This document shows, in pieces, positions 1 to 64,000 of a stretch of DNA of 64,000 nt. The translations under genes and the position numbers were made by a program. The stretch comes from a virus. Position 1 is the first letter of the stretch, and each line of letters starts with the position of its first letter. The notes below the pieces were generated by a model, which was not told the origin of the DNA, made no database searches, and worked only from the letters and a program-made list of their open reading frames with translations. The stretch is from positions 18,807 to 82,806 of the IMG/VR virus record IMGVR_UViG_3300042321_002788; one strand, 5' to 3'.

Positions 1-1
1 T

Positions 2-172
2 CGACAGCATCCTGAGATTATCGAGGCAGACAAATGGATAGAAAACAAATTGATAGAAAAATGCGAAGCTGAGGACGTGAAAGCTTGCCAAACTGCAATG
101 CTTGCAAAGTTTGGTGAGACGATCACGTTACAGAAAATTCCACAAGGCTATCACAATTTTAAAAATCTGTAG
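2..172 (+). CDS. 3' end of a gene cut by the window edge
   Basis: An open frame runs from the window edge to a TAG at 170-172, giving 56 residues that are charged and rich in Glu and Lys. It ends 10 bases before nrdA, and its stop lies next to the nrdA ribosome binding site AGGAG, so the two are probably co-transcribed. I do not recognise the fragment. Its position suggests another nucleotide-metabolism or early gene, which is inference only. Confidence 0.55.
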   Translation, partial: RQHPEIIEADKWIENKLIEKCEAEDVKACQTAMLAKFGETITLQKIPQGYHNFKNL

Positions 173-182
173 GAGTAAATAA

Positions 183-2435
183 ATGATTAACGTAATTCAA
201 AGAAGTGGAGAAACCCGACCCTTAGACATCCCTAAAATTCGACGAGTAGTTGAATGGGCGTGTGAAGGGCTAGAAGTAAATCCCCTCGCTTTAGAATCAG
301 GATTAACTTCTCGATTACGAGATGGGATTACCACTAGAGAAATTCAAGACAATTTAGTCAATGTAGCCACGCAATTGTTTTGTGTAGAAGAAACTGATTG
401 GAAGTATGTAGCCGGAAGACTTCACATCTGGGGATTATGGAAAGATACAAGGATTAAAAGAGAATTTGGCGGCTATTTATCTCGTACGGTTTTTAGAAGA
501 TTAGAAGGAACCGACTACGCTAAATATGTTCAGTGGCAAGTGGATAGGGGTGTTTATAATTCAAAAATTACTGAAATCTATGACGAAAACGATTTAAAGA
601 TTGCGGGGGATTGGATATACCCAGAATACGATAAAGATTTTGACTACGCTGGTGCAATCATGCTGTCAGAAAGGTATTTGCTTGATTGTGAATTACCTCA
701 AGAGGCTTTCCTGACTTGCGCTTTATTGCTTGCGAGTGTAGAGGAAAACCCAGAGAATAGATTAAGAATTGCGTTTCAAATTTACTTAGCTATAGCTCAA
801 AGAAAAATCTCTTTAGCTACTCCAATTTTAGGCAATCTAAGAACCCCTAATGGTTCTTTAAGTAGTTGCTTCATCGTAGCAATGGAAGACAATCTAGAGA
901 GTATTTTTAGCGAGATTACTAATACTGCTCGCATCTCTAAGAATGGTGGCGGTGTTGGGGTAAATGTAAGTAGAATCCGTGCCACTGGTAGCTCGGTTAT
1001 GGGGAAAGCTAACGCTTCTGGTGGAATTATACCCTGGATTAAATTACTCAACGATACAGCTATTGCAGTCAATCAAGGGGGAAGACGCGCCGGGGCTGTC
1101 ACTGTTGGGGTTGATATTTGGCATCTAGACGTGCCAGAATTTTTAGAAATGCAGACAGAAAACGGTGATCAAAGACGTAAGGCTTATGATGTTTTCCCCC
1201 AATTAGTTATCCCCGATGAGTTTATGCGTCGGGTAGTAGATAAATCTGAGTGGACATTAGTTGATCCTTATGAGGTTCGGGCAAAACTAGGGATAGAATT
1301 AGCAGAATTATGGGGCGAAAAATTTGAAGATGCTTACAAATTAATTGAAGATAATCTAGGGACAGAAATTACTCTCTACAGAAAAGTTAACGCTAGGGAG
1401 TTATTTAAAGGTGTTATGCGCTCTCAAGTCGAGACAGGTATGCCCTATCTTGCCTTCAAAGATACCATTAACCGGGCTAATCCTAATAAACACGACGGGT
1501 ACATCCCTCAAGTTAATTTGTGCTGTGAGAGCTTCTCTAATGTCACACCGGGTAAAACAGCCCATTGCTGTAATTTAGTTAGTCTTAATTTAGCCAACAT
1601 TGACACTCTTACTAATTTAGCGGAAATGTGTCATCTTGCTGTTAGAGTGCTTGACAATACAATCGACTTGACTTGTCCCCCGATTGGTGAAGCCAAAACA
1701 CATAATGACCGTTATCGCACTATTGGAGTTGGGGTTATGGGATTAGCTGACTGGTTAGCTAAACAAAAATTATTTTATAAAGACTTTAAATCTATCAATG
1801 ATTTATTTGAAAGAATTAGCTATTATTGTACTCACGCTTCGATGAGATTGGCTAAAAAACGCGGTGCTTATCAAGCTTTTTCCAGCAGTGAATGGAGTCA
1901 GGGTAAATTACTAGGGGCTAAACCATTAGAATGGTTCAACGTAAATTCTGATAATACCTATAATTGGCATCAATTAGCCAAAAGTATTCAACAATTTGGC
2001 ATTAGAAATTCCCATATTACTGCTGTAGCTCCCAACACTACTTCTTCCTTAATTCAAGGTTGCACTGCCAGTGTTTTGCCCGTTTTTAAGCGGGTATTTA
2101 CAGAAAAGAACTCAAAGGGTGCTATCCCTAATTGCCCTCCTTTTATTAAGGATTTCTTTTGGTATTACCAAGAGAATCAAAATCTTGATCAAAAGATTGT
2201 CGTTCAAGCGATTGCTGAAATGCAAAAATGGATTGATACAGGGATTTCTATGGAATTACTATTTAACCTTAATCAGGGTGTTTATTTTCCTGACGAACCT
2301 AACCGCGTATTAACAGTTAAAGAAATTTACGAAACTCTAGTTTTAGCGTGGGAATCAGAATGTAAAGCAGTCTATTATGTACGGACTGTTCAGAAGGATA
2401 ACTTTAAAGATAGCTGTTCTAGTTGTGCTAATTAA
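183..2435 (+). CDS. nrdA: Class I ribonucleoside-diphosphate reductase, alpha subunit
   Basis: This subunit reduces ribonucleotides to deoxyribonucleotides together with the beta subunit encoded just downstream, feeding phage DNA synthesis in the cytoplasm. The N-terminal ~90 residues resemble an ATP-cone. The catalytic N445/C447/E449 set lies in NLCCES. C227 (SSCFIV) and the second Cys of HCCNLVSLNL fit the redox-active pair. YYVRT near the C terminus matches the paired tyrosines of the radical pathway, and C745/C748 in SCSSCAN form the C-terminal shuttle. At 750 residues it has normal length for the class. The start has AGGAG 7 bases upstream. No intein interrupts it, although phage RNRs often carry one. 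The key residues seen make an active enzyme likely. Confidence 0.96.
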   Translation: MINVIQRSGETRPLDIPKIRRVVEWACEGLEVNPLALESGLTSRLRDGITTREIQDNLVNVATQLFCVEETDWKYVAGRLHIWGLWKDTRIKREFGGYLSRTVFRRLEGTDYAKYVQWQVDRGVYNSKITEIYDENDLKIAGDWIYPEYDKDFDYAGAIMLSERYLLDCELPQEAFLTCALLLASVEENPENRLRIAFQIYLAIAQRKISLATPILGNLRTPNGSLSSCFIVAMEDNLESIFSEITNTARISKNGGGVGVNVSRIRATGSSVMGKANASGGIIPWIKLLNDTAIAVNQGGRRAGAVTVGVDIWHLDVPEFLEMQTENGDQRRKAYDVFPQLVIPDEFMRRVVDKSEWTLVDPYEVRAKLGIELAELWGEKFEDAYKLIEDNLGTEITLYRKVNARELFKGVMRSQVETGMPYLAFKDTINRANPNKHDGYIPQVNLCCESFSNVTPGKTAHCCNLVSLNLANIDTLTNLAEMCHLAVRVLDNTIDLTCPPIGEAKTHNDRYRTIGVGVMGLADWLAKQKLFYKDFKSINDLFERISYYCTHASMRLAKKRGAYQAFSSSEWSQGKLLGAKPLEWFNVNSDNTYNWHQLAKSIQQFGIRNSHITAVAPNTTSSLIQGCTASVLPVFKRVFTEKNSKGAIPNCPPFIKDFFWYYQENQNLDQKIVVQAIAEMQKWIDTGISMELLFNLNQGVYFPDEPNRVLTVKEIYETLVLAWESECKAVYYVRTVQKDNFKDSCSSCAN

Positions 2436-2492
2436 CCATGAATATCATTTTTTCTGTTATTTTATCAATACTCGAAAAAATAAATAATCATT

Positions 2493-2774
2493 ATGGCAAT
2501 AATAATTATTGACTTTCTAGCAACTATTGTATTAAGTATATTTTTACTTTATACTGCTTTAATTTTTGCTGTTGTCTTGTGTAGAGTGTTTTTTAGATTT
2601 AAGACTAATTTAATCTGCACAGTTAAACAATTCAAATACTATTTAACAGATGAATATAATCGGATTAGTTCTTGTAAATATTATAATCCTGAAACCCATA
2701 AAGATTTTAATTTGAAATGTAGTGTAAATCCCTCTATTTCTTGTGTACAATGTAAAAACTGGGAGCTAAAGTAA
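2493..2774 (+). CDS. Small membrane protein with Cys-rich tail, DUF6464-like
   Basis: This 93-residue protein sits between nrdA and nrdB in the same direction. Residues 1-35 form one strongly hydrophobic segment, likely a membrane anchor. The C-terminal ~40 residues contain ordered cysteines (CKYYNPE, then CSVNP, then CVQC), like a small metal-binding module. This pattern resembles what I recall of the cyanobacterial DUF6464 family, but only loosely. A redox link to RNR is tempting from position but unproven. No strong ribosome binding site precedes the start. Confidence 0.6.
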   Translation: MAIIIIDFLATIVLSIFLLYTALIFAVVLCRVFFRFKTNLICTVKQFKYYLTDEYNRISSCKYYNPETHKDFNLKCSVNPSISCVQCKNWELK

Positions 2775-2783
2775 AGTAAAACT

Positions 2784-3851
2784 ATGCCATTGATCGGTCT
2801 TAACAATAAAATGCCCGTTTCCCCGATCTTCAATCTGTCGGGAGATGATGCAATCGAAAACCGTTCGATCTGGTTTGGTAACACTACCAACCTGATGCAA
2901 TTAAACGATGTTCGCTATACTTGGGCTGTAAGTTTGTATCAACAGATGCGTGAGAATTTTTGGATCCCGCAAAAAATAGATATTACTCAAGATATAACTG
3001 ACTATAATAATTTAACTCTTGACGAAAGACGTGCCTATGATGGTATTTTGTCTTATCTAACTTTTCTTGATTCTGTACAAACCTGTAATATTCCTCACTT
3101 AAAATCTTGCGTCACAGCCCCAGAGATCAGCCTTTGTATGGCAGAACAAATCTCTCAAGAGGCTATGCACAATCAAAGTTATCAATACTTGATTGAGACT
3201 ATTATTCCCTCAAACAAAAGGGCTGAAATTTATGATTTATGGCGCACCGATAAAGTTCTCAAGGATCGCTGTGAATTTATTGCTAGTTCTTATCAAAAAT
3301 ATATTGACAGCCCAGCACAGAGTAATTATTTTGGTTCTCTTGTCGCTAATTATATTCTAGAAGGACTGTATTTCTATAATGGGTTCCAGTATTTTTATAA
3401 TTTAGCTTCTAGACATCTAATGGCCGGTAGTGCTGACGTTTTCAAAATGATCAACCGGGACGAATTAAGTCACGTCCGTTTGTATCAAAAATTAATTATA
3501 GAAGCATTGCATCTATTTCCAAAAGAGTCAATTAAAAAAGGTATAGCAAGTTCTTTCTTGGAGGCTGTTAATCAAGAAATTAATTGGTCTAACCATATTA
3601 TCGGTAATCAAATACTGGGCATTACTGAAGAAAGTATAGATCACTATACTAAATACCTTGCCAATATTCGACTAAAAGCCATCGGCTTAAATCCAATTTT
3701 TACCGAGGTCAAATACAAAAAATCTCCCTATTCCCATTTAGAGAAATTCTCTGATACTCAAGGGGAAGGTCACACTAAGTCAAACTTTTTTGAAGCAACT
3801 GTTACCAGTTATGTTATGTCTTCTGGCTTAACGGGATGGGATGATATTTAA
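2784..3851 (+). CDS. nrdB: Class I ribonucleoside-diphosphate reductase, beta subunit
   Basis: This subunit holds the diiron cofactor and tyrosyl radical used by the alpha subunit. Expected ligands are visible: D96, E126 and H129 in EAMHNQSY, E193 in ILEGLYFY, and E227 and H230 in RDELSHV. Y133, four residues after H129, sits where the E. coli radical tyrosine (Y122) lies. The spacing 126-129-133 equals the E. coli 115-118-122. At 355 residues it has typical length. It follows the small Cys-rich gene by 9 bases and ends before a strong hairpin terminator. Placement beside nrdA supports a working class Ia-type enzyme. Confidence 0.95.
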   Translation: MPLIGLNNKMPVSPIFNLSGDDAIENRSIWFGNTTNLMQLNDVRYTWAVSLYQQMRENFWIPQKIDITQDITDYNNLTLDERRAYDGILSYLTFLDSVQTCNIPHLKSCVTAPEISLCMAEQISQEAMHNQSYQYLIETIIPSNKRAEIYDLWRTDKVLKDRCEFIASSYQKYIDSPAQSNYFGSLVANYILEGLYFYNGFQYFYNLASRHLMAGSADVFKMINRDELSHVRLYQKLIIEALHLFPKESIKKGIASSFLEAVNQEINWSNHIIGNQILGITEESIDHYTKYLANIRLKAIGLNPIFTEVKYKKSPYSHLEKFSDTQGEGHTKSNFFEATVTSYVMSSGLTGWDDI

Positions 3852-3885
3852 CAGCATCGCTCGATAAGACAGAAAGCCGTTGATG

Positions 3886-3916
3886 CCACCTTTTTTTCGG
3901 TTGTGCTAAAAGGTGG
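3886..3916. terminator. Bidirectional hairpin terminator between convergent units
   Basis: A stem of CCACCTTTT paired with AAAAGGTGG closes a loop of about 13 bases. It lies 35 bases after the nrdB stop and 120 bases beyond the end of the convergent tail-fibre unit, so it can stop both. Confidence 0.75.
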
Positions 3917-4036
3917 TTATTATTGCCACTCTTGTCTTGCTATGTGATCAATTCTGCTGGTGGAATACTAATTCCAGCTAAGTATTTTCTGTAATTCAAT
4001 TTAAATTCTCCAAATATTTTCTGATTTTATTTTACC

Positions 4037-4813
4037 TTAAATATCAGAAACAAGAGGTGGACGATTTTTAAAAGGGTGATCTGTAATCAACCTTGAAAGT
4101 AAAAGCCCCTGCCATCGATGTGCAAAATAACCTTCTATCTTCTGAATATCTGGTATTGTCCAATTCGTAAAAATTGCTATTTCAGTAAAGCGAGAAGCAG
4201 ATGCAAAAAGATTATTATCGCGCTGACCCAAGCATAGCACAGACGTAATATTGTCTTGGCGAGCGGGCGTAGCTTGTACGGCTCTCCCGTTTAAGTGCGC
4301 TCGCGTCACGTTGTTGCCGCTCTCCCCGTAAGCTCCGCCGATAATGCAATTATCGTAAAAAGATTGGGGTGTACCAATCGGCGTATCGGCATACGGACCC
4401 GTGTCGTTGTTGATGGCTCTTATTGATCCATTAAAAGACAAATGAAGTTCTTGGCAGTTAGAATTAGTTCCATCATTTCTTGACCAAGCAAATGGAGGCT
4501 GAGAATTATTATTTGGATACCCAAAAACGGCAAAAATCGCTATATTTTGTGGTAAGACATTAGTTGTTAATAAAGAGTCATTTACTCCATCAAGAGCAAC
4601 ACAAGGTCGTCCTGCAAAAGTGTCAGTAATAGGTCGTTTTCCTGCTGTTGGCTGAATCAAATGATTGTTTTGTCCGCTCAAATCATTCCATCGTGATACA
4701 GCATCAGCGACGAGAGTAATAGTTCCACTAAGAGAGGCATCCCACCAACCCAATAATTTAATACCAAGATTAGTAGGTGTCCATAATGGGGGACTGGCAT
4801 TAATTATTAGCAT
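4037..4813 (-). CDS. LamG/concanavalin-like lectin domain protein, putative tail receptor-binding protein
   Basis: This 258-residue protein is the last gene of a minus-strand tail module. It opens with WWDASLSGTI, followed by WNDLSGQNNHL and the beta-rich spacing of concanavalin-like/LamG sandwich domains, here filling nearly the whole protein. Such domains usually bind carbohydrate, so adhesion to host surface glycans is the likely role. The preceding small gene carries a remnant of the same N-terminal motif, indicating duplication. The host ligand cannot be told from sequence. Confidence 0.75.
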   Translation of the reverse strand: MLIINASPPLWTPTNLGIKLLGWWDASLSGTITLVADAVSRWNDLSGQNNHLIQPTAGKRPITDTFAGRPCVALDGVNDSLLTTNVLPQNIAIFAVFGYPNNNSQPPFAWSRNDGTNSNCQELHLSFNGSIRAINNDTGPYADTPIGTPQSFYDNCIIGGAYGESGNNVTRAHLNGRAVQATPARQDNITSVLCLGQRDNNLFASASRFTEIAIFTNWTIPDIQKIEGYFAHRWQGLLLSRLITDHPFKNRPPLVSDI

Positions 4814-4821
4814 TTTTAAAA

Positions 4822-5052
4822 TTACAGACCTTTAAAAATCGCTATCAAATTAATTACTGCTTTTCTAAAGAAAGCAAATACTTTTTGTAGAAAATGCTGA
4901 TTACTTCCACCTTTTAAGATAAAAATACTATTATTTTTATCGCAACCAAAAGTAGTATTATCAGTAGCGTCAAACCAGAGATAAAGTCTTTTAGATTTTA
5001 GTTCTACTGGTGTCCACAATTGCGATTTTTGTGATTTTTTAGATTCAAACAT
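4822..5052 (-). CDS. Short protein with truncated lectin N terminus
   Basis: This 76-residue protein begins with LWTPVELKSKRLYLWFDA, which aligns with LWTPTNLGIKLLGWWDA at the start of the lectin protein immediately downstream. The homology then stops, and the C-terminal half is a hydrophobic, basic segment. It has a clear GGAG before its ATG. It looks like a decayed or re-used duplicate of the lectin gene. Whether it is functional cannot be decided. Confidence 0.6.
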   Translation of the reverse strand: MFESKKSQKSQLWTPVELKSKRLYLWFDATDNTTFGCDKNNSIFILKGGSNQHFLQKVFAFFRKAVINLIAIFKGL

Positions 5053-5071
5053 AACAAAACTCCGACAAGAA

Positions 5072-5506
5072 CTAATTATTAAAAACCGCAGACACTTTGA
5101 GAATATTTTGATTCAACAATTGAGCTAACAGATTCTCGTCATTAAATTGCTGTGTTACTGCCTGCAAAATATCCGATTCAGAAATCGGATTTAATTTATC
5201 TCCAATATTAATAGAAAGCGCAAGTCTTGGAGCTTCCCCAAACACTGCTGCCGTCATTCCCAATTTAGCTACATTCAGCTTGACATAGGGATCAAAAACA
5301 ATCATTTCTGATAGAATCCTTTTGTAAACATAAAATCGGACAGATTTATCATCGACTAAATTAGGCTTGATTTCACTATCAAAAAAAGCTGAATTAGTTG
5401 ACATTTCATTGAAAGCCCCAGAAACATTTGTTAATGCAATTTGGTATCTTTCAATATATTCGGGACTATTTAAAAATAAGCTTTGAGCAGTTAAACTATT
5501 AGGCAT
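5072..5506 (-). CDS. Hypothetical protein of the tail-fibre module
   Basis: This 144-residue protein lies between tail-fibre-like genes on the same strand, abutting the previous gene with no gap. It is soluble, mixed alpha/beta in appearance and shows no family motif I recognise. Its position suggests a tail-tip or fibre assembly role. Confidence 0.65.
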   Translation of the reverse strand: MPNSLTAQSLFLNSPEYIERYQIALTNVSGAFNEMSTNSAFFDSEIKPNLVDDKSVRFYVYKRILSEMIVFDPYVKLNVAKLGMTAAVFGEAPRLALSINIGDKLNPISESDILQAVTQQFNDENLLAQLLNQNILKVSAVFNN

Positions 5507-5917
5507 TTAAGTTAGCGATGCTGTTTCGCGGAAAATTAACAAAAAAGGGATACTCAATGGTCCACCAGTAACGCTGGTAATATCGAATCGAATTTCTTGA
5601 GCAGTAGTAATAATTTGTCCTTGTCCAGATACTGTAAAATTAGCCCGGGCGGTAGTAAGAGATAGATTAGATAGTCCTGGTATTGCCCCAAAAGAAACAC
5701 CACTACCAAAGCTAAAAGTTATTGTAGCACTTCCTACGGTTGTGCGTAAATTTCGCACTTCTAAAAGAGTAATTTCTCTTAGAAAAGAAGTAACAGGAAT
5801 CTGCTCTGTAGCAGAAATGTTCCTAATAGTTACTTTTTCATCTTGCAACCGACTAGCAACCCATCGGGCTGTAGTAATCGAATCTAAAGTGTCAGTAGGC
5901 CCAAGAAATTCTTTCAC
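5507..5917 (-). CDS. Hypothetical beta-rich protein of the tail-fibre module
   Basis: This 136-residue protein is rich in Thr, Ser, Val and Ile with short alternating strands, as expected for a virion structural protein. It ends one base before the next gene, so translation is probably coupled. No known domain is recognised. Confidence 0.65.
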   Translation of the reverse strand: MKEFLGPTDTLDSITTARWVASRLQDEKVTIRNISATEQIPVTSFLREITLLEVRNLRTTVGSATITFSFGSGVSFGAIPGLSNLSLTTARANFTVSGQGQIITTAQEIRFDITSVTGGPLSIPFLLIFRETASLT

Positions 5918-5921
5918 AATA

Positions 5922-6731
5922 CTAAGCTAGTAATTTGGCTACAAATCCATTCACAGGAGGTACTGCTGTAGAGGCAAAAGTTAGACGGATTGAAGTATTA
6001 CTCAATCGTTCCGTAAAAACTCCTACAGTATCTCTATTACCGCTATTGCGAATTACTTCTACGCTGGGATTAGTATCAGTCAGGGTATGTGTGATCACAA
6101 ACACCGTATTAGTGCCATCTCCAAAAGGATTAGTAGTTACTGATCGCCGTCTTCCGGACCAACTGGCAAGCAAGGAAGGGGTGACATATTTGGCTGTGTC
6201 TGTTCCCGCTTCTAGTTCGGCTAAAGTAGCACGCTGTACTTTACCCGATGTGGTTTCACTTGCGTCAGGAACTCCGGCCCCATGAACTTGCCAGATTACA
6301 GGAGAAGTTCCCAAAGTCACGGATTGAGTAATCTGCCTGTAAGTCACGCCCTCATCGTTATTCCCACTACCAGAGGCAACAGTTACAATCGCGTTTCTGA
6401 GTTCGGCTCCTGTACTAGCGTCAGCAGTGCGGGTAGCTGCAACAGAAGCTCCGTTCCAATTATAAAGTCCGTTCTCTGTGTTATTAGTTTGATTTGCGGC
6501 AATAAAGCGAGAATTGGCTAAACTCATAGTTACCCCACCAATTGTCGAGCCAGGAGCATTTAAATTGATATTTGATGGGGCAGAAGCAAATACTGCGTCC
6601 TTGTAATCAAACCCTTCCAGAAGAGCATTTAAAGTACCAAAATTGACCAAATCGTTAGGATTTTCTGGGGCAACAGAAGCCCGAATTTTTCCTTTAAATT
6701 CAGTGTCAGACCAAAATTCAATAAAAGTCAT
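5922..6731 (-). CDS. Phage tail fibre protein
   Basis: This 269-residue protein contains an ATLAELEAGTDTAKYVTPS-type motif around residues 167-187, a recurrent element of phage tail fibres that connects shaft and tip. The flanks are Ser/Thr/Asn/Gly-rich and beta-strand-like, with a C-terminal globular part resembling fibre tip modules. It sits in a run of structural genes on the minus strand. Role: part of the fibre that contacts the host surface. Confidence 0.75.
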   Translation of the reverse strand: MTFIEFWSDTEFKGKIRASVAPENPNDLVNFGTLNALLEGFDYKDAVFASAPSNINLNAPGSTIGGVTMSLANSRFIAANQTNNTENGLYNWNGASVAATRTADASTGAELRNAIVTVASGSGNNDEGVTYRQITQSVTLGTSPVIWQVHGAGVPDASETTSGKVQRATLAELEAGTDTAKYVTPSLLASWSGRRRSVTTNPFGDGTNTVFVITHTLTDTNPSVEVIRNSGNRDTVGVFTERLSNTSIRLTFASTAVPPVNGFVAKLLA

Positions 6732-6733
6732 AA

Positions 6734-7180
6734 TTACCTCGATAAAATTGCATAACCACTAAAGGGACTACTGAAAATAATTTGAGTAGTATTTAAAGAA
6801 AGGTTTTGTACAAAAGCTTCTATTTTTACTCCTCCTGAACTAAAAACTTGAGTCTGTGGCTCAAAGCCTAAATTATGAATAATTGTCCAGGTTGCAGATG
6901 CAGGCGATTGAGTATGCTTGTAAAAAGCACTTCCCTCTCCCGGTAGTCCAGGAGAACCCCGAACATCAACAGCAGAGCTAATTGAAGAAACTAGCCCAGA
7001 CGGTCCAATATAACCACCCGTTGCTGGAGGAGTACCCGAACCTCCTACCCAATTAACTACCTGAAAAACCCGGCGATTACCATCAGTAACTAGGGACAAA
7101 ACAGGCGACCATCCAGCACCTCCAAGAGTAGCCGAAACAATTACTTGCCTAGAACTTCCAGTTATTTCAATTGGCATCAA
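6734..7180 (-). CDS. Tail fibre/tip protein with short collagen-like segment
   Basis: This 148-residue protein has a glycine-rich middle containing RGSPGLPGEG, a short collagen-like run. The C-terminal module (WTIIHNLGFEPQ followed by GYAILSR) is of a type recurrent at the end of phage tail proteins. It overlaps the upstream gene by 4 bases, so the two are translationally coupled. It is likely a trimeric component of the tail tip or fibre. Confidence 0.7.
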   Translation of the reverse strand: MMPIEITGSSRQVIVSATLGGAGWSPVLSLVTDGNRRVFQVVNWVGGSGTPPATGGYIGPSGLVSSISSAVDVRGSPGLPGEGSAFYKHTQSPASATWTIIHNLGFEPQTQVFSSGGVKIEAFVQNLSLNTTQIIFSSPFSGYAILSR

Positions 7181-7728
7181 ACTTCCCCCCTAACGACTAC
7201 GGGAATTAAATCTAGTCCTAAAGGTTCAACAACGAGCCGATTAGCAATAGTTTTAGATGCCTCTAAGTCAGCTTGCCAGTAATCTCTTCCCACTTTTGGC
7301 TGTCCGATTTCTTTAAAAGAGACAGGAGTAACGTCCATCTCAGCAGTGATATTGCTATCGATAATTAAATGAAAATAAGTATAATTTTGATATTCAATTG
7401 GGTCTTCTCCCTCTTCATTAGCAGGTAAAATAAAATTGCCAAATTGCAACCCATCGATCCGACCGACTGCCATGCGATCTTCTCCAAATTGCTTTGCTAC
7501 ATAAAAATTAATGTTCCATGTAGTAAAATCTCCCTGAATAAAAAACTCCTCATCCCAAGTCGAACCCTTTTTAATCTCAATAACAATTTCACTGGCAATC
7601 GTAGGATACGATTGCCCTTTAAGAAAATAGTTACCAGTAAGGACTTTTTGAGCCATCGATGAGGTGCGTACTGTTTCTTGTATTATATCTTGAATTTTCT
7701 TTTTTGAGATATAATAAAAAGTAATCAT
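7177..7728 (-). CDS. Baseplate/fibre N-terminal domain protein
   Basis: The segment IEIKKGSTWDEEFFIQGD resembles the N-terminal attachment domain of baseplate or fibre proteins (BppU-N-like), which open with a charged KGSTW strand. It is the first gene of the minus-strand fibre module. The longest start gives 183 residues. Met25 at 7656 (MAQKVLTG) is an equally good or better start, since the first 24 residues are basic and atypical. Neither start has a clear ribosome binding site. Confidence 0.65.
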   Translation of the reverse strand: MITFYYISKKKIQDIIQETVRTSSMAQKVLTGNYFLKGQSYPTIASEIVIEIKKGSTWDEEFFIQGDFTTWNINFYVAKQFGEDRMAVGRIDGLQFGNFILPANEEGEDPIEYQNYTYFHLIIDSNITAEMDVTPVSFKEIGQPKVGRDYWQADLEASKTIANRLVVEPLGLDLIPVVVRGEV

Positions 7729-7789
7729 ATTTATACCTTATACTACTGCGCTCTTTTATACCACCCAAGAGTGCGGTTATTTTTTTGTC

Positions 7790-7819
7790 TTGACAATTCT
7801 ATTAAGACTGTGAGAGAAT
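7790..7819 (+). promoter_or_regulatory. Sigma70-type promoter of the TTGACAATTCTA family
   Basis: TTGACA at 7790-7795 is followed after 17-18 bases by AGAGAAT. The -35 and the adjoining ATTCTA match promoters before the genes at 52985 and 62760. It drives no obvious gene: a hairpin with a T-tract follows at about 7844. Confidence 0.45.
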
Positions 7820-7842
7820 TTTTTTAGAAGATTGATATGGGT

Positions 7843-7872
7843 AGCCGCTCTCTCGTAGGGCGGTATTTTTTT
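7843..7872 (+). terminator. Hairpin with T-tract ending a short transcript
   Basis: GCCGC and GGCGG arms enclose about 10 bases and are followed by eight T residues. With the promoter at 7790 this would define a ~45-base transcript with no reading frame, a candidate small RNA. Confidence 0.45.
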
Positions 7873-8595
7873 TATTTATTTGTACTATATATACTACAGA
7901 TACTACGGAGCGATTGTTCTTTTGTAATTTGATTGTAGATAAGGTTATTAACAATCAAAACCTTTACAGGGTATAGGTTTTAGGCTTTGTTGATAATGTT
8001 GATGCTCTATAGAGAGAAAAAAGATAAAGAAGATGTATAGCAAAGTCAGCAATAAAAGTGATTAAACGCAAAACTGGCTCCATTGACAAAAAGCTGTATT
8101 TTGGGCTAACTAGAGGATTTTAGAGGTGAGAAGTGGTTCATCGCTAATCTGTTCTTTTTGTATTTGATTGTAGATAAGGTTATCTACAATCAAAATCCTT
8201 ACCCCGACTAGGTTTTAGGCTTTGTAGATATTGTTGATGCTCTATAGAGAGAAAAAAATAAAGAAACCAAACAAGGTCAGCAATAAAAAGAAACAGGCTC
8301 AACAGTAAAACAAAAAAAATACACACGGGGTAATTATTAACAATATCTACAAAGAAGTAAAAAAAGGATGAAAGCTATATATATTAACACTTTCATCTTT
8401 TCTATCTTTGTAAATACCCTTATTTACAATCTATTTACAAACTAACAATCTAATTAATCGAGGTCAGCAATAAAAACATAAAAAATCCTGACACGGGAAT
8501 AAGGCTAACAACATCAACAAAGTCTAGAGCCTATATATATCAAGACTTCCATTGTTAATATCCTTATCTACAATCTAATTACAAACCAACAAACA
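7873..8595. repeat. Non-coding block of dispersed direct and inverted repeats (cluster 1)
   Basis: No gene is seen between the terminator at 7872 and the one at 8596. Two ~120-bp direct copies lie at about 7917-8036 and 8152-8270. Each has TTTGATTGTAGATAAGGTTA, the inverted half ACAATCAAAA, a GGTTTTAGGCTTTGT segment and GATGCTCTATAGAGAGAAAA. Further copies run in the opposite direction at 8330-8470 and 8490-8590 (CCTTATCTACAATCTA). In the second copy the 12-bp arms GATTGTAGATAA/TTATCTACAATC are perfect around GG. The same elements recur near 20.5, 21.5-21.96 and 52.6-52.87 kb, so they look like protein-binding or replication/recombination sites. Confidence 0.7.
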
Positions 8596-8622
8596 AAAAA
8601 CCCCTGTAGAGACTACAGGGGT
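8596..8622 (-). terminator. Rho-independent terminator of the minus-strand Bro-like gene
   Basis: ACCCCTGTAG pairs with CTACAGGGGT around a 3-base loop. On the minus strand it is followed by six T residues. It lies about 85 bases after the end of the frameshifted gene at 8707-9161. Confidence 0.8.
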
Positions 8623-8706
8623 TAGCTTTATCAGTTATGTACCAGTTATGGTGTCAATTTCTGTTTTTTATTTTAGCAGTAAACAACCTTGTTTATTGAT
8701 TTTCCC

Positions 8707-9161
8707 CTAATATCTCCCCATTAACTCGATTTGTTCCTCTAGAGTAGAGTTCTCGCTCTCAAGCTTTTTAATTTGGTCTTTTAAGCCGAGGATTTCATCG
8801 ATATAGCCAACTTCTCGATAATCCAATTCGTCGATTTTGGCAGTCAATTTAGAAGGAATAAGCGAACGCCCAACTGCATTACTTTTAGGGCTAGTTCGTG
8901 ATTGTCTTTGATTAACCACTGACAGATTAAATTTTCTGGTATCAACGCAACACCTTGTAACCCGCCTGCTGTCTCGATTTGAGCTTGATCAAGACCCTTT
9001 TCACGCAAACCACTCATGGTCAAACGGCGAGAAATAGTCGAAGGTATTTTCCCCGACATCCGGGCATATCCACTAATTGAGGCAAAGCTCTCACCAGTCT
9101 CGGTATTAATAATTAATTCAATACCATCGTGATCGAAACGTTGTAAACTAGAATTAGCCAT
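8707..9161 (-). pseudogene. Frameshifted Bro/antirepressor-like DNA-binding gene (paralogue of 20742-21446)
   Basis: The first part (9161-8844, 105 residues) opens with LQRFDHDGIELIINTETGES and ends at LGVRLFLLN. It matches the paralogue at 20742, which reads LGVRLFLHTLAGF at that point. The homologous coiled-coil tail continues in the -1 frame to a stop at 8707 (IKKLESENSTLEEQ). Aligning the two genes places a one-base deletion just after LGVRLF, near 8850. No classical slippery heptamer is seen there, so a disrupted gene is more likely than programmed shifting. The first part could still be a truncated DNA-binding protein that competes with its paralogue. Confidence 0.7.
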
Positions 9162-9179
9162 GATTTATTGTGGTTAGTC

Positions 9180-9195
9180 CCCCGTTAACGCGGGG
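9180..9195 (-). promoter_or_regulatory. Leader hairpin/operator conserved with paralogue
   Basis: CCCCG and CGGGG arms surround 6 bases just upstream of the Bro-like gene. The paralogue at 20742 has CCCTCG/CGAGGG at the equivalent place, flanked in both by TATGCC and GGGACTAACC. Both arms have changed together, which suggests a selected hairpin or dyad operator. Confidence 0.55.
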
Positions 9196-9223
9196 CATAC
9201 CAATATTATACCGTATTTAAAAT

Positions 9224-9463
9224 ATGCCTGACAAATTTGACGGGTGTGGTGGGTATTCAGCAAAAATTGACCGATTACCGGGTATTCCTCCTGATTTCAA
9301 GTCGAATGTCGTCAAACCACCACAATCTAGGGTTATTGTTTTACTGAAAACCAGAGAGATCAGAGAAATCCCCGATGATCAGCTAGAGTCTTTCCTTGAG
9401 GAAAACCAAAATTTAATTCAAGATCGACAATCACCCAGAAAAAGACCGATTAGAAAACTTTAA
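9224..9463 (+). CDS. Hypothetical protein
   Basis: This 79-residue soluble protein has a basic C terminus (SPRKRPIRKL). It lies 4 bases before the PadR-like regulator on the same strand, so they are probably co-expressed. It contains REIREIPDDQLESFLEEN, a short helix-prone stretch. No family is recognised. Confidence 0.6.
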   Translation: MPDKFDGCGGYSAKIDRLPGIPPDFKSNVVKPPQSRVIVLLKTREIREIPDDQLESFLEENQNLIQDRQSPRKRPIRKL

Positions 9464-9467
9464 AGCA

Positions 9468-9761
9468 ATGACAAACAAAGAAATCCTTGTTTTGCAGACT
9501 CTTTACAATAAAGAATTGTCAGGATTGCAGATAATTGAATCTATAGCTAATACTAAAGGTAGAAGCCTTGATATTGGCTCGTTTTACCCTGTATTTCAGA
9601 AATTAGAGGAAAAAGGACTCATTAAATCTCGATGGGGAACCGAGCGATCTAACGATAGAGCCGGTGCTAGAAAAAGATACTATCGACTTACCCAATCAGG
9701 AGAAAAATCCCTTGCTGATATTCAAGGATTTGATAATTCTCTTAATTGGAATTTTACTTGA
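9468..9761 (+). CDS. PadR-like winged-helix transcriptional regulator
   Basis: This 97-residue protein fits a single PadR-type winged helix: LVLQTLYNKELSGLQIIESI (helices 1-2), SFYPVFQKLEEKGLIKSRW (recognition helix and start of wing), then the wing ending in RKRYYRLTQSGEKSL. PadR proteins repress transcription as dimers and respond to small molecules. The usual C-terminal dimer helix is minimal, so this is a short, phage-type version. It follows a small gene by 4 bases and precedes a tRNA gene on the other strand. Confidence 0.8.
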   Translation: MTNKEILVLQTLYNKELSGLQIIESIANTKGRSLDIGSFYPVFQKLEEKGLIKSRWGTERSNDRAGARKRYYRLTQSGEKSLADIQGFDNSLNWNFT

Positions 9762-9765
9762 TTAA

Positions 9766-9838
9766 TGTGGGGTCTAGGAGTCGAACCTAGTGTTTTAGGC
9801 TTATGAGGCCTATGTGTAAGCCATTTCACTCACCCCGC
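9766..9838 (-). tRNA. tRNA with CAT anticodon (Met or Ile2-type)
   Basis: On the minus strand a full cloverleaf is visible. The acceptor GCGGGGT pairs with ACCCCAC with one C-A mismatch at the second pair. The D-arm is GTG/CAC, and the anticodon arm TAGGC/GCCTA has loop CTCATAA. The T-arm CTAGG/CCTAG has loop TTCGACT, with discriminator A. No CCA is encoded. Anticodon CAT fits elongator Met, or Ile if the wobble C is modified to lysidine. Confidence 0.9.
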
Positions 9839-9868
9839 TTTTATATTAGCGCATCAAAAAACAGAATG

Positions 9869-10537
9869 TCAAGTGTATTGTACTGATAAGTTTACTGTTT
9901 TTTGTTCCCGACCTAAACCAACCAAATAACCAACTATTTGGTTATTAAAGACTTGACTGTTTCTAACTACAATACAGCCCGCGCTTCCAGGTACATTAGC
10001 GTCTCGATGTAATCCAAGTTCTGATCGAGAAAACCCTGATCCTTTGTAAGGATCAGGCGTAATATGAAAAAACATCCCCTCAACACCTTTTGTATTTAAC
10101 CAATACCCCTTAGTATTGATTTGCCAATGATTTCCTTCTGGTATTTGTCCCTTGCCTACAATTTTTTCGGCACCTCGGTATTGATACCCAATTGAGCCAC
10201 TGGTAGCCACTACTTCAATTGCTTTATCATTTCCTCGATAAAATTGCAAAATTCCTTCAATCAACTTAGGAGATCGACTTACAGGAAACTTAAAAACGGC
10301 TGTCACGGGTAAGGTATTAGGTAAATCAGATAAATCCCAATGCGGCTTGAATATCCACCAATCACCTGCGCTGTAGCTAAGTTTTACTTGAATGTGCAAT
10401 CCATATTCAGATAAAACTTTATCTACAGGATAATTTCGATTTTTTTCTACAAAAATTAACTGATCTTCTTTCAAATCAGACACTTGCTCTGGAGTTTTTT
10501 TCAGATAAGTGTTAAATATTGCTGTAATTTGCTTCAT
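9869..10537 (-). CDS. L,D-transpeptidase (YkuD)-like enzyme
   Basis: This 222-residue protein carries IPEGNHWQI, the substrate strand seen in L,D-transpeptidases. Near residue 178 it has LHRDANVPGSAGCIVV, which fits the His...Ser-x-Gly-Cys active-site signature with Cys as nucleophile. Family members form or hydrolyse 3-3 links in peptidoglycan. In a phage this may be a lysis enzyme or a cell-wall modifier. No signal peptide or membrane segment is seen, so export would need a holin or tail incorporation. An AGGA motif precedes the ATG. Confidence 0.6.
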   Translation of the reverse strand: MKQITAIFNTYLKKTPEQVSDLKEDQLIFVEKNRNYPVDKVLSEYGLHIQVKLSYSAGDWWIFKPHWDLSDLPNTLPVTAVFKFPVSRSPKLIEGILQFYRGNDKAIEVVATSGSIGYQYRGAEKIVGKGQIPEGNHWQINTKGYWLNTKGVEGMFFHITPDPYKGSGFSRSELGLHRDANVPGSAGCIVVRNSQVFNNQIVGYLVGLGREQKTVNLSVQYT

Positions 10538-10572
10538 TTGTCCTAGCCTACATTTTCCTTAATTCTAGCTTT

Positions 10573-10776
10573 TCAATCAATCCAATAGACAATTTCGTTA
10601 GGCTGTATCTCGTACCTATCACAGATTGTTTCTAAGACAGTGATAGATGGTAAGTGATTAGGATTCCGAGATAGCTTGTATCCCGTGGACATCGCAATCC
10701 CTGTTTGCTGAATGAATTTATAGACTGTGATGCCTCTAGATTCTGTAAATTCCTTGACTCTGTTTTTTAGTACCAT
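10573..10776 (-). CDS. XRE/Cro-family helix-turn-helix regulator
   Basis: This 67-residue protein is essentially one Cro/CI-type helix-turn-helix domain: VYKFIQQTGIAMSTGYKLSR supplies helices 2-3, followed by SITVLETICDRYEIQPNEIV. It faces the gene near 10940 across a promoter containing a perfect 7-bp inverted repeat, which is a natural operator for it. It likely represses the divergent rightward unit and possibly itself. Confidence 0.85.
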   Translation of the reverse strand: MVLKNRVKEFTESRGITVYKFIQQTGIAMSTGYKLSRNPNHLPSITVLETICDRYEIQPNEIVYWID

Positions 10777-10828
10777 TGTATTAGTTTTGTGTCTCTATAA
10801 TTTATTATAACTTTTTTTGGAATAATGC

Positions 10829-10858
10829 TTGACAATATTACTGACTTTACGGTAATAT
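10829..10858 (+). promoter_or_regulatory. Rightward promoter with dyad operator
   Basis: TTGACA at 10829 and TAATAT at 10853 are 18 bases apart. ATATTAC (10835-10841) and GTAATAT (10852-10858) form a perfect inverted repeat that covers the spacer and -10, so a bound dimer would block RNA polymerase. The adjacent Cro-like gene is the obvious regulator. Confidence 0.7.
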
Positions 10859-10939
10859 ACAGATATAGAGAAAGACGACCACTCCCAACTCCAAATTAGT
10901 GTGATCGCCTTTCCGTCAACCCTTATCAGGTCAAAAGCC

Positions 10940-11377
10940 ATGTTAGCATCCAATTCTCTTTCTGTCAAATCTAATTGCGTCCCCGTTATGTCTGGCAATT
11001 TCACTATGATTGCCAGAGGTCAAAAGCACCAGGTTTCTCTTAAAGTGTGGGGAGAAGGACGGATTACCACTCTCCGAGTTATTTGTCAGCAAACTGGTAA
11101 AGAATGGTTTTTCGATACCTTTAATGGCAAGTTAAGCCGTGGTTTCAGTCCTGACGGAAAACTCCCCAACTGCGAATTACCTGAGATTAAATTTCAACCC
11201 GTCAAAAAATCTTTTGTTATTTCCCCTACGATGGGATTCGTGGATTGCGGAGGGCGTTGCTACGAGATTCCTAGTAATGAATCTACAGACGATTTTATTT
11301 ATGATGATACTGAGCCGTCGGATTTAAGTCGGTACAGCGAACCAACGACCGACCCGACGACATGGCAAGAGTTTTAA
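10940..11377 (+). CDS. Hypothetical early protein
   Basis: The frame is open from 10901, but the promoter at 10829-10858 and composition favour the ATG at 10940, giving 145 residues. A still later start near 10989 is possible. The N-terminal part is beta-rich (HQVSLKVWGEGRITTLRVIC), and the tail is acidic and Thr/Pro-rich. No known family is recognised. It is the first gene of a rightward run of small genes. Confidence 0.65.
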   Translation: MLASNSLSVKSNCVPVMSGNFTMIARGQKHQVSLKVWGEGRITTLRVICQQTGKEWFFDTFNGKLSRGFSPDGKLPNCELPEIKFQPVKKSFVISPTMGFVDCGGRCYEIPSNESTDDFIYDDTEPSDLSRYSEPTTDPTTWQEF

Positions 11378-11428
11378 TATACCAGTTATCAGTTGTCAGC
11401 TAACAATTATTTAGGAGTCAAAAAAAAA

Positions 11429-11680
11429 ATGAAGGGTATTCGCATTGAAGGTTTTTCTCCGAGGTCAGGCGACAAAATTGCTGTTATTGTCAGTACGAAA
11501 TACATACTATGTGTTTTAGATACTTACGAGAATTTATTACCTTGTCCGCAAATTGAAAACACTAAACAATATTGTGTAATATTCGACGATCCAATTGCAT
11601 CATATTCAGTCATTACAACACTTGAATTATCGCCGGGACTAAAAGACTTGCTGCAAGAATGGTTTTCGGGTAGTTTGTGA
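11429..11680 (+). CDS. Hypothetical small protein
   Basis: The frame can be opened at 11393, but AGGAG at 11413-11417 points to the ATG at 11429, giving 83 residues. A TTATCAG-type repeat lies between this gene and the previous one. The product is soluble with alternating hydrophobic strands; no motif is recognised. Confidence 0.65.
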   Translation: MKGIRIEGFSPRSGDKIAVIVSTKYILCVLDTYENLLPCPQIENTKQYCVIFDDPIASYSVITTLELSPGLKDLLQEWFSGSL

Positions 11681-11749
11681 TTAATAAATTAGTCATCAGT
11701 TATCAGTTGTCAGTTATCAGTAAACAGCAACCTATTAAGAGTAAAAACC

Positions 11750-12133
11750 ATGACTATTATCAACGCTACCCCCCACAACATCACCATATTAAACAAAGCT
11801 GGCATCACCCAAGATGAAAAAAAACAGTTTCTGGGAAACAAAGAGGCGATTGTGGTTCTCAAGGAAATCCCAGCATCCGGGATTCTCCCGCGGGTCAAAA
11901 TGTCCAACGAACCCGCAGAACCCATTGACGGTATCCCAGTAGAAACCGTTATCTACGGGGAGATCGAGGGACTCCCTAAGTATCAGGAGGAGGTGTACTA
12001 TATTGTCTCAGGATTAGTGGCGGCGGCCGCTAGCAGACAAGGACGGACGGACTGCCTTGCCCCTGGTGCAATCGTCCGGGATGAGTCTAACCCCTCGAAC
12101 GTTCTAGGGTTCTTGTTCTTGCAAAAGCCCTAG
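11750..12133 (+). CDS. Conserved phage-type hypothetical protein
   Basis: This 127-residue protein opens with INATPHNITI, a beginning shared by a widespread group of uncharacterised phage proteins. It also has VYYIVSGLVAAAASRQGRTD followed by LAPGAIVRDE, characteristic of the same group. The function is unknown. It follows a TTATCAG repeat and is followed by a strongly structured 125-base spacer. Its GC content is visibly higher than that of its neighbours, which suggests a separate origin. Confidence 0.75.
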   Translation: MTIINATPHNITILNKAGITQDEKKQFLGNKEAIVVLKEIPASGILPRVKMSNEPAEPIDGIPVETVIYGEIEGLPKYQEEVYYIVSGLVAAAASRQGRTDCLAPGAIVRDESNPSNVLGFLFLQKP

Positions 12134-12258
12134 CCGATCCGAAACGGGAACCTTTCCCGTATGCCTAGCGGCTCAATTCTAGGCACTGATGAGGATAGAA
12201 AGAGTTACGGCTATCCTAAAATGGGAGGTGCAATTCCTCTCTCTACAAACCGATATAT
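12134..12258 (+). ncRNA. Structured untranslated region with hammerhead-like layout
   Basis: Three hairpins follow one another: ACGGGAA/TTCCCGT, then TGCCTAG/CTAGGCA, then GGATAG/CTATCC. Between the second and third lies CTGATGA, and the second is preceded by GTA, the arrangement of a type III hammerhead ribozyme. After the third stem the sequence is TAAA where active hammerheads need GAAA, and the closing stem is weak. A T-arm-like hairpin (GGAGG, TGCAATT, CCTCT) ends the region. It may be a decayed ribozyme, a leader element, or coincidence. Confidence 0.35.
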
Positions 12259-12537
12259 TTGAACATGAACATGAACGAGGAATCTAGAAAAATACTAGGA
12301 ACAATTGCAAGGCTAGAGAACGTATCGTATCTTTTGATTGCTATCTTAATCGGAATGGTAGTGTTTGGCGTAGGTCAAACACTCCACAAAGCTAATCACT
12401 ACCTTGCATCACAAGGACACGAAAACCCAAAAGTACTATTGCTTCCATCTTGGAGGTGTGGAACATTTACCGAATTGAATTTCCGTCAGAACGACGGAAA
12501 TAGAGGATATTTGTGTGTAAAACAGATAAAGAGGTAG
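12259..12537 (+). CDS. Small single-pass membrane protein
   Basis: This 92-residue protein has one hydrophobic segment at about residues 23-42 (YLLIAILIGMVVFGVG) and a C-terminal soluble part with two cysteines. It has an MNMNMNEE start. No family is recognised; a membrane-associated early function is inferred from topology only. Confidence 0.65.
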   Translation: MNMNMNEESRKILGTIARLENVSYLLIAILIGMVVFGVGQTLHKANHYLASQGHENPKVLLLPSWRCGTFTELNFRQNDGNRGYLCVKQIKR

Positions 12538-12666
12538 GTTGTCCAATCAGTACTCAACGAAGTGAAACCTAATAAGATGATGCTGTAGCAAATGCAGATT
12601 GGCGCATAAAAGATTAAGGTTATCAGTTATCAGTTATCAGTAAACAAATTATTTAGGAGTAAAACA

Positions 12667-13131
12667 ATGACAATGATGGATATAGGACAATTCCCTAAGA
12701 TTAACTCAGCCCCGCAAGAGTTCAAGTTAAACTGGTACAAAACAAAGTTAATTTATCCTTTTAAATACTCAGAAGGAGTTCATTATTTTATTCAAAAGGA
12801 TCAAAAATGGATAATCGACGAAATTGCTAAATGGGTAAAGGAAAGAAAACATCGCAAAGAAGATTATCCTTTAATTATTGACTGGAGACTAAAAATAAGT
12901 TCAAATTCAGATCATTTTGCTACACTAACCTGCGAAAATCGCCAAAATGCCGACTTTAAGTTTGCCTTTTTTGCATTTTTCCCAAATACTGATATTGAGT
13001 TATTCTACGATGGTAATCCCATAGACGAAGTAAGCTTTTGTTTGTTTGATATAGCCGGTTCTAAACCGGAATTAATGCTTGAAGAAGAATGGATGTATTT
13101 ACGCAGTATTGCATCAAGATTATTTACTTAG
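12667..13131 (+). CDS. Hypothetical protein, possibly DUF6876-like
   Basis: This 154-residue soluble protein has YSEGVHYFIQKDQKWIIDEI early on, reminiscent of the DUF6876 pattern (a Tyr/Gly/Val stretch followed by a Trp-helix). The resemblance is from memory and weak. AGGAG lies 7 bases before the start, preceded by four tandem TTATCAG units. Confidence 0.6.
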   Translation: MTMMDIGQFPKINSAPQEFKLNWYKTKLIYPFKYSEGVHYFIQKDQKWIIDEIAKWVKERKHRKEDYPLIIDWRLKISSNSDHFATLTCENRQNADFKFAFFAFFPNTDIELFYDGNPIDEVSFCLFDIAGSKPELMLEEEWMYLRSIASRLFT

Positions 13132-13187
13132 TTTCGATCAGTTATCAGTTATCAGTCATCAGTCAATAACCATCAACCAAATAAAAA

Positions 13188-13739
13188 ATGAAACCTTTAC
13201 ATAAATTAGGCAAATATCACAATCTAGACAAGCTAAACAAGATAGTAGAATTGAGCAGTTCTACTACCTTTTCTGCAAGAGCAAAACACAATTGGGTTAA
13301 CAATCCTTTTTCAGAGTTGTTTGATCCTTATTCTCTATGGTGGACATTGGGGTTAGAATGGCACACTGACGACATTGATGAAGATAAAAAATATTCAATT
13401 ATTTTAGTTGTTGAGAGTGACAACTATAAATTATACGCTTCTACAGTAAACAATAATACTTTAGAAAAACTCCTGAAAGATTATACTCCCTTTAAAAGTA
13501 TGGATGATCAAATAAACTCTTTATTAGTCCAAAGAAAAGATACTCAAAAATTAGTCTTAAAAACGGGAGATATTTTACTACTGGACATATCCTGCTACCA
13601 TAAGCTGGAAAACACAAAAAAAACAGAAGACCCTTTTATTTTTATTACCTTAGATATTGATTTTATTCCAAGAGGCAAGGAAGCAGTCAAGGTTGTCAAT
13701 TATTTTGTTCACGATTTTTTTGTAATCAATGAGGAGTAA
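13188..13739 (+). CDS. Putative 2-oxoglutarate/Fe(II) oxygenase-like protein
   Basis: This 183-residue protein shows EWHTDD (an HxD pair) and, after ~75 residues, GDILLLDISCYHKL with a histidine on a strand, then an IDFIPRG arginine. This HxD...H...R order and spacing is that of double-stranded beta-helix oxygenases using iron and 2-oxoglutarate. Such phage enzymes modify nucleic acid or protein, but the substrate here is unknown. The assignment is motif-based and tentative. Confidence 0.45.
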   Translation: MKPLHKLGKYHNLDKLNKIVELSSSTTFSARAKHNWVNNPFSELFDPYSLWWTLGLEWHTDDIDEDKKYSIILVVESDNYKLYASTVNNNTLEKLLKDYTPFKSMDDQINSLLVQRKDTQKLVLKTGDILLLDISCYHKLENTKKTEDPFIFITLDIDFIPRGKEAVKVVNYFVHDFFVINEE

Positions 13740-13743
13740 AACA

Positions 13744-14094
13744 ATGGGAGAAGAAATTGAAGAATGTATGTCTCCAAGCCAGCATCATTTTTGGCTTTGC
13801 TGGTATCAATTATCTCTTTTAGAGAAAAAAATCTGTTTTTATTTTCTTTGTGGGTTTGATAACAAAGAAATTGCTAAAAAACTTTTACTAAAAACTGAAA
13901 TAGTAAATGATTGTACGACGGCAATTTTAAAAAAATTTAATATTTCGACTCAACCTAAGTTTATGTTCTTTTTCTATCAGCATACGGGATGGGATATAGC
14001 CAAAGACATGATTGACGATGACGAAAAAGAACAATGCGCTTTATGGGGTGTTCAAAAATGTCTAATTCCGGCTGAAATATGGAAAAATATGTAG
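13744..14094 (+). CDS. LuxR/sigma-region-4-like helix-turn-helix protein
   Basis: The frame opens at 13729, inside the preceding gene, but GAGGAG at 13730-13735 sets the start at 13744 (116 residues). LSLLEKKICFYFLCGFDNKE followed by IAKKLLLKTEIVND fits a LuxR/sigma-4 type helix-turn-helix. The rest is a Phe/Trp-rich extension. It is a candidate transcription regulator in a cluster of small early genes. Confidence 0.55.
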   Translation: MGEEIEECMSPSQHHFWLCWYQLSLLEKKICFYFLCGFDNKEIAKKLLLKTEIVNDCTTAILKKFNISTQPKFMFFFYQHTGWDIAKDMIDDDEKEQCALWGVQKCLIPAEIWKNM

Positions 14095-14108
14095 TTTAAC
14101 GAAAATCT

Positions 14109-14387
14109 ATGACTAATACTATCGAAAATAAATATACATCAAATTTTGTGTCTCCGCCGGGAAAAACCCTTGCTAAAATCCTAAAAGAAAGAAAAATAAC
14201 TAAAACTGAATTTGCTAGTCGCATGGAGTTGCCGAAAAAGACTATTAATCAACTCATAAAAGGTAAGGCAGAAATTACTGTTTGTATTGCTTATAAAATG
14301 GAATTAGCTTTAGGCGTACCTTCTGCTCGTTTCTGGATAGAGTGCGAAAGACTTTATCGAGAGTCTCTAGTAAATCAAATTGATTAG
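14109..14387 (+). CDS. HigA-like antitoxin / XRE regulator
   Basis: This 92-residue protein has SPPGKTLAKILKERKITKTE, a helix-turn-helix with KKTINQLIKGKAEIT, and a tail ending ALGVPSARFWIECERLYRES. The order PG-LK...HTH...LG.S..FW...Y is diagnostic of HigA-type antitoxins. No HigB-like toxin lies next to it, so it may act as an orphan antitoxin countering a host toxin or simply as a repressor. Confidence 0.75.
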   Translation: MTNTIENKYTSNFVSPPGKTLAKILKERKITKTEFASRMELPKKTINQLIKGKAEITVCIAYKMELALGVPSARFWIECERLYRESLVNQID

Positions 14388-14416
14388 AATATTTTTACAA
14401 CTGTTAACGAGGATTT

Positions 14417-14614
14417 ATGAATCTGTACCTAATTAGAGATTCAGTTACATCATTTGGTCTTCTTATTGCAGCAGAATCAGAAACAGAGGCTATCTGGCAT
14501 TGGTGCATCTATTTTCATAGCAATAACGACAATCCAATCGAAATAGAAGAAATTAACATTAATACTTCTGGTATCGTTTGGAAATGTGGATGGACTACTG
14601 ATACTAACCCCTAA
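14417..14614 (+). CDS. Hypothetical small protein
   Basis: This 65-residue protein has a good GAGGA 5-9 bases before its ATG. It starts MNLYLIRDSVTSFGLLIAAE, a pattern seen in small phage proteins of unknown role that form a short alpha/beta fold. Its 3' end overlaps the convergent terminase gene by 11 bases. Confidence 0.6.
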   Translation: MNLYLIRDSVTSFGLLIAAESETEAIWHWCIYFHSNNDNPIEIEEININTSGIVWKCGWTTDTNP

Positions 14615-17480
14615 AACCGCTCCTAAACCGATTAACAGGAGCAGAAGTAATAATCGTGCTAATAACCTTTTCATGTCCCTGAAACTCATTTTCAAGGGAA
14701 TAAAATGCTCCCGATAGGCTATCTACAATGTCATTGGTCGGAGGTGTTTTCTTACTGCCATCAAAACCCTGACAGGCATTTAAAAACCGAGTGTTCCACG
14801 TCCCATCTCTTAAGATAAAGATTTGTCCCCGACTAGCTGCCGTGGCTACTGGTAAAGCTCGTGTTAGCTTATCCCCTTGAGGTGCTATCGCTCTAATATC
14901 ATGATTCGGATGATTTTCCCTAATTACATTAGTAATGGTATTCTCAACAAATTTACCGCTCGACCCCCCTTCTTGCTCCCATCTTACAGCTACAGTTTTC
15001 CCATCCAATTCAGCAGTATTTTTAAGCATTAATTCCACTTCCCCGACCTTTTTCTGCTCACAGATATTATCGGCAATCACATAAGTAAATTCCTTAATCT
15101 CAGTTGAATCTGACAGTGTATTTTTAACTCTTTGGTATTTATAAACAAGAGTCCCACTGGTGTAACAGTGATAGTTTTCAGCATTTTCTTTAGCAGTTGC
15201 CGCTAAATCCCAAAACCTCACTTTACCTATTAACTTCCAATCATCGGGTACTTTATCGAGAATCTCAAACCAAGTCCGATCAAATACCGTACCAGCTTCG
15301 TATTTAACTTTCCAGTTACCCCTGAGAAGTCTTTCCCGCTCAATAGGATGTAAAGCGTAAAGGTTAGCCAAATAGGTAGGGTTAACCCTAATTAAAGCTG
15401 GATTATCAAAAATCGTAGCTGGAATAAAAGTAAAACTCTTAATCAGTTTATCTGGTGTAATATTAGTATCTATATTTGATAAAAACTTTTCTCTTTTATC
15501 TTTAGGAATAAGGTCAAAAAGTTCATCTTTAAGACTAAATTTATCGATTAGTTCTTCTTTAGTATCAGCCCAATGGACTACACCTCCTTGCCTAACAAAA
15601 TATCGAACTATTCCCCCTCTTTCTTCAATAGCATACCCAGTCTTAGGGTCGATCCACCAAGAGATAAAACTAGCTACCCAAGAGTCAGCGTCAGGGTTAC
15701 AGGTTGCCCTAACTGCGGGTTTAATGCCTGATACCGAACGGTTTCTAGAGAGAAGATAGAAAAATTGCTCCTCTGTAAAGTGAGTTAATTCATCAAAACC
15801 TATCCTTGCAATTTGTCCCCCTTGATAAACATAGACAGTTTTTTCGTATTGTAAATGTCTAAAAGATATTTTCGATCCAAATGGAAATCGCCACCCCGGA
15901 GGCTTTTCAATAAAATTACCTTTCACTGCTTGATAGATTTTTTGGCTTTCATCTATTAGTCCACCCGCTTGAGTAAATTCAGGATACGTCCGACGAAATA
16001 TAACAGCCCGATAGTCAGGATTGCTAATAAATTCTTGACGGGCAAAATCAATTAATAGCCCGGCACTATTATGCGTAACTATATAATCATCTGTTAAATA
16101 AAGATGATTTGGATTGCTAACAGTAATACAACGAGCGTAATCAATTTCAGTTGGTTCGATAGAAACAATTCTTTTACCCGGCCAACTTGATCCCCCATTA
16201 AATTGTCCAAGCATTTTCGCTCGTTCAACTTTACGCGGCAAACTAAAAAGTAATTCAAGGTGATTTCCCTCAACAGCCACGACGTAAGCTGTACGACCAT
16301 CTAAATGCTCCTCTTTATATCTATATTTTGGTTGTCTTTTCGTAATCTTAGCCATATAACCCAAAGAACGAACCAAAGAAGCTACCTGAATAGCCAAATC
16401 TTTACTGGTTGTGCAATAGGAAACTTCTCTTTTTTTGTCTCCAACAGTTCCATCTGTATCAAAAAGACCTTGAGCAAACGCATAACGAAAATCAAGAGAT
16501 GCCGATAAATAGCCGTCGGGAAATACTTTTTCCCACGCTCTTTTTCCTTTATATTCATTGTTGCTTATCCAAGACTTAACCCATTGAACTTTTGTCGCGT
16601 TGACGGATAAAACTTCTAAACGGTTATCTTTTATTGGTGTTCGTGTTTTAACGGTAGCTTCTTTCCCTAAAATATCAACGAGTTTATCAGCAATAAATCT
16701 ATCAGAAGTTGTTACGATAATTGAATCACTACAATAAGAACCATCGCCTATTAAACAACCGTAGAAATAGGCTCTGCCAGTATCAGACCTGTTAAGTGCC
16801 GTAAATTGCAATGGCGCGTTAACTGGAACAATAAACCGTCTTCCTTTGCTAATCTCAGTAATCAACCAATTAGTATCCCTAACCCTTGCTCTTGTAATGT
16901 AATTAGTATTCCATCCTCTAGGTGTCAGATTCTCCTCAATTCGATTAATCCCGTTACTGGACTTCCTGCGGCTATTACGGCGAGATTCCCAAAAAGACCA
17001 TAAATGATCGCCACAGCATTCTGTACTTGTACCGTCTTCAAAAGAAACCCGATAAAATTGTTTGAATCCCTGTTCGTGAATTTGGATGATTTCTTGATAC
17101 TGACCATCAGGATTCATAATCTTATCCCCGACTTTAAGATCAGAGAAGTCGATCCATTGACCGCTCCATCCCAAGACCTTTGAATCTTTCATTTGTGATT
17201 CATTAAAACTACTATTATATGATAATAGTCTTTTCCCTAAAAGCGCATCCGCCATAGAAAGCATTTTATCTCGAATCGCTTTTCCTGTCTTGGATGCACG
17301 CCCTGCTTTTCCACTTCCTGCGCCTCCGCCATAGAAGATTACATCAGCGTCAATTTCCCCAAATAAAGCTTGTTTTCCCTCTTGTAATTGAGGAAAAACA
17401 ATTTCTTCTTTGGTGTTAACAAGTCGATATTTTTCGGTCGCTGTTTTTATCTTAGATAGATTTCTATAAGATAGTTTCAT
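14604..17480 (-). CDS. terL: Terminase large subunit (TerL) interrupted by a class 3 intein
   Basis: TerL is the packaging ATPase and nuclease that drives DNA into proheads. The 958-residue precursor has Walker A GGGAGSGK at 51-58, split from its Ser (S472) by a 413-residue intein. IGFDELTHF is the Walker B, and the C-terminal half carries an RNase-H-like nuclease with FWDLAATA. Removing residues 59-471 leaves 545 residues, normal for TerL. It overlaps the upstream small subunit gene by 17 bases. Activity should depend on protein splicing, because the insertion disrupts the ATP-binding loop. Confidence 0.93.
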   Translation of the reverse strand: MKLSYRNLSKIKTATEKYRLVNTKEEIVFPQLQEGKQALFGEIDADVIFYGGGAGSGKAGRASKTGKAIRDKMLSMADALLGKRLLSYNSSFNESQMKDSKVLGWSGQWIDFSDLKVGDKIMNPDGQYQEIIQIHEQGFKQFYRVSFEDGTSTECCGDHLWSFWESRRNSRRKSSNGINRIEENLTPRGWNTNYITRARVRDTNWLITEISKGRRFIVPVNAPLQFTALNRSDTGRAYFYGCLIGDGSYCSDSIIVTTSDRFIADKLVDILGKEATVKTRTPIKDNRLEVLSVNATKVQWVKSWISNNEYKGKRAWEKVFPDGYLSASLDFRYAFAQGLFDTDGTVGDKKREVSYCTTSKDLAIQVASLVRSLGYMAKITKRQPKYRYKEEHLDGRTAYVVAVEGNHLELLFSLPRKVERAKMLGQFNGGSSWPGKRIVSIEPTEIDYARCITVSNPNHLYLTDDYIVTHNSAGLLIDFARQEFISNPDYRAVIFRRTYPEFTQAGGLIDESQKIYQAVKGNFIEKPPGWRFPFGSKISFRHLQYEKTVYVYQGGQIARIGFDELTHFTEEQFFYLLSRNRSVSGIKPAVRATCNPDADSWVASFISWWIDPKTGYAIEERGGIVRYFVRQGGVVHWADTKEELIDKFSLKDELFDLIPKDKREKFLSNIDTNITPDKLIKSFTFIPATIFDNPALIRVNPTYLANLYALHPIERERLLRGNWKVKYEAGTVFDRTWFEILDKVPDDWKLIGKVRFWDLAATAKENAENYHCYTSGTLVYKYQRVKNTLSDSTEIKEFTYVIADNICEQKKVGEVELMLKNTAELDGKTVAVRWEQEGGSSGKFVENTITNVIRENHPNHDIRAIAPQGDKLTRALPVATAASRGQIFILRDGTWNTRFLNACQGFDGSKKTPPTNDIVDSLSGAFYSLENEFQGHEKVISTIITSAPVNRFRSGFRG
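16068..17306 (-). mobile_element. Class 3 intein with LAGLIDADG homing endonuclease inside terL
   Basis: The intein runs from A59 to N471 of the precursor. Hint blocks are visible: DLKVGDKIMNPDGQ, then GDHLW, then RCITVSNPNHLYLTDDY and YIVTHN followed by Ser. W161 two residues after the block B His, C451 in block F and T469 before His-Asn make the WCT triad of class 3 inteins, which initiate splicing from the internal Cys instead of residue 1. This fits the non-nucleophilic Ala at position 1. FYGCLIGDGSY and FAQGLFDTDGTV are the two LAGLIDADG motifs with their acidic residues, so homing activity is plausible. Confidence 0.88.
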
Positions 17481-18153
17481 CTTCTAAATTACCTTTATCT
17501 GTTGGCTGTCCTATCAGGTTCCCGTCGGGGTCGATTGCGGCCAACCCATTTTTTTGTAAAATACTAATAGCATATTCTACAGTGTCAAGCCCTAATGCCT
17601 TTTCTACTATTTCCGTGACAGCTTTAGTCATGATCACAGCGTCTTTATGACTCCAATTACCGTTAGGATCATCTAGCGAACGATTGTTTATCTCTTCGCT
17701 TTTTTCGAGTGTTCTAAACGCATTCCTTATGCTTTTATCTGTTATTTGCTTTAAAATTCCATCTCTATAAGCCTCTTGATCTTGTATCTTTTTAAGCCAA
17801 TATGCTTTAGCTCGATCTTCCCATCGATACATTTTATAGGCTAATTGCCATTGTTCCGGAATAGTAATACTGCGTTTACTTTCAGTTTTTGGAATATCTT
17901 CACCTGCCGACGCAGCGCAATCATTAAAAGCACGATTTAATGATCTGTACCCCGCGGGAAGATGGACATAAAAAGCTTGAAATTTTTCAAACCATTGGGC
18001 CATTTCGTAGGGTTGTCTTTCCCAAATGGGATAATGCCCAAACTCGATAGGTACGTTTGGTATTAGATTATCAAACCGACTAGCCTTGCCTGATACAGGG
18101 CTTTTAGGGGTTGGCGTTGAGTTATTTGGGGGTACTTTTTTTCGTCTTGGCAT
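17464..18153 (-). CDS. terS: Terminase small subunit-like protein
   Basis: This 229-residue protein precedes and overlaps terL. The pattern QWFEKFQAFYVHLPAGYRSL followed by a helical segment and YRWEDRAKAYWLKK is typical of small terminases that bind the packaging site through an N-terminal helix-turn-helix. The C-terminal region is helical and acidic, as expected for the oligomer/TerL contact. The Pro/Ser-rich first 30 residues look disordered. The position strongly supports the call. Confidence 0.75.
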   Translation of the reverse strand: MPRRKKVPPNNSTPTPKSPVSGKASRFDNLIPNVPIEFGHYPIWERQPYEMAQWFEKFQAFYVHLPAGYRSLNRAFNDCAASAGEDIPKTESKRSITIPEQWQLAYKMYRWEDRAKAYWLKKIQDQEAYRDGILKQITDKSIRNAFRTLEKSEEINNRSLDDPNGNWSHKDAVIMTKAVTEIVEKALGLDTVEYAISILQKNGLAAIDPDGNLIGQPTDKGNLEDETIL

Positions 18154-18395
18154 TAAATTAAAATGTAATCTCCATTAATCAATATTATGCCAAATTGATA
18201 AGTTTTGTGCCGTGTAAACAAAAAATAAACCGATAAAATTAAGTTGATCTAAAGGGAGAACCTTTTATAGTAGTTAAAAATGCTTAGTGATATTCTCAAC
18301 GGTGATAATCAATAAGAATGGACGTATAACAACCAAATATGCTGAAAATCGGCAATAAATCGGATACTCAATCAGTCCAGTACAAAAGTATCCAC

Positions 18396-18443
18396 AGTGA
18401 CACTTGATAAACTGTCACTCTTTGGTAATTGTTACCAAAGAGT
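18396..18443 (-). terminator. Double hairpin at the end of the 18432-19852 minus unit
   Basis: ACTCTTTGGTAA (18417-18428) pairs perfectly with TTACCAAAGAGT (18432-18443). A second stem AGTGACA/TGTCACT lies at 18396-18419. The first contains the stop codon of the gene ending at 18432. There is no long T-run, so termination strength is uncertain. Confidence 0.55.
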
Positions 18444-18815
18444 TCGAGTATTGTATCTTTCATAGTAGCTACCTTCCACTAAAAAGTTTGAAGCTATTGC
18501 CACGACCAGCATAAAAAGATCATGGTTTTCTGAAAGACATTTAGGAATAGAAATGCCTGTTACTATTAAAAACATATTTGTTGCTATATTGAATTTAAGC
18601 TGATCCAACCAATTACGTTTTTTAATTGGGTTTTGTATGTTACTTAGCACTAAATCCATTTTACCATTCTTGATAGTTTTATCATAAAAATTTTTCAATA
18701 CCGTTGATTTAGGGTTTTGCCTTGCTTCGTTTACTAAATCATTAACATATTTCTTGGCTTCATCAGGTAAATTAAGAAATTTGTCTTGAACTTTCATTGC
18801 GCGTTGAATATCCAT
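18432..18815 (-). CDS. Small membrane protein of a four-member phage family
   Basis: This 127-residue protein begins MDIQRAMKVQDKFLNLPDEA, almost identical in pattern to the protein at 56057, and shares its C-terminal SIPKCL...IASNFLVEG region. Two hydrophobic stretches at about residues 79-94 and 103-117 suggest membrane association. Related copies lie at 55206, 55612 and 56057. The function is unknown. Confidence 0.7.
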   Translation of the reverse strand: MDIQRAMKVQDKFLNLPDEAKKYVNDLVNEARQNPKSTVLKNFYDKTIKNGKMDLVLSNIQNPIKKRNWLDQLKFNIATNMFLIVTGISIPKCLSENHDLFMLVVAIASNFLVEGSYYERYNTRTLW

Positions 18816-18843
18816 AAATTTAGAACCTGTAAACTTAGGTTTA

Positions 18844-19104
18844 TTATATCAAATTATTTCGTTTTAGATAATCTGTGTAAACGTCTGTTCCCATTATTTT
18901 CAAAAAATCAATGCAGTCGTTTACATAAAGCCCGTAAGCGGGAACCGCGTCCCAATAATGATAAAAATGATAAAGGTCAATAACTTTGCTGCCTAAAGTG
19001 TACAAAGTCTCTCCTGTAATTCTATCATCAATCTCTTTTACAATTGTTTCGATTTTTTTAACCGATGCAATTTCGCCAGCAAAGATGTTTTTTATTAATC
19101 GCAT
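18844..19104 (-). CDS. Hypothetical protein
   Basis: This 86-residue protein is encoded immediately after the stop of the helix-turn-helix/zinc-ribbon gene on the minus strand. It is rich in Tyr, Asp and Ile with no recognised motif. The zero-gap junction indicates translational coupling, so it may act with its neighbour. Confidence 0.6.
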   Translation of the reverse strand: MRLIKNIFAGEIASVKKIETIVKEIDDRITGETLYTLGSKVIDLYHFYHYWDAVPAYGLYVNDCIDFLKIMGTDVYTDYLKRNNLI

Positions 19105-19434
19105 TTATTTAAACCAGACAAACCTGTGATGGCAGTCCTGACAATAAAATTGCCTATTTCCTGCTTTAGTATCGGGTAATTGGTGAAGATTGTGACTGTG
19201 GCACTTGGGACAATGTTTTTCCTCTGGGGGAAGCGATTCCCCCAATTCCAAACACCGATAAACTTTATAAACGGCGCGGCGGACTTGTTCTTGTTGCACG
19301 CCTAACTTTTCGGCTAATTTTTTACTAGCTTTGTACCGATAAAGCTTGTGCTTTTCGGTAAGGGGCAAAGGAAGAATTCCGTAGAAATCAGCCCATGCCC
19401 GATAAATGTTAGCTTGTCTTGCTGTAATTGGCAT
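19105..19434 (-). CDS. Helix-turn-helix plus zinc-ribbon regulator
   Basis: A TTG start at 19440 is possible, but the ATG at 19434 is preferred (109 residues). Residues ~1-65 (ITARQANIYRAWADFYGILP ... VQQEQVRRAVYKV) match the protein at 20227, a sigma-4-like helix-turn-helix. The C-terminal 35 residues form a Cys4 ribbon (CPKCHSH...FYCQDCHHRF) of the InsA/IS1 type, matching the protein at 26384. It appears to fuse two domains that also occur singly in this genome. Likely a DNA-binding regulator. Confidence 0.7.
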   Translation of the reverse strand: MPITARQANIYRAWADFYGILPLPLTEKHKLYRYKASKKLAEKLGVQQEQVRRAVYKVYRCLELGESLPPEEKHCPKCHSHNLHQLPDTKAGNRQFYCQDCHHRFVWFK

Positions 19435-19525
19435 GATCAAAACTGTAATACTTCTAATAATCTTCTCTCAATTGCTGAAAGTCAATCAAGCCTCTGATAA
19501 CTGGTAACTGATAACTGATAACTGA

Positions 19526-19852
19526 CTAAGTGTAATCATAAAGCATTTCATTATATTCTTTTTGAGCTTCGTTAATAAGTTGAAAAAGATTTTCATTTAC
19601 TTCTAGCCAGTAGTCCATCCGATCAGTTACCCTTTGATTAGTTTCCAAATCTGTCACGATTTCAGGCTCGTATTTAAGATGTACTCCATTCCATAATCTA
19701 TTTTTCCCATAGCCCTTTAAACCACCAGTCTCTTTTTTTAGAAATAATAAATATTGTACTTTCTCTCTTTTGAGAGATAGTCCCTCATCTGGCCAAGAAA
19801 CTGGAAAAGTTGAGTATTTCTCTGTGATTAATTTTGTTTCTAGCGTGTTCAT
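19526..19852 (-). CDS. Hypothetical protein
   Basis: This 108-residue protein has GGAG seven bases before its ATG and is the first gene of a minus-strand unit. The middle contains GGLKGYGKNRLWNGVHLKYE, basic and glycine-rich. No family is recognised. A TTATCAG-repeat cluster lies just downstream. Confidence 0.6.
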   Translation of the reverse strand: MNTLETKLITEKYSTFPVSWPDEGLSLKREKVQYLLFLKKETGGLKGYGKNRLWNGVHLKYEPEIVTDLETNQRVTDRMDYWLEVNENLFQLINEAQKEYNEMLYDYT

Positions 19853-19967
19853 TTTGATCTCCTATTTGTCCATACTTTAATCTAATCACCTATTCTGACA
19901 TCGTGGGGGTTAGATTATGCCACTTTATAAAGTGTCACACTTTGCCAACTATCTGAAAATTATCATG

Positions 19968-20182
19968 ATATATTTAAAATATAAGCACTAAACCAAGTGC
20001 ATCCATTAATTAGAGCCTCCATAAGCTACTGGGCGGATCAGTAACCGATTTGAAATAGTAGTCGGCTGGTGAGACTGGTTAATGAGTCGTTCTAAGCTTG
20101 CTGGTGTAATTCCAGTAACCGATTTGAAATAGTAGTCGGCTGACGCACGCACTTGGTCTAGTGCTTATTACTTTAAATATAT
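19968..20182. repeat. Inverted-repeat-bounded segment with two 30-bp direct repeats
   Basis: Arms of about 33 bp at 19968-20000 and 20149-20182 are inverted copies (ATATATTTAAA, AAGCACTA, ACCAAGTGC). Between them the 30-bp sequence beginning CAGTAACCGATTTGAAATAG occurs at 20039-20068 and again at 20113-20142. The segment has no gene. It resembles a small non-autonomous element, a recombination site or a multi-site operator between divergent genes. Confidence 0.75.
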
Positions 20183-20226
20183 TCTTAGTTACTCTAGCGA
20201 TTTACTGTCACTGGATTTGGGCAAAA

Positions 20227-20472
20227 GTGATAACACCTAGACAAGCCTACATCTATCTGGTGTGGGCAAAAAACAATAATCTTGACCCAGTGCCTGTTAC
20301 TTCCCGGCATCGGAACTATCGCTTTAGAGTGGCATCAACTACAGCAGAATTAGGAATAGGTAAAGAACGAGTTAGACAAGTTCTGGCTAAAGTCCTTGAA
20401 CTGCTATCAAAAGGAAACCAAATTGAGGAGGCAACCGACCTAATACTACAAGAGTACAAAAAATTTAATTAA
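20227..20472 (+). CDS. Sigma-region-4-like helix-turn-helix protein
   Basis: The frame is open from a GTG at 20161, but that start lies inside the inverted-repeat arm. The GTG at 20227 (81 residues) aligns with the start of the paralogue at 19434 (ITPRQAYIYLVWAK versus ITARQANIYRAWAD). IGKERVRQVLAKVLELLSKG is the presumed recognition helix. It is probably a small regulator. A strong terminator follows directly. Confidence 0.6.
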   Translation: MITPRQAYIYLVWAKNNNLDPVPVTSRHRNYRFRVASTTAELGIGKERVRQVLAKVLELLSKGNQIEEATDLILQEYKKFN

Positions 20473-20474
20473 TC

Positions 20475-20503
20475 AAAACCCGTCAATTGATTGACGGGTT
20501 TTT
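20475..20503 (+). terminator. Rho-independent terminator
   Basis: CCCGTCAA (20479-20486) pairs with TTGACGGG (20491-20498) around TTGA, followed by TTTTT. It lies 6 bases after the stop at 20472. Confidence 0.9.
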
Positions 20504-20623
20504 AGTTAATATTGCTAACAGATTGTTAGCAATATTAACAGTGAAAAGTATTGATATATATACGTTTTATTAGTTTGTTGCTACTGTTAATAGGTTTTCC
20601 GATTCTCGTTTTTTTGTGTCCAG
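20504..20623. repeat. Dispersed repeat, single copy (cluster 2)
   Basis: AACAGATTGTTAGCAATATT, GTATTGATATATATACGTTT and TTAGTTTGTTG match elements of the repeat clusters at 7.9-8.6, 21.5-21.96 and 52.6-52.87 kb. No gene is present. Confidence 0.5.
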
Positions 20624-20657
20624 ATTCCCTAATATAGAAAATTCTATATTAGGGAAT
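20624..20657. promoter_or_regulatory. Perfect 34-bp palindrome, putative operator
   Basis: Arms of 16 bases (ATTCCCTAATATAGAA and its inverse) meet at a central AA. The core ATATAGAAAATTCTATAT is nearly repeated upstream of the RHH gene at 58950-58965. It lies about 85 bases upstream of the Bro-like gene, so it may be its operator. Confidence 0.65.
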
Positions 20658-20691
20658 AATTGATTATTTAATGTAGTACAACATTAATATG

Positions 20692-20709
20692 CCCTCGTTG
20701 ACGCGAGGG
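20692..20709 (+). promoter_or_regulatory. Leader hairpin/operator conserved with paralogue
   Basis: CCCTCG and CGAGGG flank TTGACG, followed by GACTAACC. The equivalent element before the frameshifted paralogue at 9161 keeps the pairing with different bases. It lies in the 5' leader, 33 bases before the ATG. Confidence 0.55.
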
Positions 20710-20741
20710 ACTAACCAAGTCAACCTACTGTAGAGGCTAAT

Positions 20742-21446
20742 ATGGCTGATCTAATTTTACAACGTTTTGATCACGACGGCATCGAGCTAATTATCGACAC
20801 TCAGACCGGTGAAAGCTTTGCCTCAATCAAAGGATATGCTCGTATGCCTGGGAAAAGCCACAACGCTATCACTATGCGATTAAACCGGCTATCTAAAGAA
20901 GATAGCAAGGGGGTAACTTCTGAATCTCCAAATCACCCTCAAATTCAAACAGGGAGCGGGTTACAAGGGGGTAACACAATGGGGTTAGGATTAGGATTGC
21001 TAAAACAGGCTCAAATTCAAACAGAGGGCGGGTTGCAAGGGGTCTATCTAATCCCAGAAGACCTAATCTGTAAGTGGTTGCCAAAGGATAATCCTGAGTT
21101 AGCCTCTCAAGTGCTTAAGCTAGGAGTCCGATTATTCCTTCACACATTAGCTGGTTTTTGCGTCAAGAGCGAGGCAATTAAAGAGGTAAGGCAACTTGAG
21201 AGCCAAATCGTCAAACTAAGCGAAGAGAAGCAAATACTAGAGGAGTTGATCAAAACTCAAAAGATTATGATCGCTGACTTTAGCAGTAAAAACTCGATGC
21301 TTGACTATAAGCGGCTAGTGATCGAAGAATTACACGCTGAAAAAGAGCGCGATATAGCTAAATTCAACCTACTCGAAACCGAACGAGAAAAAGCACGGGG
21401 ATGGCGAGGCGGTCGAATGCTCATGAGAAACGATAAAAAACGGTAA
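20742..21446 (+). CDS. Bro/antirepressor-like DNA-binding protein with coiled coil
   Basis: This 234-residue protein opens with LQRFDHDGIELIIDTQTGES, then a helix-turn-helix-like region (SIKGYARMPGKSHNAITMRL). The middle contains a duplicated block, QIQTGSGLQGG and QIQTEGGLQGV, present once in the paralogue. Residues ~130-215 form a coiled coil. This layout resembles phage Bro-N/antirepressor-type proteins, though I cannot name the exact family. It is flanked by palindromes and repeat clusters, suggesting that it binds them. GAGG precedes the ATG. Confidence 0.65.
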   Translation: MADLILQRFDHDGIELIIDTQTGESFASIKGYARMPGKSHNAITMRLNRLSKEDSKGVTSESPNHPQIQTGSGLQGGNTMGLGLGLLKQAQIQTEGGLQGVYLIPEDLICKWLPKDNPELASQVLKLGVRLFLHTLAGFCVKSEAIKEVRQLESQIVKLSEEKQILEELIKTQKIMIADFSSKNSMLDYKRLVIEELHAEKERDIAKFNLLETEREKARGWRGGRMLMRNDKKR

Positions 21447-21464
21447 AAATACCTAAACCCATAT

Positions 21465-21492
21465 AAACCTCCTATGGACTTATAGGGGGTTT
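21465..21492 (+). terminator. Hairpin terminator of the Bro-like gene
   Basis: AAACCTCCTAT pairs with ATAGGGGGTTT with one mismatch around 6 bases, 19 bases after the stop. The frameshifted paralogue has a different terminator at the equivalent place. Confidence 0.7.
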
Positions 21493-21978
21493 ATAGTTTG
21501 TTGGTTTGTAAATAGATTGTAGATAAGGTGATCAACAATAAAAAGCATTGATATATATAGGTTTCAGACTTTGTTAGTATTGTTACTCTATTTCCCCGTG
21601 TCAGGATTTTTTATCCTTTTCTTATTGTCCAGTTTGTTTATCTCTCTTTATTTTTTTCTCTCTGTATAGAGTGTCGACAAGATAAACAAACCTCGAAATC
21701 TATACTCCGCAAGGATTTCGATTGTTAATAACCTTATCTACAATCTATCTACAGACTAACAGACTTATTGCTGACTTTGGTTTTTTCTTTCTATTGCTAA
21801 ACTTAGTTATCTCTCGCAGTCTTTTTATTGTCCAGCCTGGTATATTTTCTTATCTTTTCTTTTTCCCTATAAACCATTGACAACGTTAACAAAGCCTAAA
21901 ACCTTTGCGGAGTAAAGGTTTTGATTGTCGATCACTTTATTAACAATCTATCTACAATGGTAACAAGTAAATATACTT
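21493..21978. repeat. Non-coding repeat block (cluster 3)
   Basis: No gene is seen here. Elements of the dispersed repeat recur in both directions: GATTGTAGATAAGGTGATCA near 21520, ATTGATATATATAGGTTT near 21546, TTAATAACCTTATCTACAAT near 21724, and TTATTAACAATCTATCTACA near 21937. CTCTGTATAGAG and ATTTCCCCGTG segments also match clusters 1 and 4. Together with cluster 2 it brackets the Bro-like gene. Confidence 0.7.
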
Positions 21979-22061
21979 AGTACAAACGTTCAGAAATAAT
22001 TCTCCCACATACTTGACTTTATTGGGGGAATGATCCACAATAGAAAGTAACCAAAACACAC
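21979..22061 (+). promoter_or_regulatory. Repeated promoter/operator, family A copy 1
   Basis: TTGACT at 22013 and CACAAT at 22036 are 17 bases apart. TTCTCCCA before and TGGGGGAA after the -35 form a dyad with one mismatch. The block from AGTACAAA to CACACA is repeated before three more genes (23493, 23950, 25160). Confidence 0.75.
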
Positions 22062-22070
22062 AACGACGAC

Positions 22071-23303
22071 ATGAACACCTTACAAACTAAATTAGCTCGA
22101 TTGGAAGCTCAACTTAAGATTACAAAAGGCAATCGTGCCAAAGCTAAGATTGTTATAGAAATTCTAAAAGTAGAATCAGCTATTGAGCAATTCAATCTAG
22201 AGCAAAAAGAAATTACCCTAACATGGGAACAACAAAGATCATTAAACGCACTGACAGGAGGACAATTTATTTTTCAATTATTAACAGAAGAATCTAAAAA
22301 ACAGTTATTAGAGATTGTTAGCGAATTAGAAGACTTAGAACGTGAAGAATATCGAGATAAGTGTACTGGGAAGGGACTCTGGAAAAAACCTAGCGAAGCT
22401 TCTATAAAAAGATCGGAGAAAAGATCAAATAAATACAGACTTTTAAGAGAAAGAGTTAGTAAATTAGAATTAATTCAAGAGAAACCAGCAGAAATCAAAA
22501 ATATAACTGTTAAAATCCCTGTTAGTGTTTCTACCCTTAAAAAACACTGCAAAGTACCATCTCCTGAACGGACAGACAAAGAAATTATTGACGGATGGAA
22601 GTATTCTTTAGCTGCCCAATCAATGCAAAGAGACTTTAAAACACAAAAAGATATTCAATGGGGGGATCGCCATCTCCTTCTACAGGTAGTTTACTGGGTT
22701 GATCAATACCAACAAGAAATGGATAAAAGGGGATTAACAGAAAAATACTGTCTATGGATCGAGAAAAAACAAGCATTTAAAGACGAGTTTTATCGAAAAC
22801 CAGAAAAGACAATTAATAAATCTAAGGATACTCAAGTCAATATAACCGAAACTCAAGCAATTGAACCTAGAACTAAACAATTAGAATTAAATCTTTTTGG
22901 TGAGATGCCATGCGTAAATAAGTTTCAAGAAGTAATCGATAACACAAAATTTACCAAACAGACCATATCTATTCTAAACAGAGAAGGTGAAACTAGAAAA
23001 GTAAAAGGAGAAGCTTTGGGCGATTATCTGATTTCTGCGGGAGGAAATGACGCTTACTGCATTTATCACATCCCAACAGGATTAAAAATAATGTCTAGTG
23101 TAGGATTTAAAACTAGAAACCCAGTTAAGTATGAAAATCTAAGCGAAAAAGAAGCGGCTAGGTTAGCTGTCAAAAAGTTAGTCGCCGCTAACATTGACAT
23201 TCCAGGTTCTTACTTAGAATGGAATAAGTATAGCGCAATTGAAAAAGCAAAAATAGGGCAAAACATCATAGATGCTTTTGATGACAAGGCTAAAGCTTCA
23301 TGA
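22071..23303 (+). CDS. Hypothetical early protein with possible sliding-clamp-binding peptide
   Basis: This 410-residue protein has helical, charged N-terminal residues ~1-145 likely to be coiled coil. A middle domain (GWKYSLAAQSMQRDFKTQKD) and a C-terminal domain (ALGDYLISAGGNDAYCIYHI) follow. KQLELNLFGEM near residue 275 fits the QxxLxLF beta-clamp-binding hexapeptide, so it may join replication or repair complexes. The family is not recognised. It is driven by the family A promoter 30 bases upstream. Confidence 0.7.
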   Translation: MNTLQTKLARLEAQLKITKGNRAKAKIVIEILKVESAIEQFNLEQKEITLTWEQQRSLNALTGGQFIFQLLTEESKKQLLEIVSELEDLEREEYRDKCTGKGLWKKPSEASIKRSEKRSNKYRLLRERVSKLELIQEKPAEIKNITVKIPVSVSTLKKHCKVPSPERTDKEIIDGWKYSLAAQSMQRDFKTQKDIQWGDRHLLLQVVYWVDQYQQEMDKRGLTEKYCLWIEKKQAFKDEFYRKPEKTINKSKDTQVNITETQAIEPRTKQLELNLFGEMPCVNKFQEVIDNTKFTKQTISILNREGETRKVKGEALGDYLISAGGNDAYCIYHIPTGLKIMSSVGFKTRNPVKYENLSEKEAARLAVKKLVAANIDIPGSYLEWNKYSAIEKAKIGQNIIDAFDDKAKAS

Positions 23304-23325
23304 GTACACTTATCGCTTAGTCAGC

Positions 23326-23362
23326 AATAAAAAACGCTTAACTAAGCTAAGTGTTTTTTATT
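23326..23362 (+). terminator. Long perfect hairpin terminator
   Basis: AATAAAAAACGCTTA pairs with TAAGTGTTTTTTATT around 7 bases. It lies 22 bases after the previous stop and just before the family A promoter copy 2. Confidence 0.85.
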
Positions 23363-23430
23363 AGTACATCTGCTCAAAAATAATTCTCCTATATACTTGT
23401 ATTTTATGGGAGAATAATATGGGATGAAAA
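23363..23430 (+). promoter_or_regulatory. Repeated promoter/operator, family A copy 2
   Basis: The arms ATTCTCC and GGGAGAAT flank a weak -35 TTGTAT at 23397. Upstream AGTACATCTGCTCAAAAATA matches the other copies. The -10 is poor (near 23420), so this copy may be weak or need activation. Confidence 0.6.
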
Positions 23431-23492
23431 CAATCGGCCAAATCAAAACGGGGAATTATCTCCGTTTCATATTAACACTAACAAAAACCACT

Positions 23493-23873
23493 ATGATTTT
23501 AATCTTGTCTCTTAAATTAGAAGATTTTGAGGTTTTAAAATCTTCTATTCAGAAAATCGACAACATTGACACTAACTTAAGTCTTGTTAAGCTACAAGAT
23601 TACTCTTTATCGGGCATAGGTTTGACAAGAGTAGCTTTAATCTGTGATAAGCCTCCTCAGATAATCGCAAAAAAAGGAATCAACTTTTCTACAGAAGCAA
23701 TTATCCCTGAAACCAAATACTGTGCTGCCTGCTTAGTTTTGGGTAAATTTACGGCACTTAATGCCCGAAACAATTCTGGGTATTGTTTAAAACATCGAGA
23801 ACTCGATCCTAAACGAAAACAGGATCAACACCAACGCTACCAACAAAGACGTAGTACAAATGCTCAGAAATAG
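23493..23873 (+). CDS. Hypothetical protein with C-terminal Cys/His cluster
   Basis: An earlier ATG at 23424 overlaps the predicted -10, so the ATG at 23493 is preferred (126 residues). This also matches the promoter-to-start spacing of the sister genes better. The C-terminal ~45 residues contain CAACLVLG and YCLKHREL, a possible zinc site, followed by a very basic Gln/Arg tail. A nucleic-acid-binding role is plausible. The family is unknown. Confidence 0.6.
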   Translation: MILILSLKLEDFEVLKSSIQKIDNIDTNLSLVKLQDYSLSGIGLTRVALICDKPPQIIAKKGINFSTEAIIPETKYCAACLVLGKFTALNARNNSGYCLKHRELDPKRKQDQHQRYQQRRSTNAQK

Positions 23874-23940
23874 CTCTCCCATATACTTGACTTTATTGGG
23901 AGAATTTTGTAAGATAAGACTAGGCAAACAGACACAAGAG
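23851..23940 (+). promoter_or_regulatory. Repeated promoter/operator, family A copy 3
   Basis: TTGACT at 23887 and TAAGAT at 23910 are 17 bases apart. TCTCCCA (23875-23881) and TGGGAGA (23897-23903) form the dyad. Its upstream part overlaps the end of the preceding gene. Confidence 0.75.
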
Positions 23941-23949
23941 GACAAAAAA

Positions 23950-25041
23950 ATGACTTCAAATATCGAACTTTACGAAAAAGCCACAATTATCAGGCTTTTC
24001 CAAAGCACCCTCAATCAAATTAACCAAGAGTGTTTCGGAGAAAAATTGTCAGTCACCGATAACGGTGATTATGTTACGGTCAAAACGCAAGGGTTATTTG
24101 TTGCAAATTATGACATCCAAAAGCTTTGGGACGCACTAGAAAACTATGATCAAGATAACTGTGTTAAATTTGATAATTTGTGGGATTCTCTTGATAATTG
24201 CAAATACACCCTTCCAGAAAATCAGGAAACTGAAAATGAGTTAAAGACCGATGATGAGTTATCTTTTTCTGAAAAAAGACAGGTTGCGCTCGTTCATTGG
24301 TTGTTTGATGAACCTGGCCTAGAATACCAAGAGTTCAATAAAGCATGGATTGAAAAGGAAAACTTAAAGCGGGAAAATTTTGAATTGACTCAATCTATTC
24401 AAGAGATGCACAATCTCAGACAGCGTGAGATTAAAGAAGTATCTGAGATTATTAACCACTTGACGGCTTGTATTCATGAATTAAAACAGGACAAAGAGTT
24501 CAATAAAGCATGGATTGAAAAGGAAGCCTTAAAACAACGAATACATGATCTTGAATGCACAGTTTTTCTACTGCAAAAAGAAACAAATCAAATAACAGTT
24601 CTAAACGAATCTGTTACTCAATTACATACTCGTATTTATCAACTGGAACAGGAAAATAAGCGACTAAAAAGCAGTCAATTAGAAGCCAAACCAGAACCTA
24701 AGCTAGATAAAAAACCGATGTCTAAAAAGCCTAAGTTTAAACTGCCAGAAAACTTTGCTGACTACCAGCAAGAGTGTGATGGCTTGATCGATGCCTTATC
24801 CTGTTTTTACAATATCAAAAAAGGTAAATGGGGAAAAGACATTCTCCAGTTTATTCTTACTCCCAACGATACCGAGAAAGCAAAGCATCCATACCCTGAT
24901 AAGTGGAAAGCAGGGCTATATTTACAGTCTGGAGTAGCCTGGACAGTCGATAAAGTCAATTTGTCTGACCCTGATGAATGGTCAGACTGGTTTATGGATG
25001 TCAACGACTTCGCTGACGCTAACGACATAGAGATTAGTTAG
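23950..25041 (+). CDS. Long coiled-coil early protein
   Basis: An open frame begins upstream, but the family A promoter and ATG at 23950 give 363 residues. A predicted coiled coil spans about residues 125-260 and contains an internal repeat: EFNKAWIEKENLK is echoed ~60 residues later as EFNKAWIEKEALK. The C-terminal domain is globular and Trp-rich (GVAWTVDKVNLSDPDEWSDW). No family is recognised. It could be a scaffold or a partner of the other family A products. Confidence 0.7.
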   Translation: MTSNIELYEKATIIRLFQSTLNQINQECFGEKLSVTDNGDYVTVKTQGLFVANYDIQKLWDALENYDQDNCVKFDNLWDSLDNCKYTLPENQETENELKTDDELSFSEKRQVALVHWLFDEPGLEYQEFNKAWIEKENLKRENFELTQSIQEMHNLRQREIKEVSEIINHLTACIHELKQDKEFNKAWIEKEALKQRIHDLECTVFLLQKETNQITVLNESVTQLHTRIYQLEQENKRLKSSQLEAKPEPKLDKKPMSKKPKFKLPENFADYQQECDGLIDALSCFYNIKKGKWGKDILQFILTPNDTEKAKHPYPDKWKAGLYLQSGVAWTVDKVNLSDPDEWSDWFMDVNDFADANDIEIS

Positions 25042-25057
25042 CTTCTAGTTATCAGTT

Positions 25058-25145
25058 ATCAGTAGTACATCTGCTCAGAAATAATTCTCCCATATACTTG
25101 ACTTTATTGGGAGAACGATCCACAATAGAAAGTAATCAAAACACA
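25058..25145 (+). promoter_or_regulatory. Repeated promoter/operator, family A copy 4
   Basis: TTGACT at 25098 and CACAAT at 25121 are 17 bases apart, with perfect 8-bp arms TTCTCCCA (25085-25092) and TGGGAGAA (25108-25115) straddling the -35. The sequence to CACACGAGG is almost the same as copy 1. Confidence 0.8.
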
Positions 25146-25159
25146 CGAGGTACTAAGTC

Positions 25160-25303
25160 ATGTCTAACGCTAAACAACCAATCGAAACAACACAAATTCC
25201 TGAAATTAAAAAGGCTCAAATTTTCTACGAAGAGATTGAGCAAATAACTCAATCTTTAAATCAGAAAGTACAAACAGTGCTAGACAAATATCCGATGCTG
25301 TAA
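25160..25303 (+). CDS. Small protein under a family A promoter
   Basis: This 47-residue frame (MSNAKQPIETTQIPEIKKAQ onwards) is helical and charged. It sits 34 bases after the -10 of promoter copy 4, the same spacing as its sister units, which supports it as a real gene. CGAGG lies 8 bases before the ATG. The function is unknown. Confidence 0.65.
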   Translation: MSNAKQPIETTQIPEIKKAQIFYEEIEQITQSLNQKVQTVLDKYPML

Positions 25304-25454
25304 TCAGTTATCAATTATCAGTTGTCATCCGCCAAAAAGTGTGTGATTACTTTATTGGCTTGATTTTCCAAGATTTTTGGCAGTTCTGCGATCAGTGTAA
25401 CCATAGGTAAATCTACGAACTACAAAAAGATAATAAAAAAGTTTGACAAACTAC

Positions 25455-25492
25455 TTGACACGAAAACATATCCCTGTTATATTGGGTATATA
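25455..25492 (+). promoter_or_regulatory. Repeated promoter/operator, family B copy 1
   Basis: TTGACA at 25455 and TATATT at 25478 are 17 bases apart. ATATCCC and GGGTATAT flank the -10 as an imperfect dyad. Almost the same sequence precedes the gene at 26639. Confidence 0.75.
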
Positions 25493-25516
25493 CCAAAACA
25501 CACAAAAGAGGTTACG

Positions 25517-26134
25517 ATGAAATTTAACAGACAGGCACCTGGTCACTACGTTGCAGTAGCAGAAAAAGTTGAAATTAAAAAAGGTATTGGTGTCAATAAA
25601 GATAAATGGTTCTGTTATTTTCCTGATGGTAAAGTATCTTACCGCCGTAGCTATGAAGCGGCTAAGGCTTGGTCAGAAAAATATATAGGGCAACCACAAA
25701 CAAAACAATTTCAACCTACACCTAAAAAATCACAACCATCTTTAAAAACACTACTTCAGCAAAATTTAAGCTGTGTAAGAGGTGTAGAACCTTTAGGATG
25801 TTTTAATAGTGGACGCGCTGCCGCAATTGTTCATCTGTCTGTAAATGATAAATCTTTTTATGTAGTTGGCTATGATGAGTGCATAGAAGATACCATTTTC
25901 AAAATCAGAAAAAATCTTCGGGCTGGCATTTTAGATAATTCCTATGAGGCTAATTCTCATACATATTTAATTTTTGAGAATTTTTCTAAAGCCGAAAAAG
26001 CTTATCGTAGCATGGATAACAAAATGAGAGAAAGAAACTTAGCTGATTTGAAAGTTATCAAAGAAGCTAAAGAAAAAGCTAAACAAGGAGACATAGAGGC
26101 TATGTTTACACTAGGAGACTACGGGGTTATTTGA
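25517..26134 (+). CDS. Hypothetical early protein
   Basis: This 205-residue protein starts 34 bases after a family B -10. The first ~60 residues form a basic, beta-rich segment (WFCYFPDGKVSYRRSYEAAK) resembling a small AP2/Arc-arm-like DNA-contact module. A compact middle domain and a helical, lysine-rich tail follow. No family can be named with confidence. Confidence 0.65.
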   Translation: MKFNRQAPGHYVAVAEKVEIKKGIGVNKDKWFCYFPDGKVSYRRSYEAAKAWSEKYIGQPQTKQFQPTPKKSQPSLKTLLQQNLSCVRGVEPLGCFNSGRAAAIVHLSVNDKSFYVVGYDECIEDTIFKIRKNLRAGILDNSYEANSHTYLIFENFSKAEKAYRSMDNKMRERNLADLKVIKEAKEKAKQGDIEAMFTLGDYGVI

Positions 26135-26153
26135 AAAATATTTTCCAAACCCC

Positions 26154-26195
26154 TTGACAACATACAAACATATCCCCTACAATGGGGATATAGAG
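26154..26195 (+). promoter_or_regulatory. Repeated promoter/operator, family B copy 2
   Basis: TTGACA at 26154 and TACAAT at 26178 are 18 bases apart. Perfect 8-bp arms ATATCCCC (26170-26177) and GGGGATAT (26184-26191) exactly frame the -10 hexamer. Confidence 0.8.
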
Positions 26196-26220
26196 AAACA
26201 AACACAAAGGAGATAAGCAG

Positions 26221-26397
26221 ATGCCTAACAGAAAAAAACGTACAATAGAAATACAAATTGAATACAAAAAACAAAGACTTTCTGTAGTTGAATTACAAAT
26301 TAGAAAACACCGAAATCCTGGTAAATACAAAAAAGAAAGAGACTTGATTTTGTCTGAAATTGAAAAAATGGAAGCCTTAATTAATGCAATGTCCTAA
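26221..26397 (+). CDS. Small basic helical protein
   Basis: This 58-residue frame (MPNRKKRTIEIQIEYKKQRL onwards) follows the family B promoter copy 2 and has AGGAG 7-11 bases before the ATG. It is Lys/Arg/Glu-rich and entirely helical, consistent with a small nucleic-acid-binding protein or inhibitor. Its end overlaps the next gene by 14 bases. Confidence 0.7.
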   Translation: MPNRKKRTIEIQIEYKKQRLSVVELQIRKHRNPGKYKKERDLILSEIEKMEALINAMS

Positions 26398-26581
26398 ATG
26401 CCAATCACAGAGAATCTCTAAAAAGGGATTCTCTGTGTCAGGAAAACAGCGTTATCGCTGTAAAGACTGCAATCATCATTTTACTGGTAATCCAGCAGGA
26501 AAACCCTCCCACCCTGATTCAATGACTAACGCCGAAAGATGTCGGCGTTATCGGTTGAAAAAAAAACAAAAAAACACTTGA
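26384..26581 (+). CDS. Zinc-ribbon protein (InsA/IS1-type ribbon)
   Basis: This 65-residue protein has the Cys4 ribbon CPKCQSQRISKKG...RYRCKDCNHHF, the DNA-contact ribbon found at the start of IS1-type InsA, then a basic tail (RCRRYRLKKKQK). No transposase follows, so it is a stand-alone DNA-binding module. The same ribbon is fused to a helix-turn-helix in the gene at 19105-19434. Confidence 0.75.
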   Translation: MQCPKCQSQRISKKGFSVSGKQRYRCKDCNHHFTGNPAGKPSHPDSMTNAERCRRYRLKKKQKNT

Positions 26582-26612
26582 CACGAAAACATATACCTGT
26601 TATATTGGGTAT
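26578..26612 (+). promoter_or_regulatory. Repeated promoter/operator, family B copy 3
   Basis: TTGACA at 26578 and TATATT at 26601 are 17 bases apart, in a block nearly identical to copy 1. ACATATACC and GGGTATGT flank the -10. It overlaps the end of the ribbon gene. Confidence 0.75.
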
Positions 26613-26638
26613 GTACCAAAAAACCAAAGGAGTTCATC

Positions 26639-26929
26639 ATGGATCGCATTCAAGAAATTCTTTCTTTACTAGAAAAAATTGAAATCGAAAAAGCCATCTT
26701 AGACCAAAAAAAATCTGAGCTAATGGCAGAATATAAACACCACAAGGAACACCACAAGCGAATCGCATACCATAATGTCAACATCCAGCTATTCCGTGTG
26801 CAGTGTCAGCTAATTGATTTACGAAAAGCTGACGAAAAATGTTCATTGGTCTATGATGTTTTGCTCGACAAGCGGGCAAAGCTAGATAAACAGCTTGCCG
26901 ATCTAGATAAACAGTTTGCTAACAGTTAA
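26639..26929 (+). CDS. Coiled-coil small protein
   Basis: This 96-residue protein is almost all helix, Lys/Glu/His/Gln-rich (MDRIQEILSLLEKIEIEKAI), and ends with a repeated DKQLADLDKQFA. It has AGGAG before its start and lies under family B promoter copy 3. It may oligomerise; the function is unknown. Confidence 0.65.
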   Translation: MDRIQEILSLLEKIEIEKAILDQKKSELMAEYKHHKEHHKRIAYHNVNIQLFRVQCQLIDLRKADEKCSLVYDVLLDKRAKLDKQLADLDKQFANS

Positions 26930-26941
26930 TAAAGTAGTTTA

Positions 26942-26961
26942 GCCGGCTAATATTAGCCGGC
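26942..26961 (+). promoter_or_regulatory. Perfect GC-rich palindrome in a leader
   Basis: GCCGGCTAAT is followed directly by its inverse ATTAGCCGGC. No T-run follows; instead AGGAGG and the next ATG come within 17 bases. It could be an operator, an attenuator or a processing site. Confidence 0.5.
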
Positions 26962-26977
26962 ATTAGGAGGGAATCTC

Positions 26978-27211
26978 ATGCAATTTTTAATCGCAGTCCA
27001 GGATCATGAAGGCCGTTGGCATAAGAAAGGATTCGTTACCTTTAATCGGCGGTGTATTCCAGATTCTCGCCTAAAAGATTTTTTTCCCCCAAATACTAGA
27101 GGGTATGAGAATCTTTTAAAATCTTGTCGGTTTTTGGCGGGAGATAAAGCTGCTCAGTCGGTGGATTGGCAGTATCGATCTTTGATGGTTCGTACTCACA
27201 AAATAGATTAA
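26978..27211 (+). CDS. Hypothetical small protein
   Basis: This 77-residue basic protein has an excellent AGGAGG ribosome binding site beneath a GC-rich palindrome. Trp/His/Arg content and strands suggest a compact nucleic-acid-facing fold. No family is recognised. Confidence 0.65.
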   Translation: MQFLIAVQDHEGRWHKKGFVTFNRRCIPDSRLKDFFPPNTRGYENLLKSCRFLAGDKAAQSVDWQYRSLMVRTHKID

Positions 27212-27300
27212 GTCGCGTGTGATTGTTAGCAATTTTACTCAAGACTAAAGATTGTTTGTAATCAGTTATCAGTTATCATCAACTATTTGGGATTAACAAA

Positions 27301-28014
27301 ATGAACCAATTTACAGAAAAACTACCCAATCAAGTCACATTAGAGATGGTAAGCTTACCAGCAGGTAAATTTCTCATGGGTTCTTCTGAAAGCGATGATG
27401 AAAAGCCTCAACACCAAGTCAAAGTAAACAGTTTTGCCATTGGCCAATATCCCATTACTCAGGAACAATATCAAAAAGTGATGGGAACCAATCCTTCTTA
27501 CTTTAAAAATAATCCCCAAAATCCGGTAGAAAAGGTTAGTTGGGACGATGCTCAAGCCTTTTGTAAAAAATTGAGTCAGCTAACAGGGAAAACCTATCGC
27601 CTACCCACAGAAACTGAATGGGAATACGCTTGTCGGGCGGGGACAACTACTCGCTATTATTTCGGTGATGATGCTAATCAGTTAGGAGATTACGCTTGGT
27701 ATGATGGAAATTCTCAAGGGACAACTCATCCTGTGGGACAGAAAAAGCCCAATGGTTGGGGACTCTATGACATGAGTGGCAATGTTTGGGAGTGGTGCGA
27801 AGACGATTGGCACGATAACTATATCGGAGCGCCGACGGATGGATCGGCGTGGTTTATCACGAATGATAATCGTTCTCAGTCTCGTAAGTGTCTGCGCGGC
27901 GGTTCTTGGAGCAGCAACAACCCTAATGGCTGCCGTTCCGCTTTCCGTCTCTACAACGTCCGCCGCGACTACCGCTACATCTATCTCGGTTTTCGGGTTG
28001 TCTGCGACAATTAG
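27301..28014 (+). CDS. Formylglycine-generating-enzyme-like (SUMF1/FGE) C-type-lectin-fold protein, putative DGR variable protein
   Basis: This 237-residue protein is a complete FGE-sulfatase-type domain: MVSLPAGKFLMGSS, ITQEQYQKVMG, PVEKVSWDDAQAFC, YRLPTETEWEYACRAG, NVWEWCEDDW and a final LRGGSWSSNNPNGCRSA...LGFRVVC. The last ~40 codons are GC-rich and full of NNC codons at positions that in cyanobacterial homologues are AAC, the pattern left by adenine-directed mutagenesis in diversity-generating retroelements. It may act as a variable binding protein rather than an enzyme. No reverse transcriptase or template repeat is seen nearby. Confidence 0.85.
   Translation: MNQFTEKLPNQVTLEMVSLPAGKFLMGSSESDDEKPQHQVKVNSFAIGQYPITQEQYQKVMGTNPSYFKNNPQNPVEKVSWDDAQAFCKKLSQLTGKTYRLPTETEWEYACRAGTTTRYYFGDDANQLGDYAWYDGNSQGTTHPVGQKKPNGWGLYDMSGNVWEWCEDDWHDNYIGAPTDGSAWFITNDNRSQSRKCLRGGSWSSNNPNGCRSAFRLYNVRRDYRYIYLGFRVVCDN
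27893..28012 (+). repeat. Candidate DGR variable region
   Basis: From GCGCGGCGGTTCTTGG to the end of the gene, codons such as AGC, AAC, GGC, TTC, CTC, TAC, GTC, GAC and ATC sit at surface positions of the lectin fold, while invariant codons lack adenine changes. The region is richer in G and C than its surroundings. Confidence 0.5.
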
Positions 28015-28054
28015 CCGAGTAATCAGTTATCAGCAAATTAATAGGAGTAAAAAT

Positions 28055-28240
28055 ATGCTACAAAATATAGCAACTTATCGACTAAATTTTCTAAAAATGT
28101 CCGAATTAAGAAAATTGGCATCTGAGTATGGACTTCCAAAGCAACGATGGAACCGCTCAATTTTAATCGTTAAACTCAGTAAAATTGTTGACTGGACGAC
28201 ACTACCAAAGCCTAACATAGTTATTGACTATTTTAGCTGA
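28055..28240 (+). CDS. SAP/Rho-N-like small protein
   Basis: A longer frame starts inside the FGE gene, but AGGAG at 28043-28047 and the ATG at 28055 define a 61-residue gene. MSELRKLASEYGLPKQRWNR followed by SILIVKLSKI fits the short helix-extension-helix of SAP/Rho-N domains that bind nucleic acid. A TTATCAG repeat lies upstream. Confidence 0.65.
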   Translation: MLQNIATYRLNFLKMSELRKLASEYGLPKQRWNRSILIVKLSKIVDWTTLPKPNIVIDYFS

Positions 28241-28326
28241 TAAAATTCAGTTATGCCCTATAGAAATGAGTTATTAAATTAGTTTATCAGTTATCGGTTG
28301 TTAGCAACGAATCAACGGGAGTAATT

Positions 28327-28605
28327 ATGCTATCATTTCAAGAGTTTCAATCTGTAGTTACGCAAAAGTTTCCTCATTGTAATTGGATATTTGAGCAACA
28401 TAAAGTTACTCTTATAGGAGAAGAGTATCTTGCAAACATTACAGACAGTCGAATAATAATTTCCTTTTCTTGCCAGTATCAAAGTTGGTCAGTTGGGTTA
28501 TTAAGTGAAAACAGGGAATATGTTCAAAGTTGGCAGTACGCACACGCTAAATCTTTTGTTTTGATATGCATTCAAATTGAGCGAAATATTCAACTAAAGT
28601 TTTAG
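28327..28605 (+). CDS. Hypothetical protein, tandem duplicate 1
   Basis: This 92-residue protein begins MLSFQEFQSVVTQKFPHCNW and resembles the next gene (MLSFQKFQSTIKENIPYYLW) along its length. The two are tandem duplicates with separate ribosome binding sites. A similar opening layout (helix, then W-F strand) is seen in the proteins at 63463 and 63916. The function is unknown. Confidence 0.65.
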   Translation: MLSFQEFQSVVTQKFPHCNWIFEQHKVTLIGEEYLANITDSRIIISFSCQYQSWSVGLLSENREYVQSWQYAHAKSFVLICIQIERNIQLKF

Positions 28606-28641
28606 TTTTATTAGGATTGTCAATAAATCAACAGGAGTATC

Positions 28642-28914
28642 ATGCTATCATTTCAAAAGTTTCAATCTACAATCAAAGAAAATATTCCCTATTATCTTTG
28701 GGAATTTGAGCAAAATCAATCTTCTGACAATAATGGCGAATATCGAGCAAAAATAAAAAATTCCCAGATAGGAGTACGTTATCTTTGTCGATTAAATAAG
28801 TTTATCGTTATTTTGCAAAATAATGATAAAGACTATGGCGATCAAACAACTATAGCTACAGACTTAAGGTTTGTTCACGATGCCGTCGTGAGCTATATTC
28901 AATTAGAGTTTTAG
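28642..28914 (+). CDS. Hypothetical protein, tandem duplicate 2
   Basis: This 90-residue paralogue of the gene at 28327 has the same N-terminal helix and a C-terminal helix ending YIQLEF (QLKF in copy 1). The middle is divergent. It has ACAGGAG before the start. Confidence 0.65.
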   Translation: MLSFQKFQSTIKENIPYYLWEFEQNQSSDNNGEYRAKIKNSQIGVRYLCRLNKFIVILQNNDKDYGDQTTIATDLRFVHDAVVSYIQLEF

Positions 28915-28918
28915 TGTA

Positions 28919-29413
28919 ATGATTAGATTTTACTGGAATGATAAATTAGTGTCTTATCACGAGACACAAGAGGAAGCTTTTGAACAAGGATTTAAGTATT
29001 TACATCAGCATCCTGCGTCGCCTGATTTTAAGCGTATGCCTCATAGACAGTGTTCATTCGTAGACACAACAGAAATCGATTGGTGGAAACATTCAAAAAT
29101 TCTTTTTGAACGGTTTACTGATTGGATTTGCCATAAGCGGTATTCTGATAATGGAGGCGTACTTATGGACATAAAGCGTATCCTTTCAGAAATAAAAAGA
29201 AAAGGGTATTTATCTTTAGACGATATAAATCAACTAATAGAGATTAACTCATACTTCTTAAATAACTTTGCAAGGTGCTATAAATTAACTCCAGAAGAGG
29301 TAAAAGTGTTAGCATCTGAAAGAAAAGTAACGTTTAACATGGTTTTTGAGTACATAGAAATTGATTATTCGGCATTAGCGCATTGGTTACGCAAATCAAA
29401 AATCACTCCCTAA
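28919..29413 (+). CDS. Hypothetical protein, possibly two overlapping products
   Basis: The frame of 164 residues starts 4 bases after the previous stop. An internal ATG at 29165 has GGAGG 8 bases upstream and would give an 82-residue helical protein (MDIKRILSEIKRKGYLSLDD). Either a full-length protein or a full-length plus short form is possible. The C-terminal half contains YKLTPEEVKVLASERKVTFN, resembling a small helix-turn-helix. Confidence 0.6.
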   Translation: MIRFYWNDKLVSYHETQEEAFEQGFKYLHQHPASPDFKRMPHRQCSFVDTTEIDWWKHSKILFERFTDWICHKRYSDNGGVLMDIKRILSEIKRKGYLSLDDINQLIEINSYFLNNFARCYKLTPEEVKVLASERKVTFNMVFEYIEIDYSALAHWLRKSKITP

Positions 29414-29432
29414 AACCAATAAAAATAAATTG

Positions 29433-29468
29433 TTATAATAGCTGTAAGGATAACTTACAGCTATTTTT
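29433..29468 (+). terminator. Hairpin terminator overlapping a possible extended -10
   Basis: AGCTGTAAG (29440-29448) pairs with CTTACAGCT (29454-29462), followed by TTTTTT. TGTTATAAT (29430-29438) immediately before it fits an extended -10. Only a few bases separate the T-run from the next ATG. Confidence 0.75.
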
Positions 29469-29470
29469 TA

Positions 29471-29869
29471 ATGATTAACTGGAATCTAGGAAAAGACTTA
29501 GCTACTGAAGCTTTTGGGGAAATGGTGTCCGAGTTTGCCCAAGAAATTAATTTTCAGATAGAGGATACTAAATGGAACTGGCCGCGGGAAACCGTGCGTC
29601 AAAACGGTAGTGTAGTTGGCTCACCCCGGGACATTGTAGATACAGGTGAGCTAAAAAATAGCCAATTTATTGAAGATGTATCGGATACCTATAAAGTAAT
29701 CGGTTACACGGCTGATCATGCCGCTCTTGTCCATGAAGGGTATCAAATAGAGCGTAACGATGGGACGGTGACAGATGTTCCCGCCCGACCTTTTATCGAC
29801 ACGGCTATAGAAGACTATAATCCAATTGAGGCTTATAGTGAAATCTTAAAGGAAAAATTAAATGAGTGA
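29471..29869 (+). CDS. Head-tail connector/tail completion protein (HK97 gp10-like)
   Basis: This 132-residue protein has the gp10-family hallmarks: VDTGELKNSQFIED, then HAALVHEGYQI and a VPARPFIDTAI ending. These proteins join the head vertex to the tail. It opens the rightward structural block, directly behind a terminator, and overlaps the next gene by 8 bases. No ribosome binding site is visible near the ATG. Confidence 0.8.
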   Translation: MINWNLGKDLATEAFGEMVSEFAQEINFQIEDTKWNWPRETVRQNGSVVGSPRDIVDTGELKNSQFIEDVSDTYKVIGYTADHAALVHEGYQIERNDGTVTDVPARPFIDTAIEDYNPIEAYSEILKEKLNE

Positions 29870-30311
29870 ATCAGAATTAAGAGATATTTTATTAAGCATT
29901 AGAAACAATTTAAAGATACTTATCGGCACTGACTTAGGTAAATACGAAATAACAAGCCCTACAGGGCAAAATTTAAAAGAAATTGATGCTATTTGGGTAG
30001 AGCCTCCTGAATTACCCCCTAACTATAAAGTAAAACCTAATAGCGGCATCGAAGCAATTATTCAAAGAGAGCCTAATCCTTATCACGAAAATTTACTAGG
30101 ATATACCGTAGGTATAAACAACTATTGCATTACCTTGAAACAATACAATCTAGAGAAATCCCTAACACCAGTGATTGAAACACTTAAATCTTCTCGCTAC
30201 TGGAATTTTCTAGATCAGCCTCGCCTAACCTCCTATACCAAAACCTCCGAGGGGATTATCAGACCAAAAGTGACCTTTAAAATCACTACTGCTAGGCTTT
30301 TAGACTTCTAG
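29862..30311 (+). CDS. Putative tail terminator/connector protein
   Basis: This 149-residue protein follows and overlaps the gp10-like gene. It is alpha/beta with a helical N terminus (LRDILLSIRNNLKILIG), and its size and position match the tail terminator (gpU/gp11-like) that caps the tube. There is no decisive motif. The call rests on gene order before the major tail protein. Confidence 0.55.
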   Translation: MSESELRDILLSIRNNLKILIGTDLGKYEITSPTGQNLKEIDAIWVEPPELPPNYKVKPNSGIEAIIQREPNPYHENLLGYTVGINNYCITLKQYNLEKSLTPVIETLKSSRYWNFLDQPRLTSYTKTSEGIIRPKVTFKITTARLLDF

Positions 30312-30373
30312 AGTACACATTTACTAATCTTTTATAGTACAATATAACTAGAAAAGTTTAGTTAGTGATTAGA

Positions 30374-31105
30374 ATGTCCAATCAGATTTTAGAGTTGAAT
30401 CGGAGTGACAACCTCACCCCTAGCCGTGATACGCGATTTTTTATCTCTAGCCCTTATGGTTTTGGAGAGGAACCTTCCACACGAGTAGCCGATTTAGGTG
30501 GTGCAATCGTCTTAGGTGATTCCACTCTTACCGTGGCAACTGGGGGTTTTGGCCGAATTTTATATGCTGGCACTTTAATTTATGTGGGGACTGCCGGTGA
30601 TTATGTAATTGTCCGAACAAAAACGACAACGCTAACTCAGACAGCAATCCAGATCGAACCTTCCAAAATTGCTGCTGCCCTTGCGACTCCCGCTCAAAAA
30701 TGCACGATTAAATCCTGGGTTCCTTTTGTGAGTGCCAAGACCTTTAACGTTGACACCTCCTCTACTGAGGTTACTGATTCCGTCTTTGGTGAAAGGGCGG
30801 TGGAGAAATTTATCTCCGAAATCATGAGTACTGGGTCGGTATCGGGTCCGCTTGTATTTGGTGATCCTGGATATGAAATCATAAAGGCCGCAGAGCAAAA
30901 AGGTGATCGAATTTACCTTGAAATTGTCTATATGGGACAGCGCGGCGGCTTAGGTTTTCAGACAAATGTTAGCCAAAATGTTAGTGGTGAAAAAGGTAAT
31001 TTCCTACAAGGAAACGTAACTCTAACTATTAGTGGCAATGTGTTTGATATTAAACCGATGGCAACGTCGCCATTCCCTCCTAATGTAGCTGATGACCTCA
31101 ATTAA
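30374..31105 (+). CDS. Putative major tail tube protein
   Basis: An upstream start at 30365 exists, but the ATG at 30374 gives the more natural MSNQILELNRSDNLTPSRDT (243 residues). The protein is Thr/Ser/Gly/Val-rich with long alternating strands, typical of tube-forming beta proteins. It lies just before the tail chaperone and tape measure genes, where the major tail protein sits in siphoviruses. The N-terminal half may include an adhesin-like insertion. Confidence 0.65.
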   Translation: MSNQILELNRSDNLTPSRDTRFFISSPYGFGEEPSTRVADLGGAIVLGDSTLTVATGGFGRILYAGTLIYVGTAGDYVIVRTKTTTLTQTAIQIEPSKIAAALATPAQKCTIKSWVPFVSAKTFNVDTSSTEVTDSVFGERAVEKFISEIMSTGSVSGPLVFGDPGYEIIKAAEQKGDRIYLEIVYMGQRGGLGFQTNVSQNVSGEKGNFLQGNVTLTISGNVFDIKPMATSPFPPNVADDLN

Positions 31106-31373
31106 AATAGTTAAACTCCTTGTTGATGAAGACCAAGAGGTAATGCTAGTCAATTCTAGAATAATCAATAATTACCTCTGGTTTTCTTTCGGTACGTTTG
31201 ATCGAGAAATAAGTCAACAAGAAAAGATATTAATTGAACCACCAGACGGAACAAAAAACCAAGAAAGAATACAGGTATCTGTGATCATTGATCCTCTGTG
31301 GCTCAATACTGAACAAAGTGCAAAAAGAAATCAAAAGGTAAAAATAAATGGCGAAGTTAAGCATTTTAGGTAA
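31092..31373 (+). CDS. Hypothetical tail-region protein
   Basis: This 93-residue protein overlaps the major-tail-like gene by 14 bases and the next gene by 26. It contains ISQQEKILIEPPDGTKNQER. It has no recognised family. It could be a minor tail factor. Confidence 0.6.
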   Translation: MTSIKIVKLLVDEDQEVMLVNSRIINNYLWFSFGTFDREISQQEKILIEPPDGTKNQERIQVSVIIDPLWLNTEQSAKRNQKVKINGEVKHFR

Positions 31374-32133
31374 ATTGAAGTTTAATGAAACATTCTTTTT
31401 CCCTTTAAAAAAAGAATGGATTTTTTACATTGAAGACAATGATGCTTTACTAGAAAAGATAGACACAATTGCTACAGAAGAAAATGGGGAAATTGGGATT
31501 AAGTTCTTAAAACGATACGGGATTAATCCAAAGGAAAATGAAACAGTCAAGGAATACTTAGAGGCACGGGAAAAAGCTGACAAAGCTTATCTTGAGAAAA
31601 TTAAAGCTATCGGGCAAAAAACGGGACTATCCACTGCTGAAATTGAAGGAGTAGTAGTTAACGACGGTTCGATCCGAGAACGAATTGAACAGGTCATGGT
31701 TGATGCCCTTGACGGGGTAAAATCTGACAGCGTAGAACAAAAAGTAGAAACCGCCGCTATCGTACAGCAATCAATTTTAAATAATCGCAAAAAAACAAGA
31801 GAACTAACAAGAGAATCTATAGAACTTGTAGAGCCTTATCTTGATGAATTAAACGCTTTATTTAAGGATCGGGAAACAACTTATGAGACGTACAATAAAG
31901 CCTTATTAGCTAACTTTCTTGGAAGTCCTCGACGGGTAGTTAAACTTAAAGATAAATCTTCTGTTGATTTCACCATACAAGACATTAATGATATGTCTCA
32001 ATTTATGGTAGTAAAACTCTATCAAGACTATCTCTGGCAAGACATAACTCAGTGGCAAAACCCAGAAACTGAGAAACCAGGGACTGAAAAATCAGAATCA
32101 GAATCAACGGAGGATGACGAAAAAAACGAATAG
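31348..32133 (+). CDS. Tail assembly chaperone, zero-frame product (gpG-like)
   Basis: This 261-residue protein sits between the tail tube and tape measure genes, the fixed place of the tail chaperone. It is mostly helical and acidic, with a charged C-terminal linker. Six bases before its stop, A AAA AAC in the correct phase (32121-32127) allows -1 shifting into the following frame. It is thought to coat the tape measure protein during tail assembly. Confidence 0.8.
   Translation: MAKLSILGKLKFNETFFFPLKKEWIFYIEDNDALLEKIDTIATEENGEIGIKFLKRYGINPKENETVKEYLEAREKADKAYLEKIKAIGQKTGLSTAEIEGVVVNDGSIRERIEQVMVDALDGVKSDSVEQKVETAAIVQQSILNNRKKTRELTRESIELVEPYLDELNALFKDRETTYETYNKALLANFLGSPRRVVKLKDKSSVDFTIQDINDMSQFMVVKLYQDYLWQDITQWQNPETEKPGTEKSESESTEDDEKNE
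32121..32127 (+). promoter_or_regulatory. Programmed -1 frameshift site A AAA AAC
   Basis: The zero-frame codons are GAA AAA AAC GAA TAG. The heptamer is the strongest bacterial -1 slippery sequence, and the -1 frame stays open from here to 32579. A downstream hairpin was not analysed in detail. Confidence 0.82.
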
Positions 32134-32579
32134 ATGACGCAATTAATGCGCGGTTAGAGGCAATTGCTAACCCCATTAATTGGGAAGAAATCTATTACAA
32201 ATGGTGTGCATGGGGATTATCTATGGAAGAGTGGGAAGAATGGCCAGACTGGTTAATCCTAAAAAAATATTCAGGGATTCAAAAAGTCAAATGTGAAGAG
32301 ATTAATTCACTATCAGACACAGTCAGTCAGATTGCCGCCATGGTTAACATTTACTTAATGGCTCAATCAAAAGAAAAATCACAGTCTCAACCTCCAAAAC
32401 CCAGTGATTTTCTTCCTTTCCGGTTTAAAGAAAATAAAAAATATTTTCTTGATCAAGAAACCGCTCAAATTCTGTTAGAAGCCATGAAAGCTGGACAAGT
32501 GCCAGTCTTCGCCACTCAAATAATAGTCGATTGCGGACTATACGACGAAATAATTCAATTAGTAGGGGAGAAAAGCTAA
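32127..32579 (+). CDS. Tail assembly chaperone, -1 frame extension (gpT-like)
   Basis: Read through the slippery site, translation continues for 150 residues (RIDDAINARLEAIANPINWE, then YYKWCAWGLSMEEWEEWPDW), giving a 410-residue fusion. The WCAWGLS...W segment is typical of the T domain that recruits the tail tube protein. An ATG at 32223 could give a 118-residue product alone, but the 90 open bases upstream of it favour the fusion. Confidence 0.75.
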   Translation, partial: RIDDAINARLEAIANPINWEEIYYKWCAWGLSMEEWEEWPDWLILKKYSGIQKVKCEEINSLSDTVSQIAAMVNIYLMAQSKEKSQSQPPKPSDFLPFRFKENKKYFLDQETAQILLEAMKAGQVPVFATQIIVDCGLYDEIIQLVGEKS

Positions 32580-35500
32580 TGTCTTTATCACTTGGTACTT
32601 TAGAAATCGGTCTAGGGCTAAATACAGCCCAATATGATAGCGGTATCAAATCGGCTAAAGACCAGCTTTCTTCTTTAGAAGATCATGCCCAAAAAATCAC
32701 TAGAGACATAGAATGGTCTCTTAAGCAAAGTATTCCTAAGTTAACAATTGTTCCAGTAGTAGATCATCGCCCATTGCATGGTTTAAATAAACATTTATCA
32801 GAAAAAGAAAAACACATTGATCGAGTTAGTAAAAAAGTTATCAGGATTAAAGTTGATGACAGTGAACTACAAGAAATAGCAAACAAAACAGTTATAGTTC
32901 AGGCATCAGTTCAATCTAAAGGTTCTAGCCAAAAATATTCTAATGAGATTAAACAAAAAGTAGAAGTATCTATCAAAAATGCAAATCTTGAATTATTAAC
33001 AGAAATTAAAGCGGTTACAAAAGAAATTAAAGAAGTTGTTAAATCTGTTTCTAGATTAAAGCCTACAGCTATTGGAACTATAAGCAATTCTTTAATACAA
33101 GGAATTGGATTTAATTTGACTAAAAGTTTTAGTCAAGGATTTGAACAAAGTTTTACTAAAAAAACTGGGTTTAACTTTGAATCCGCTGGGCAAAAAACTG
33201 GAAATATAACTGCTAGTTCTGTACAGTTTGTTCAACCAGTATTAAATAAACTTGTTGATACTTTACAAATAAAAATAGATAAAATAACAGGCAGAGATAA
33301 ACCGATTGGAGAACGAATATTAACTGCATCAGAAACTTTCCAAAAAATACAAACCAAGATAGGAGTTTCTAATAATAATCCTTATACTCAAAAATCTATA
33401 GATAATTCGATAGCAAGTTTTCAAAATATGCTCAGTGTTTTAGGAAGTGGCGAATTTTCAAAATTTCCAGAAGCATCTCAAAAAGCAATAACTTCACTAA
33501 CAGAGTTATTAAACCTTATATCTTCCGAAAATGACTTAGGTGAGCTTACTAAAGATTTAGCAGATTTATTAAAAATAACAATTGCTTTTAGTGGAAAAGA
33601 TTTTTTACAAATTATTAAACAATCTCACTCTCTTTTGAAAACTCAAAAAGCTTTAGAGGGAAGTAGCGCAGAATTTATCGGAGCTTTAAAGCAAGCAGTA
33701 TCAGAGCAAAAAATTATTGAACAAGGATTTAGATTAATTGCAAGAGAAAATCATAAATCATTTTTTGTTAACGATGAAGGTAAATATATTGGAACCGACA
33801 ATGTAGGTGGTCGAGTGATCGGATTTACAGCCACACCAAAACAATCAATGCCTGGTGTTGGGCAAGATATTTATGAAATTGCTTTTTCTCTAGATTCTCA
33901 GTTTTCTAGTCTAGGGGATGCAGCGCAATTAACAAAAAAAGAAGTAATTCAGCTAAAAAACTCTGTGTCTGAGTTTTTTAATAAGTTTGTAAGCAATACT
34001 AATGAAGCTATATTAACTGCATCGCCAGAAAATGCAGATCAAAAAGGAAAAAGACGGGGATCAATTTATCAACGATTTGGGTTTGTTCCTGAAGGAGAAG
34101 GTAATCGTTTAGTAGCGCAAATTTCTTCTAGAAAAATTGTTGAGCCAAACTTAAAATTTAATTTAAAACAGAATGAACAAGTTACTCAAATAAGTAAACA
34201 GATTGAACAAAGATTGACAACTACTTTAGGTACGTTCGATAATTTATTTCAGCATAGTATTTCACAAGCTATTCAATACGCTAAATCTATAATTGTTGGA
34301 AGCGAGTTAATTCAACAAGATTTAGAGCAACTTCAAAAAGAAGCCCAAAACGCTGAATATGATGATTCACCCGCAATACAATCTCAAAATAAAATAAATC
34401 AAAATTTAAAAAACTTACAGGCAAGGATAAAACAAAGCAAAAGACTACAAAACGATCCTATTTTACGGGATTTTTCTAAAATAGACATAACAAATATAGA
34501 TACTCTTGTACCAAAAGAACAATTAGCAAAAATTGCATTAAAAATTACTAAAATCACAGAAAATGTGCCTAAAGAAATTGTTAAAAAATTACTTGAGCGT
34601 GTTGCACAATTTCAGCCAGAAGAAATAATTGATCCTACACTCTTAGGATCAATTATTTCTTCATTAACAAAAGATATACAAACTCAATTAACAGGAGTAA
34701 CACCTCAATTAAAAATGTTCGGTAGTGGTGTTAATTCAAATTATCTAAATTTATTACCAGAAAAAAAACGAGAATCATTTCTTAAAAAACAAACAGAATA
34801 CGAGCAAGCATTAATTAAATACGAGCAGACCAACAATCCAGAAGCCAAAATACCGACCCCTCCACAGTTAAGCAAGATTGATAAACAGACAATTGCTAAA
34901 AACCTTAGAATTGAAGACGTTCAACGCGAAGTTTCCTATGTTATTCAAAATGCTAACACTTTAAGAAAAGCGTCTCAAGATGCTATTGATCGAGTTAATA
35001 ATTTATTAGCTAAAGTGCCAAAAAACGAAAGATTTGGGCATCCATTAGCGTCATTAAAAGGGAACCTTACTCAACTTAAAGAATCTGCCGAAAATGTTAA
35101 TCCTATTTATGATTTAAAAAAATTAGGTGTAAATAAAGAAATTCTTGACGCTATTGACGTTAAATCTCAAGTAATACCAGAAATGACTGATACTGGTTCT
35201 AGTATTGTCTCTGGATTAGTACAAGGATTAAATAGTAAATTAGCAGAACTTGAGACTGTTTCAATAGACATTGCCTCTATTCCACTAGAAATAACCAAAC
35301 AAATCAATAAAATACAGTCGCCTTCTAAAGAATTTGAAAAAGTAGGAAAAAATATAGTTGAAGGTGAAATTAAAGGAATTAAGTCAAAAGAAAAAGACTT
35401 ACAAGCGACGATGGCTATCATTGCTAAAAATATGATAGAAAATCGTTATTTGGCAACTAAAAATCCTGTAAACATCGATCCGTTTTTTCCTCATCAAATA

Positions 35501-38500
35501 GAAGCGTATCAAAAACAATCATCAAATACTTTTATTGGGGACATCCAATTAGGGCAAGAAAAAATACAAGGCGTTTCATATCAAAGTCAATCTATTTCTC
35601 AAGTCAATCAAAAAGCTATTAACCAAAGACTAGCGTTAGAAGCCGAAAATGAAGCAAATAGAAAAGCTACTAATAAAGCATTAACTGAAGCATCTAAATA
35701 TACTGCAAAAATACGAGAACTGTCTGAGAAAGATGCGGAACGTACTCGTAAACATAAAGCAGAAAAAGAAGCATGGGCAAAATTATGGACAAATCATGAA
35801 GCGCAGAAAAAAGCTAGTACACAACAGCTAGTTCCTGTTATAGCATCCACTGAAACACTAGGTAACAACAAAATAAAAACAGAAAAGACAGAAGAAGAAC
35901 TTCCTCTTTATACACCGTCTTCTATTGTAGAAAAAAAGGTTCAAGTATTAAAAGAATCTGGGCAATCTACTAATAAAATTGAAAAAATGTTAGCAGAATC
36001 TGCTAAAAAGTCTGAAGAGTTATTTTTAAAAGAAATGACAAAACGTTCAGCTAAAAAAGCGGAAGAAATTTATGCTAAAACTATTAAGGAATTTAAACAG
36101 AAAGCTTTACCGCCTGCTATTAATCTTGGTTCAATTCCTGATCCTTGGACAGAAGCATCTACAGGTGGTGCAGATGGGCAACCTCCTAAACCCCCTATCA
36201 ACCGACCTGTTGCTTCATCTGATCCCGAACCCGAACCAAATAAACAGGTAAAATCGGCAAGCAAGATAATTCAGAATATAGACAATCCTACTCAATTACA
36301 AAAAATAGGTAAGGCATTTGAAGCAATTAAAAATCAGTTAAATAACTTGCCTGAACCTATTAAACGAGTCTTGCTTGGAGCAAGAACACTGTTATCAGCT
36401 TTTGCTGGTTTTCAAATTCTTCAGCAAGCCGGTGTGTTTTTTCGACAATTTACCACTGATTCTTTTCAAGCAGCATTAAACATGGAGCGGCTTGAAACAG
36501 TCTTAAATTTCTCAACTGGAAATGCTGAATCTTCTCTTGCTAAATTAAAGATACAAGCTGACCGATTAGGAATATCATTTTTATCTTCTGCCAAAAATTA
36601 TCAGCAGTTTAGTGCTTCTGTAATAAATACGCCATTAGAATTTCAAAAAGATAAAATTTTTGAAGGAATAACATTAGGATTGGCTACTAGAGGTGCTAGT
36701 TCTCAACAGCAAGACAGAGCTTTACTAGCCATTACTCAGATAGCTAGTAAAGGTCGTGTTTCAATGGAAGAACTTAACTCTCAGTTAGGTGAAGCAATGC
36801 CAGGCGCGTTACAGATTGCTGCTCGTTCTATGGGATTGACTTCTCAAGAATTTATTAAATTAGTTGAATCAGGATCTATTTTAGCAGAAGATTTGCTACC
36901 TAAACTAGCTACACAGATTAACTTAGAAAGTGCTGGTGGACTTAGTGTTATTGATGATACTGCTTTTGCTCAAGTTGCCAGAGTTCAAAATCAGATAGAA
37001 TTGCTTCGCATTTCATTAGGCGAATCTTTATTAAACGCTTCTAAATTAGGATTACCATTAATAACAAAAGGACTAGAAATATTAACGAAAAATGGTCAGT
37101 CGTTAGCTACTGTATTGACATCTATTGGTGTTGTTAGTGCTGGCGGTTTTATTATGGTTTTAAAAAATATCGGACTTATAGACTTAGGATTAAAAGCACT
37201 GGGAGTTACAGCGGCATCTACTCGTGGGGCAATATCTCAGATTGGAGTAGGACTACTTAAAGGACTAGGATGGACTGCTTTAATTTATGGTGTAATGGAA
37301 GCTTTTAAAGAGCTTTATCAGTACATCAACGCAGGCTCCGAAGAGTCTAAACGATCTCTTAAATCAACTCAAGAATCGTTACAAGAATTGAGAAGATTAC
37401 TAGAGAAACCTTTGCCTACACCTAAAGCTTCTACTGTTATAACTGATAGTGCAACCGCAATTCAGCGATTTAAAAACAACAGAGAAAGAGATAAAAGCTT
37501 AGAATTTACTGCGGGGGGACTCATTGATACGACACAAATTTTAAGATTATCAACCGATACATTCAGTGATACAAAGATTATTGAATTTACGGGTAAACTT
37601 GACACATTGCGGCAAAAAGCAAAAGACCTCAAGATAGATGAAATCATAGCTAGTGGAGATGCTGACGTTAAAAAAGCTACATCTGTTCGTCAAGAAATTG
37701 CGAAAGTAAACCAAGAAATACAAGCTTTAACGGAAAAATACTTTCCTCAAATTGGGCTTATTGTTAATGAGATAGCATCTACAGAAGAAAGAATTACAGC
37801 AATTAAAAAAGTTTTAGATGATCCAGGGTCTTCTAATTCCCAAAAAGATAATGCTAGTATCCAGCTAGAAATTGCTGAAGTTCAACTTAGAAAATTAAAA
37901 GAATCGCAAGAAAAATATAACGAAGCAGTCAAAGAGAATTTAGTCAACTATCAACGATTAACAGAACAAATAAATAAAGTAGCAAGAGCTTTATCTAATA
38001 TTGAATTTGTCTCTAGTGGTCGAACTATTTTGTCTGAAACAGATATTAAACGACAAGTTTTATCTGGGAACCTGAAGCCGTTTGAAATAGACTTGACCGT
38101 TAGAGAACAGAGCCTATCTATTGTCAAGGATCAGTTTAATTCGCTTAATGGATTATTAGCAACCAAAGAAAAAGAATTACAAAACACCCTAACAGATCAA
38201 ATTAATCAGCGAATAACTGAGTTAATGCCTGAATTAAATGGAATAGATTTTAGAACGGCATTACAGCAGGGAAGTGTGTCACCAGAAGCTATAGGTGATC
38301 GGTTACAACAGTTGGGAGATCAAGCGCCTTTTGAATTAAACCAGGTATTAGAAACAGCTAAACAGCAAGCATCTATTAGACGACAAACTTTAACTATTGA
38401 TAAATCAATTGTTGATACAGAACTAGAAATTGCTAACGCTAGACGAGAGCGTGCAAGAAATGCCAGACAAGCATCAATAGTCGGTGCCAATGTCAACGAG

Positions 38501-41500
38501 AGAATTGCTACTTTAAGGCAATTACCCTTTGGGGGGCCAGCCGCTTCCTATCGGGATGCCTTATCAGAAGTTCGCAACCAAGAGAGATTGTTAGGAGAGG
38601 CTTATCGTCGATTAGAAAGTGCGTCAGACGACCCTAATGTGATTCAGCAAGAGGTTGATAATACCCGATTAGCCCTAGAACAAGCCCGCGCTAACCTATT
38701 ACAGCAACAAACATCACTACAAGACTATTACCGCAACCTTGACCGTCAGATAATCGACTTTAATCGTCAGATTAAAGATTACAGGAGACAGATTGAAGAC
38801 GCTCAACTGTCAGCTTTTAGAGAAAATCGTTCCCTATCTGAAAGTTACACTGATTTAGTCAGGGAACTCGATAAGAACCTCTTAAATGCCCAAAATCAGC
38901 TACTGGATGCGACCGATAGAATCAGGGTACAGCAAGTTAAAAATCGGTTATTGATACCCGGTACAAGCGACGCTGGCAAAGAATTAGGTGACATTTTCCT
39001 AGAATTTGTGCAGGGACAAGCTGATATTGCTAGTCGCGGACGCACCTTCCAATCCCGAACCGAGGAGATAGAAACTTCCTATATCTCTACTCTAAGAAAT
39101 ATCCGTAACTTACAAGAGCAACAGCAAGAGGCTGAAAGAAACCGACTAAAAACGATTGAGGATATTAAACGGACTCAGGAAGACCTCAATCGTACTCTAG
39201 CTGATTTAATCCGACAAACCAATAAAGAATTAGGCTTTATTCCCCAATCAATCAAGGATATTGTCACAAATCTTAATACACTTCCAGAACCAATTAAATT
39301 AATCAATTCTGAGTTAGTGGCTATTCCCCCAAATATTAAGACTTCTGGAGAAGACTTAATAAAAAGTATAGAAGAAACTGCGGAGGGAATTAGAAAAGCT
39401 AAGGAAGGTTTGATACTACCAGCACCTAATAATTTCACCCCTGCTCCTGTGTGGAATGGGGGAGGGTTTTTACCACCGCCACCGCCACAGTCGTCTTCAA
39501 TTCCCAAAGGGTTAACACCACGCGGTCAAGAATTATCTCAGCATTTAAACAATCCTCGCGTCAAAGCCTTTCTTGATGTTATTGCTTACGCAGAAGGTAC
39601 TGCCAAGATGCCAAATCAGGGATATAACACCCTTTTTGGCCATGGACAATTTAGTTCTTTTGCAGACCATCCACGCCAAAGAATTCCGTTTGGATCAACC
39701 AGTTCATCGGCATCTGGAAGATACCAGATCATGGATTTTACATGGAATGAAGAAAAAGCAAAATTAGGATTAAAAGATTTTTCTCCTGTCTCTCAAGATT
39801 TAGTCGCATTAAGCCGTATTCTAATGAGAGGTGGATTGGACGAGCTTCTTAAGGGAGATATTCGTGGGGCAATTAACGCAACCCGCAAAGAATGGGCATC
39901 TTTCCCAGGGGCTAATTACCCAGGGCAAGGTATGAAACGGATGGAAGACCTGTTAAAGGTTTACGATCAGTCTTTGCGAAAATACCAACCAAATGCCCCT
40001 CGTACTCAATCCGAACTAGACGCACTGCGATATGACGGCAATCCTGCTAACAGTGGAGCATCAAACCGTATTCGACAAATCAGAAGAAATCAAGGCGGTT
40101 CACCCACTCTATCAACTTCCACTCCTAACCCTTCTCCATCGGTTCAGCAACAAATCACCAACAGATTACCAAAAAATATTCAATCTGTTTTAGTTCAAGA
40201 AGTTGGCGGAAAAACTGTATATTCTAAAAACGCTCAAACACCCCCAGCGTCACCAGCTAGTACAATTAAAGTCATTATTGCTGATTTGATTGCCAAAGAA
40301 ATAACAAGCGGAAAACTTTCCTTAAAAGATGCTATCGCCATAAAATTGCCTTTGGTTGATCCACACGGACAATTAAAAGCCAATCAAGTTAAAACAGTTG
40401 AACAGCTAGTACAGTTAATGCTAGAAAAGTCAGATAATACGGCAACTAATGTTTTAATTGATCGGCTAGGTGGGCTAACCAAAGCTACAGAATTAGCCAG
40501 AAAAGAAGGTTATAAAAACACTACTATTTCTAGGTATTTAAATATACCAGGCAGTGGAACTCCAAACATTTCAACAGCACAAGACGTAACGTTAGCTATG
40601 CAGTCTTTAATTAAAAATCAAAATCCTGCAAGTCAATTAGCTGAACAATCTCTGAGACAAACAAGAAATTTTAAGTATAATAATGAAATCGGCGGAAAAA
40701 TTGGAAATAACTCTAAAGTTATTGGTAACGTTGGACTGGTAAACATTAATGGGAAAGAATATATTGTAACTGCTTATGCAAACATTAACGGCAATCAACT
40801 AAATAATCGAAAAATAATAACTAATGCTACTAATGCAATTAGCCAATCCATTAAAGACTCCACCTCTAACCCTTCTCCTGCCCGTGTTTTAACAAAAGAA
40901 GAAACAAAAGAAGGAAAAGGCGGTCCAGAATTTAGTAGTCCTCCACCTATAGCCCAATTACCGGCTCTACCTAATCAAAACCGAGATAATTTCTGGGATG
41001 CCGATTTACCACCGGTTCTCAAAGAAAATCCGATTAACTTCCAGAGTCCTAATTTACCTCCCGTTCCCAATCTTCCTACGGGTAATCTTGGCGCATCGGC
41101 TGATCAAATTCGCAACGCTGAAACAGCCAACCAAAACGCTGAGGAGTTTTCAAGACGGCTAGAAGAGCAACAAAATCTAAACAATGCTCTTGACAGATCA
41201 ATGAAATTTAGACGGCAGCAAGAGGAAGATGCCCGTGCATTAGAACGCACTTTAAGAGATGCTTCCGAGAATGTCGCTGATTTGACTATCAACTCTAAAG
41301 GGTATCTGACAGTACAAGAAGAAATTAATAAGAGTGCTACAGAAGTCTCTCGACAATATCGCTCTCAGATTGAATCACTAGAAGACCAGCGACGGACTTT
41401 ACTTTTAAATGCTGAGGCTCAACAAAAATACAGCGACGCGATAAAAGAAATCTTAGGAGAATTTCAAAGAAAAGGTATAGCTCTCCCCCCTGAATTTCTC

Positions 41501-42760
41501 AAGAAAATGACAGATAGTATTGATGCTTTAGCTAAAAACGCTGAATTAGCTAAAGAACAGGTAACAATTCTTGATCAAGCAATTGAACAATTAGGCAGAA
41601 ATCAGGGAGTAGCTACCTTAGAAGCATCATTTAGAAAAACCAGAGATACAGTCAGGAGTATTCGTGATCGGTTAAATGATTTAACTATCCAAAGAATGCA
41701 ACTAGAATTTCAGTCTGGTTTTGGATTATTTGATAATTCTGCTATCCTTGCCGAACGTATTAGCCTACAAAAAGAAAAAGAGGAACTAGAGGATTATTTA
41801 GAACCGTACAAAGACTTGCCACAGTACGCTGAATATGTGGCTAATATTCGCTCGGAATGGGAAAAACTTACAGAATTAAGATTAGAACGAGCGGAGTTAG
41901 ACGCTTCCCCAAATCGTGGCGCAGCTGAAAGCTTTTTCTCTGACATTAGAGAAGGAAAAGGAATAGGATCAGCTTTTAGTAGTCTTGGATTAAATATTAT
42001 GACAAAATTTGTTGAGGGTATTACCAAGCCTGCTATTGATGCTCTAACTTCTGCTATCGATGGATTTACAAAGCCAATTACTCAAGCTTTTGAATCGCTA
42101 TTTAATGCAATCATCGGGCCAGTAGGCAATTTCTTCACTAACGCTCTAAACAGTATCTTTAAACCAGCAGGTAACATCTTTTCTTCTATTTTTGGTGGCG
42201 GTGGCGGAGGTGGCTTATTTAATGGACTACTTAGCGGAATAACAGGGATTTTTAGTGGAGGACTTGGGGGACTTGGTTCGATTGGATCACTTGGTAGTGT
42301 AGGAGCCTCTAGCTTTGCTTCTGCTCCGGCTTCTGCCTTTTCTCTAGGTACAGGATTCAGCCTATTTAGTGATGGTGGGAAAGTTGGAGATGCTAATGTT
42401 CCGATAGAGAAAAATATCATTTCAGCTTTTCAGCGCGAACGAGCAATGTCGGGAGGCCGAAAACCTCGATTAATCGTAGCCAATGAAGATGAATTAATTC
42501 TCAACCCTAAAGAAACAGAAGCCTATCTAGACTACAGAAATAATGCTCCTATTAAGAACTATGCTAATGGAGGATTTGTCGGGGGTAAGCCTAATTACTC
42601 CACAACCTCAAATAACAATAGCTCTAATCAGTCTTTGGTAATTAATAACACCAATAACGTGACTGTAGAATCACGGAATGATATGGGTTATAGTTTGAAT
42701 CAATTGAAAGAACGGGAAAATACACAAAATGAACGAACTAAAAAACGATTCTTTGGGTAA
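32579..42760 (+). CDS. Tail tape measure protein with lytic transglycosylase and beta-lactamase-fold domains
   Basis: The ATG at 32579 overlaps the chaperone stop, with GGGGAG upstream, giving 3393 residues that set tail length. Residues ~1-1200 are helical. ~1296-1446 match the tape-measure N-terminal domain (VSMEELNSQLGEAMPGALQI). Long coiled coils follow. ~2320-2470 is a lambda-R-like GH104 transglycosylase (AFLDVIAYAEGT, E2339). ~2528-2760 is a class A beta-lactamase/D,D-peptidase fold with STIK (S2561, K2564) and SDN (2618-2620), but KIG in place of KTG. A Gly-rich membrane-prone segment lies near the C terminus. The enzymes probably open peptidoglycan during DNA entry. Confidence 0.93.
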   Translation: MSLSLGTLEIGLGLNTAQYDSGIKSAKDQLSSLEDHAQKITRDIEWSLKQSIPKLTIVPVVDHRPLHGLNKHLSEKEKHIDRVSKKVIRIKVDDSELQEIANKTVIVQASVQSKGSSQKYSNEIKQKVEVSIKNANLELLTEIKAVTKEIKEVVKSVSRLKPTAIGTISNSLIQGIGFNLTKSFSQGFEQSFTKKTGFNFESAGQKTGNITASSVQFVQPVLNKLVDTLQIKIDKITGRDKPIGERILTASETFQKIQTKIGVSNNNPYTQKSIDNSIASFQNMLSVLGSGEFSKFPEASQKAITSLTELLNLISSENDLGELTKDLADLLKITIAFSGKDFLQIIKQSHSLLKTQKALEGSSAEFIGALKQAVSEQKIIEQGFRLIARENHKSFFVNDEGKYIGTDNVGGRVIGFTATPKQSMPGVGQDIYEIAFSLDSQFSSLGDAAQLTKKEVIQLKNSVSEFFNKFVSNTNEAILTASPENADQKGKRRGSIYQRFGFVPEGEGNRLVAQISSRKIVEPNLKFNLKQNEQVTQISKQIEQRLTTTLGTFDNLFQHSISQAIQYAKSIIVGSELIQQDLEQLQKEAQNAEYDDSPAIQSQNKINQNLKNLQARIKQSKRLQNDPILRDFSKIDITNIDTLVPKEQLAKIALKITKITENVPKEIVKKLLERVAQFQPEEIIDPTLLGSIISSLTKDIQTQLTGVTPQLKMFGSGVNSNYLNLLPEKKRESFLKKQTEYEQALIKYEQTNNPEAKIPTPPQLSKIDKQTIAKNLRIEDVQREVSYVIQNANTLRKASQDAIDRVNNLLAKVPKNERFGHPLASLKGNLTQLKESAENVNPIYDLKKLGVNKEILDAIDVKSQVIPEMTDTGSSIVSGLVQGLNSKLAELETVSIDIASIPLEITKQINKIQSPSKEFEKVGKNIVEGEIKGIKSKEKDLQATMAIIAKNMIENRYLATKNPVNIDPFFPHQIEAYQKQSSNTFIGDIQLGQEKIQGVSYQSQSISQVNQKAINQRLALEAENEANRKATNKALTEASKYTAKIRELSEKDAERTRKHKAEKEAWAKLWTNHEAQKKASTQQLVPVIASTETLGNNKIKTEKTEEELPLYTPSSIVEKKVQVLKESGQSTNKIEKMLAESAKKSEELFLKEMTKRSAKKAEEIYAKTIKEFKQKALPPAINLGSIPDPWTEASTGGADGQPPKPPINRPVASSDPEPEPNKQVKSASKIIQNIDNPTQLQKIGKAFEAIKNQLNNLPEPIKRVLLGARTLLSAFAGFQILQQAGVFFRQFTTDSFQAALNMERLETVLNFSTGNAESSLAKLKIQADRLGISFLSSAKNYQQFSASVINTPLEFQKDKIFEGITLGLATRGASSQQQDRALLAITQIASKGRVSMEELNSQLGEAMPGALQIAARSMGLTSQEFIKLVESGSILAEDLLPKLATQINLESAGGLSVIDDTAFAQVARVQNQIELLRISLGESLLNASKLGLPLITKGLEILTKNGQSLATVLTSIGVVSAGGFIMVLKNIGLIDLGLKALGVTAASTRGAISQIGVGLLKGLGWTALIYGVMEAFKELYQYINAGSEESKRSLKSTQESLQELRRLLEKPLPTPKASTVITDSATAIQRFKNNRERDKSLEFTAGGLIDTTQILRLSTDTFSDTKIIEFTGKLDTLRQKAKDLKIDEIIASGDADVKKATSVRQEIAKVNQEIQALTEKYFPQIGLIVNEIASTEERITAIKKVLDDPGSSNSQKDNASIQLEIAEVQLRKLKESQEKYNEAVKENLVNYQRLTEQINKVARALSNIEFVSSGRTILSETDIKRQVLSGNLKPFEIDLTVREQSLSIVKDQFNSLNGLLATKEKELQNTLTDQINQRITELMPELNGIDFRTALQQGSVSPEAIGDRLQQLGDQAPFELNQVLETAKQQASIRRQTLTIDKSIVDTELEIANARRERARNARQASIVGANVNERIATLRQLPFGGPAASYRDALSEVRNQERLLGEAYRRLESASDDPNVIQQEVDNTRLALEQARANLLQQQTSLQDYYRNLDRQIIDFNRQIKDYRRQIEDAQLSAFRENRSLSESYTDLVRELDKNLLNAQNQLLDATDRIRVQQVKNRLLIPGTSDAGKELGDIFLEFVQGQADIASRGRTFQSRTEEIETSYISTLRNIRNLQEQQQEAERNRLKTIEDIKRTQEDLNRTLADLIRQTNKELGFIPQSIKDIVTNLNTLPEPIKLINSELVAIPPNIKTSGEDLIKSIEETAEGIRKAKEGLILPAPNNFTPAPVWNGGGFLPPPPPQSSSIPKGLTPRGQELSQHLNNPRVKAFLDVIAYAEGTAKMPNQGYNTLFGHGQFSSFADHPRQRIPFGSTSSSASGRYQIMDFTWNEEKAKLGLKDFSPVSQDLVALSRILMRGGLDELLKGDIRGAINATRKEWASFPGANYPGQGMKRMEDLLKVYDQSLRKYQPNAPRTQSELDALRYDGNPANSGASNRIRQIRRNQGGSPTLSTSTPNPSPSVQQQITNRLPKNIQSVLVQEVGGKTVYSKNAQTPPASPASTIKVIIADLIAKEITSGKLSLKDAIAIKLPLVDPHGQLKANQVKTVEQLVQLMLEKSDNTATNVLIDRLGGLTKATELARKEGYKNTTISRYLNIPGSGTPNISTAQDVTLAMQSLIKNQNPASQLAEQSLRQTRNFKYNNEIGGKIGNNSKVIGNVGLVNINGKEYIVTAYANINGNQLNNRKIITNATNAISQSIKDSTSNPSPARVLTKEETKEGKGGPEFSSPPPIAQLPALPNQNRDNFWDADLPPVLKENPINFQSPNLPPVPNLPTGNLGASADQIRNAETANQNAEEFSRRLEEQQNLNNALDRSMKFRRQQEEDARALERTLRDASENVADLTINSKGYLTVQEEINKSATEVSRQYRSQIESLEDQRRTLLLNAEAQQKYSDAIKEILGEFQRKGIALPPEFLKKMTDSIDALAKNAELAKEQVTILDQAIEQLGRNQGVATLEASFRKTRDTVRSIRDRLNDLTIQRMQLEFQSGFGLFDNSAILAERISLQKEKEELEDYLEPYKDLPQYAEYVANIRSEWEKLTELRLERAELDASPNRGAAESFFSDIREGKGIGSAFSSLGLNIMTKFVEGITKPAIDALTSAIDGFTKPITQAFESLFNAIIGPVGNFFTNALNSIFKPAGNIFSSIFGGGGGGGLFNGLLSGITGIFSGGLGGLGSIGSLGSVGASSFASAPASAFSLGTGFSLFSDGGKVGDANVPIEKNIISAFQRERAMSGGRKPRLIVANEDELILNPKETEAYLDYRNNAPIKNYANGGFVGGKPNYSTTSNNNSSNQSLVINNTNNVTVESRNDMGYSLNQLKERENTQNERTKKRFFG

Positions 42761-43160
42761 TCAAATTGTTACCGAAGCTCTTGAATGGCTCGGTACTCCT
42801 TGGTTTCATGGTCAATCGCTTAAAGGGATTGGAACCGATTGTGTAGGATTTATTGCTGGCGTAGGGATTGAAGTCGGATTCTTGCCCCATGATTTCATTA
42901 TTGAAAACTATGAACGGATTCCCCGGAATAACTTCTTAGTCAAATTTCTTGATCGGTTACTAGATAGAGTTGAAGGTGATTTGTGTAAAGGAGATATTTT
43001 GATGTTTCGTAAGTCAGGAGTAAATGGTCATGTGGGGATTTATCTGGGAGATAGTGAGTACATTCACGCTGACTCAATAAATGGCGTGATGAGGACTTAT
43101 ATTCATGAATACCCGCCTGTACTAATTTATCGAGTACCTACTTTAGGAGTGGTAAAATAA
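42729..43160 (+). CDS. NlpC/P60 cysteine peptidase of the tail tip
   Basis: This 143-residue protein shows GTDCVGF with nucleophile C38, GHVGIYLGD with H101 and YIHAD with H113, the catalytic pattern of NlpC/P60. Tail-associated members (lambda gpK-like) cut peptide stems of peptidoglycan or process tail proteins. It overlaps the tape measure gene by 32 bases. With the two domains in the tape measure, the tail carries up to three wall-active modules. Confidence 0.88.
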   Translation: MNELKNDSLGNQIVTEALEWLGTPWFHGQSLKGIGTDCVGFIAGVGIEVGFLPHDFIIENYERIPRNNFLVKFLDRLLDRVEGDLCKGDILMFRKSGVNGHVGIYLGDSEYIHADSINGVMRTYIHEYPPVLIYRVPTLGVVK

Positions 43161-43195
43161 TAGAAAGCTACCTTTATCCCTTTGCCCCAAACAGA

Positions 43196-43876
43196 ATGAC
43201 AACGACATTTAGAATAGTACAACAATTTTTAGACTCTGGCGATAGTGATAAAGCTAGAGAAGAAATTGATAGAGCTTTCCGCAATCTGAGAAAGGTAGAT
43301 AGTCATGTTAGAGAGTTTGCCGCTCTGTTGGCACTGGGATCGATCGAAGCTTTAGAAATCGGCTTAGGAGTATTGGGACGTAAGCTTCTACAGAATGACA
43401 GCGAGATTAATAATGAGGTTATTTGGTTATTTATTGCGTCAATTTTATCTCGCAATAGTATTCCCTCTGATAGTCCATCTAGAATCAGCCTACTTGTTCT
43501 TACCGCTTCTGTCAATAGTTGGGAATTACCAATTTTTGCGCTTCTTGCCCCTGCCCTCGACGCTTTTTTTAAAGTTAGTCTTGCGGACGGAACCCCTTTA
43601 ATTGCCGAACAAACTCTTGATTTTTTGACCACTTGGGGAAGAATTTATGCTAAAGCACCTCATGTCAAAACACAGCTTCAAGAACTTCAATCTCTTAGTA
43701 ATAATCTATTAGAGCAAGTAGATGACTCAGAGTTAAAAGCTGAATGGTCAGAGGGAATTAATATATTTTTTGAAGAAGCCAGTACAGCCAAATATTCCGA
43801 TAGTAATGTTTTTTCTGATAGTGGAGAATTGATTAAAAAAATTTATTCGTTTTTGGATCGTGAAAAGTTAGAATAA
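43196..43876 (+). CDS. Hypothetical tail-region protein
   Basis: This 226-residue helical protein follows the NlpC gene by 35 bases. Its repeating helices (REFAALLALGSIEALEIGLG) suggest an alpha-solenoid. No family is recognised. Its position suggests a tail or tail-assembly role. Confidence 0.65.
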   Translation: MTTTFRIVQQFLDSGDSDKAREEIDRAFRNLRKVDSHVREFAALLALGSIEALEIGLGVLGRKLLQNDSEINNEVIWLFIASILSRNSIPSDSPSRISLLVLTASVNSWELPIFALLAPALDAFFKVSLADGTPLIAEQTLDFLTTWGRIYAKAPHVKTQLQELQSLSNNLLEQVDDSELKAEWSEGINIFFEEASTAKYSDSNVFSDSGELIKKIYSFLDREKLE

Positions 43877-43902
43877 GTTTACACAATAGAGGAGGATTGA
43901 TT

Positions 43903-44124
43903 ATGTCCTGGTTAGATAGATTAAAACAAGAGAAAACGGAGCTTAAAGAAAGGCTGACTGCCTTAAACAAGGCGTTGGAATCGTCACATGAAAGCATTTC
44001 ATTAGAGCAACTAGCTCTTTTGGAACAGCAATCAGAGGCAATGCAAACGTATTTAGATATTTTGGTAAAGCGTTTATCGTTAATAGAAAGCGCCAATTCA
44101 AAAATGAAGTGCATCAATGTCTGA
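43903..44124 (+). CDS. Small coiled-coil phage protein
   Basis: An ATG at 43903 with GGAGGA upstream gives 73 residues. The sequence MSWLDRLKQEKTELKERLTA followed by LALLEQQSEAMQTYLDILVK matches a common small phage protein type (starts MSWxxRL, two helices). The function is not known. It ends the rightward structural block. Confidence 0.7.
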   Translation: MSWLDRLKQEKTELKERLTALNKALESSHESISLEQLALLEQQSEAMQTYLDILVKRLSLIESANSKMKCINV

Positions 44125-44241
44125 TGATAATTCATAGAATACCTCAAAAGAGGTTCGATAGTCAAGACATTTTCGAGGACGATGATTAATTAATTCTACA
44201 GCTTTTTGAATTGGCGTAGTCCCTAATGGTCTTGATTCCAG

Positions 44242-46503
44242 TCAAATAATCGTTGCCAGTGATTCTTTAAAAGGCACTGGATAGCTTGAATTTTGAAAAA
44301 CTCGTACTGTGTAAGCCGATTGGACTGACCCCCAATCGGCTATTTGTTGTGCCTCTGTGTAAACGACGCTTCGGGCTGACAATACTGACCATTCTCGTTT
44401 TATTGTGTCCCCATCGTAAATTCTGACTACATAGCTGTCCAACTCTCCTGCTGCGTAAGCAATATCAATATAGTCGATCCAACGACCATCTAACCGCGTC
44501 CGTCGATACCAAGTAATAATTAAATCGTTGTTATCTTTTTCCCCTCTTACAGCACAAGGGAAAGGCTTTAATCCTTCTAAGGTGATTGTGTGAGAGACTT
44601 CCTCCTCTATATCAGTTTCAAGTAATCCATTAGGGACTACTTTTAATAAATATTCTCGATTAATATCAGAAAGATTTAAGGGGTATCGAACTAAATAATT
44701 AGTCAGTAACACGAATTTTTCTCCTATTATATGCCTAGAGATAGCCGGTTCAGTTCCTTTGACTCCACGAATTGTATATGAAATATCAAAGGTTAGGGGA
44801 TTGTTGGACACAATAGCAGCATTTTTAAAAGCTATAATTTCTCCAGTAGAAAACCAACCTAATTGTTTGCCTGATAGAAATGTTTCAAGAGTAACTGGCT
44901 CTAATTGCCCTGAATTCATGCTTACTCGTATCCAATTTGAATCGTCAATAAAACTAGGAGAAGCGTTGTTAAAATTTGGGGAGAAGCTTAATACAGTACC
45001 AGTTACGCTGTTGGCAACATTGCCAATAGCAAAATCATAGCTTAATCCGTTGTCATCAGAATAAAATAATGCTCCTCTGTTAAAACTAGAGTTACCTTCA
45101 ATCGCCACATAAATTCCCATGTCTGCATCTCGGCTACTAACTATTGGGCATTCAATAGGAATAGCGTTAGCGCGTCCGTAGGGACGAGGAATGTTATTGT
45201 CTGGTGGAAATTCGTTATCTATAGGAATATCTGGTAAATATCCTACTCCTTGAAATCGAGTAGCTTCAATTTCAATTAAATAATTTACTCCTCTTACTTT
45301 CTTTGTAATTTGCATCAATTCTTGATGATAATTGTTATTATTATCGGTAAAAATTATATCCCCAACCTTTAAATTTTCCCATGCTGGTAATAAAAACATT
45401 TTTGAAAAAGTTTTTGATTGCGTTTTCCCTAAAAAAAGAATTTTTGAAGCAATATTCATGAAAAGCATATCTATATCTATTAGCTTAGTTTGAAAACTAA
45501 GCTCGTTTGTGTGAGTATCTGATGGGTCTTTAGCTACTGCGGTAATAGTTTCATAATTTTTTAAAACATTTAGCCCAGATACCGTAACAGCACTAGGGGT
45601 TTCTCTAAAATGAGTCAGTTTTTTTTCATTAAGGTCAATAGGATTTTCTCCAAATTTTTTAGACCCAAAAGAGCTTTTAGGGATAAAAATAGGATCAGAT
45701 GATTGTTCTTGTCTTTTAAAAATGATTTTATCTTTTGGCTCCCCTGTCACAATAAAAAAAGCTCTCATAAGTTCTTCTAACTGATCAGCAAAAGATGTCC
45801 CATCAAACAATAAATCAAATCCTTGAATTTGGTAATCATTAGGAATATCAGTTACGTCAATTTGATCGTCTGTTCTACCAGCTAATTTACAAATAGTTTT
45901 CAAAATATTTTTTATTTTTGGATTGTTTCCACTTTCTCCAATCACTTCAATATCAATAGTAGGAAATCCAGTGCCGTCATAATTAGCAATCGGATAATTA
46001 TTAAAAACTAAAAAAGACATTCCAGTAAAAGCAGGTACTGGATTAGATTCTTTTGACTGAATTACTGACGATGGTGTAGTTTGATTGCCAGTATAAATAG
46101 TTGTGTGTTCAATAAATTTTAGGCTTTTTTCGTCATTGGTTTCAGAGTTGTAAACAAGGACGCTATTCATCCAAACTCGCCTAACAGAGCCAATTTTTCT
46201 AGCAATTGGATAAGCGGCTGTCAAAAAATAAGTGTAAACTTCGGTAGTTTGCCCACCACCACCACCTTTTCCGCCTTGTCTTTCGGACGTGACGACTTCC
46301 TTAAGAGGAATCCCCCACATCATAGTTAGCCCTTCTTTCCTCACCCTTCCAAAAGGATAGGATAGGCTTCTGCCGTATTCAGCATCGGGAACACCAGTAT
46401 CCTCAATTTTTCCTTTTTGTTGGGTAGGGGGTTTAGGAGCAAATAGAGATAATAATAGGTTAGCTCCGATCCCTATTGCTACGGGAATGAGAAAATTAGC
46501 CAC
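44242..46503 (-). CDS. J-like tail tip / host-specificity protein
   Basis: This 753-residue protein has the N-terminal pattern of tail baseplate/tip proteins: a hydrophobic start (FLIPVAIGIGANLLLSLFAP), GIPLKEVVTSERQ, then TEVYTYFLTAAYPIARKIGS and RRVWMNSVLVYN. A large beta-rich middle and a C-terminal fibronectin-like part (AVRGEKDNNDLIITWYRRTR) follow. GTG is the start. Such proteins form the tip complex that contacts the host. It lies opposite the other tail genes, ending convergent to them, which is unusual. Confidence 0.8.
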   Translation of the reverse strand: MANFLIPVAIGIGANLLLSLFAPKPPTQQKGKIEDTGVPDAEYGRSLSYPFGRVRKEGLTMMWGIPLKEVVTSERQGGKGGGGGQTTEVYTYFLTAAYPIARKIGSVRRVWMNSVLVYNSETNDEKSLKFIEHTTIYTGNQTTPSSVIQSKESNPVPAFTGMSFLVFNNYPIANYDGTGFPTIDIEVIGESGNNPKIKNILKTICKLAGRTDDQIDVTDIPNDYQIQGFDLLFDGTSFADQLEELMRAFFIVTGEPKDKIIFKRQEQSSDPIFIPKSSFGSKKFGENPIDLNEKKLTHFRETPSAVTVSGLNVLKNYETITAVAKDPSDTHTNELSFQTKLIDIDMLFMNIASKILFLGKTQSKTFSKMFLLPAWENLKVGDIIFTDNNNNYHQELMQITKKVRGVNYLIEIEATRFQGVGYLPDIPIDNEFPPDNNIPRPYGRANAIPIECPIVSSRDADMGIYVAIEGNSSFNRGALFYSDDNGLSYDFAIGNVANSVTGTVLSFSPNFNNASPSFIDDSNWIRVSMNSGQLEPVTLETFLSGKQLGWFSTGEIIAFKNAAIVSNNPLTFDISYTIRGVKGTEPAISRHIIGEKFVLLTNYLVRYPLNLSDINREYLLKVVPNGLLETDIEEEVSHTITLEGLKPFPCAVRGEKDNNDLIITWYRRTRLDGRWIDYIDIAYAAGELDSYVVRIYDGDTIKREWSVLSARSVVYTEAQQIADWGSVQSAYTVRVFQNSSYPVPFKESLATII

Positions 46504-46538
46504 GGCTTTTTAAAAGATAGTATTTTCTCTATTTTAAG

Positions 46539-46620
46539 TGGATTGGGCTAGATTTGCACTAGCGTGGAATTACTCTACAGATTTACAGTCTGTCGCCTTC
46601 GACTACTCGGCCACCAATCC
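46539..46620 (-). tRNA. tRNA-Tyr (GTA)
   Basis: On the minus strand: acceptor GGATTGG/CCAATCC, anticodon stem CAGAC-type with loop CTGTAAA giving anticodon GTA, a long variable arm as in bacterial tRNA-Tyr, and T-arm GCTAG/CTAGC with loop TGCAAAT instead of the usual TTC start. Discriminator A; no CCA is encoded. Confidence 0.88.
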
Positions 46621-46647
46621 TTGTTTAAATTTATCTTACTATAATTC

Positions 46648-47190
46648 TTAATGCTTGTCAATCATATTGGTTTTTGATTCTTGATTCTTTTGAGATTCTT
46701 GCAAATTAAGAAGTTGAAGCATTGCTTCTCCTGCGTCTTTACGCGCCATGTTACAAGTCCAGAGTCTTTGTTCATTGCGCTTGATAATGATAATTTCTGT
46801 ATTAGAAACTAAACAAACTAAATCATTTTTCTGTTTTATTAGTTGATTAATAGCTTCTAATTTTTGCTTTTGTTCTAATTCAGAAACGGGTTGAGGGTTT
46901 TCTCCATACTCTTGCGTGGAGAAAACAACAGCTAACATAACACTTTTTGTTTCTTTAAACTGAAAATGAATAATCTGCCAACTAAATTCACCATCAGGCT
47001 CTAATTCTCGATTCCAAATATTTAGAAAGGTTTCTAAATAACCTTCTAATCCTTTTTGAGTTTGACGATTTTTATTAATATCACTGAAAAGTCCTTGATG
47101 CTGTTGAGGATAGTTTTCAACAGGTTTTACTGACTCACTATCTTGAATAGAGTAAGAATGACAAGAATTAAACGGAAACATAAAGGGCAT
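46648..47190 (-). CDS. Hypothetical protein
   Basis: A TTG start at 47205 is possible. The ATG at 47190 (MPFMFPFNSCHSYSIQD) is preferred, giving 180 residues. The protein is mixed alpha/beta with WQIIHFQFKETKSVMLAVVF in the middle and a Gln/Ser-rich tail. It is the last protein gene before tRNA-Tyr in the minus unit that begins with the CRISPR nuclease. No family is recognised. Confidence 0.6.
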   Translation of the reverse strand: MPFMFPFNSCHSYSIQDSESVKPVENYPQQHQGLFSDINKNRQTQKGLEGYLETFLNIWNRELEPDGEFSWQIIHFQFKETKSVMLAVVFSTQEYGENPQPVSELEQKQKLEAINQLIKQKNDLVCLVSNTEIIIIKRNEQRLWTCNMARKDAGEAMLQLLNLQESQKNQESKTNMIDKH

Positions 47191-47252
47191 ATTGATTGCT
47201 ATCAAGATATTAGGAAAGTTTAATAATTTGTTACAGATTAACTATATTAGAT

Positions 47253-47567
47253 TTATTCTCTGTAAAAATTAAGATTACACCAAAAGGAATCTTTCCAAAA
47301 ATTTATCAATTGTATATTTTTTTCAGCTATTAATTTTCGCCAAAGACGAAAATTCTCAAAAAAATTATACCATCCAAAAGGAACATCTTCTCTAAGGGTA
47401 GTCCAAATAATAGGTAAATAGCTGTCGATAGGTTTATGAAGTTTGTTACAAACATAAACATAAAAACCAAAAGACAAAGTGTAAAACAACCCTTTGATGA
47501 TTAACATAAATCCCCACACAGAAATTAAAAACAAATTCAAGATTAAGGTTATCGGTTTTATTTTCAT
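47253..47567 (-). CDS. Small membrane protein (VPFGWYNFFE family, copy 1)
   Basis: This 104-residue protein has two hydrophobic stretches in its first 45 residues, then DVPFGWYNFFENFRLWRKLI. The same motif is found in the protein at 48851. The conserved cytosolic or interfacial motif after membrane anchors suggests a shared partner. The function is unknown. Confidence 0.65.
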   Translation of the reverse strand: MKIKPITLILNLFLISVWGFMLIIKGLFYTLSFGFYVYVCNKLHKPIDSYLPIIWTTLREDVPFGWYNFFENFRLWRKLIAEKNIQLINFWKDSFWCNLNFYRE

Positions 47568-47623
47568 TTTTGGCCTTCAATAGATTTTAAAGTTATTACT
47601 ATATTACTTTACCACAATTAAAG

Positions 47624-47815
47624 TTATTTGTCTATAACTTTGATAAGAAAATAAATTAAATTTACTTTTTCCGATGTCAGTGTTTTGATTTTCATTAAGA
47701 TTTCTACTAATTTATCCTTAAGTTCTTTTTTAGTGGGTTTTGTGTTAGTTGGTTTGTAAATGAAAGTTTTAGCACTTCCATCTTGTTCTATTTTAGTTAA
47801 AGTGTATTTTTCCAT
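47624..47815 (-). CDS. Hypothetical small protein
   Basis: The frame opens at 47845 inside the upstream gene, but the ATG at 47815 (MEKYTLTKIEQDGSAKTFIY) is more natural, giving 63 residues. It is basic and lysine-rich with a hydrophobic C-terminal helix. No family is recognised. Confidence 0.55.
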   Translation of the reverse strand: MEKYTLTKIEQDGSAKTFIYKPTNTKPTKKELKDKLVEILMKIKTLTSEKVNLIYFLIKVIDK

Positions 47816-47819
47816 TGTT

Positions 47820-48149
47820 TTATAATTTAATTTCGTCATCTCCATTCAAAAATCCCGATATATCAAAATGATACTCACTATCAGTATTTTGAGGAACTAC
47901 TATTCCTCCAAATTCTAAGAGTTTATTGTCAAGGAATTGCTTGGATTGTTTTAAAGAGATGTAATTCTCTATGGCAAATTCTTTAGCACTAATCGGTTTT
48001 TTGTACCGATATTTGAAGTCTGTATCAAGTTTTTTGTTTCGAGTGTCAGACCACGAGAAATAGTTTATTGTTACTCCTGTCAAGAAACCAAGTAATAAAG
48101 TTGATACTCCGAAAGCAAAAATTAAAATTTGATAAGTTTCATTGATCAT
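47820..48149 (-). CDS. Membrane-anchored small protein
   Basis: This 109-residue protein has one N-terminal membrane segment (LIFAFGVSTLLLGFLTGVTI) and a soluble domain with a small helix-turn-helix-like stretch (ISAKEFAIENYISLKQSKQF). AAGG precedes the ATG. It lies downstream of the CRISPR array in the same minus unit. Confidence 0.65.
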   Translation of the reverse strand: MINETYQILIFAFGVSTLLLGFLTGVTINYFSWSDTRNKKLDTDFKYRYKKPISAKEFAIENYISLKQSKQFLDNKLLEFGGIVVPQNTDSEYHFDISGFLNGDDEIKL

Positions 48150-48172
48150 AGTGCCTTTTTTTAGGTGTAGGT

Positions 48173-48628
48173 TTATCTTAATATATCTAGCCCTCGATTT
48201 CTGATTCTTTGAGCAAAGTCTTTATTAAATACTTTTGATTTTTTAATCACAGTAATCTGATTGCTTGGCCAGTATTCTAGCAGAAAATCAACGAGTTCTA
48301 TTGAAGTTGTGTGTATTCTAGCTTTTTTGCTGCATCCTTTTAGTAATTGGTAAAAAAGAAATAGTCCACTAAGCAGGTCTTTTTCAATTACCCAAAATAC
48401 CAATCTAATTAATGTATTGCTAAGTCGCCAGTGTTTTAGAAGTTGGCATAGTTTTGTTTCCTCTAATTGCCAGTAACTGAAAAAATCCAAAACATTAGAG
48501 ATTACTGGGTAGTCGCTTCTACTTACGAAGTCAGATACTAGAGCATCGATTGCTTCTAGAGATTGACACATCCCGATAGATGCAATCGATAATCCCTCTA
48601 ATTTATATCCTGAAATAATTTGTAGCAT
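48173..48628 (-). CDS. Hypothetical protein
   Basis: This 151-residue protein is helical and Leu/Ser-rich, with an internal FSYWQLEETKLCQLLKHWRL segment and a basic C terminus. No family is recognised. A low-complexity TTTTG stretch and a degenerate CRISPR repeat lie directly upstream. Confidence 0.6.
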   Translation of the reverse strand: MLQIISGYKLEGLSIASIGMCQSLEAIDALVSDFVSRSDYPVISNVLDFFSYWQLEETKLCQLLKHWRLSNTLIRLVFWVIEKDLLSGLFLFYQLLKGCSKKARIHTTSIELVDFLLEYWPSNQITVIKKSKVFNKDFAQRIRNRGLDILR

Positions 48629-48686
48629 GGTTTTAAAGTTTTGTTTTGTTTTGTTTTCTTGCCTTAGTTTGCCTTGCCTTGTAATC

Positions 48687-48786
48687 GTTTCAATCTCTAA
48701 TAAGGCTTAAGCTTAATTGTTTCAGTCGGGCCGGGAGATAGCCTTTTGTTTCGATCAAGTTTCAATCCTTAGTTAGGCTAACCATG
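48687..48786 (-). repeat. Orphan degenerate CRISPR repeats
   Basis: A 37-bp unit at 48687-48723 differs from the array consensus at only 2-3 positions. After a 35-bp spacer-sized gap a second, more decayed unit begins at 48759 (GTTTCAATCCTTAG...). It is cut off from the main array by the gene at 48851-49144. This looks like an old array end split by insertion or rearrangement. Confidence 0.7.
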
Positions 48787-48850
48787 TTCTCAAGAGAAAT
48801 CCTAGCAATAAAGTTGGTATTGCAATAAGATAAATTTCGTGATTCATTAT

Positions 48851-49144
48851 TTATTCTTTATAATTATTAATAGTTTCCCAGAAATAAATTACTAGCAGAG
48901 ATTTATTTCTTTTAAGTATTAGCTCTTGCCAAAAACGAAAACTTTCAAAAAAATTATACCATCCAAAAGGAACATCAACAAAAATACTATCTAAAATGAT
49001 AAGTAGATACCTCTCGACAAAATTGCGTATTGTTAAGATTAAGATTAAAAAACGTGGTTTTATTTCCATTTCTTTTAGTTCCGCTTTGGTTAATTTTTTC
49101 CTTAAAAATTGACTAATCTTTTTATCTAGTTGTGTTTGATTCAT
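48851..49144 (-). CDS. Small membrane protein (VPFGWYNFFE family, copy 2)
   Basis: This 97-residue protein has a basic N terminus, a hydrophobic middle (FLILILTIRNFVERYLLIIL) and DVPFGWYNFFESFRFWQELI, paralogous to the protein at 47253. It lies between the orphan repeats and the main CRISPR array on the same strand. It may have inserted into the array. Confidence 0.65.
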   Translation of the reverse strand: MNQTQLDKKISQFLRKKLTKAELKEMEIKPRFLILILTIRNFVERYLLIILDSIFVDVPFGWYNFFESFRFWQELILKRNKSLLVIYFWETINNYKE

Positions 49145-49169
49145 TGTTTTTTTTCGGGTTTAATATTTA

Positions 49170-49801
49170 GTTTAATCTTAATAAAGTTTAAGCTTAATTG
49201 TTTCAAAAGGAGATTAAAAATGTATAACGATTATACCAATGTTTCAATCCCTAATAAGGCTTAAGGTTAATTGCTTCCGATGCTGTGGCCTATGTAGAGG
49301 CTGCCGGTGAGGACTGTTTCAATCCCTAATAAGGCTTAAGGTTAATTGCTTTAATATCTCCCTTTAACTCAGACTGACCGATTTCTGTTTCAATCCCTAA
49401 TAAAGCTTAAAGTTAATTGCTTTTCATCATAGATCAGCAAGGTATTCAGGGAACTATGTTTCAATCCCTAATAAGGCTTAAGCTTAATTGCTTCATCCCC
49501 CCGTACCCGTGCGGCCTCTACACAATACCAATGTTTCAATCCCTAATAAGGCTTAAGGTTAATTGCTTCTGACACAGAACCGAGTGAGGCTGTGGACATA
49601 GAGGTTTCAATCCCTAATAAGGCTTAAGCTTAATTGCTTCGCTCTCGCTATGCAGTTAGATAGTCAACAGGATAGTTTCAATCCCTAATAAGGCTTAAGC
49701 TTAATTGCTTCCCCCCTTATAGCGAGAGACTAGGGCATAAGCCCCATGGCGATCGAGCGTTAGAGTTTCAATCCCTAATAAGGCTTAAGGTTAATTGCTT
49801 C
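49170..49801 (-). CRISPR. CRISPR array next to a TnpB/Cas12-like nuclease gene
   Basis: Eight 37-bp repeats start at 49241, 49316, 49387, 49458, 49533, 49604, 49675 and 49765, with a ninth degenerate unit at 49170-49204. As printed they begin GTTTCAATCCCTAATAAGGC and end TTGCTTC; two end in TTT. Spacers are 34-38 bp except the last (49712-49764), which is 53 bp. Base 26 varies between G and C. Degeneration at the low-coordinate end places the leader next to the nuclease gene, so transcription is probably leftward and crRNA repeats end in ATTGAAAC. No cas1 or cas2 is seen. Confidence 0.93.
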
Positions 49802-49898
49802 CCATCTTCCTTTAGCCTTTGATATAAAAGGGTTTCGGGTAAGGATTGCGCCCCATTCGCTAAAATTCAGTTTTCAAGGTTCTGCTCATTCCAAAAAA
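49802..49898 (-). promoter_or_regulatory. Putative CRISPR leader or guide-RNA-related segment
   Basis: The 97 bases between the nuclease stop and the first repeat contain, on the minus strand, GAACCTTGAAAACTGAATTT, reminiscent of cyanobacterial CRISPR leaders. GGGGCGCAATCC follows, a motif repeated inside the end of the nuclease gene at about 49941-49955. Short complementarity between CAATCCTTA and the repeat's TTAGGGATTG is too limited to call a tracrRNA. Confidence 0.45.
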
Positions 49899-51782
49899 TC
49901 AGGCTAGTAAATCCCAGATTGTAAGCTGGTCGGGGTTTTCGGGGATTGCGCCCCGTGATTTTTTAGAATTTCGCTTAGATGCCTTATTGGGTAAGGCTTC
50001 CAGGTTATTTATGCCGTGGCTATCCTCGCACGGCTGAGGTGGGGCGGAAGAAAAAATAAGGGATTGCGAGTCATTCTCGGACTGAGTGGGAGTGCGATTC
50101 CCTTCCTGCTTTATCTGCTTACTAATCGAGTGTTCGGCATTCTCTATTGGCGCGTCCCCAATAGACTCTTGATTTGCATCAAGATCAGGCGTGAATTTCC
50201 CTGCTAAACCAGGGTATTTTCCAATCATAGAGACAGGAAACTTGATTAAAGAGCTAATCGCTCTTAAAAACTCATCTCGTAAGCCACGGATCAGAATATT
50301 TGCGGCGGCATTCTGATCGGCGTGGGCTTCATAGCCACAGCTAACACATCTAAACTTTGATTGACTAACGCGGTTAGCTTTATCAATATTACCACAATTG
50401 AAGCAAGTTTGTGAAGTATGTTTAGGATTAACTCGGATCACTTTTCTGCCACGTTCGTTAGCTTTATTTTCGATAAATGTACGAAGTTGTCCAATAGCAT
50501 TATCAAGTAATGCCTTATTTAATCCGGACTTTCTTTTTTTGCCATTTTGTTTATAGCCATCACCGTCTTCTCTTTCTTTAGGTTTTGCGGCGGCTGTCAT
50601 GTTTTTTAGTTTTAAATCTTCTAAAATAACTGATTGATATTCGCTGGTTATTTTATGGGCTAATTGAGCATTTCTCCCTTTTCGCTGACGAGCAATTTTC
50701 TCATGAACACGGGCAAGTTTAGCGTAGGTTTTACGCTGATTATTAGAGTTATCTTTTTGCCTAGAAGCTTGACGCTGTAGTCGGTTAAGTCGCTTTTTCT
50801 GAATTTTTGCGTAGCGTTTAGCTTCTGATTGTCTCCCTAAGTCATCGGTAAATATTGCCACAGCACCCATATCTAAACCAACACATTTATCAGATTCTTT
50901 ATAGATCATGTCGTCGGTTTCAACGGTTAACTGTAGATAATATCCCGTCGCTTTACGAGTAATTTTAGCCATTCGGGGAGCTTTCCCTTGTAGTCGGTCA
51001 ATCCCCCGTACTTTCAGTAATCCTATCTTTGAAGAAACAATAACCCCATTAGATTCAATCTTTATAGTTTCAGGTTGACCGTTAACAAGAGTCTCTACCT
51101 TATCCCGTCTTCTTTTAAACTTAGGAATCCCACGGATACCTTTTTTAGCGGCATCATAAGCAGGTTTAATCACACTTCTAAAAAAGCCTTTTTTAAACTC
51201 TGTTTCAATTTCACCGATAAATTTTGCTGTATCTTCTCGAAAGTAAAAAGCAAGTTTCTCCCTATTGAGATAATTAATAGCATCCTTGTCAATATTTTCG
51301 GCATTCTTGAAACGACGGATAGGAATAGCATATAAGGGAGTATATTCTTTTCTGTTGCTTGTCTTTTTAAAATAGGCAATTTTACAGCAAGGATTGCCAA
51401 TTAAAAGTTCTTTTTCTTTATCTTTAAGGGCTTTAAACTCTTTTTCGTCATAATCCCCAGAATAACTTAACTCCCATATTTCAGGGCTAAACTCATCAAA
51501 TTTATGTTTTTTGCGATAATATCTTTGCTTTGATTCTTCCTTAAGTGCGATCGAAAGATTCCAGAGTAACTTACACGCCGCTAAAGAACGATCAATCTCT
51601 GTGATTTGTTCTTTAGTAGGATGTATCTTAAATTCCAAGACTTCCATAGAAGATTTTTCTTCTTTTTTCTTAGGAGTCTTTTTTACGATACTAAACCCTA
51701 GATGCCCATCTTTAGAACTAGGCGTTTTTTGAATTTGATACTCATCTACTTTACGCTTAACTTTACTTTCTTTGGCTTTCAT
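49899..51782 (-). CDS. Compact TnpB/Cas12-like RuvC nuclease (type V-U-like CRISPR effector)
   Basis: The ATG at 51782 has AGAAGG 8 bases upstream and suits the promoter TSS; an ATG at 51800 would add 6 residues. In the resulting 627 residues the RuvC centre is complete: D304 (GLDMGA), E388 (VILEDL) and D489 (HADQNAAANI). A Cys4 zinc ribbon (C460/C463/C479/C482) lies between II and III. The N-terminal ~290 residues carry the TnpB-type opening (FKIHPTKEQ, CKLLWNLS). It is longer than TnpB (~400) and ends in a ~125-residue hydrophilic tail with DQLTIWDLLA. Next to the array it should act as an RNA-guided DNA binder or nuclease. Confidence 0.87.
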   Translation of the reverse strand: MKAKESKVKRKVDEYQIQKTPSSKDGHLGFSIVKKTPKKKEEKSSMEVLEFKIHPTKEQITEIDRSLAACKLLWNLSIALKEESKQRYYRKKHKFDEFSPEIWELSYSGDYDEKEFKALKDKEKELLIGNPCCKIAYFKKTSNRKEYTPLYAIPIRRFKNAENIDKDAINYLNREKLAFYFREDTAKFIGEIETEFKKGFFRSVIKPAYDAAKKGIRGIPKFKRRRDKVETLVNGQPETIKIESNGVIVSSKIGLLKVRGIDRLQGKAPRMAKITRKATGYYLQLTVETDDMIYKESDKCVGLDMGAVAIFTDDLGRQSEAKRYAKIQKKRLNRLQRQASRQKDNSNNQRKTYAKLARVHEKIARQRKGRNAQLAHKITSEYQSVILEDLKLKNMTAAAKPKEREDGDGYKQNGKKRKSGLNKALLDNAIGQLRTFIENKANERGRKVIRVNPKHTSQTCFNCGNIDKANRVSQSKFRCVSCGYEAHADQNAAANILIRGLRDEFLRAISSLIKFPVSMIGKYPGLAGKFTPDLDANQESIGDAPIENAEHSISKQIKQEGNRTPTQSENDSQSLIFSSAPPQPCEDSHGINNLEALPNKASKRNSKKSRGAIPENPDQLTIWDLLA

Positions 51783-51810
51783 AGATCGACCTTCTTTCAT
51801 TTTTATTTAA

Positions 51811-51839
51811 ATCTACCATAACCCTGCTAGAAATGTCAA
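51811..51839 (-). promoter_or_regulatory. Promoter of the nuclease gene
   Basis: On the minus strand TTGACA (51839-51834) and GTAGAT (51816-51811) are 17 bases apart. The sequence from TTGACATTTCTAG to GTAGATTTAA is almost identical to the promoter at 52270-52298. Confidence 0.75.
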
Positions 51840-51891
51840 GTAAGAAGTCTAAAGATTTTTAATGTCAAATAATGGGATACCAGTTCCCACA

Positions 51892-52224
51892 TCAGATATA
51901 GCCCAACCTATAAAAGTTAAAGGCAGTAGTATCAATATGAAGGGGAAACCCTATAGCTTCCCAATAGTATAATAGTCTTGGCGCGTCAAGAACCTGAACC
52001 GTATAATTTAATCCTGTTTCAGTGAGGATAAATTTTTCAAAAATCTCTGGGGCAACTAAAACAGAACAATAGCTAGTATCGTTAAATTTACCAGATTTTT
52101 TGGCTAATTCAGAAGTAATTGCGATCAAAATCTCTTTTGTAAGTAATCTTTCTTGCGATATATTGCAACTATCTAAGTTAGTCCAAGCGGTAAATTTAAC
52201 ATAATTAGATCGGGAATTAAACAT
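51892..52224 (-). CDS. Hypothetical protein upstream of the CRISPR nuclease
   Basis: This 110-residue soluble protein (MFNSRSNYVKFTAWTNLDSC onwards) has a near-copy of the nuclease gene's promoter and lies directly upstream of it on the same strand. No family is recognised. The duplicated promoter suggests matched expression with the nuclease, which makes it a candidate accessory or anti-defence protein, by inference only. Confidence 0.65.
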   Translation of the reverse strand: MFNSRSNYVKFTAWTNLDSCNISQERLLTKEILIAITSELAKKSGKFNDTSYCSVLVAPEIFEKFILTETGLNYTVQVLDAPRLLYYWEAIGFPLHIDTTAFNFYRLGYI

Positions 52225-52269
52225 AACTTATAGTAAAAAAAGGTGCTAAACTATATTTGACTAACTTAA

Positions 52270-52298
52270 ATCTACCATAAGCCTACTAGAAATGTCAA
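52270..52298 (-). promoter_or_regulatory. Promoter duplicated from/with the nuclease promoter
   Basis: TTGACA (52298-52293) and GTAGAT (52275-52270) are spaced 17 bases. It differs from the nuclease promoter at about 2 of 30 positions. It overlaps the start of the small plus-strand RHH frame. Confidence 0.75.
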
Positions 52299-52432
52299 GT
52301 AAAAATTATTATCCTCTTAACGTCCGTACATCAGAATCAGAAGAGAAAAAGCTAAAAAACTACTGTAAAGCCCAAAAGCGGTCAATAACCGAGGTAGTCC
52401 GAGAATTGATTAGAAGTTTACCCGATAACTAA
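52292..52432 (+). CDS. Tiny ribbon-helix-helix protein
   Basis: This 46-residue frame reads YYPLNVRTSESEEKKLKNYC...SITEVVRELIRSL, an N-terminal strand plus two helices exactly as in CopG/Arc proteins. A terminator follows at 52462. Its start overlaps the minus-strand promoter, so binding there could regulate the divergent gene. Support is the fold pattern, not a clear ribosome binding site. Confidence 0.6.
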   Translation: MSSKNYYPLNVRTSESEEKKLKNYCKAQKRSITEVVRELIRSLPDN

Positions 52433-52458
52433 TCAAGGGTGTTGTCGGGATAGCTAAC

Positions 52459-52492
52459 ACAAAAAGTGCCAGTTTACAGACTGGCACTTTTA
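52459..52492 (+). terminator. Perfect hairpin terminator
   Basis: AAAAGTGCCAGT pairs with ACTGGCACTTTT around 6 bases, with flanking A and T runs so that it can work in both directions. Confidence 0.85.
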
Positions 52493-52546
52493 ACTTTATT
52501 CCCCAATTAACAGTTACTTGACGATTTTAGTGAGAAGAAAAAAATA

Positions 52547-52586
52547 GTTAAAGAGAGAGGATTAAAATAATCCTCTCTCTTTTTTA
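52547..52586 (+). terminator. Second perfect hairpin terminator
   Basis: AAAGAGAGAGGATT pairs with AATCCTCTCTCTTT around AAAAT, followed by further T residues. Two strong terminators within 100 bases insulate the RHH/CRISPR side from the repeat block. Confidence 0.85.
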
Positions 52587-52589
52587 GTT

Positions 52590-52875
52590 TCCTGTACTGG
52601 CAGTCGTTGTTAGATTGTAATTAGATTGTAGATACTCTTATTAACAATGAAACCCTTACAGGGATTAGCTTTTACGCTTTGTTAATACTGTTAACACCAT
52701 TCCCCGATGTTATTTTTTTACGCTCTTACTGCTGAGGCTGTCTTGCCCCTTTACCCTATTTTCTTTTTTCCTCTATACGGCATCAACGGCATCAACAAAG
52801 TTTAAAACCTATATATATCAAGACCTCCATTGTTAATATCCTTATCTACAATTTATTAACGATAATAACTTAGTT
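52590..52875. repeat. Non-coding repeat block (cluster 4)
   Basis: No gene is seen. TAGATTGTAGATACTCTTAT, GCTTTTACGCTTTGTTAATA and CTATATATATCAAGACCTCC followed by TTGTTAATATCCTTATCTAC match clusters 1 and 3, with one direct and one inverted portion. It lies just upstream of a replication/recombination gene unit. Confidence 0.7.
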
Positions 52876-52929
52876 CTTCTGTACTATTATCTTTTTGTAA
52901 GTTTTTTGCAAGTTTTTTTTTAAAAATAC

Positions 52930-52958
52930 TTGACAATTCTAGCAATCTACTATAAGAT
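52930..52958 (+). promoter_or_regulatory. Strong sigma70-type promoter
   Basis: TTGACA at 52930 and TAAGAT at 52953 are 17 bases apart, with the family element ATTCTAG just after the -35. It drives the unit beginning at 52985, whose ATG is preceded by AGAGGAG. Confidence 0.85.
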
Positions 52959-52984
52959 TGTATTAATCAAATTTTAGAGGAGCG

Positions 52985-53278
52985 ATGCTTATCACCCATA
53001 TCTCGGTAGATTATAGACAGAAAGTCAATCTTGGTAACTTTGAGTCCGTGGATGTAAGTATAAATATTCATGGGAAACCAGAAGACGACGAAGATGCTGA
53101 TGCTTGCTATGAATTTCTTTTAAATCAAGCACAGCGAGTAGTTATGTCAAAACTTCTGGAAGTAACAGAGGCTCATGATGTCACTTGCCCAAGTGTGGTC
53201 AAGTATTTTGCTGGTAAAGAAACAGACGAGTTTCCTTCCTCTTATAGATTTAGCGACCCTAGCAACCTTCCTTTTTAG
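52985..53278 (+). CDS. Hypothetical early protein
   Basis: This 97-residue acidic protein (HGKPEDDEDADACYEFLLNQ) is first in the unit led by a strong promoter and lies 11 bases before the gp3-like gene. Its size, position and composition suggest a partner of the downstream recombination/replication protein. No family can be named. Confidence 0.7.
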   Translation: MLITHISVDYRQKVNLGNFESVDVSINIHGKPEDDEDADACYEFLLNQAQRVVMSKLLEVTEAHDVTCPSVVKYFAGKETDEFPSSYRFSDPSNLPF

Positions 53279-53289
53279 GAGTAAAAACA

Positions 53290-54297
53290 ATGCCTATAAA
53301 ATCTTTGACAACAAGACAAGCCCGGTTCCTTAGACTGGGTATAATTCGCAAAGGGGGAGAAAAAAAAGAAAACCCTAAAAGACCTGGCACTCTAATAAGC
53401 GGAGATGATTTAGAATATTTTCGCATTGATTCTGATATTCAAGGAATCAACGAAAAATTTACCGCTATTTACGGGAAAGAACCAAAGCAATTAGATTGCT
53501 TGTTACCTTTTCCTTATACAGACCAAGTATTTCCTTGTTGGATGGAACAGTGGAATGATAAAGATTTAAAAACCTCTGGGTTAATGATTCGGTGCGACGA
53601 GGAAAAGCAACATATCTACCAACAAGCTGGCAAAATGATTGCCACTAATCCTATCCCGTGCAAACGACAACAAAATCCTGACGGAAGTTATTCAGGGTGT
53701 AAATGCAAGCAAGTTGGGCGATTGCAGATTGTTTTACCTAAATTAGGTGAACTAGGATACTTTGAAGTCGAAACCCATTCAAAGTGGGATATTATCGGAC
53801 TAACAGAGCAACTACTAGCTATTGAAACATCGGCTGGTAGTTTGATTGGTATCCCTTTTCTATTAGAACGCGGGTCAAGAGAGCTATCTTATCCCTTACC
53901 AGACGGAAAAAGGGGACGAAAGACTTTTAGTCTTTTATCAATCCGTGTTCACCCTAGCAGAGCGTCTCAAGTTCTAGAAGTCATTGAAACAAAAGCCTTT
54001 CAACAATTTACGGGAAATGTAGAACCTGTCAGAACTCTAACTCCTGCGTCAACGGGAAACGTAAAATTGTTCAACGCTTCGCAATCACTGTCAGAGGATC
54101 GCAAGCAGGCTGGAATTACTTGGGCTGTAAATCAAGGATTACCTCAACCAGAAGCTTTGCAAATCGCCCAACAAGCAACCTCCGAAAAAGAATTGGCCGA
54201 CCTCCTAAAAAAAGCTATAGACGCAAGGCTAAAGCCAGTAATAGAAGTTTGCAGTGAAAATATTGATCCTGGTGAACTTCTTAGTGAAGATTTTTAA
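53290..54297 (+). CDS. gp3-like recombination directionality factor homologue
   Basis: This 335-residue protein has ARFLRLGIIRKGGEKK, LEYFRIDSDIQG, then IYGKEPKQLDCLLPF and a Cys-rich stretch (IPCKRQQNPDGSYSGCKC). This order resembles gp3/RDF-like proteins, which bind serine integrases and switch them to excision. No serine integrase is visible in the window, so it may act on one elsewhere or serve in replication. The AGGAG site is good. Moderate confidence from pattern memory. Confidence 0.55.
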   Translation: MPIKSLTTRQARFLRLGIIRKGGEKKENPKRPGTLISGDDLEYFRIDSDIQGINEKFTAIYGKEPKQLDCLLPFPYTDQVFPCWMEQWNDKDLKTSGLMIRCDEEKQHIYQQAGKMIATNPIPCKRQQNPDGSYSGCKCKQVGRLQIVLPKLGELGYFEVETHSKWDIIGLTEQLLAIETSAGSLIGIPFLLERGSRELSYPLPDGKRGRKTFSLLSIRVHPSRASQVLEVIETKAFQQFTGNVEPVRTLTPASTGNVKLFNASQSLSEDRKQAGITWAVNQGLPQPEALQIAQQATSEKELADLLKKAIDARLKPVIEVCSENIDPGELLSEDF

Positions 54298-54350
54298 TTA
54301 GTTGCCAGTTGTCAGTTGTCAGTTATCAGCAACTTATTAGGAGTAAATCA

Positions 54351-54608
54351 ATGTCTGTGTTCCCAGTTTTCAAAATAATCAAAATGCTCCGATCTCCAGA
54401 AGATGACATGACAGATTTTATCTTTTTAGGACAACAATATCGGTTAATAGCAAGGCCAATAAAATACTGGAAGTATTTTCCGTTTTCTCCGAGGTTTTGC
54501 GGTAAGCGTTTTTTTTATCAGTGTCCGTGGCTAACCATTTTTTCTTTACACAGCGCTGATCCTAGCGTTTTGTTAGACGATGAAAGTAATTCACTTAAAA
54601 ACCATTAG
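54351..54608 (+). CDS. Hypothetical small protein
   Basis: An earlier in-frame ATG lies in the TTATCAG repeat, but TTAGGAG before the ATG at 54351 sets an 85-residue product. It is basic and aromatic-rich (PIKYWKYFPFSPRFCGKRFF). No family is recognised. Confidence 0.6.
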   Translation: MSVFPVFKIIKMLRSPEDDMTDFIFLGQQYRLIARPIKYWKYFPFSPRFCGKRFFYQCPWLTIFSLHSADPSVLLDDESNSLKNH

Positions 54609-54618
54609 GAGTAAACCA

Positions 54619-54756
54619 ATGACACATCAAGAAGAATTAATGAAAGATTGGAGTTTAGAACGACAAGTTAAAGCTTTATCCATCGTGGCTCCTAATTTAC
54701 ATCTTTTTATGGAATATAACCCAGAACAGTTAATGGCATTAAGGAGTATTAAATGA
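54619..54756 (+). CDS. Small helical protein
   Basis: This 45-residue frame (MTHQEELMKDWSLERQVKAL onwards) has TTAGGAG before its ATG, and its TGA overlaps the ATG of the next gene (ATGA). Both points support a real, translationally coupled gene. Confidence 0.65.
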   Translation: MTHQEELMKDWSLERQVKALSIVAPNLHLFMEYNPEQLMALRSIK

Positions 54757-55172
54757 ATCTGAATCTCTTAAGTCGTGATTGGTGGGATGAACTGACTTCC
54801 CAGCAAATACAAGAAATCTTAGTTGAAAGCAGCAAAAACCAATGGAAAGTTTTAAGTACAGGGCAAGTCGAAAATATTTGCTTGCATGGATTGGTGGCTA
54901 ACCTAGTTTTTAGTGTAGGCATTAATCAAGTACAGCAATTAAAGGCAGATTTTGAGATTACTTGCGATTCTGGCAAGACTAAAAAAGTAATCAAGATTAA
55001 TTTAACATTTGTAGAATTGAAATCTACAAACTTGCTATTTGAAACATTAACAAGTTTATCGGAATCAAATAATCCGTATATATGGATTAAAGGTAAGGCG
55101 ATTAATCTTCCAGAAATTACGATTCTTGTTAACGAATGGGGAAAACGCTATGAAGACCTAAAAATGCCTTAA
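54753..55172 (+). CDS. Hypothetical protein
   Basis: This 139-residue protein overlaps the preceding small gene by 4 bases. It is alpha/beta (LSRDWWDELTSQQIQEILVE at the start). No family is recognised. It precedes the membrane protein family. Confidence 0.65.
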   Translation: MNLNLLSRDWWDELTSQQIQEILVESSKNQWKVLSTGQVENICLHGLVANLVFSVGINQVQQLKADFEITCDSGKTKKVIKINLTFVELKSTNLLFETLTSLSESNNPYIWIKGKAINLPEITILVNEWGKRYEDLKMP

Positions 55173-55205
55173 AAGTAAAAACTAGCACAATTGGGGAGTA
55201 AAACA

Positions 55206-55607
55206 GTGAACATCAACTCGCATCTCAAAGAGGAGCTATATAAGCTTATGATTAAAAATAAATATCTCGAATTATCTCTTGACTCAAAAAATTGGATTGA
55301 TGATTTATTAAAAAAATCTCAAACTAGCCAAATAACTAACGAGATATTAATCTGGTGGTGGGAAGGAGATATACAAAAAGGATACGTCTATCTGTACTTA
55401 TTCGATGGTAAATGGAATCTCTCTTTTATTAATCGGGTTAAATTTTGGGTTATAACTATTCTTATGCCTATATGTACAGGAGTTGCTATTCCTTCTCCTC
55501 TTAAAAAAGATTTTGATCTTTTCAGAGAAGCTTTAACACTAGCGTCGATTTTTCTAGCAGAAAAAAGCTGGTATAAAGAAATAACCGACAATACAACTAA
55601 GGAGTAA
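55206..55607 (+). CDS. Membrane protein family, copy 1 (GTG start)
   Basis: GGGGAG at 55194-55199 and the GTG at 55206 give 133 residues. The C-terminal half carries TGVAIPSPLKKDFDLFREAL and LASIFLAEKSW, the family signature shared with genes at 55612, 56057 and 18432, with hydrophobic stretches before and after. The N-terminal third diverges most from the others. Function unknown. Confidence 0.7.
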   Translation: MNINSHLKEELYKLMIKNKYLELSLDSKNWIDDLLKKSQTSQITNEILIWWWEGDIQKGYVYLYLFDGKWNLSFINRVKFWVITILMPICTGVAIPSPLKKDFDLFREALTLASIFLAEKSWYKEITDNTTKE

Positions 55608-55611
55608 AAAA

Positions 55612-56052
55612 ATGAAAAGCCTGACCTATCGAGTGCTAATCAACTTAAGCTACGCTGAGTTGCCAACAGAAGCCAAGCAATATGTTGATCGCTTAGTTCT
55701 TGAAACATCAAAAGAACCCTTTGCATCGAAAATATTAGAAGGAGTTTATGAAAACGTAATCAAAGCAGATGACAATGATATAGAATGTCTTCTTTTAAGC
55801 GGTGCATTTATTGACGCTGATTCAAATAGGAAAGTAGGATGTTTTTGGCGTTTTAAAACTGCTATATTCCAGTTTATCTTTTCGATTTTAACAGGTGTAG
55901 CAATACCTAATCTTTTCAAGAAAAACTATTGTCTTTTTCTACAATCTCTTGTTATAGCTAGTTACCTTGTAAAAGAGGGTTATGTCATTCTCCCATTGTT
56001 TGGGATACGAATAAAGCAAGAAACAACTAAAAATAATCTACAGAAGGAGTAA
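55612..56052 (+). CDS. Membrane protein family, copy 2
   Basis: This 146-residue protein has LPTEAKQYVDRLVLETSKEP near the start and ILTGVAIPNLFKKNYCLFLQ later, matching the other family members. AAGGAG precedes the ATG. Tandem arrangement with copies 1 and 3 (gaps of 4 bases) shows local duplication. Confidence 0.7.
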   Translation: MKSLTYRVLINLSYAELPTEAKQYVDRLVLETSKEPFASKILEGVYENVIKADDNDIECLLLSGAFIDADSNRKVGCFWRFKTAIFQFIFSILTGVAIPNLFKKNYCLFLQSLVIASYLVKEGYVILPLFGIRIKQETTKNNLQKE

Positions 56053-56056
56053 CCCA

Positions 56057-56467
56057 ATGGACATTCAACGCGCAATGCTAGTTCGGAGAAAATACAATAG
56101 CTTGCCTACCGAAGCTAAACAATACGTTGATGCTTTACTATTAGAAGTGAAACAGAATCCTAAATTAGACTATTTAGAACTGTTTTATAAATTCGCAATC
56201 AAGGGCAATATAATGGATTGTCTTGTTCTTGGTAATTACGATTGGAATCAATCTATTACAAAGAAAATAACATTTTGGGTGTGGTTATTTCTTGTTTTTT
56301 GTAAGACAGATGTTTCTATCCCTAAACAGTTAAAAAAGGATGCTAACTTGTTTACGAAAGCTATTGCTATAGCTTCTAATTTTGTAGTAGAGGGTGATTA
56401 TGAAGAAATATACAGAACGTCTCACATCTGGGGACTAACTTACAACCCAATCACAACCGAGGAGTAA
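56057..56467 (+). CDS. Membrane protein family, copy 3
   Basis: This 136-residue protein begins MDIQRAMLVRRKYNSLPTEA, closest to the distant copy at 18432, and ends with SIPKQLKKDANLFTKAIAIA and a VEGDYEEIYRTSHIWG tail. One or two membrane segments lie between. Function unknown. Confidence 0.72.
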   Translation: MDIQRAMLVRRKYNSLPTEAKQYVDALLLEVKQNPKLDYLELFYKFAIKGNIMDCLVLGNYDWNQSITKKITFWVWLFLVFCKTDVSIPKQLKKDANLFTKAIAIASNFVVEGDYEEIYRTSHIWGLTYNPITTEE

Positions 56468-56471
56468 CAAA

Positions 56472-57533
56472 ATGAGTGCAAAATCAAGAGACAAAATCAG
56501 AACTTATGGGTCTGCAAGAGGAGAGTTAATCGTAGTCGATCCCCAGCTAATTTCTTTCAGATTAGCTAACGGTGACTTTATCGGGCCAAGAATAGGGCTT
56601 CATGACGACGGCAAAATGCACGTCTTGCCTGATGAAACTCTTTTAACCTTTAGCCTCGATTTAATCGAGGCTATCGCAGGGGAAAGCGGATGGAATACCC
56701 GCGTTACCTACGACTTGGAGTTGATTAAAGAACTAGCCGATAAGATACTGGCATCGGGCGTAATCTATCAACCTTTACACTTGATTGCAGACGGTGATCG
56801 ACTGTTTCCTATGGACGGGCATCGAAGGGTATTAGCTTGGTTGCTTTTAGCCTCTCAAGGAATAATAATTCCTAACGTTCTAGCAATTATTAAGCCTTTG
56901 TCAGGCGGGCTAACCGTCCGGGACTTAGAGTATCAAATGCTCTCTTACGGCACTGATAGCGAAAAACTATCGGTGTACGACAAAGCGAAACTGATCAGAC
57001 GGCATTTACACGAGGATAGATTAGCTGGTTTAACTGAAGAACAGTCCTACCAACAGTTTTGCGAAAAAACTGGATGGAAAAAATCAGAATATGATCGGAC
57101 TCTAGAAATTTCTTCGATGTCTAGTCCGACATTAAAAGCAATCAAAGGTAAAGTATCAGAGACGACTTTACACAATCTTGTAAGGAAAAATGAACTAACA
57201 CTCTCGGAGAAAGAAAATGTTCTTTTAGAGACTGTAGCTATAGCGGAAGAAAAAGGGATAAAAGCCACTGGAGAATTAGTTCAATCTGTAGCAGCTAACC
57301 TTATAGAGTCTAAAAATCCAACTTTTTTGAACTCTGATGGAAACGTAAAACCCAGTGACGAATTAGAGCCAAAACCCATTAAACTTACTCCGAAAGCTAA
57401 AGAAGTTAAATATCTATTAATATCTTTAGCAACCGAAGGAAATGCAAAGCAAACAGACGATGATACAATGACCGTAGATTTTCCTGTAACTCTTTGGGAA
57501 AAACTTATTGATTTTGTAGAGAGATTAAGTTAG
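56472..57533 (+). CDS. ParB-like nuclease-fold protein
   Basis: This 353-residue protein has a ParB N-terminal core: LIKELADKILASGVIYQPLH, then DGDRLFPMDGHRRVLAWLLL with the GHRR box. A helical middle follows that could bind DNA (TEEQSYQQFCEKTGWKKSEY). ParB proteins load on DNA as CTP-dependent clamps or act as nucleases. No ParA is adjacent. It may serve plasmid-like partition, replication or transcription control. It comes right after the membrane protein cluster, with GAGGAG before the ATG. Confidence 0.75.
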   Translation: MSAKSRDKIRTYGSARGELIVVDPQLISFRLANGDFIGPRIGLHDDGKMHVLPDETLLTFSLDLIEAIAGESGWNTRVTYDLELIKELADKILASGVIYQPLHLIADGDRLFPMDGHRRVLAWLLLASQGIIIPNVLAIIKPLSGGLTVRDLEYQMLSYGTDSEKLSVYDKAKLIRRHLHEDRLAGLTEEQSYQQFCEKTGWKKSEYDRTLEISSMSSPTLKAIKGKVSETTLHNLVRKNELTLSEKENVLLETVAIAEEKGIKATGELVQSVAANLIESKNPTFLNSDGNVKPSDELEPKPIKLTPKAKEVKYLLISLATEGNAKQTDDDTMTVDFPVTLWEKLIDFVERLS

Positions 57534-57585
57534 GATTAGTTGTCAGTTATCAGTAAAAAATTGCTAAATAAATTAAAAGAACCCG

Positions 57586-57822
57586 ATGATCCAACATCAC
57601 GAACGCACACAAACTCAAATTAAACTGCTATCCCAAAAATTAGCAGATACAGTCGGTAAAGAAATATTTGCTTCTTTAGAAAGAGGAGATCGAGAAGATA
57701 TTTTTGAGCAAATGCTTACAAGCCTCTACTATTCCTATAGACTTAATGGTAGCATGAAAAGTTGGTGCGGAACCACATTTCATGTCATTGAAACCCTGCT
57801 ATCTAAACTGGAAAAACAATGA
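57586..57822 (+). CDS. Hypothetical small protein
   Basis: This 78-residue helical protein (LSQKLADTVGKEIFASLERG) overlaps the following gene by 4 bases (ATGA). No family is recognised. It lies downstream of a TTATCAG repeat. Confidence 0.65.
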   Translation: MIQHHERTQTQIKLLSQKLADTVGKEIFASLERGDREDIFEQMLTSLYYSYRLNGSMKSWCGTTFHVIETLLSKLEKQ

Positions 57823-58211
57823 ACCAAAAGAATGCACTCAACCCCGAATCTACGAGTTTCGTCTGTCCGCCTGATTGTCCTGCTCGTGAAATAGAGTGGC
57901 CTTGTCCTGACCCTGTACAACTGAGTCCAGAAAAAATAAAACAAGAAAAAAAACAGGCAGAAAAAAAGATTTTTAGAAGTGTTCATTCAAAAAGAATACT
58001 TGGGAGTCTAGAAAAAATTGAAATAGTTTACGGATATACAGTTTATGTATTTTCTGATGGCAGCCGATGGAGCTTAAAGGATTATTATAGACATTTAGAA
58101 AGTATTCCCTTTTACGGTCCGTACTTAAGTGACTATGGAATTAACCGGAAAGATAAAGAAGGATTTACTCCAGTTAGAACATATCAAGCAACAAATGATA
58201 TGTTTCAATAA
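57819..58211 (+). CDS. Hypothetical protein with Cys-rich start
   Basis: This 130-residue protein has FVCPPDCPAREIEWPCPDP near its start, then a lysine-rich helix and a WSLKDYYRHLESIPFYGPYL segment. It is coupled to the previous gene and followed by a strong terminator. Family unknown. Confidence 0.65.
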   Translation: MNQKNALNPESTSFVCPPDCPAREIEWPCPDPVQLSPEKIKQEKKQAEKKIFRSVHSKRILGSLEKIEIVYGYTVYVFSDGSRWSLKDYYRHLESIPFYGPYLSDYGINRKDKEGFTPVRTYQATNDMFQ

Positions 58212-58220
58212 ATCTCAAAT

Positions 58221-58250
58221 AAAGAACAGAGGGTTAACCCTCTGTTCTTT
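58221..58250. terminator. Bidirectional terminator
   Basis: AAAGAACAGAGGG pairs perfectly with CCCTCTGTTCTTT around TTAA, with A and T runs on both sides. It separates the rightward unit from the leftward repressor gene. Confidence 0.92.
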
Positions 58251-58254
58251 TCTG

Positions 58255-58860
58255 TTATGCTCCGATTAGTTTCTCCTGTAAATATTGGTAAACCTCTTTC
58301 TGTAAATCTTTTGGGGCAGAACACAGAAAAGCTTTCACATCTTCTAGATCGATCTCTTTAATCATCTTCTGTAACTCATCTAGCTTTGAGTAAAGAGACT
58401 CAACTTCTTTAATTACAAGCTTTGCTTTAACTTGAGGATCAGCTTCCTGAAAAAGTTCGGGAACTAAATTAGGATTTTTAACACAATCCTTTTTTTGATT
58501 GATTGGATCTTTTAGAAAATCCTGAATTGTTGGCCAGTCGCCATTAAGATAATTCACAAAAGAATCTGTATCAAGGCCAAATACAGCAGCTAGTAATCGC
58601 ATATTCCCTAGATCAGGGCAGCTAGCGATATTTTTTAGCTCCCAGTTTTGAACCGCTCCCCCAGAAAATTCTGTGCCAGGTAATCCCAATCGCCGGCCTT
58701 CTTTTAGTATCCACTCAGTAAATTCGGCTTGGGTCATGCCCAGCCCCATCCTTTTTGCCTTAATCGTATCGGACATTTTGCTTATCCCTTTTTCTGTCAA
58801 GGCCGAGGACTTTACTCGTTTGCGGGGTGTCCCGTCGCTGTTAAATCGTGGTGTAGCCAT
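58255..58860 (-). CDS. XRE-family repressor
   Basis: This 201-residue protein has an N-terminal helix-turn-helix: IKAKRMGLGMTQAEFTEWIL, then AVQNWELKNIASCPDLGNMR and LLAAVFGLDTDSFVNYL. The C-terminal half is helical coiled coil (VIKEVESLYSKLDELQKMIK), likely for dimerisation; no self-cleaving peptidase domain is seen. It is divergent from the RHH gene at 58978, a layout typical of a lysogeny or copy-number switch. Confidence 0.82.
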   Translation of the reverse strand: MATPRFNSDGTPRKRVKSSALTEKGISKMSDTIKAKRMGLGMTQAEFTEWILKEGRRLGLPGTEFSGGAVQNWELKNIASCPDLGNMRLLAAVFGLDTDSFVNYLNGDWPTIQDFLKDPINQKKDCVKNPNLVPELFQEADPQVKAKLVIKEVESLYSKLDELQKMIKEIDLEDVKAFLCSAPKDLQKEVYQYLQEKLIGA

Positions 58861-58977
58861 AAAAGTGTATTTTGATAAGATACCCTTATCTTACACTACC
58901 TTGCAAAAAACTTACAAAAAACTTACAGGCAATCTCGACTTTTATGATACAATATAGAAAATTCTGTAAATTAAGCC
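58861..58977. promoter_or_regulatory. Divergent control region between XRE and RHH genes
   Basis: GATAAGATACCCTTATC forms a dyad at about 58873-58889. AAAAAACTTAC occurs twice in direct repeat (58905-58927). ATATAGAAAATTCTGTA near 58953 echoes the 34-bp palindrome at 20624. TATGATACAATATAG near 58942 supplies a rightward -10. These are plausible operators for both flanking regulators. Confidence 0.65.
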
Positions 58978-59226
58978 ATGTCTGCCAATCAAGATGCTCC
59001 AATAAAAGTTGTGTCAATCCGGGTTAAAAAAGAGCTATGGGCTGAGATGTGTCAAAGGTCAGGCGTTTTAGGACTAAAAACCCAAGAGATAATTGAAATT
59101 GCACTAAAGTCCTACCTTTCTATCCCCATTGAGAACGAACTCATTGCCAGAAAAGAGGGCGAAGATGCCTTTTACAACTCTTTGCATAACCTAAAACCTA
59201 AGCGTAACAAGGATTTGCAGGTGTAG
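58978..59226 (+). CDS. Ribbon-helix-helix regulator (CopG/Arc-like)
   Basis: This 82-residue protein has KVVSIRVKKELWAEMCQRSG followed by LKTQEIIEIALKSYL, the strand and two helices of an RHH dimer. It faces the XRE repressor across a 117-base control region, as Arc-type or Cro-type antagonists do. The C-terminal 25 residues are basic. Confidence 0.8.
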   Translation: MSANQDAPIKVVSIRVKKELWAEMCQRSGVLGLKTQEIIEIALKSYLSIPIENELIARKEGEDAFYNSLHNLKPKRNKDLQV

Positions 59227-59313
59227 TGCAAGTGTAGTATTTACTGATCAAGAACATTCTGCTAGGATAGTAGATACCTTGATTTGTCCTAATCCATCTT
59301 ATCCACCCAACAA

Positions 59314-59336
59314 AAAACCCGCTCGGAGGCGGGTCG
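59314..59336 (-). terminator. GC-rich hairpin with T-run on the minus strand
   Basis: ACCCGC pairs with GCGGGT around TCGGAG. On the minus strand it is followed by six T residues. No minus gene is near, so it may stop antisense transcripts or act as a leader element ahead of the primase-helicase. Confidence 0.6.
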
Positions 59337-59365
59337 TGTAACTAAACACTTTTCATATAGAAACT

Positions 59366-62263
59366 ATGATACCACAAAGCTCTAACCGTGTCAAGATCGA
59401 TAAAAACAATCCTTGTCCCCACTGTGGCAAGCCTGATTGGTGCTATATGTACACTGCTGAGGACGGCAATTTACTCTCGGTCTGCAACCGAGATCACGAA
59501 CCCGCAGCAGGATGGGAAAAATCTTCTAAATTAGACAGTCAGGGCAAGCCAATCTACTATTTTAAGAAAGAAGTCAAGTTTTCTGGCTATAAAAAAGAAA
59601 AAACCCAATATTTTCTTTATCCTCCCCTTGTCAGTGGGGCGAGAATCCGCGTGTACCGGAAGGACTATCAAGAAGATGGAATCTGGAAAAAGGATATTAA
59701 GCAGCAACATTCTACAGATAATGGTAAAAATTGGAAATGGGGAGTAGGCGATATCGGTTACAAAGATATACCTCTTTACCGTCAAGATCGGCTGGAAAAG
59801 GCTATTAAGGAAGGGACCCAGATATTTGTAGTAGAAGGCGAGACTAAGGTAGAAAGGCTTGAGTCGTTTGGGCTGGTTGCCACTTGCAATATAGGCGGAT
59901 CAAAAAAATGGCAGCCAGATCACACGAAAGCTTTGAAGGGAGCAAATCTGATTTTATGCCCTGATCGCGACAAAGGGGGAATGGCTCACTGCCAGAAAAT
60001 TTATCAAGATTTCCCCGATGCAAAATGGCTTTATGCCTATCCAGATTCTCCTTTGTGGAATCATTTACCAGATTCTCAAGGGGTAGATATTCTTAATTGG
60101 ATTGAAGAAAAGAAGGTAACTCTCGATACATTGCTAACTTCGATAGTTGATAAACCAAAAGAAATAAAAGAGAGCAAAGAAAAAGAAGTCACAGTAACAG
60201 AAACGATGACTTTTCAAGACCTAATAACAGCTATTGACGGCTGTATTGGTCAGGAAGAAATCACCCGAACTCAGTGGCAAGAAAAAGTCGATCTGTGGGC
60301 AAAAGCCACTGGTAGGAAACCATCAGACATACGACATTTAATTGAAATCCGTAAAACAGAAATAGCAGAAGGGGACGCTATCAAATCAGGATTAGAAGGG
60401 TTCTTGAAAGGTAAGCATTATCAGCAGAAAGAGATTGATCTTTTTGAGATACTTCCGAAACCTTTAGCCGAAGCGATTATAAGCCGTGCCAAGACATTAA
60501 ATCAACCCCCAATCAGATTACTGCATTCTTTATGGCCAATACTAGGAGCTATTTTAGGAAGTCGGTTTGCAATTAACCTCCGAACTACTGTAAGAGAAAG
60601 GGAATGCTGGAAGGAATACCCGATATTCTATTGTGCAGATTTGGGCGGGGTTTCCACTGGTAAAACTCTCACTCAAAACGAAGTTTGTCGGGTTTTGAAA
60701 AGAAAAGATTTAGCCGAGCAGAAAAGAGTTACTAAGGAACAATCCACACTAGACGATCTAAAAGCTGCGTGGCAAGAGATGTCAGCGTCAGATCGCAAGG
60801 CAAACAAAACAAACGCTGAAATCAACCCTCGTCTTTATGAGAAAGAACACTGTCAGGCGCGTCGGTGGTTTTATGATGAAGGTACTCTTGATGGCATCTT
60901 AAAAACGATGTCCTCGCAACCTTCTTGGCAAGGTGGGGTAGTCGTATATGACGAATTATCGGGATTTTTTGAAGGATTAAATCAGTACCGATCAGGTGGT
61001 AAAGGTAACGACCGGCAACGAGACTTAAGCAACTGGAATGGCCCTATCCGAAATACTTTTGACCGCGTAAACAAAGACAATCGATACTATTTAGATGGGC
61101 AAACACTTAATAAATTAGGTGGGATACAAGTCGAGAAACTCAGGAAATATCTTGATTTATCTAATGATGTCGATGGGGCAGTTTCTCGGTATCTTTTCTT
61201 GCTACACGAACCCCTTGATCCTCGTCCTGGTAAGCCGCCAGAAGACCCTAATTCTATCGATGAGTGTATCGAAACACTGGTCAATCAAATCAGTGGAATT
61301 AGCCTAGAAGCTGATGAAAATGGGATTATCGATCCTTATAATTGCTGGTTTAGCGAAATCGGAGAAAGTTATGCCTGGGGTATTAAGTATCACTACGAGA
61401 TACTTATTAAGAAGTATCGAGCGATTAATCCATCATTTGCTTCCTATCTAGGGAAGCAAATGAAGACTTTTTTAAGGCTTACATTAAGTATCCATCTTCT
61501 CAATTGGATATTTGATCCAGATAATACTAATCTTTACAGTATTCCTGTGCAAACAGCCATTAAAGCTGCTAAGATGACCGACTTCTATATCAGTCAATTC
61601 CTGACAATTCAAGGAGTTACGTCTCAGGACGAAAATCCAGTACAGGGAATTTTATCCGAAATCTGGGAGATCGTTAAAAGCGCAGGTCAAATTAAACCTC
61701 GGGACGTTGCCCAAAAATTCGGCGGGCGTAAAATTAATGGGGAAAAAGTAAATACATCTATCGCCCGTACCCTACTTACTCAGCTAGAGCAAGCTGGCTA
61801 TGGACGACTAGAGGTCAAATCAAGGGGTATGGTGTTGCACTATCAAGAGCCAAAAGAATTAGAAACTTTTGAGATAGAAGATTCTCTGGAATATAAATCG
61901 GAGATAAAAGAAGAAATTGTTCAAGTTGCCAGTCCCACTTTCACACACCCAAAAAATGAATCGATCCCTGATTCTGGCATAGTAGAAGTTGAATCGGAGC
62001 CAGTAATCGATGAGTTATCGGCTGATGGTGTACACATTGATAGTCTTCCTGATCTTGAGAAAGAAAAGGTGCTAGTGCGGACGGCTGCACCTATAGAGAT
62101 AGGGGAGCGAATTATCCCACCGAGAGCAGTCGGAAAAGTTATAGAAGCAACTTTTGACACTTTTGACAATCAATGGCTTTTGAGGGTAGAAACTGTTTTA
62201 AATGGGTCTGTGATCATTTTTACAATTCCATTTTCTGATTGTTACCTAGATATAAGTACCTGA
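59366..62263 (+). CDS. Primase-helicase (Zn finger, TOPRIM-like and DUF3987-like ATPase)
   Basis: This 965-residue protein is the main replication protein seen. Residues 17-40 hold a Cys4 finger (CPHC...C...C40). ~150-205 resemble a TOPRIM core (VVEGETKVERL with E157, and LCPDRDKG with D200/D202). ~355-680 form a DUF3987-like P-loop ATPase with GVSTGKT (K433) and Walker B VVYDELSGF (D529). ~750-820 look like a winged helix. The acidic C-terminal ~140 residues end in a beta domain. Such fusions prime and unwind DNA in cyanobacterial phages and plasmids. Confidence 0.8.
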   Translation: MIPQSSNRVKIDKNNPCPHCGKPDWCYMYTAEDGNLLSVCNRDHEPAAGWEKSSKLDSQGKPIYYFKKEVKFSGYKKEKTQYFLYPPLVSGARIRVYRKDYQEDGIWKKDIKQQHSTDNGKNWKWGVGDIGYKDIPLYRQDRLEKAIKEGTQIFVVEGETKVERLESFGLVATCNIGGSKKWQPDHTKALKGANLILCPDRDKGGMAHCQKIYQDFPDAKWLYAYPDSPLWNHLPDSQGVDILNWIEEKKVTLDTLLTSIVDKPKEIKESKEKEVTVTETMTFQDLITAIDGCIGQEEITRTQWQEKVDLWAKATGRKPSDIRHLIEIRKTEIAEGDAIKSGLEGFLKGKHYQQKEIDLFEILPKPLAEAIISRAKTLNQPPIRLLHSLWPILGAILGSRFAINLRTTVRERECWKEYPIFYCADLGGVSTGKTLTQNEVCRVLKRKDLAEQKRVTKEQSTLDDLKAAWQEMSASDRKANKTNAEINPRLYEKEHCQARRWFYDEGTLDGILKTMSSQPSWQGGVVVYDELSGFFEGLNQYRSGGKGNDRQRDLSNWNGPIRNTFDRVNKDNRYYLDGQTLNKLGGIQVEKLRKYLDLSNDVDGAVSRYLFLLHEPLDPRPGKPPEDPNSIDECIETLVNQISGISLEADENGIIDPYNCWFSEIGESYAWGIKYHYEILIKKYRAINPSFASYLGKQMKTFLRLTLSIHLLNWIFDPDNTNLYSIPVQTAIKAAKMTDFYISQFLTIQGVTSQDENPVQGILSEIWEIVKSAGQIKPRDVAQKFGGRKINGEKVNTSIARTLLTQLEQAGYGRLEVKSRGMVLHYQEPKELETFEIEDSLEYKSEIKEEIVQVASPTFTHPKNESIPDSGIVEVESEPVIDELSADGVHIDSLPDLEKEKVLVRTAAPIEIGERIIPPRAVGKVIEATFDTFDNQWLLRVETVLNGSVIIFTIPFSDCYLDIST

Positions 62264-62303
62264 TAGAATTGACAATTTTAGGAGTCCCTGATAGGATTGA
62301 AGT

Positions 62304-62503
62304 GCTAGAGTAGCTTGGTAGCTAAAGGCTGAAACGAAGCCTTCAACCGAAAAGGGACTTAATGCAAAAAATAAAGTTATTTTTTGTTTCAAAACTGAAA
62401 TTTGCGAATCCACCGAACTTAGCAAAGATTGAGTGAGGGAAGGGCGTTTCGTCAGGAGTAGATTTAATTAAGTTTTGCGGGTTCAATTCCCGTCTCTAGT
62501 ACC
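62304..62503 (+). ncRNA. tRNA-like structured RNA of about 200 bases
   Basis: GCTAGAG (62304-62310) pairs with CTCTAGT (62494-62500) as a 7-bp acceptor. GCGGG/CCCGT with loop TTCAATT is a perfect T-arm, and discriminator A is followed by CC. Between them TAGC-TTGGTA-GCTA resembles a shrunken D-arm. About 150 extra bases fold into hairpins (AAGGCT/AGCCTT; CAAAAAATA/TATTTTTTG) and GACTTAAT/ATTAAGTT closes under the T-arm. The conserved tmRNA start and group I intron core are not evident. Options are a tRNA with an intron, a divergent tmRNA, or a new tRNA-like RNA. Confidence 0.5.
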
Positions 62504-62504
62504 T

Positions 62505-62708
62505 ATGATCGGACAATATATTCCCTCCCGATACCCTGAAAAAGTTTATCGTGTTAATTCCTATGGTCAAATTTTCCCCCGGTGCAAACCACTGGGGATT
62601 ATTAAGACTGCCATAGGAATCTACTATCACTTTGAATCAATTGATCGCCTCACAAAAGGAGAACATTTTTACTGTTTTCGCAAAGAAGATTTTACAGAAA
62701 TTTCTTGA
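62505..62708 (+). CDS. Hypothetical small protein
   Basis: A frame opens inside the tRNA-like RNA, but the ATG at 62505 just after it gives 67 residues (MIGQYIPSRYPEKVYRVNSY). The product is basic and beta-rich. It has no visible ribosome binding site and may be translated from the cleaved 3' side of the RNA. Confidence 0.5.
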   Translation: MIGQYIPSRYPEKVYRVNSYGQIFPRCKPLGIIKTAIGIYYHFESIDRLTKGEHFYCFRKEDFTEIS

Positions 62709-62733
62709 CAATTCTAGTAAAATGATGTAGGAT
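62705..62733 (+). promoter_or_regulatory. Sigma70-type promoter of the TTGACAATTCTAG family
   Basis: TTGACA at 62705 and TAGGAT at 62728 are 17 bases apart, with ATTCTAG after the -35 as at 52930. It overlaps the stop of the previous gene and leads the gene at 62760. Confidence 0.8.
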
Positions 62734-62759
62734 TTAAGTAATAGATTGAAGAAGAAATC

Positions 62760-62948
62760 ATGAAGCGTATCGTAAATATGAACACTACTGAAATTAGTTA
62801 TTATGCTAATTTCTATGCTGGACAATATCGAAATTCTAAGCAAGAATCTGGGGAAAATGTCCAAAAAAAACGTGCCATTTTATACTCTAAAATTCAGGAG
62901 TATAATAAAGTTTTGGAACAACGAGGTTTTAAACAAGTAAAGGTGTAA
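62760..62948 (+). CDS. Small helical protein
   Basis: This 62-residue basic, Tyr/Asn/Gln-rich helical protein starts 27 bases after a strong promoter. No family is recognised. A membrane protein gene follows within 10 bases. Confidence 0.65.
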   Translation: MKRIVNMNTTEISYYANFYAGQYRNSKQESGENVQKKRAILYSKIQEYNKVLEQRGFKQVKV

Positions 62949-62955
62949 GCGTAAA

Positions 62956-63108
62956 ATGACAACAAACTCAAAAAAGCGACTATATTGTGTAATTTTTTGG
63001 CTAACGATTTTGGCTTATTTAGTAATTATATCGGCTTTATTATTAGATGCGAACGAAGCCTATAAAGACTACAAAGTTAATTTGAGCCTATTGTACGGTA
63101 TTGTTTAA
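62956..63108 (+). CDS. Small membrane protein
   Basis: This 50-residue frame has one clear membrane helix (YCVIFWLTILAYLVIISALL) after a basic N terminus and before a short charged tail. It lies in a run of tiny genes with short gaps, which supports it. Confidence 0.65.
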   Translation: MTTNSKKRLYCVIFWLTILAYLVIISALLLDANEAYKDYKVNLSLLYGIV

Positions 63109-63126
63109 AAAAGTAAAGGTGTGATT

Positions 63127-63288
63127 ATGGAAAAAGAAACTAAAAAAGCATGGGCTAAATTATCAAGTCAGGATGACATTGATAAGAACAAAGGACTTAT
63201 CAGAGGGACGGATGAGCAAGAGTCTGCCAAAAGACTTAAAGCGCATTTAGATTACTGCAAAAGACACCTAAAGGATTGGAAACAATGA
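63127..63288 (+). CDS. Small charged protein
   Basis: This 53-residue Lys/Asp-rich helical frame (MEKETKKAWAKLSSQDDIDK onwards) overlaps the next ATG by 4 bases (ATGA), a sign of coupled translation. Function unknown. Confidence 0.6.
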   Translation: MEKETKKAWAKLSSQDDIDKNKGLIRGTDEQESAKRLKAHLDYCKRHLKDWKQ

Positions 63289-63437
63289 GATACACGATCA
63301 GGACAATAGATAGAGAAAATAAGCCTTGCAAGATTAAAACTTCTATGCACGAAAGCCATTTAATGGCTTATTTAGACGCTTTAAGCCGCAACAGTCATCA
63401 TGGTATCGTAGTAAAGGAATCAGTAGGTATTTCTTAG
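63285..63437 (+). CDS. Small hypothetical protein
   Basis: This 50-residue basic frame (MRYTIRTIDRENKPCKIKTS onwards) is coupled to the gene before it. No family is recognised. Confidence 0.6.
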   Translation: MRYTIRTIDRENKPCKIKTSMHESHLMAYLDALSRNSHHGIVVKESVGIS

Positions 63438-63462
63438 TAAATTTACCCAACAGGAGTAACAC

Positions 63463-63864
63463 ATGAACACATGGCAAATAGCGGAAAAGTTATTTAATTT
63501 CTGTAAAGAAAAATACCCAGATTTAGACTGGAATTTTGATTTTACAGATAATCGCTACGAAATCATTCAATGCTTAACTTTTTCTAATGGCAGCATAGAG
63601 ATTAGATACGGTTTTTGTACGGGATTAGACAGACAACTTAAGTGTGTTCAGTGGCAAGATAACCAAATAGGAAGGTTTAAAATTTGGATAAATCCTCCTA
63701 CTGAGTTCTGTCATGATCGGTATGAAGACACTATAGTTTTTGAGAATCTTGCCTATTATAGACATGAGCTATGGAGTGCAGAAAATTGGAAATTAGTTAG
63801 TCAATACCAAAAAATAATGCTAGATATTTTCACTTTCATTTTTGATGAAGTTAAAAATATCTAG
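63463..63864 (+). CDS. Hypothetical protein, tandem family copy 1
   Basis: This 133-residue protein has AGGAG before its ATG. Its opening (IAEKLFNFCKEKYPDLDWNF) matches the next, window-cut gene (VTGKILEFCHRSYPNLRWNY), so the two are tandem duplicates. The same helix-then-W-strand layout recurs in the pair at 28327/28642, suggesting one expanded family. Confidence 0.65.
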   Translation: MNTWQIAEKLFNFCKEKYPDLDWNFDFTDNRYEIIQCLTFSNGSIEIRYGFCTGLDRQLKCVQWQDNQIGRFKIWINPPTEFCHDRYEDTIVFENLAYYRHELWSAENWKLVSQYQKIMLDIFTFIFDEVKNI

Positions 63865-63867
63865 CAT

Positions 63868-63892
63868 TACTAGACAAAATATCTGTCTAGTA
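63868..63892 (+). terminator. Hairpin between duplicated genes
   Basis: TACTAGACA pairs with TGTCTAGTA around 7 bases, just after the stop of the gene at 63463. No T-run follows, so it may be an attenuator or processing site. Confidence 0.45.
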
Positions 63893-63915
63893 ACTTTACC
63901 CAACAGGAGTAACAA

Positions 63916-64000
63916 ATGGACATAAAACAAGTAACAGGGAAAATATTAGAATTCTGTCACAGAAGTTATCCAAATTTAAGATGGAATTACTCTTATAGTG
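63916..64000 (+). CDS. Hypothetical protein, tandem family copy 2 (cut by window end)
   Basis: The first 28 codons of a paralogue of the gene at 63463, with the same AGGAG-to-ATG spacing. The rest lies outside the window. Confidence 0.6.
   Translation, partial: MDIKQVTGKILEFCHRSYPNLRWNYSYS

What the first reader, a model, noticed from the sequence alone, without database searches (positions are those of the whole stretch)
49170..51839. Phage-borne, adaptation-less CRISPR array with a compact TnpB/Cas12-like effector
A clean 37-bp repeat array lies 97 bases from a 627-residue nuclease whose three RuvC acidic residues (D304, E388, D489) and zinc ribbon are all intact. Size is between TnpB and large Cas12, as in type V-U subtypes. 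No cas1, cas2 or TnpA-like gene is in the window. A phage carrying this could target rival phages, host genes or mobile elements. From memory, a type V-U2-like system was reported in the Aphanizomenon phage CL131, so this may be a relative rather than wholly new.
Basis: partly seen in the sequence, partly recalled or inferred. Interest (0 to 1): 0.92.

Follow-up and report, generated by a model that had tools for sequence, protein, structure and literature searches.

The report
Cyanophage CRISPR aimed at host plasmids
A virus of the bloom-forming cyanobacterium Microcystis carries its own small CRISPR scissors whose guides mostly match one family of small bacterial plasmids, and the guides look as if the host's own CRISPR machinery put them there.

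Summary
A 633-aa effector (49899-51800, minus strand) with intact RuvC triad and zinc ribbon lies 97 nt from a 37-nt repeat array (8 repeats, 7 spacers, one decayed copy), which reads downstream of the gene on the same strand. It passes the curated C2c8 (type V-U2) cut-off; Cas1 and Y1 transposase were found in 0 of 6 viral records. Phage-borne V-U2 is already published (CL131).

New here, from 17 close viral relatives: (1) arrays of three relatives share leader-distal spacers and differ at the leader end. (2) Protospacers carry 5'-GTN (10 of 11 best sites), the PAM of Microcystis type I-D, and the repeat resembles the host I-D repeat; spacers were probably installed in trans by the host. (3) 55 of 88 phage-array spacers (6 of 7 in the window) encode peptides of one family of small Microcystis plasmids, versus 52 of 555 host spacers; without the spacers that led to the targets, 35 of 68. 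(4) The effector's 3' end is constrained at nucleotide level, as for a hidden guide scaffold.

Best reading: a phage-borne anti-plasmid V-U2 CRISPR restocked by the host. Cleavage and benefit are inferred.

The parts
49899..51800 (-). V-U2 / C2c8 effector gene, 633 aa; RuvC D310, E394, D495; zinc ribbon C466/C469/C485/C488
   Evidence: core under purifying selection
49902..50276 (-). Codons 509-633 (C-terminal tail): synonymous changes 2.6-fold depressed; candidate overlapping guide-RNA scaffold; ends in QLTIWDLLA
49802..49898 (-). 97-nt leader between stop codon and first repeat; holds GAACCTTGAAAA, shared with two host I-D leaders
49840..49848 (-). CAATCCTTA, predicted to pair with TAGGGATTG of the repeat (candidate anti-repeat), pairs kept in 11 of 11 sequences
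49241..49801 (-). CRISPR array: 8 repeats of 37 nt, 7 spacers
49712..49764 (-). spacer 1 (53 nt): integrase gene of the plasmid family, 48/53 to L110, identical peptide LTLDRHGAYALVSRYKG; 5' flank ATT in L110 and L112, GTT in L113
49641..49674 (-). spacer 2: plasmid-family peptide ALAMQLDSQQD / ALAIQLDSQKD
49570..49603 (-). spacer 3: no significant target
49495..49532 (-). spacer 4: plasmid-family peptide PPVPVRPLHNTN / EPVPVKPVHNFN
49424..49457 (-). spacer 5: plasmid-family integrase, peptide SSLNTLLIYD; a host-array spacer in L118 overlaps it in reverse orientation
49353..49386 (-). spacer 6: 33/34 to a chromosomal island with genes of the plasmid family (L115), 5' flank GTT
49278..49315 (-). 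spacer 7: weak plasmid-family peptide match DAVAYVEAAGED / DATAYLAAASED (1 of 120 shuffled spacers scored as high)
49168..49204 (-). decayed leader-distal repeat
48687..48723 (-). remnant repeat beyond the array, separated by a 97-aa ORF (48851-49144)
59366..62263 (+). phage primase/helicase-like protein, homologous to the 679-aa replication-type protein of target plasmid L111 (E 3e-88)

Best explanation
A Microcystis phage carries a minimal type V-U2 (C2c8) CRISPR system: one TnpB-derived nuclease, a guide-RNA scaffold that probably overlaps the 3' end of its gene, and a short array. It has no cas1; new spacers are inserted at the leader end by the host's type I-D adaptation complex, which accepts the I-D-like repeat and selects protospacers behind GTN. 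The spacers retained are mainly against one family of small Microcystis plasmids with shared backbone genes, so during infection the RNA-guided effector most likely cuts or blocks these plasmids and their integrated relatives, freeing the phage from a competitor, satellite-like parasite or defence carrier. Shown by sequence: effector family, intact catalytic residues and selection, array dynamics, PAM, targets. Inferred: in-trans acquisition, use of the guides by V-U2, cleavage, benefit to the phage.
For: C2c8 family match over the curated cut-off. Core dN 0.014-0.025 against dS 0.145-0.258 in 9 comparisons with the window (copies of other length or incomplete left out): the nuclease is kept by selection. 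L004, L008 and L014 share three leader-distal spacers in order, L004 and L014 three more, and differ at the leader end. PAM: GT at -3/-2 in 10 of 11 distinct protospacers (<=3 mismatches, p 4e-13), 16 of 22 (<=5), 21 of 30 (<=8); background 4.6%. The Microcystis I-D PAM is 5'-GTH (passage of PMC7648086). In G008, G010 and G007 arrays with repeat GTTCCAATTAATCTTAAACCCTA(T/C)TAGGGATTGAAAC lie with csc2 and cas1 on one contig. Targets: translated matches to the plasmid and island set in 55 of 88 phage-array spacers, 52 of 555 spacers of host arrays with I-D-type repeats, 5 of 528 shuffled, 11 of 519 chromosomal and 2 of 466 phage 35-mers; without the 20 spacers that led to the targets 35 of 68 (p 1e-15). 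DNA level, four plasmids: 29 of 88 versus 37 of 555 at E 0.002, 15 of 88 versus 19 of 555 at E 1e-6. Converse: host spacers hit this phage lineage 50 of 555, phage-array spacers 2 of 88; at 1e-6 25 of 555 and 1 of 88.
Against: No cleavage, crRNA or infection data. The GTN PAM and the I-D-like repeat would equally suit interference by the host's I-D Cascade. Leader similarity to host I-D leaders is limited to GAACCTTGAAAA and, by eye, GGGGCGCA. The plasmid family was found with these same spacers (corrected only by leaving those out), and the host-array control comes from six loci in genomes that overlap those holding the plasmids, which may deplete it. The 88 spacers are unique sequences but some are variants of one another (89 fell into 81 clusters). 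One cluster (L006_1/L016_1) matches a chromosomal gene hit in all 12 Microcystis genomes and one spacer (L015_2) a sister phage, so targeting is not exclusive. Plasmid p1's array with the same effector hits the set in only 2 of 22, and spacers of distant phage V-U2 in 3 of 114. The anti-repeat search by energy alone was not above background.
Confidence: 0.68

Rival explanations
1. The phage array is a mini-array for the host: host Cas6 processes it and host type I-D Cascade does the cutting, as proposed for archaeal virus-borne mini-CRISPR arrays; the V-U2 gene is a linked passenger or acts elsewhere.
For: The last 16 bases of the window's repeat (TATTAGGGATTGAAAC) equal those of the G010 I-D repeat; the PAM is the I-D PAM; virus-borne mini-arrays thought to be fed and used by host cas genes are published (passages of PMC6858448).
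Against: The effector core is under strong purifying selection and adjoins an array in 17 of 17 close viral relatives; distant phage V-U2 genes have downstream arrays whose repeats look unrelated; the gene's 3' end shows RNA-level constraint contiguous with the array.
Confidence: 0.2
2. Spacers were exchanged by recombination between phage and host I-D arrays rather than acquired de novo.
For: Phage spacers L002_5, L005_1 and L005_6/L009_3 match spacers of host arrays from the same first base over 31-34 nt; in Microcystis contig L019 phage-type and host-type repeats sit in one array.
Against: The viral arrays hold phage-type repeats, in L005 as two contiguous blocks of variants (12 leader-side, 13 leader-distal), as left by repeat duplication at the leader; the plasmid bias differs sharply from host arrays.
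Confidence: 0.15
3. The effector binds without cutting and represses or blocks replication of the plasmids (roadblock, as Cas12m).
For: A compact type V effector that protects by binding rather than cutting exists (Cas12m, start of the abstract of PMC11013384 in the listing); CL131's authors suggested a regulatory role.
Against: RuvC triad intact in the 12 proteins of A2 and the 12 of A3; core dN/dS about 0.1. Some array-less host relatives have lost it (L047-L050).
Confidence: 0.2
4. An ordinary IS200/IS605 TnpB next to an unrelated array.
For: TnpB-type Pfam domains; guided_TnpB subfamily model passes its cut-off, as expected for the wider family.
Against: The IS200 TnpB model is far below its cut-off (141.7 of 425 bits) while C2c8 passes; Y1 transposase in 0 of 6 records; gene and array stay linked in viruses, a plasmid and a chromosomal contig.
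Confidence: 0.03

Closest known systems
Type V-U2 system of Aphanizomenon phage vB_AphaS-CL131
   Same: Phage-borne C2c8-type effector with an array 3' of the gene; no other Cas genes reported
   Different: 36.7% effector identity; different repeat; one spacer of ten with a reported target (passages of PMC6293099); I saw no PAM, target family or spacer dynamics in those passages; its tail frame is interrupted
c2c8 locus on plasmid p1 of Microcystis aeruginosa NIES-2481 (NZ_CP025929.1)
   Same: 92% identical effector, same repeat, very similar leader
   Different: On a 147-kb plasmid; 22 spacers of which only 2 resemble the small-plasmid set
Virus-borne mini-CRISPR arrays of archaeal SPV1/SPV2
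   Same: Viral array proposed to be fed by host adaptation, spacers against competing elements (PMC6858448, passages)
   Different: There no effector gene, 1-2 spacers, targets are sister viruses
ICP1 phage type I-F CRISPR-Cas against PLE
   Same: Phage uses CRISPR against an element of its host (passage of PMC11656645)
   Different: ICP1 has a complete class 1 system with its own adaptation module
Type IV-A3 plasmid CRISPR
   Same: Spacers acquired in trans, used in inter-plasmid conflict (title in the reference list seen only)
   Different: Class 1, plasmid-borne, not a TnpB-derived effector (recalled)

Membership tests
Type V-U2 / C2c8 | Match to the curated C2c8 profile | tested here: met
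   469.4 bits, cut-off 350; PADLOC Cas12u2 555.9 bits
Type V-U2 / C2c8 | Adjacent CRISPR array | tested here: met
Type V-U2 / C2c8 | Intact RuvC D-E-D and zinc ribbon | tested here: met
   profile alignment to solved Cas12p
Type V-U2 / C2c8 | No adaptation genes | tested here: met
   Cas1 found in 0 of 6 viral records; Cas2 and Cas4 not searched
Type V-U2 / C2c8 | Processed crRNA and RNA-guided activity | not testable with these tools
   needs RNA-seq and biochemistry
IS200/IS605 TnpB transposon | Y1 transposase | tested here: not met
   0 of 6 viral records
IS200/IS605 TnpB transposon | IS200_TnpB curated cut-off | tested here: not met
   141.7 bits, cut-off 425
IS200/IS605 TnpB transposon | Transposon ends | not tested
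   no end or empty-site analysis was made
Array fed by host type I-D adaptation | I-D PAM (GTN/GTH) | tested here: met
   PAM from PMC7648086 and PMC10212523
Array fed by host type I-D adaptation | Repeat recognisably I-D | tested here: met
   6 of 37 mismatches to the G010 repeat by my count, last 16 nt identical; host-type repeats of L019 5-7 mismatches
Array fed by host type I-D adaptation | I-D leader motifs | tested here: inconclusive
   12-nt GAACCTTGAAAA shared with two host leaders, no wider similarity
Array fed by host type I-D adaptation | Host has I-D cas1 with such an array | tested here: met
   G008:C45, G010:C1, G007:C274; Cas1 in 8 and csc2 in 6 of 12 Microcystis genomes, neither in G001 = L019's genome
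Cas12 with tracrRNA | tracrRNA anti-repeat | tested here: inconclusive
   energy scan not above background; 9-bp leader-repeat pairing kept in 11 of 11

The most novel reading that the evidence does not exclude
A phage weapon against plasmids that the victim's own immune system loads: the phage array poses as a type I-D array so that the host's adaptation complex stocks it with GTN-flanked plasmid spacers, and the phage's own V-U2 nuclease, with a guide scaffold hidden in the 3' end of its gene and perhaps tethered to the replication clamp by a C-terminal QLxLW motif, destroys a plasmid family that parasitises or resists the phage.
Probability: 0.45. Interest if true: 0.92.

Novelty: new variant of a known kind. 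Interest (0 to 1): 0.82.

Why it matters
What phage-borne minimal type V systems target and where their spacers come from has been open: the CL131 paper found a match for one spacer of ten and suggested a regulatory role. Here a natural population of related phages gives a target family, a PAM, acquisition polarity and a plausible source of adaptation, all directly testable in Microcystis. It would add phage-versus-plasmid conflict, fed in trans by class 1 adaptation, to the known uses of class 2 effectors, and it gives a PAM and a scaffold with which to test V-U2 as a compact nuclease.

Tried and rejected
Self-targeting: 81 non-redundant spacers against G000 and 13 of the 17 related records (L009, L013, L016 and L018 were not given): no match outside arrays except L015_2 on the record of L010 and the flank piece window_8 (E <= 0.01). 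Isolate phages: only L011_3 to Ma-LMM01-type DNA without annotated features, 28/30, E 0.08, in 7 records. Exact scans of viral contigs: spacer 3 at full length and 19-22-nt pieces of spacers 2, 4 and 7 gave nothing; a 26-nt core of spacer 1 gave only L008's array. Plasmid collection: one record, NZ_CP026286.1. Spacers of distant phage V-U2 against plasmids: no match (which held a hand-typed part, 3,242 letters with separators, of the 4,698-letter set of 114 spacers).

Anti-repeat by energy scan: best same-strand site in the window -22.7 kcal/mol against -22.5 elsewhere, and no consistent site in 6 host V-U2 loci; kept as a lead only. Rfam: two tRNAs. AlphaFold2 on A3: mean pLDDT 47, pTM 0.27, too poor for a fold search, so none was run.

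Clamp motif: QLxL(W/F) or QLxLxL within the last 45 residues in 17 of 24 V-U2 proteins with differing codons (several of the 24 are near relatives), 0 of 30 TnpB-like ORFs picked by a pattern, 14 of 239 general ORFs (the general set includes some V-U2). Against: the L011 clade has a premature stop before it, CL131's frame stops before it, and the tail evolves with nucleotide rather than protein constraint. Not claimed as shown. The consensus QLxLF at transposase C-termini is from passages of PMC4549789.

Rows dropped before counts: window_8 (flank, not a spacer) from the counts; L114/L117 hits (host arrays) from the PAM count, and L118 too; protospacers within 8 nt of a contig end; sites with more than 8 mismatches. 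Without collapsing, one search gave GT in 12 of 13, 19 of 26 and 24 of 31.
Full report
WHAT IS THERE. The window is bases 18807-82806 of an 82,806-base IMG/VR virus record. The effector ORF (49899-51800, minus) is 633 aa. The array on the same strand begins 97 nt after its stop: eight 37-nt repeats and seven spacers, then a decayed repeat; further remnants lie beyond a small ORF. Read as GAAGCAATTAACCTTAAGCCTTATTAGGGATTGAAAC, gene, leader and array are co-directional and the decayed copy is leader-distal.

FAMILY. The protein matches NCBIfam C2c8 (469 bits, cut-off 350) and stays below the IS200 TnpB cut-off; PADLOC calls it Cas12u2. Solved relatives by profile include Cas12p, TnpB, Cas12f and LaTranC. 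D310, E394 and D495 are invariant in the 12 proteins of A2 (chosen, without L046-L050) and the 12 of A3. Between phage copies the core shows dN 0.014-0.025 and dS 0.145-0.258 (9 comparisons with the window). Cas1 and Y1 transposase were found in 0 of 6 viral records; Cas2, Cas4 and other transposases were not searched.

DISTRIBUTION. Seventeen viral loci carry 90-97% identical effectors, all with arrays of the same repeat family, which come to about ten distinct arrays besides the window's. A 92% identical, NCBI-annotated c2c8 with a 22-spacer array sits on plasmid p1 of M. aeruginosa NIES-2481. In Microcystis sp. LSC13-02 (L019) a copy interrupted by a TnpB gene lies between a cas6 gene and a long array that starts with two phage-type repeats and continues with host-type repeats. 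Of 340 genomes drawn from that strain's order 15 have a match over the C2c8 cut-off. A wider scan, capped at 80, gave 79 viral loci including the 17; 14 of the 18 loci L146-L163 have a repeat cluster 3' of the gene, and the four that I printed have repeats unlike this one.

SPACER DYNAMICS. L004, L008 and L014 share three leader-distal spacers in the same order, L004 and L014 three more, and all differ at the leader end. In L005 repeat variants form two contiguous blocks, as expected when the leader-proximal repeat is copied at each insertion. So these arrays grow at the leader end although no cas1 is found in the phage.

TARGETS. 81 non-redundant phage-array spacers were searched as one concatenated query. 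They found no self target in 14 records, nothing firm among isolate phages, one sister phage (L015_2, 35/36) and, in 12 Microcystis genomes, a cluster of hits on small contigs: G012:C2 (7,606 bp), G003:C2 (6,987 bp; same length and hit coordinates as the NIES-2549 plasmid NZ_CP026286), G007:C108 and C112. These share several small proteins and an integrase (the integrase match of G003:C2 is weak). Their replication proteins differ: CyRepA1 in G012:C2 and G007:C108, another type in G003:C2, untested in G007:C112. Islands L115, L116 and L119 carry relatives of the same genes. Some other hits fall in host CRISPR arrays (L114, L117, L118).

TARGET STATISTICS. At DNA level (E <= 0.002) 29 of 88 phage-array spacers hit the four plasmids against 37 of 555 spacers from six host loci with I-D-type repeats (odds ratio 6.9, p 1e-10), and 2 of 88 against 50 of 555 hit the phage lineage, some of these only 15 nt long. 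At E 1e-6 the counts are 15 and 19 for plasmids, 1 and 25 for phage. A translated comparison (best ungapped score of any stop-free frame, threshold 40) against plasmids and islands gives 55 of 88 against 52 of 555, 5 of 528 shuffled, 11 of 519 random chromosomal 35-mers and 2 of 466 random phage 35-mers. Because the plasmids were found with these spacers, I removed the 20 that led to them: 35 of the other 68 still match (p 1e-15). In the window 6 of 7 pass (1, 2, 4, 5, 6 and, exactly at threshold, 7); spacer 3 does not. One cluster (L006_1/L016_1) hits a locus in all 12 genomes, a SpoU methylase gene in the one I annotated (L120), so targeting is not exclusive. p1's array gives 2 of 22 and distant phage V-U2 arrays 3 of 114, so plasmid bias is shown for this phage lineage only.

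PAM AND ADAPTATION. The bases 5' of distinct protospacers are GTN in 10 of 11 (<=3 mismatches), 16 of 22 (<=5) and 21 of 30 (<=8), background GT 4.6%. The Microcystis type I-D PAM is 5'-GTH (passages of PMC7648086; Synechocystis GTN, passages of PMC10212523). In G008, G010 and G007 host arrays on the same contig as csc2 and cas1 carry GTTCCAATTAATCTTAAACCCTA(T/C)TAGGGATTGAAAC; in G010 its last 16 bases equal those of the phage repeat. Four L019 host spacers that hit this phage also have GTT or GTC. The leaders share GAACCTTGAAAA but no wider similarity. Acquisition in trans by I-D is the simplest account; recombination with host arrays is the main rival for the source, since three distinct phage spacers also occur in host arrays.

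GUIDE SCAFFOLD. In codons 509-633 synonymous changes fall 2.6-fold (2.56 against 6.69 per codon over all pairs of 11 sequences, permutation p 5e-5) while nonsynonymous ones rise (5.06 against 3.00): constraint on the nucleic acid. RNAalifold pairs leader CAATCCTTA with repeat TAGGGATTG in 11 of 11 sequences, with one-sided changes only; over the whole region 3 of 101 predicted pairs have a two-sided change. In host loci L054 and L055 the first repeat overlaps the stop codon. This resembles the omegaRNA of TnpB, recalled from general knowledge to overlap the 3' end of tnpB; I infer a scaffold there, working in cis for the first spacer and in trans for the rest. CL131's paper reported no tracrRNA.

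MECHANISM AND BENEFIT. Most likely the RNP cuts plasmid DNA and integrated relatives. Why the phage gains is open: the phage primase/helicase-like protein (59366-62263) is homologous to the 679-aa protein of plasmid L111 (E 3e-88), which makes competition for replication, or a satellite relation, plausible. Nothing tested here shows harm to the phage by these plasmids.

NOVELTY. The class is known (V-U2; phage CL131). I saw no report of its targets, PAM or in-trans feeding in the listings of my ten searches or in the passages that I read of seven papers, apart from CL131's one spacer match; no whole paper was read, and the library lacks most subscription journals and holds no bioRxiv collection.

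Noticed in passing
L047, L048, L049, L050 (host V-U2 relatives): Four of the five strongest C2c8 profile hits are proteins whose first RuvC motif reads GISLG/GVSLG instead of GIDPG and near which no array was detected: probably nuclease-dead V-U2 derivatives.
   Followed up: no
C-termini of V-U2 proteins; window 49902-49928: Sliding-clamp-like motif QLTIW/QLTLF/QLxLxLW at the C-terminus in 17 of 24 V-U2 proteins with differing codons, in 0 of 30 TnpB-like ORFs.
   Followed up: partly
L054 and L055: First CRISPR repeat overlaps the effector's stop codon, as if the array arose by duplication of an omegaRNA-like 3' end.
   Followed up: partly
L019 1070-4062: V-U2 gene split by a TnpB gene between cas6 and a host-type array; phage-type and host-type repeats in one array.
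   Followed up: partly
window 14604-17480: Terminase large subunit, 958 aa, with weak matches to intein-bearing families, suggesting an intein.
   Followed up: no
L208 (CL131): The effector frame ends early but the downstream DNA keeps the CACAGCTTACTCTCTGG element that is coding sequence in relatives L153 and L158.
   Followed up: no
12 Microcystis genomes: All 12 carry a CyRepA1 protein at 544-553 bits, on contig C1 in G002, G003, G010 and G012, besides the plasmid ones.
   Followed up: no
window 51807-51846 and 52266-52305: 40-nt direct repeat (93%) on the promoter side of the effector with an inverted partner near 52927; possible regulatory or boundary element.
   Followed up: no
L058: Internal triplication of a 21-residue stretch inside the effector gene.
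   Followed up: no

Follow-up and report, generated by a model that had tools for sequence, protein, structure and literature searches.

Phages encode structured noncoding RNAs such as the ornate GOLLD and ROOL RNAs, which are much larger than 200 nt. The tRNA cluster of phage T4 reportedly also gives rise to two stable RNAs, species 1 and 2, which are tRNA-sized or larger, have no assigned function and bear a likeness to the RNA described here. To our knowledge, tRNA-like RNAs that are unable to decode are rare. Phage tRNAs, including tRNA-Tyr, defeat tRNA-cleaving defences (PMC11555353, PMC13096335, PMC10264068). A mimic RNA that captures a defence protein also has a precedent in the RNA anti-CRISPRs (Racrs; PMC10651486), phage noncoding RNAs in which a host RNA is mimicked and a host protein captured.

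We analysed a stretch of 64,000 nt (the window) that is part of an 82.8-kb IMG/VR virus contig and contains a candidate tRNA-like RNA of about 200 nt. Like GOLLD and ROOL it would be a structured noncoding RNA of phages, but it has no Rfam match. In common with the tRNA-Tyr genes of T5 and T6 that act against tRNA-cleaving defences (PMC11555353, PMC13096335), it is a tRNA-type gene in an accessory region, beside tRNA-Tyr in phage Ma-LMM01; it differs from them in carrying a domain of about 120 nt and in being unable to decode, its loop being paired internally. Racrs (PMC10651486) are the closest working precedent for the mechanism proposed below, although they mimic CRISPR repeats whereas a tRNA would be mimicked here, and the RNA had no significant CRISPR-repeat match.

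Predicted fold and its conservation

The copies fall into three subfamilies: W (the type of the window and Ma-LMM01), the L205 type from another phage lineage, and the far diverged L194 type. In tRNA terms the domains follow one another as acceptor, D-arm, anticodon-position hairpin, about 120 nt replacing the variable region, T-arm and acceptor, an arrangement that we know from no other family. The features of the fold are as follows.

62304-62503, + strand: tRNA-like noncoding RNA, with the 5' acceptor strand at 62304-62310, the 3' strand at 62494-62500 and the discriminator A (A73) at 62501
62312-62323, + strand: D-arm analogue AGCT-TGGT-AGCT, its loop carrying a GG that every subfamily keeps
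62325-62343, + strand: anticodon-position hairpin of 5 bp with the 9-nt loop TGAAACGAA (family consensus TRAAACGRA); five of five pairs covary between subfamilies
62330-62336, + strand: 5' strand of the pseudoknot, loop TGAAACG, partner at 62445-62451; two-sided change from G-C to A-U in L043 and separately in L194
62346-62355, + strand: invariant core motif ACCGAAAAGG, identical in all three subfamilies
62357-62363, + strand: 5' strand of helix P2, pairing with 62467-62473 directly below the T-arm; two-sided changes in five of seven pairs across the family
62365-62386, + strand: A/U-rich hairpin inside P2, sequence variable with pairing kept; paired deletion in Ma-LMM01 copies
62401-62414, + strand: invariant core motif TTTGCGAATCCACC, its GAATC pairing with an upstream G(N)TTC
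62417-62434, + strand: inner hairpin ACTTAG...TTGAGT, two of six pairs covarying with the L205 type
62437-62451, + strand: invariant core GGGAAGGGCGTTT, holding the pseudoknot 3' strand CGTTTCG (62445-62451)
62467-62473, + strand: 3' strand of P2, with two-sided covariation with the 5' strand
62477-62493, + strand: T-arm of 5 bp with a canonical 7-nt T-loop

The initial annotation had proposed a perfect acceptor and T-arm enclosing a structured insert, with one helix directly under the T-arm, and all these elements were recovered. The acceptor strands GCTAGAG and CTCTAGT pair at seven of seven positions (one G.U) and are followed by the discriminator A and CC, the latter varying between copies. 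The T-stem GCGGG/CCCGT (62477-62481/62489-62493) is perfect and closes the T-loop TTCAATT, and ACTTAAT/ATTAAGT form the helix below it. The RNA as a whole is predicted to be structured (minimum free energy -55.5 kcal/mol, z = -3.21, none of 200 shuffles as stable). The RNA was near-invariant in 28 distinct copies and its fold was kept by compensatory change in the three diverged subfamilies, which puts the original observation beyond chance. The pairing of the 9-nt anticodon-position loop with CGTTTC in the insert, and an independent promoter ending exactly at base 1 of the RNA, go beyond what had been described.

In the three-subfamily alignment A3, 97.9% of cells were paired and 24 of 54 pairs had changed on both sides, which none of 500 shuffles reached; A3 was fitted to the nested structure of the covariance model R1, so that its nested counts lean towards that structure. 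When partners were slid by one to three columns as a control, pairing fell to 38-50%. Compensatory changes were found in five of seven acceptor pairs, in the anticodon-position hairpin and P2 as listed, and also in the D-arm, inner hairpins, T-stem and pseudoknot. Independent covariation support for the fold was obtained within the W subfamily alone. The long-range pseudoknot RAAACG/CGTTTY is absent from R1, and its first pair is the one that covaries. As the anticodon-position loop is occupied by the pseudoknotted domain, the RNA is predicted to be unable to read codons. Helices 7 and 8 of a first model derived from the minimum free energy (AAATTTGC/GTAGATTT; TCC/GGA) were rejected as incompatible with L194, helix 7 being also partly broken in L004 and L022. 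By eye, W and L205 also suggest another pseudoknot (TTTGC with a GCAAA/GTAAA hairpin loop), which was dropped because it was offset by one base between the two and clashed with the inner hairpin.

The invariant unpaired and core segments comprise TGGT, the loop TRAAACG, the three listed core motifs and the T-loop except for one purine. In four contigs (L011, L027, L029 and L044) the 3' acceptor strand TCTCTAGTACC is swapped for TCTGGGGACT, which breaks the acceptor and leaves the remaining RNA intact. The broken acceptor of this clade is either recent decay or a natural test of the need for an acceptor; as the four contigs keep the RNA, an intact acceptor is unnecessary for its persistence there. 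This persistence would agree with a trans-acting regulatory or protein-sponging small RNA, in which the tRNA-like ends serve 3'-end formation and stability, the pseudoknotted core is functional and the target need not handle tRNA. The concentration of the most invariant bases in the core, the free turnover of the acceptor sequence and the lack of a terminator-like site downstream point the same way. However, even strongly diverged copies retain the T-loop, the GG of the D-loop, A73 and a paired acceptor, an indication that the elbow is important in its own right, and we regard such a small RNA as a possible but somewhat unlikely explanation.

Comparison with known RNA families

At the Rfam gathering threshold, cmscan reported no family for the window, and with permissive E-values it gave no meaningful match for any of the three subfamilies. 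ARAGORN did not call the RNA in any of them. A match to CRISPR-DR44 (E 0.19), located in the promoter region on the other strand, was dropped as chance. The best sub-threshold tRNA-type match was to tRNA (RF00005), with 15.8 bits against a threshold of 29, and covered the 3' part only. All three subfamilies share with tRNA (RF00005) the 7-bp acceptor, the 5-bp T-stem, the canonical 7-nt T-loop and the GG of the D-loop. They differ from it in their score below the gathering threshold, in length (about 200 nt against about 70-95 nt) and in the anticodon-position loop, which has 9 nt (TRAAACGRA) and not 7, lacks U33 and has no free anticodon, as it pairs with CGTTTY in the insert.

These differences also bear on a true tRNA gene split beside the variable region by a group I-like or other intron, about 120 nt long. 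Removal of the insert indeed leaves roughly tRNA-sized halves, but cmscan found no group I intron match in any subfamily and an uninterrupted version was not met, the best cyanobacterial matches being ordinary tRNAs. Moreover, the anticodon-position loop has at least 9 nt without U33, is variable (TG insertion in L014 and L038) and is paired to the insert. A split tRNA gene is thus extremely unlikely.

The outline of a tRNA-like half over a long helix and pseudoknots is also that of tmRNA (RF00023 and relatives, including cyanobacterial and permuted forms), in which the acceptor and T-arm close these elements within one molecule of a few hundred nucleotides, and a tmRNA-like RNA acting on ribosomes, by rescue or inhibition, would share it. 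The known tmRNA fold is, however, unlike the paired D-arm and anticodon-position hairpin of this RNA of about 200 nt. Covariance searches for tmRNA gave no match in W and none in L194; in L205 the best match, 15 nt long and confined to the T-loop region, reached 9.4 bits against a cut-off of 47. A tmRNA-type tag reading frame with a resume codon was not conserved among the copies, the start being lost and indels being present. The only short open reading frame inside the RNA (ATGCAAAAAATAAAG...) was rejected as a candidate because several copies have lost its ATG, and 1-nt deletions occur in the loop region. Action as a tmRNA-like RNA therefore appears rather improbable.

Because the tests for tmRNA, tRNA and group I intron failed, the RNA was filed as a new family, of the loose kind 'tRNA-like noncoding RNA'. 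The initial annotation had judged it to be neither a tmRNA nor recognizable as a group I core, and had raised a novel tRNA-like phage RNA as a possibility; with no tmRNA, group I intron or other family found at a meaningful score by covariance search in the three subfamilies, that view was borne out. Among the papers searched, no earlier report of this RNA was found. The locus very probably encodes a structured tRNA-like RNA that is noncoding and has its own promoter, and with the same confidence we maintain that it defines a family.

Promoter, cassette and distribution

The promoter and the RNA together form a removable unit, with the following features in and around it.

59366-62263, + strand: upstream DUF3987 primase-helicase-like gene (Pfam PF13148, E 5e-22), its stop codon at the left edge of the cassette
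62255-62261, + strand: left AGTACCT repeat, bounding the cassette with the right copy; empty sites have a single (A)RTACCT
62262-62504, + strand: removable cassette of promoter and RNA, 243 bp, inserted where the DUF3987 stop codon overlaps the start codon of small ORF C2 (TAATG)
62269-62274, + strand: -35 box TTGACA, in every aligned copy except L038 (TTGACG) and in both gene contexts
62292-62297, + strand: -10 box TAGGAT, TANNAT in all copies and perfect TATAAT in some, after a 17-nt spacer; position +7 after the box is acceptor base 1
62505-62708, + strand: small ORF C2, family unassigned, downstream in the window context only; a remnant only follows the RNA in several Ma-LMM01-type copies
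46530-47173, - strand: tRNA-Tyr and flanking ORF, 89% to the Ma-LMM01 locus examined, where the module adjoins the RNA

Despite differing flanks, the W copies carry a sigma70-type promoter, TTGACA-17-TANNAT, with a predicted +1 on G1. The L205 type has TTGACA-18-TATAAT with +1 likewise on G1, and in L194 a candidate promoter sits a few bases further upstream. The early, middle and late genes of Ma-LMM01 carry SigA-like promoters (PMC5780444). The RNA-seq libraries of that study lacked strand specificity. No terminator-like site was found downstream of the RNA in the window or in Ma-LMM01, which would be consistent with a 3' end matured by tRNA enzymes. Another promoter, TTGACA-17-TAGGAT, shares both hexamers with that of the RNA and lies at 62705-62733 in front of the following small ORF. 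At 63463-64000 and in relatives, a small protein family (MNTWQIAEKLFNFCKEKYPDL...; cluster C0) is present as tandem paralogues, two to four in a row, their number varying by phage.

About 15 close relatives (e.g. L050, L055 and L083) have the empty site GATATAARTACCTAATGATYGG, where the DUF3987 stop overlaps the start of the next ORF. Filled and empty sites differ by the 243 bp bounded by AGTACCT, and both reading frames are preserved. On the DUF3987 gene tree the presence and absence of the cassette need nine changes, at least six of them forced, and their scatter equals that of shuffled labels; as recombination among phages could yield such scatter, it speaks for patchiness and not for autonomous movement. 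Its tape-measure and tail proteins mark the window lineage as siphovirus-like. The Fukuivirus copies (144,879-145,076 in Ma-LMM01) are placed between gp162 and tRNA-Tyr, oriented opposite to their neighbours, and the site is empty in the relatives L088 and L096. Some Fukuivirus copies keep a C2 remnant, from which we infer a transfer from the window type to Fukuivirus. The two are otherwise almost without common DNA, with the exception of the tRNA-Tyr module, which is 16 kb from the RNA in the window. This module of tRNA-Tyr and an ORF (phrog_36071), at 46530-47173 in the window and at L002:6307-6944, is 89% shared by otherwise dissimilar phages.

The gene contexts bear on two further explanations. 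ORF C2 of the window starts one base after ACC, as might be expected of a cis-acting leader controlling the downstream gene, but in other contexts the RNA is followed by different genes, antiparallel genes or a gene remnant, and the L205 and L194 types have unrelated sequence on that side. A leader is therefore very unlikely. The precise boundaries with the AGTACCT repeat, the frequent gain and loss, and truncated copies with about 1.25 kb between them would suit a DNA-level element (a recombination or integration site, or a small non-autonomous mobile element) whose tRNA likeness is incidental. However, selection keeps the RNA pairing, including G-U intermediates and the pseudoknot, and the promoter is set to +1. 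The W subfamily has only two insertion contexts, and the C2 remnant in some second-context copies points to ordinary recombination, so that a DNA-level element is quite improbable. In L008 (4788-4838; also in L012, L019 and L036) a truncated copy that retains the 5' part (promoter, acceptor 5' strand, D-arm and hairpin) lies 1251 nt upstream of the full RNA. Small genes lie between the two copies, and the arrangement is a recombination scar at the RNA.

Presence and absence at the same site in close relatives and an own conserved promoter were both found by sequence. As judged from these genomes, the cassette is a unit that travels as an accessory element (moron) among cyanobacterial phages, with near-identical copies in unrelated Microcystis-type phages, so that several unrelated viruses of bloom-forming cyanobacteria have it. 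The predicted product is thus a noncoding-RNA 'moron', a term that refers here to the accessory, self-promoted arrangement only, tRNA-type 3' processing being assumed in place of an own terminator, and is not a tmRNA, an intron or a decayed tRNA.

Unannotated copies with 94-95% identity were present in all nine Fukuivirus records found, including Ma-LMM01, the missing annotation having been checked in the annotation tables of four of the nine. Copies at 94-100% identity were found in about 40 IMG/VR contigs; many contigs are fragments, possibly from few lakes, and phage hosts are inferred except for isolates. Run over 391 Cyanobacteriales genomes, model R1, for which 28 distinct copies were used, returned a single strong distant match (53.9 bits, E 1e-10), and a more permissive run added a second in the same family; the next-best matches checked in cyanobacterial genomes were true tRNAs. 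Both distant copies, of the L194 type, are in long cyanobacterial contigs whose phage-like genes include those for a tail-fibre-like protein, a primase and methyltransferases. Terminase (PF03237) was not found in the two cyanobacterial genomes carrying them, so that these contigs are of putative phage origin. A pattern search with the shared core led to six contigs from another phage lineage that carry the L205 type, whose identity to the Ma-LMM01 copy is 74.8%; about a dozen chance matches came up besides. The combined model R2 scored the distant copies at 108.6 bits and the L205-type copies at 187-188 bits, and matched only the two L194-type copies over the same 391 genomes. In 367 genomes drawn from across the cyanobacterial phylum a pattern search gave one chance-looking match only; an exact pattern scan of the genome collection gave none, and a final viral pattern scan about 20 unrelated chance matches. 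Phage records outside Fukuivirus had no sequence match at useful scores. Within the limits of the genomes sampled, the family looks like a cyanophage RNA. The three subfamilies represent few independent lineages, as no difference separates the copies of the L205 type, and the two contigs of the L194 type are about 99% alike.

Divergence was compared with that of neighbouring genes. In context A the RNA had a mean pairwise divergence of 0.023, compared with 0.098 in the 3'-terminal 1200 nt of the DUF3987 gene and 0.195 at the 4-fold sites of that gene. Within one lineage the RNA thus diverges about nine times less than the 4-fold sites of the adjacent gene. Context B gave 0.019 for the RNA against 0.040 and, at 4-fold sites, 0.082. 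These comparisons indicate that the RNA is kept almost unchanged by selection. Taken from the alignments, the predicted RNA is a covariation-supported family that is widespread in Microcystis-type phages, and a removable cassette, not a fixed gene.

Other features were observed in the window and in a related contig. A TnpB-type protein with OrfB_IS605 and Cas12f1-like TNB domains is encoded at 49902-51800 (- strand). The terminase large subunit (14607-17480, - strand) is interrupted by a LAGLIDADG homing-endonuclease domain, probably an intein. A 3409-aa ORF (32531-42760, + strand) has tape-measure matches and an endolysin/lysozyme-like domain at about residues 2326-2510. An IscB-like protein with RRXRR and HNH domains (L195:4876-6357, - strand) lies about 2.5 kb from a distant RNA copy.

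Proposed function

As a whole, the explanation that we tentatively favour is a tRNA mimic that is matured by host enzymes and acts in counter-defence or host takeover. For the mechanism of counter-defence or takeover by itself our confidence is somewhat lower, and equally cautious is the proposal of a new class of phage RNA, in which the giant variable domain locks the anticodon-position loop in a pseudoknot and the RNA captures a host tRNA-handling enzyme, which may be a defence nuclease, a maturation enzyme or a synthetase. Transcription by the host sigma70 polymerase would begin on acceptor base 1 or beside it. Cleavage by RNase Z after A73 would take the place of a terminator, and the host CCA enzyme would complete the 3' end to give a stable, abundant tRNA mimic. 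This mimic may then bind or saturate a host tRNA-handling protein, most plausibly a tRNA-targeting defence nuclease, or else a factor of tRNA maturation or translation.

We favour counter-defence or takeover because of the patchy accessory distribution, the exchange between unrelated phages, the constraint on the whole fold and the predicted inability to decode. The RNA adjoining tRNA-Tyr in Ma-LMM01, together with the published cases of phage tRNAs in defence, was a further reason, the support from accessory status and tRNA-Tyr proximity being circumstantial.

If the proposal holds, the RNA would be a tRNA-world counterpart of the RNA anti-CRISPRs that unrelated cyanophages exchange in the form of a removable cassette. 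Every Fukuivirus record searched, including the cultured Microcystis phage Ma-LMM01, contains this unannotated structured RNA, which is constrained more tightly than neighbouring genes. With Ma-LMM01 and its host in culture, the prediction is directly testable. Should the RNA bind tRNA-handling proteins, phages would be seen to contest host translation and tRNA-targeting immunity by tRNA mimicry as well as by spare tRNAs.
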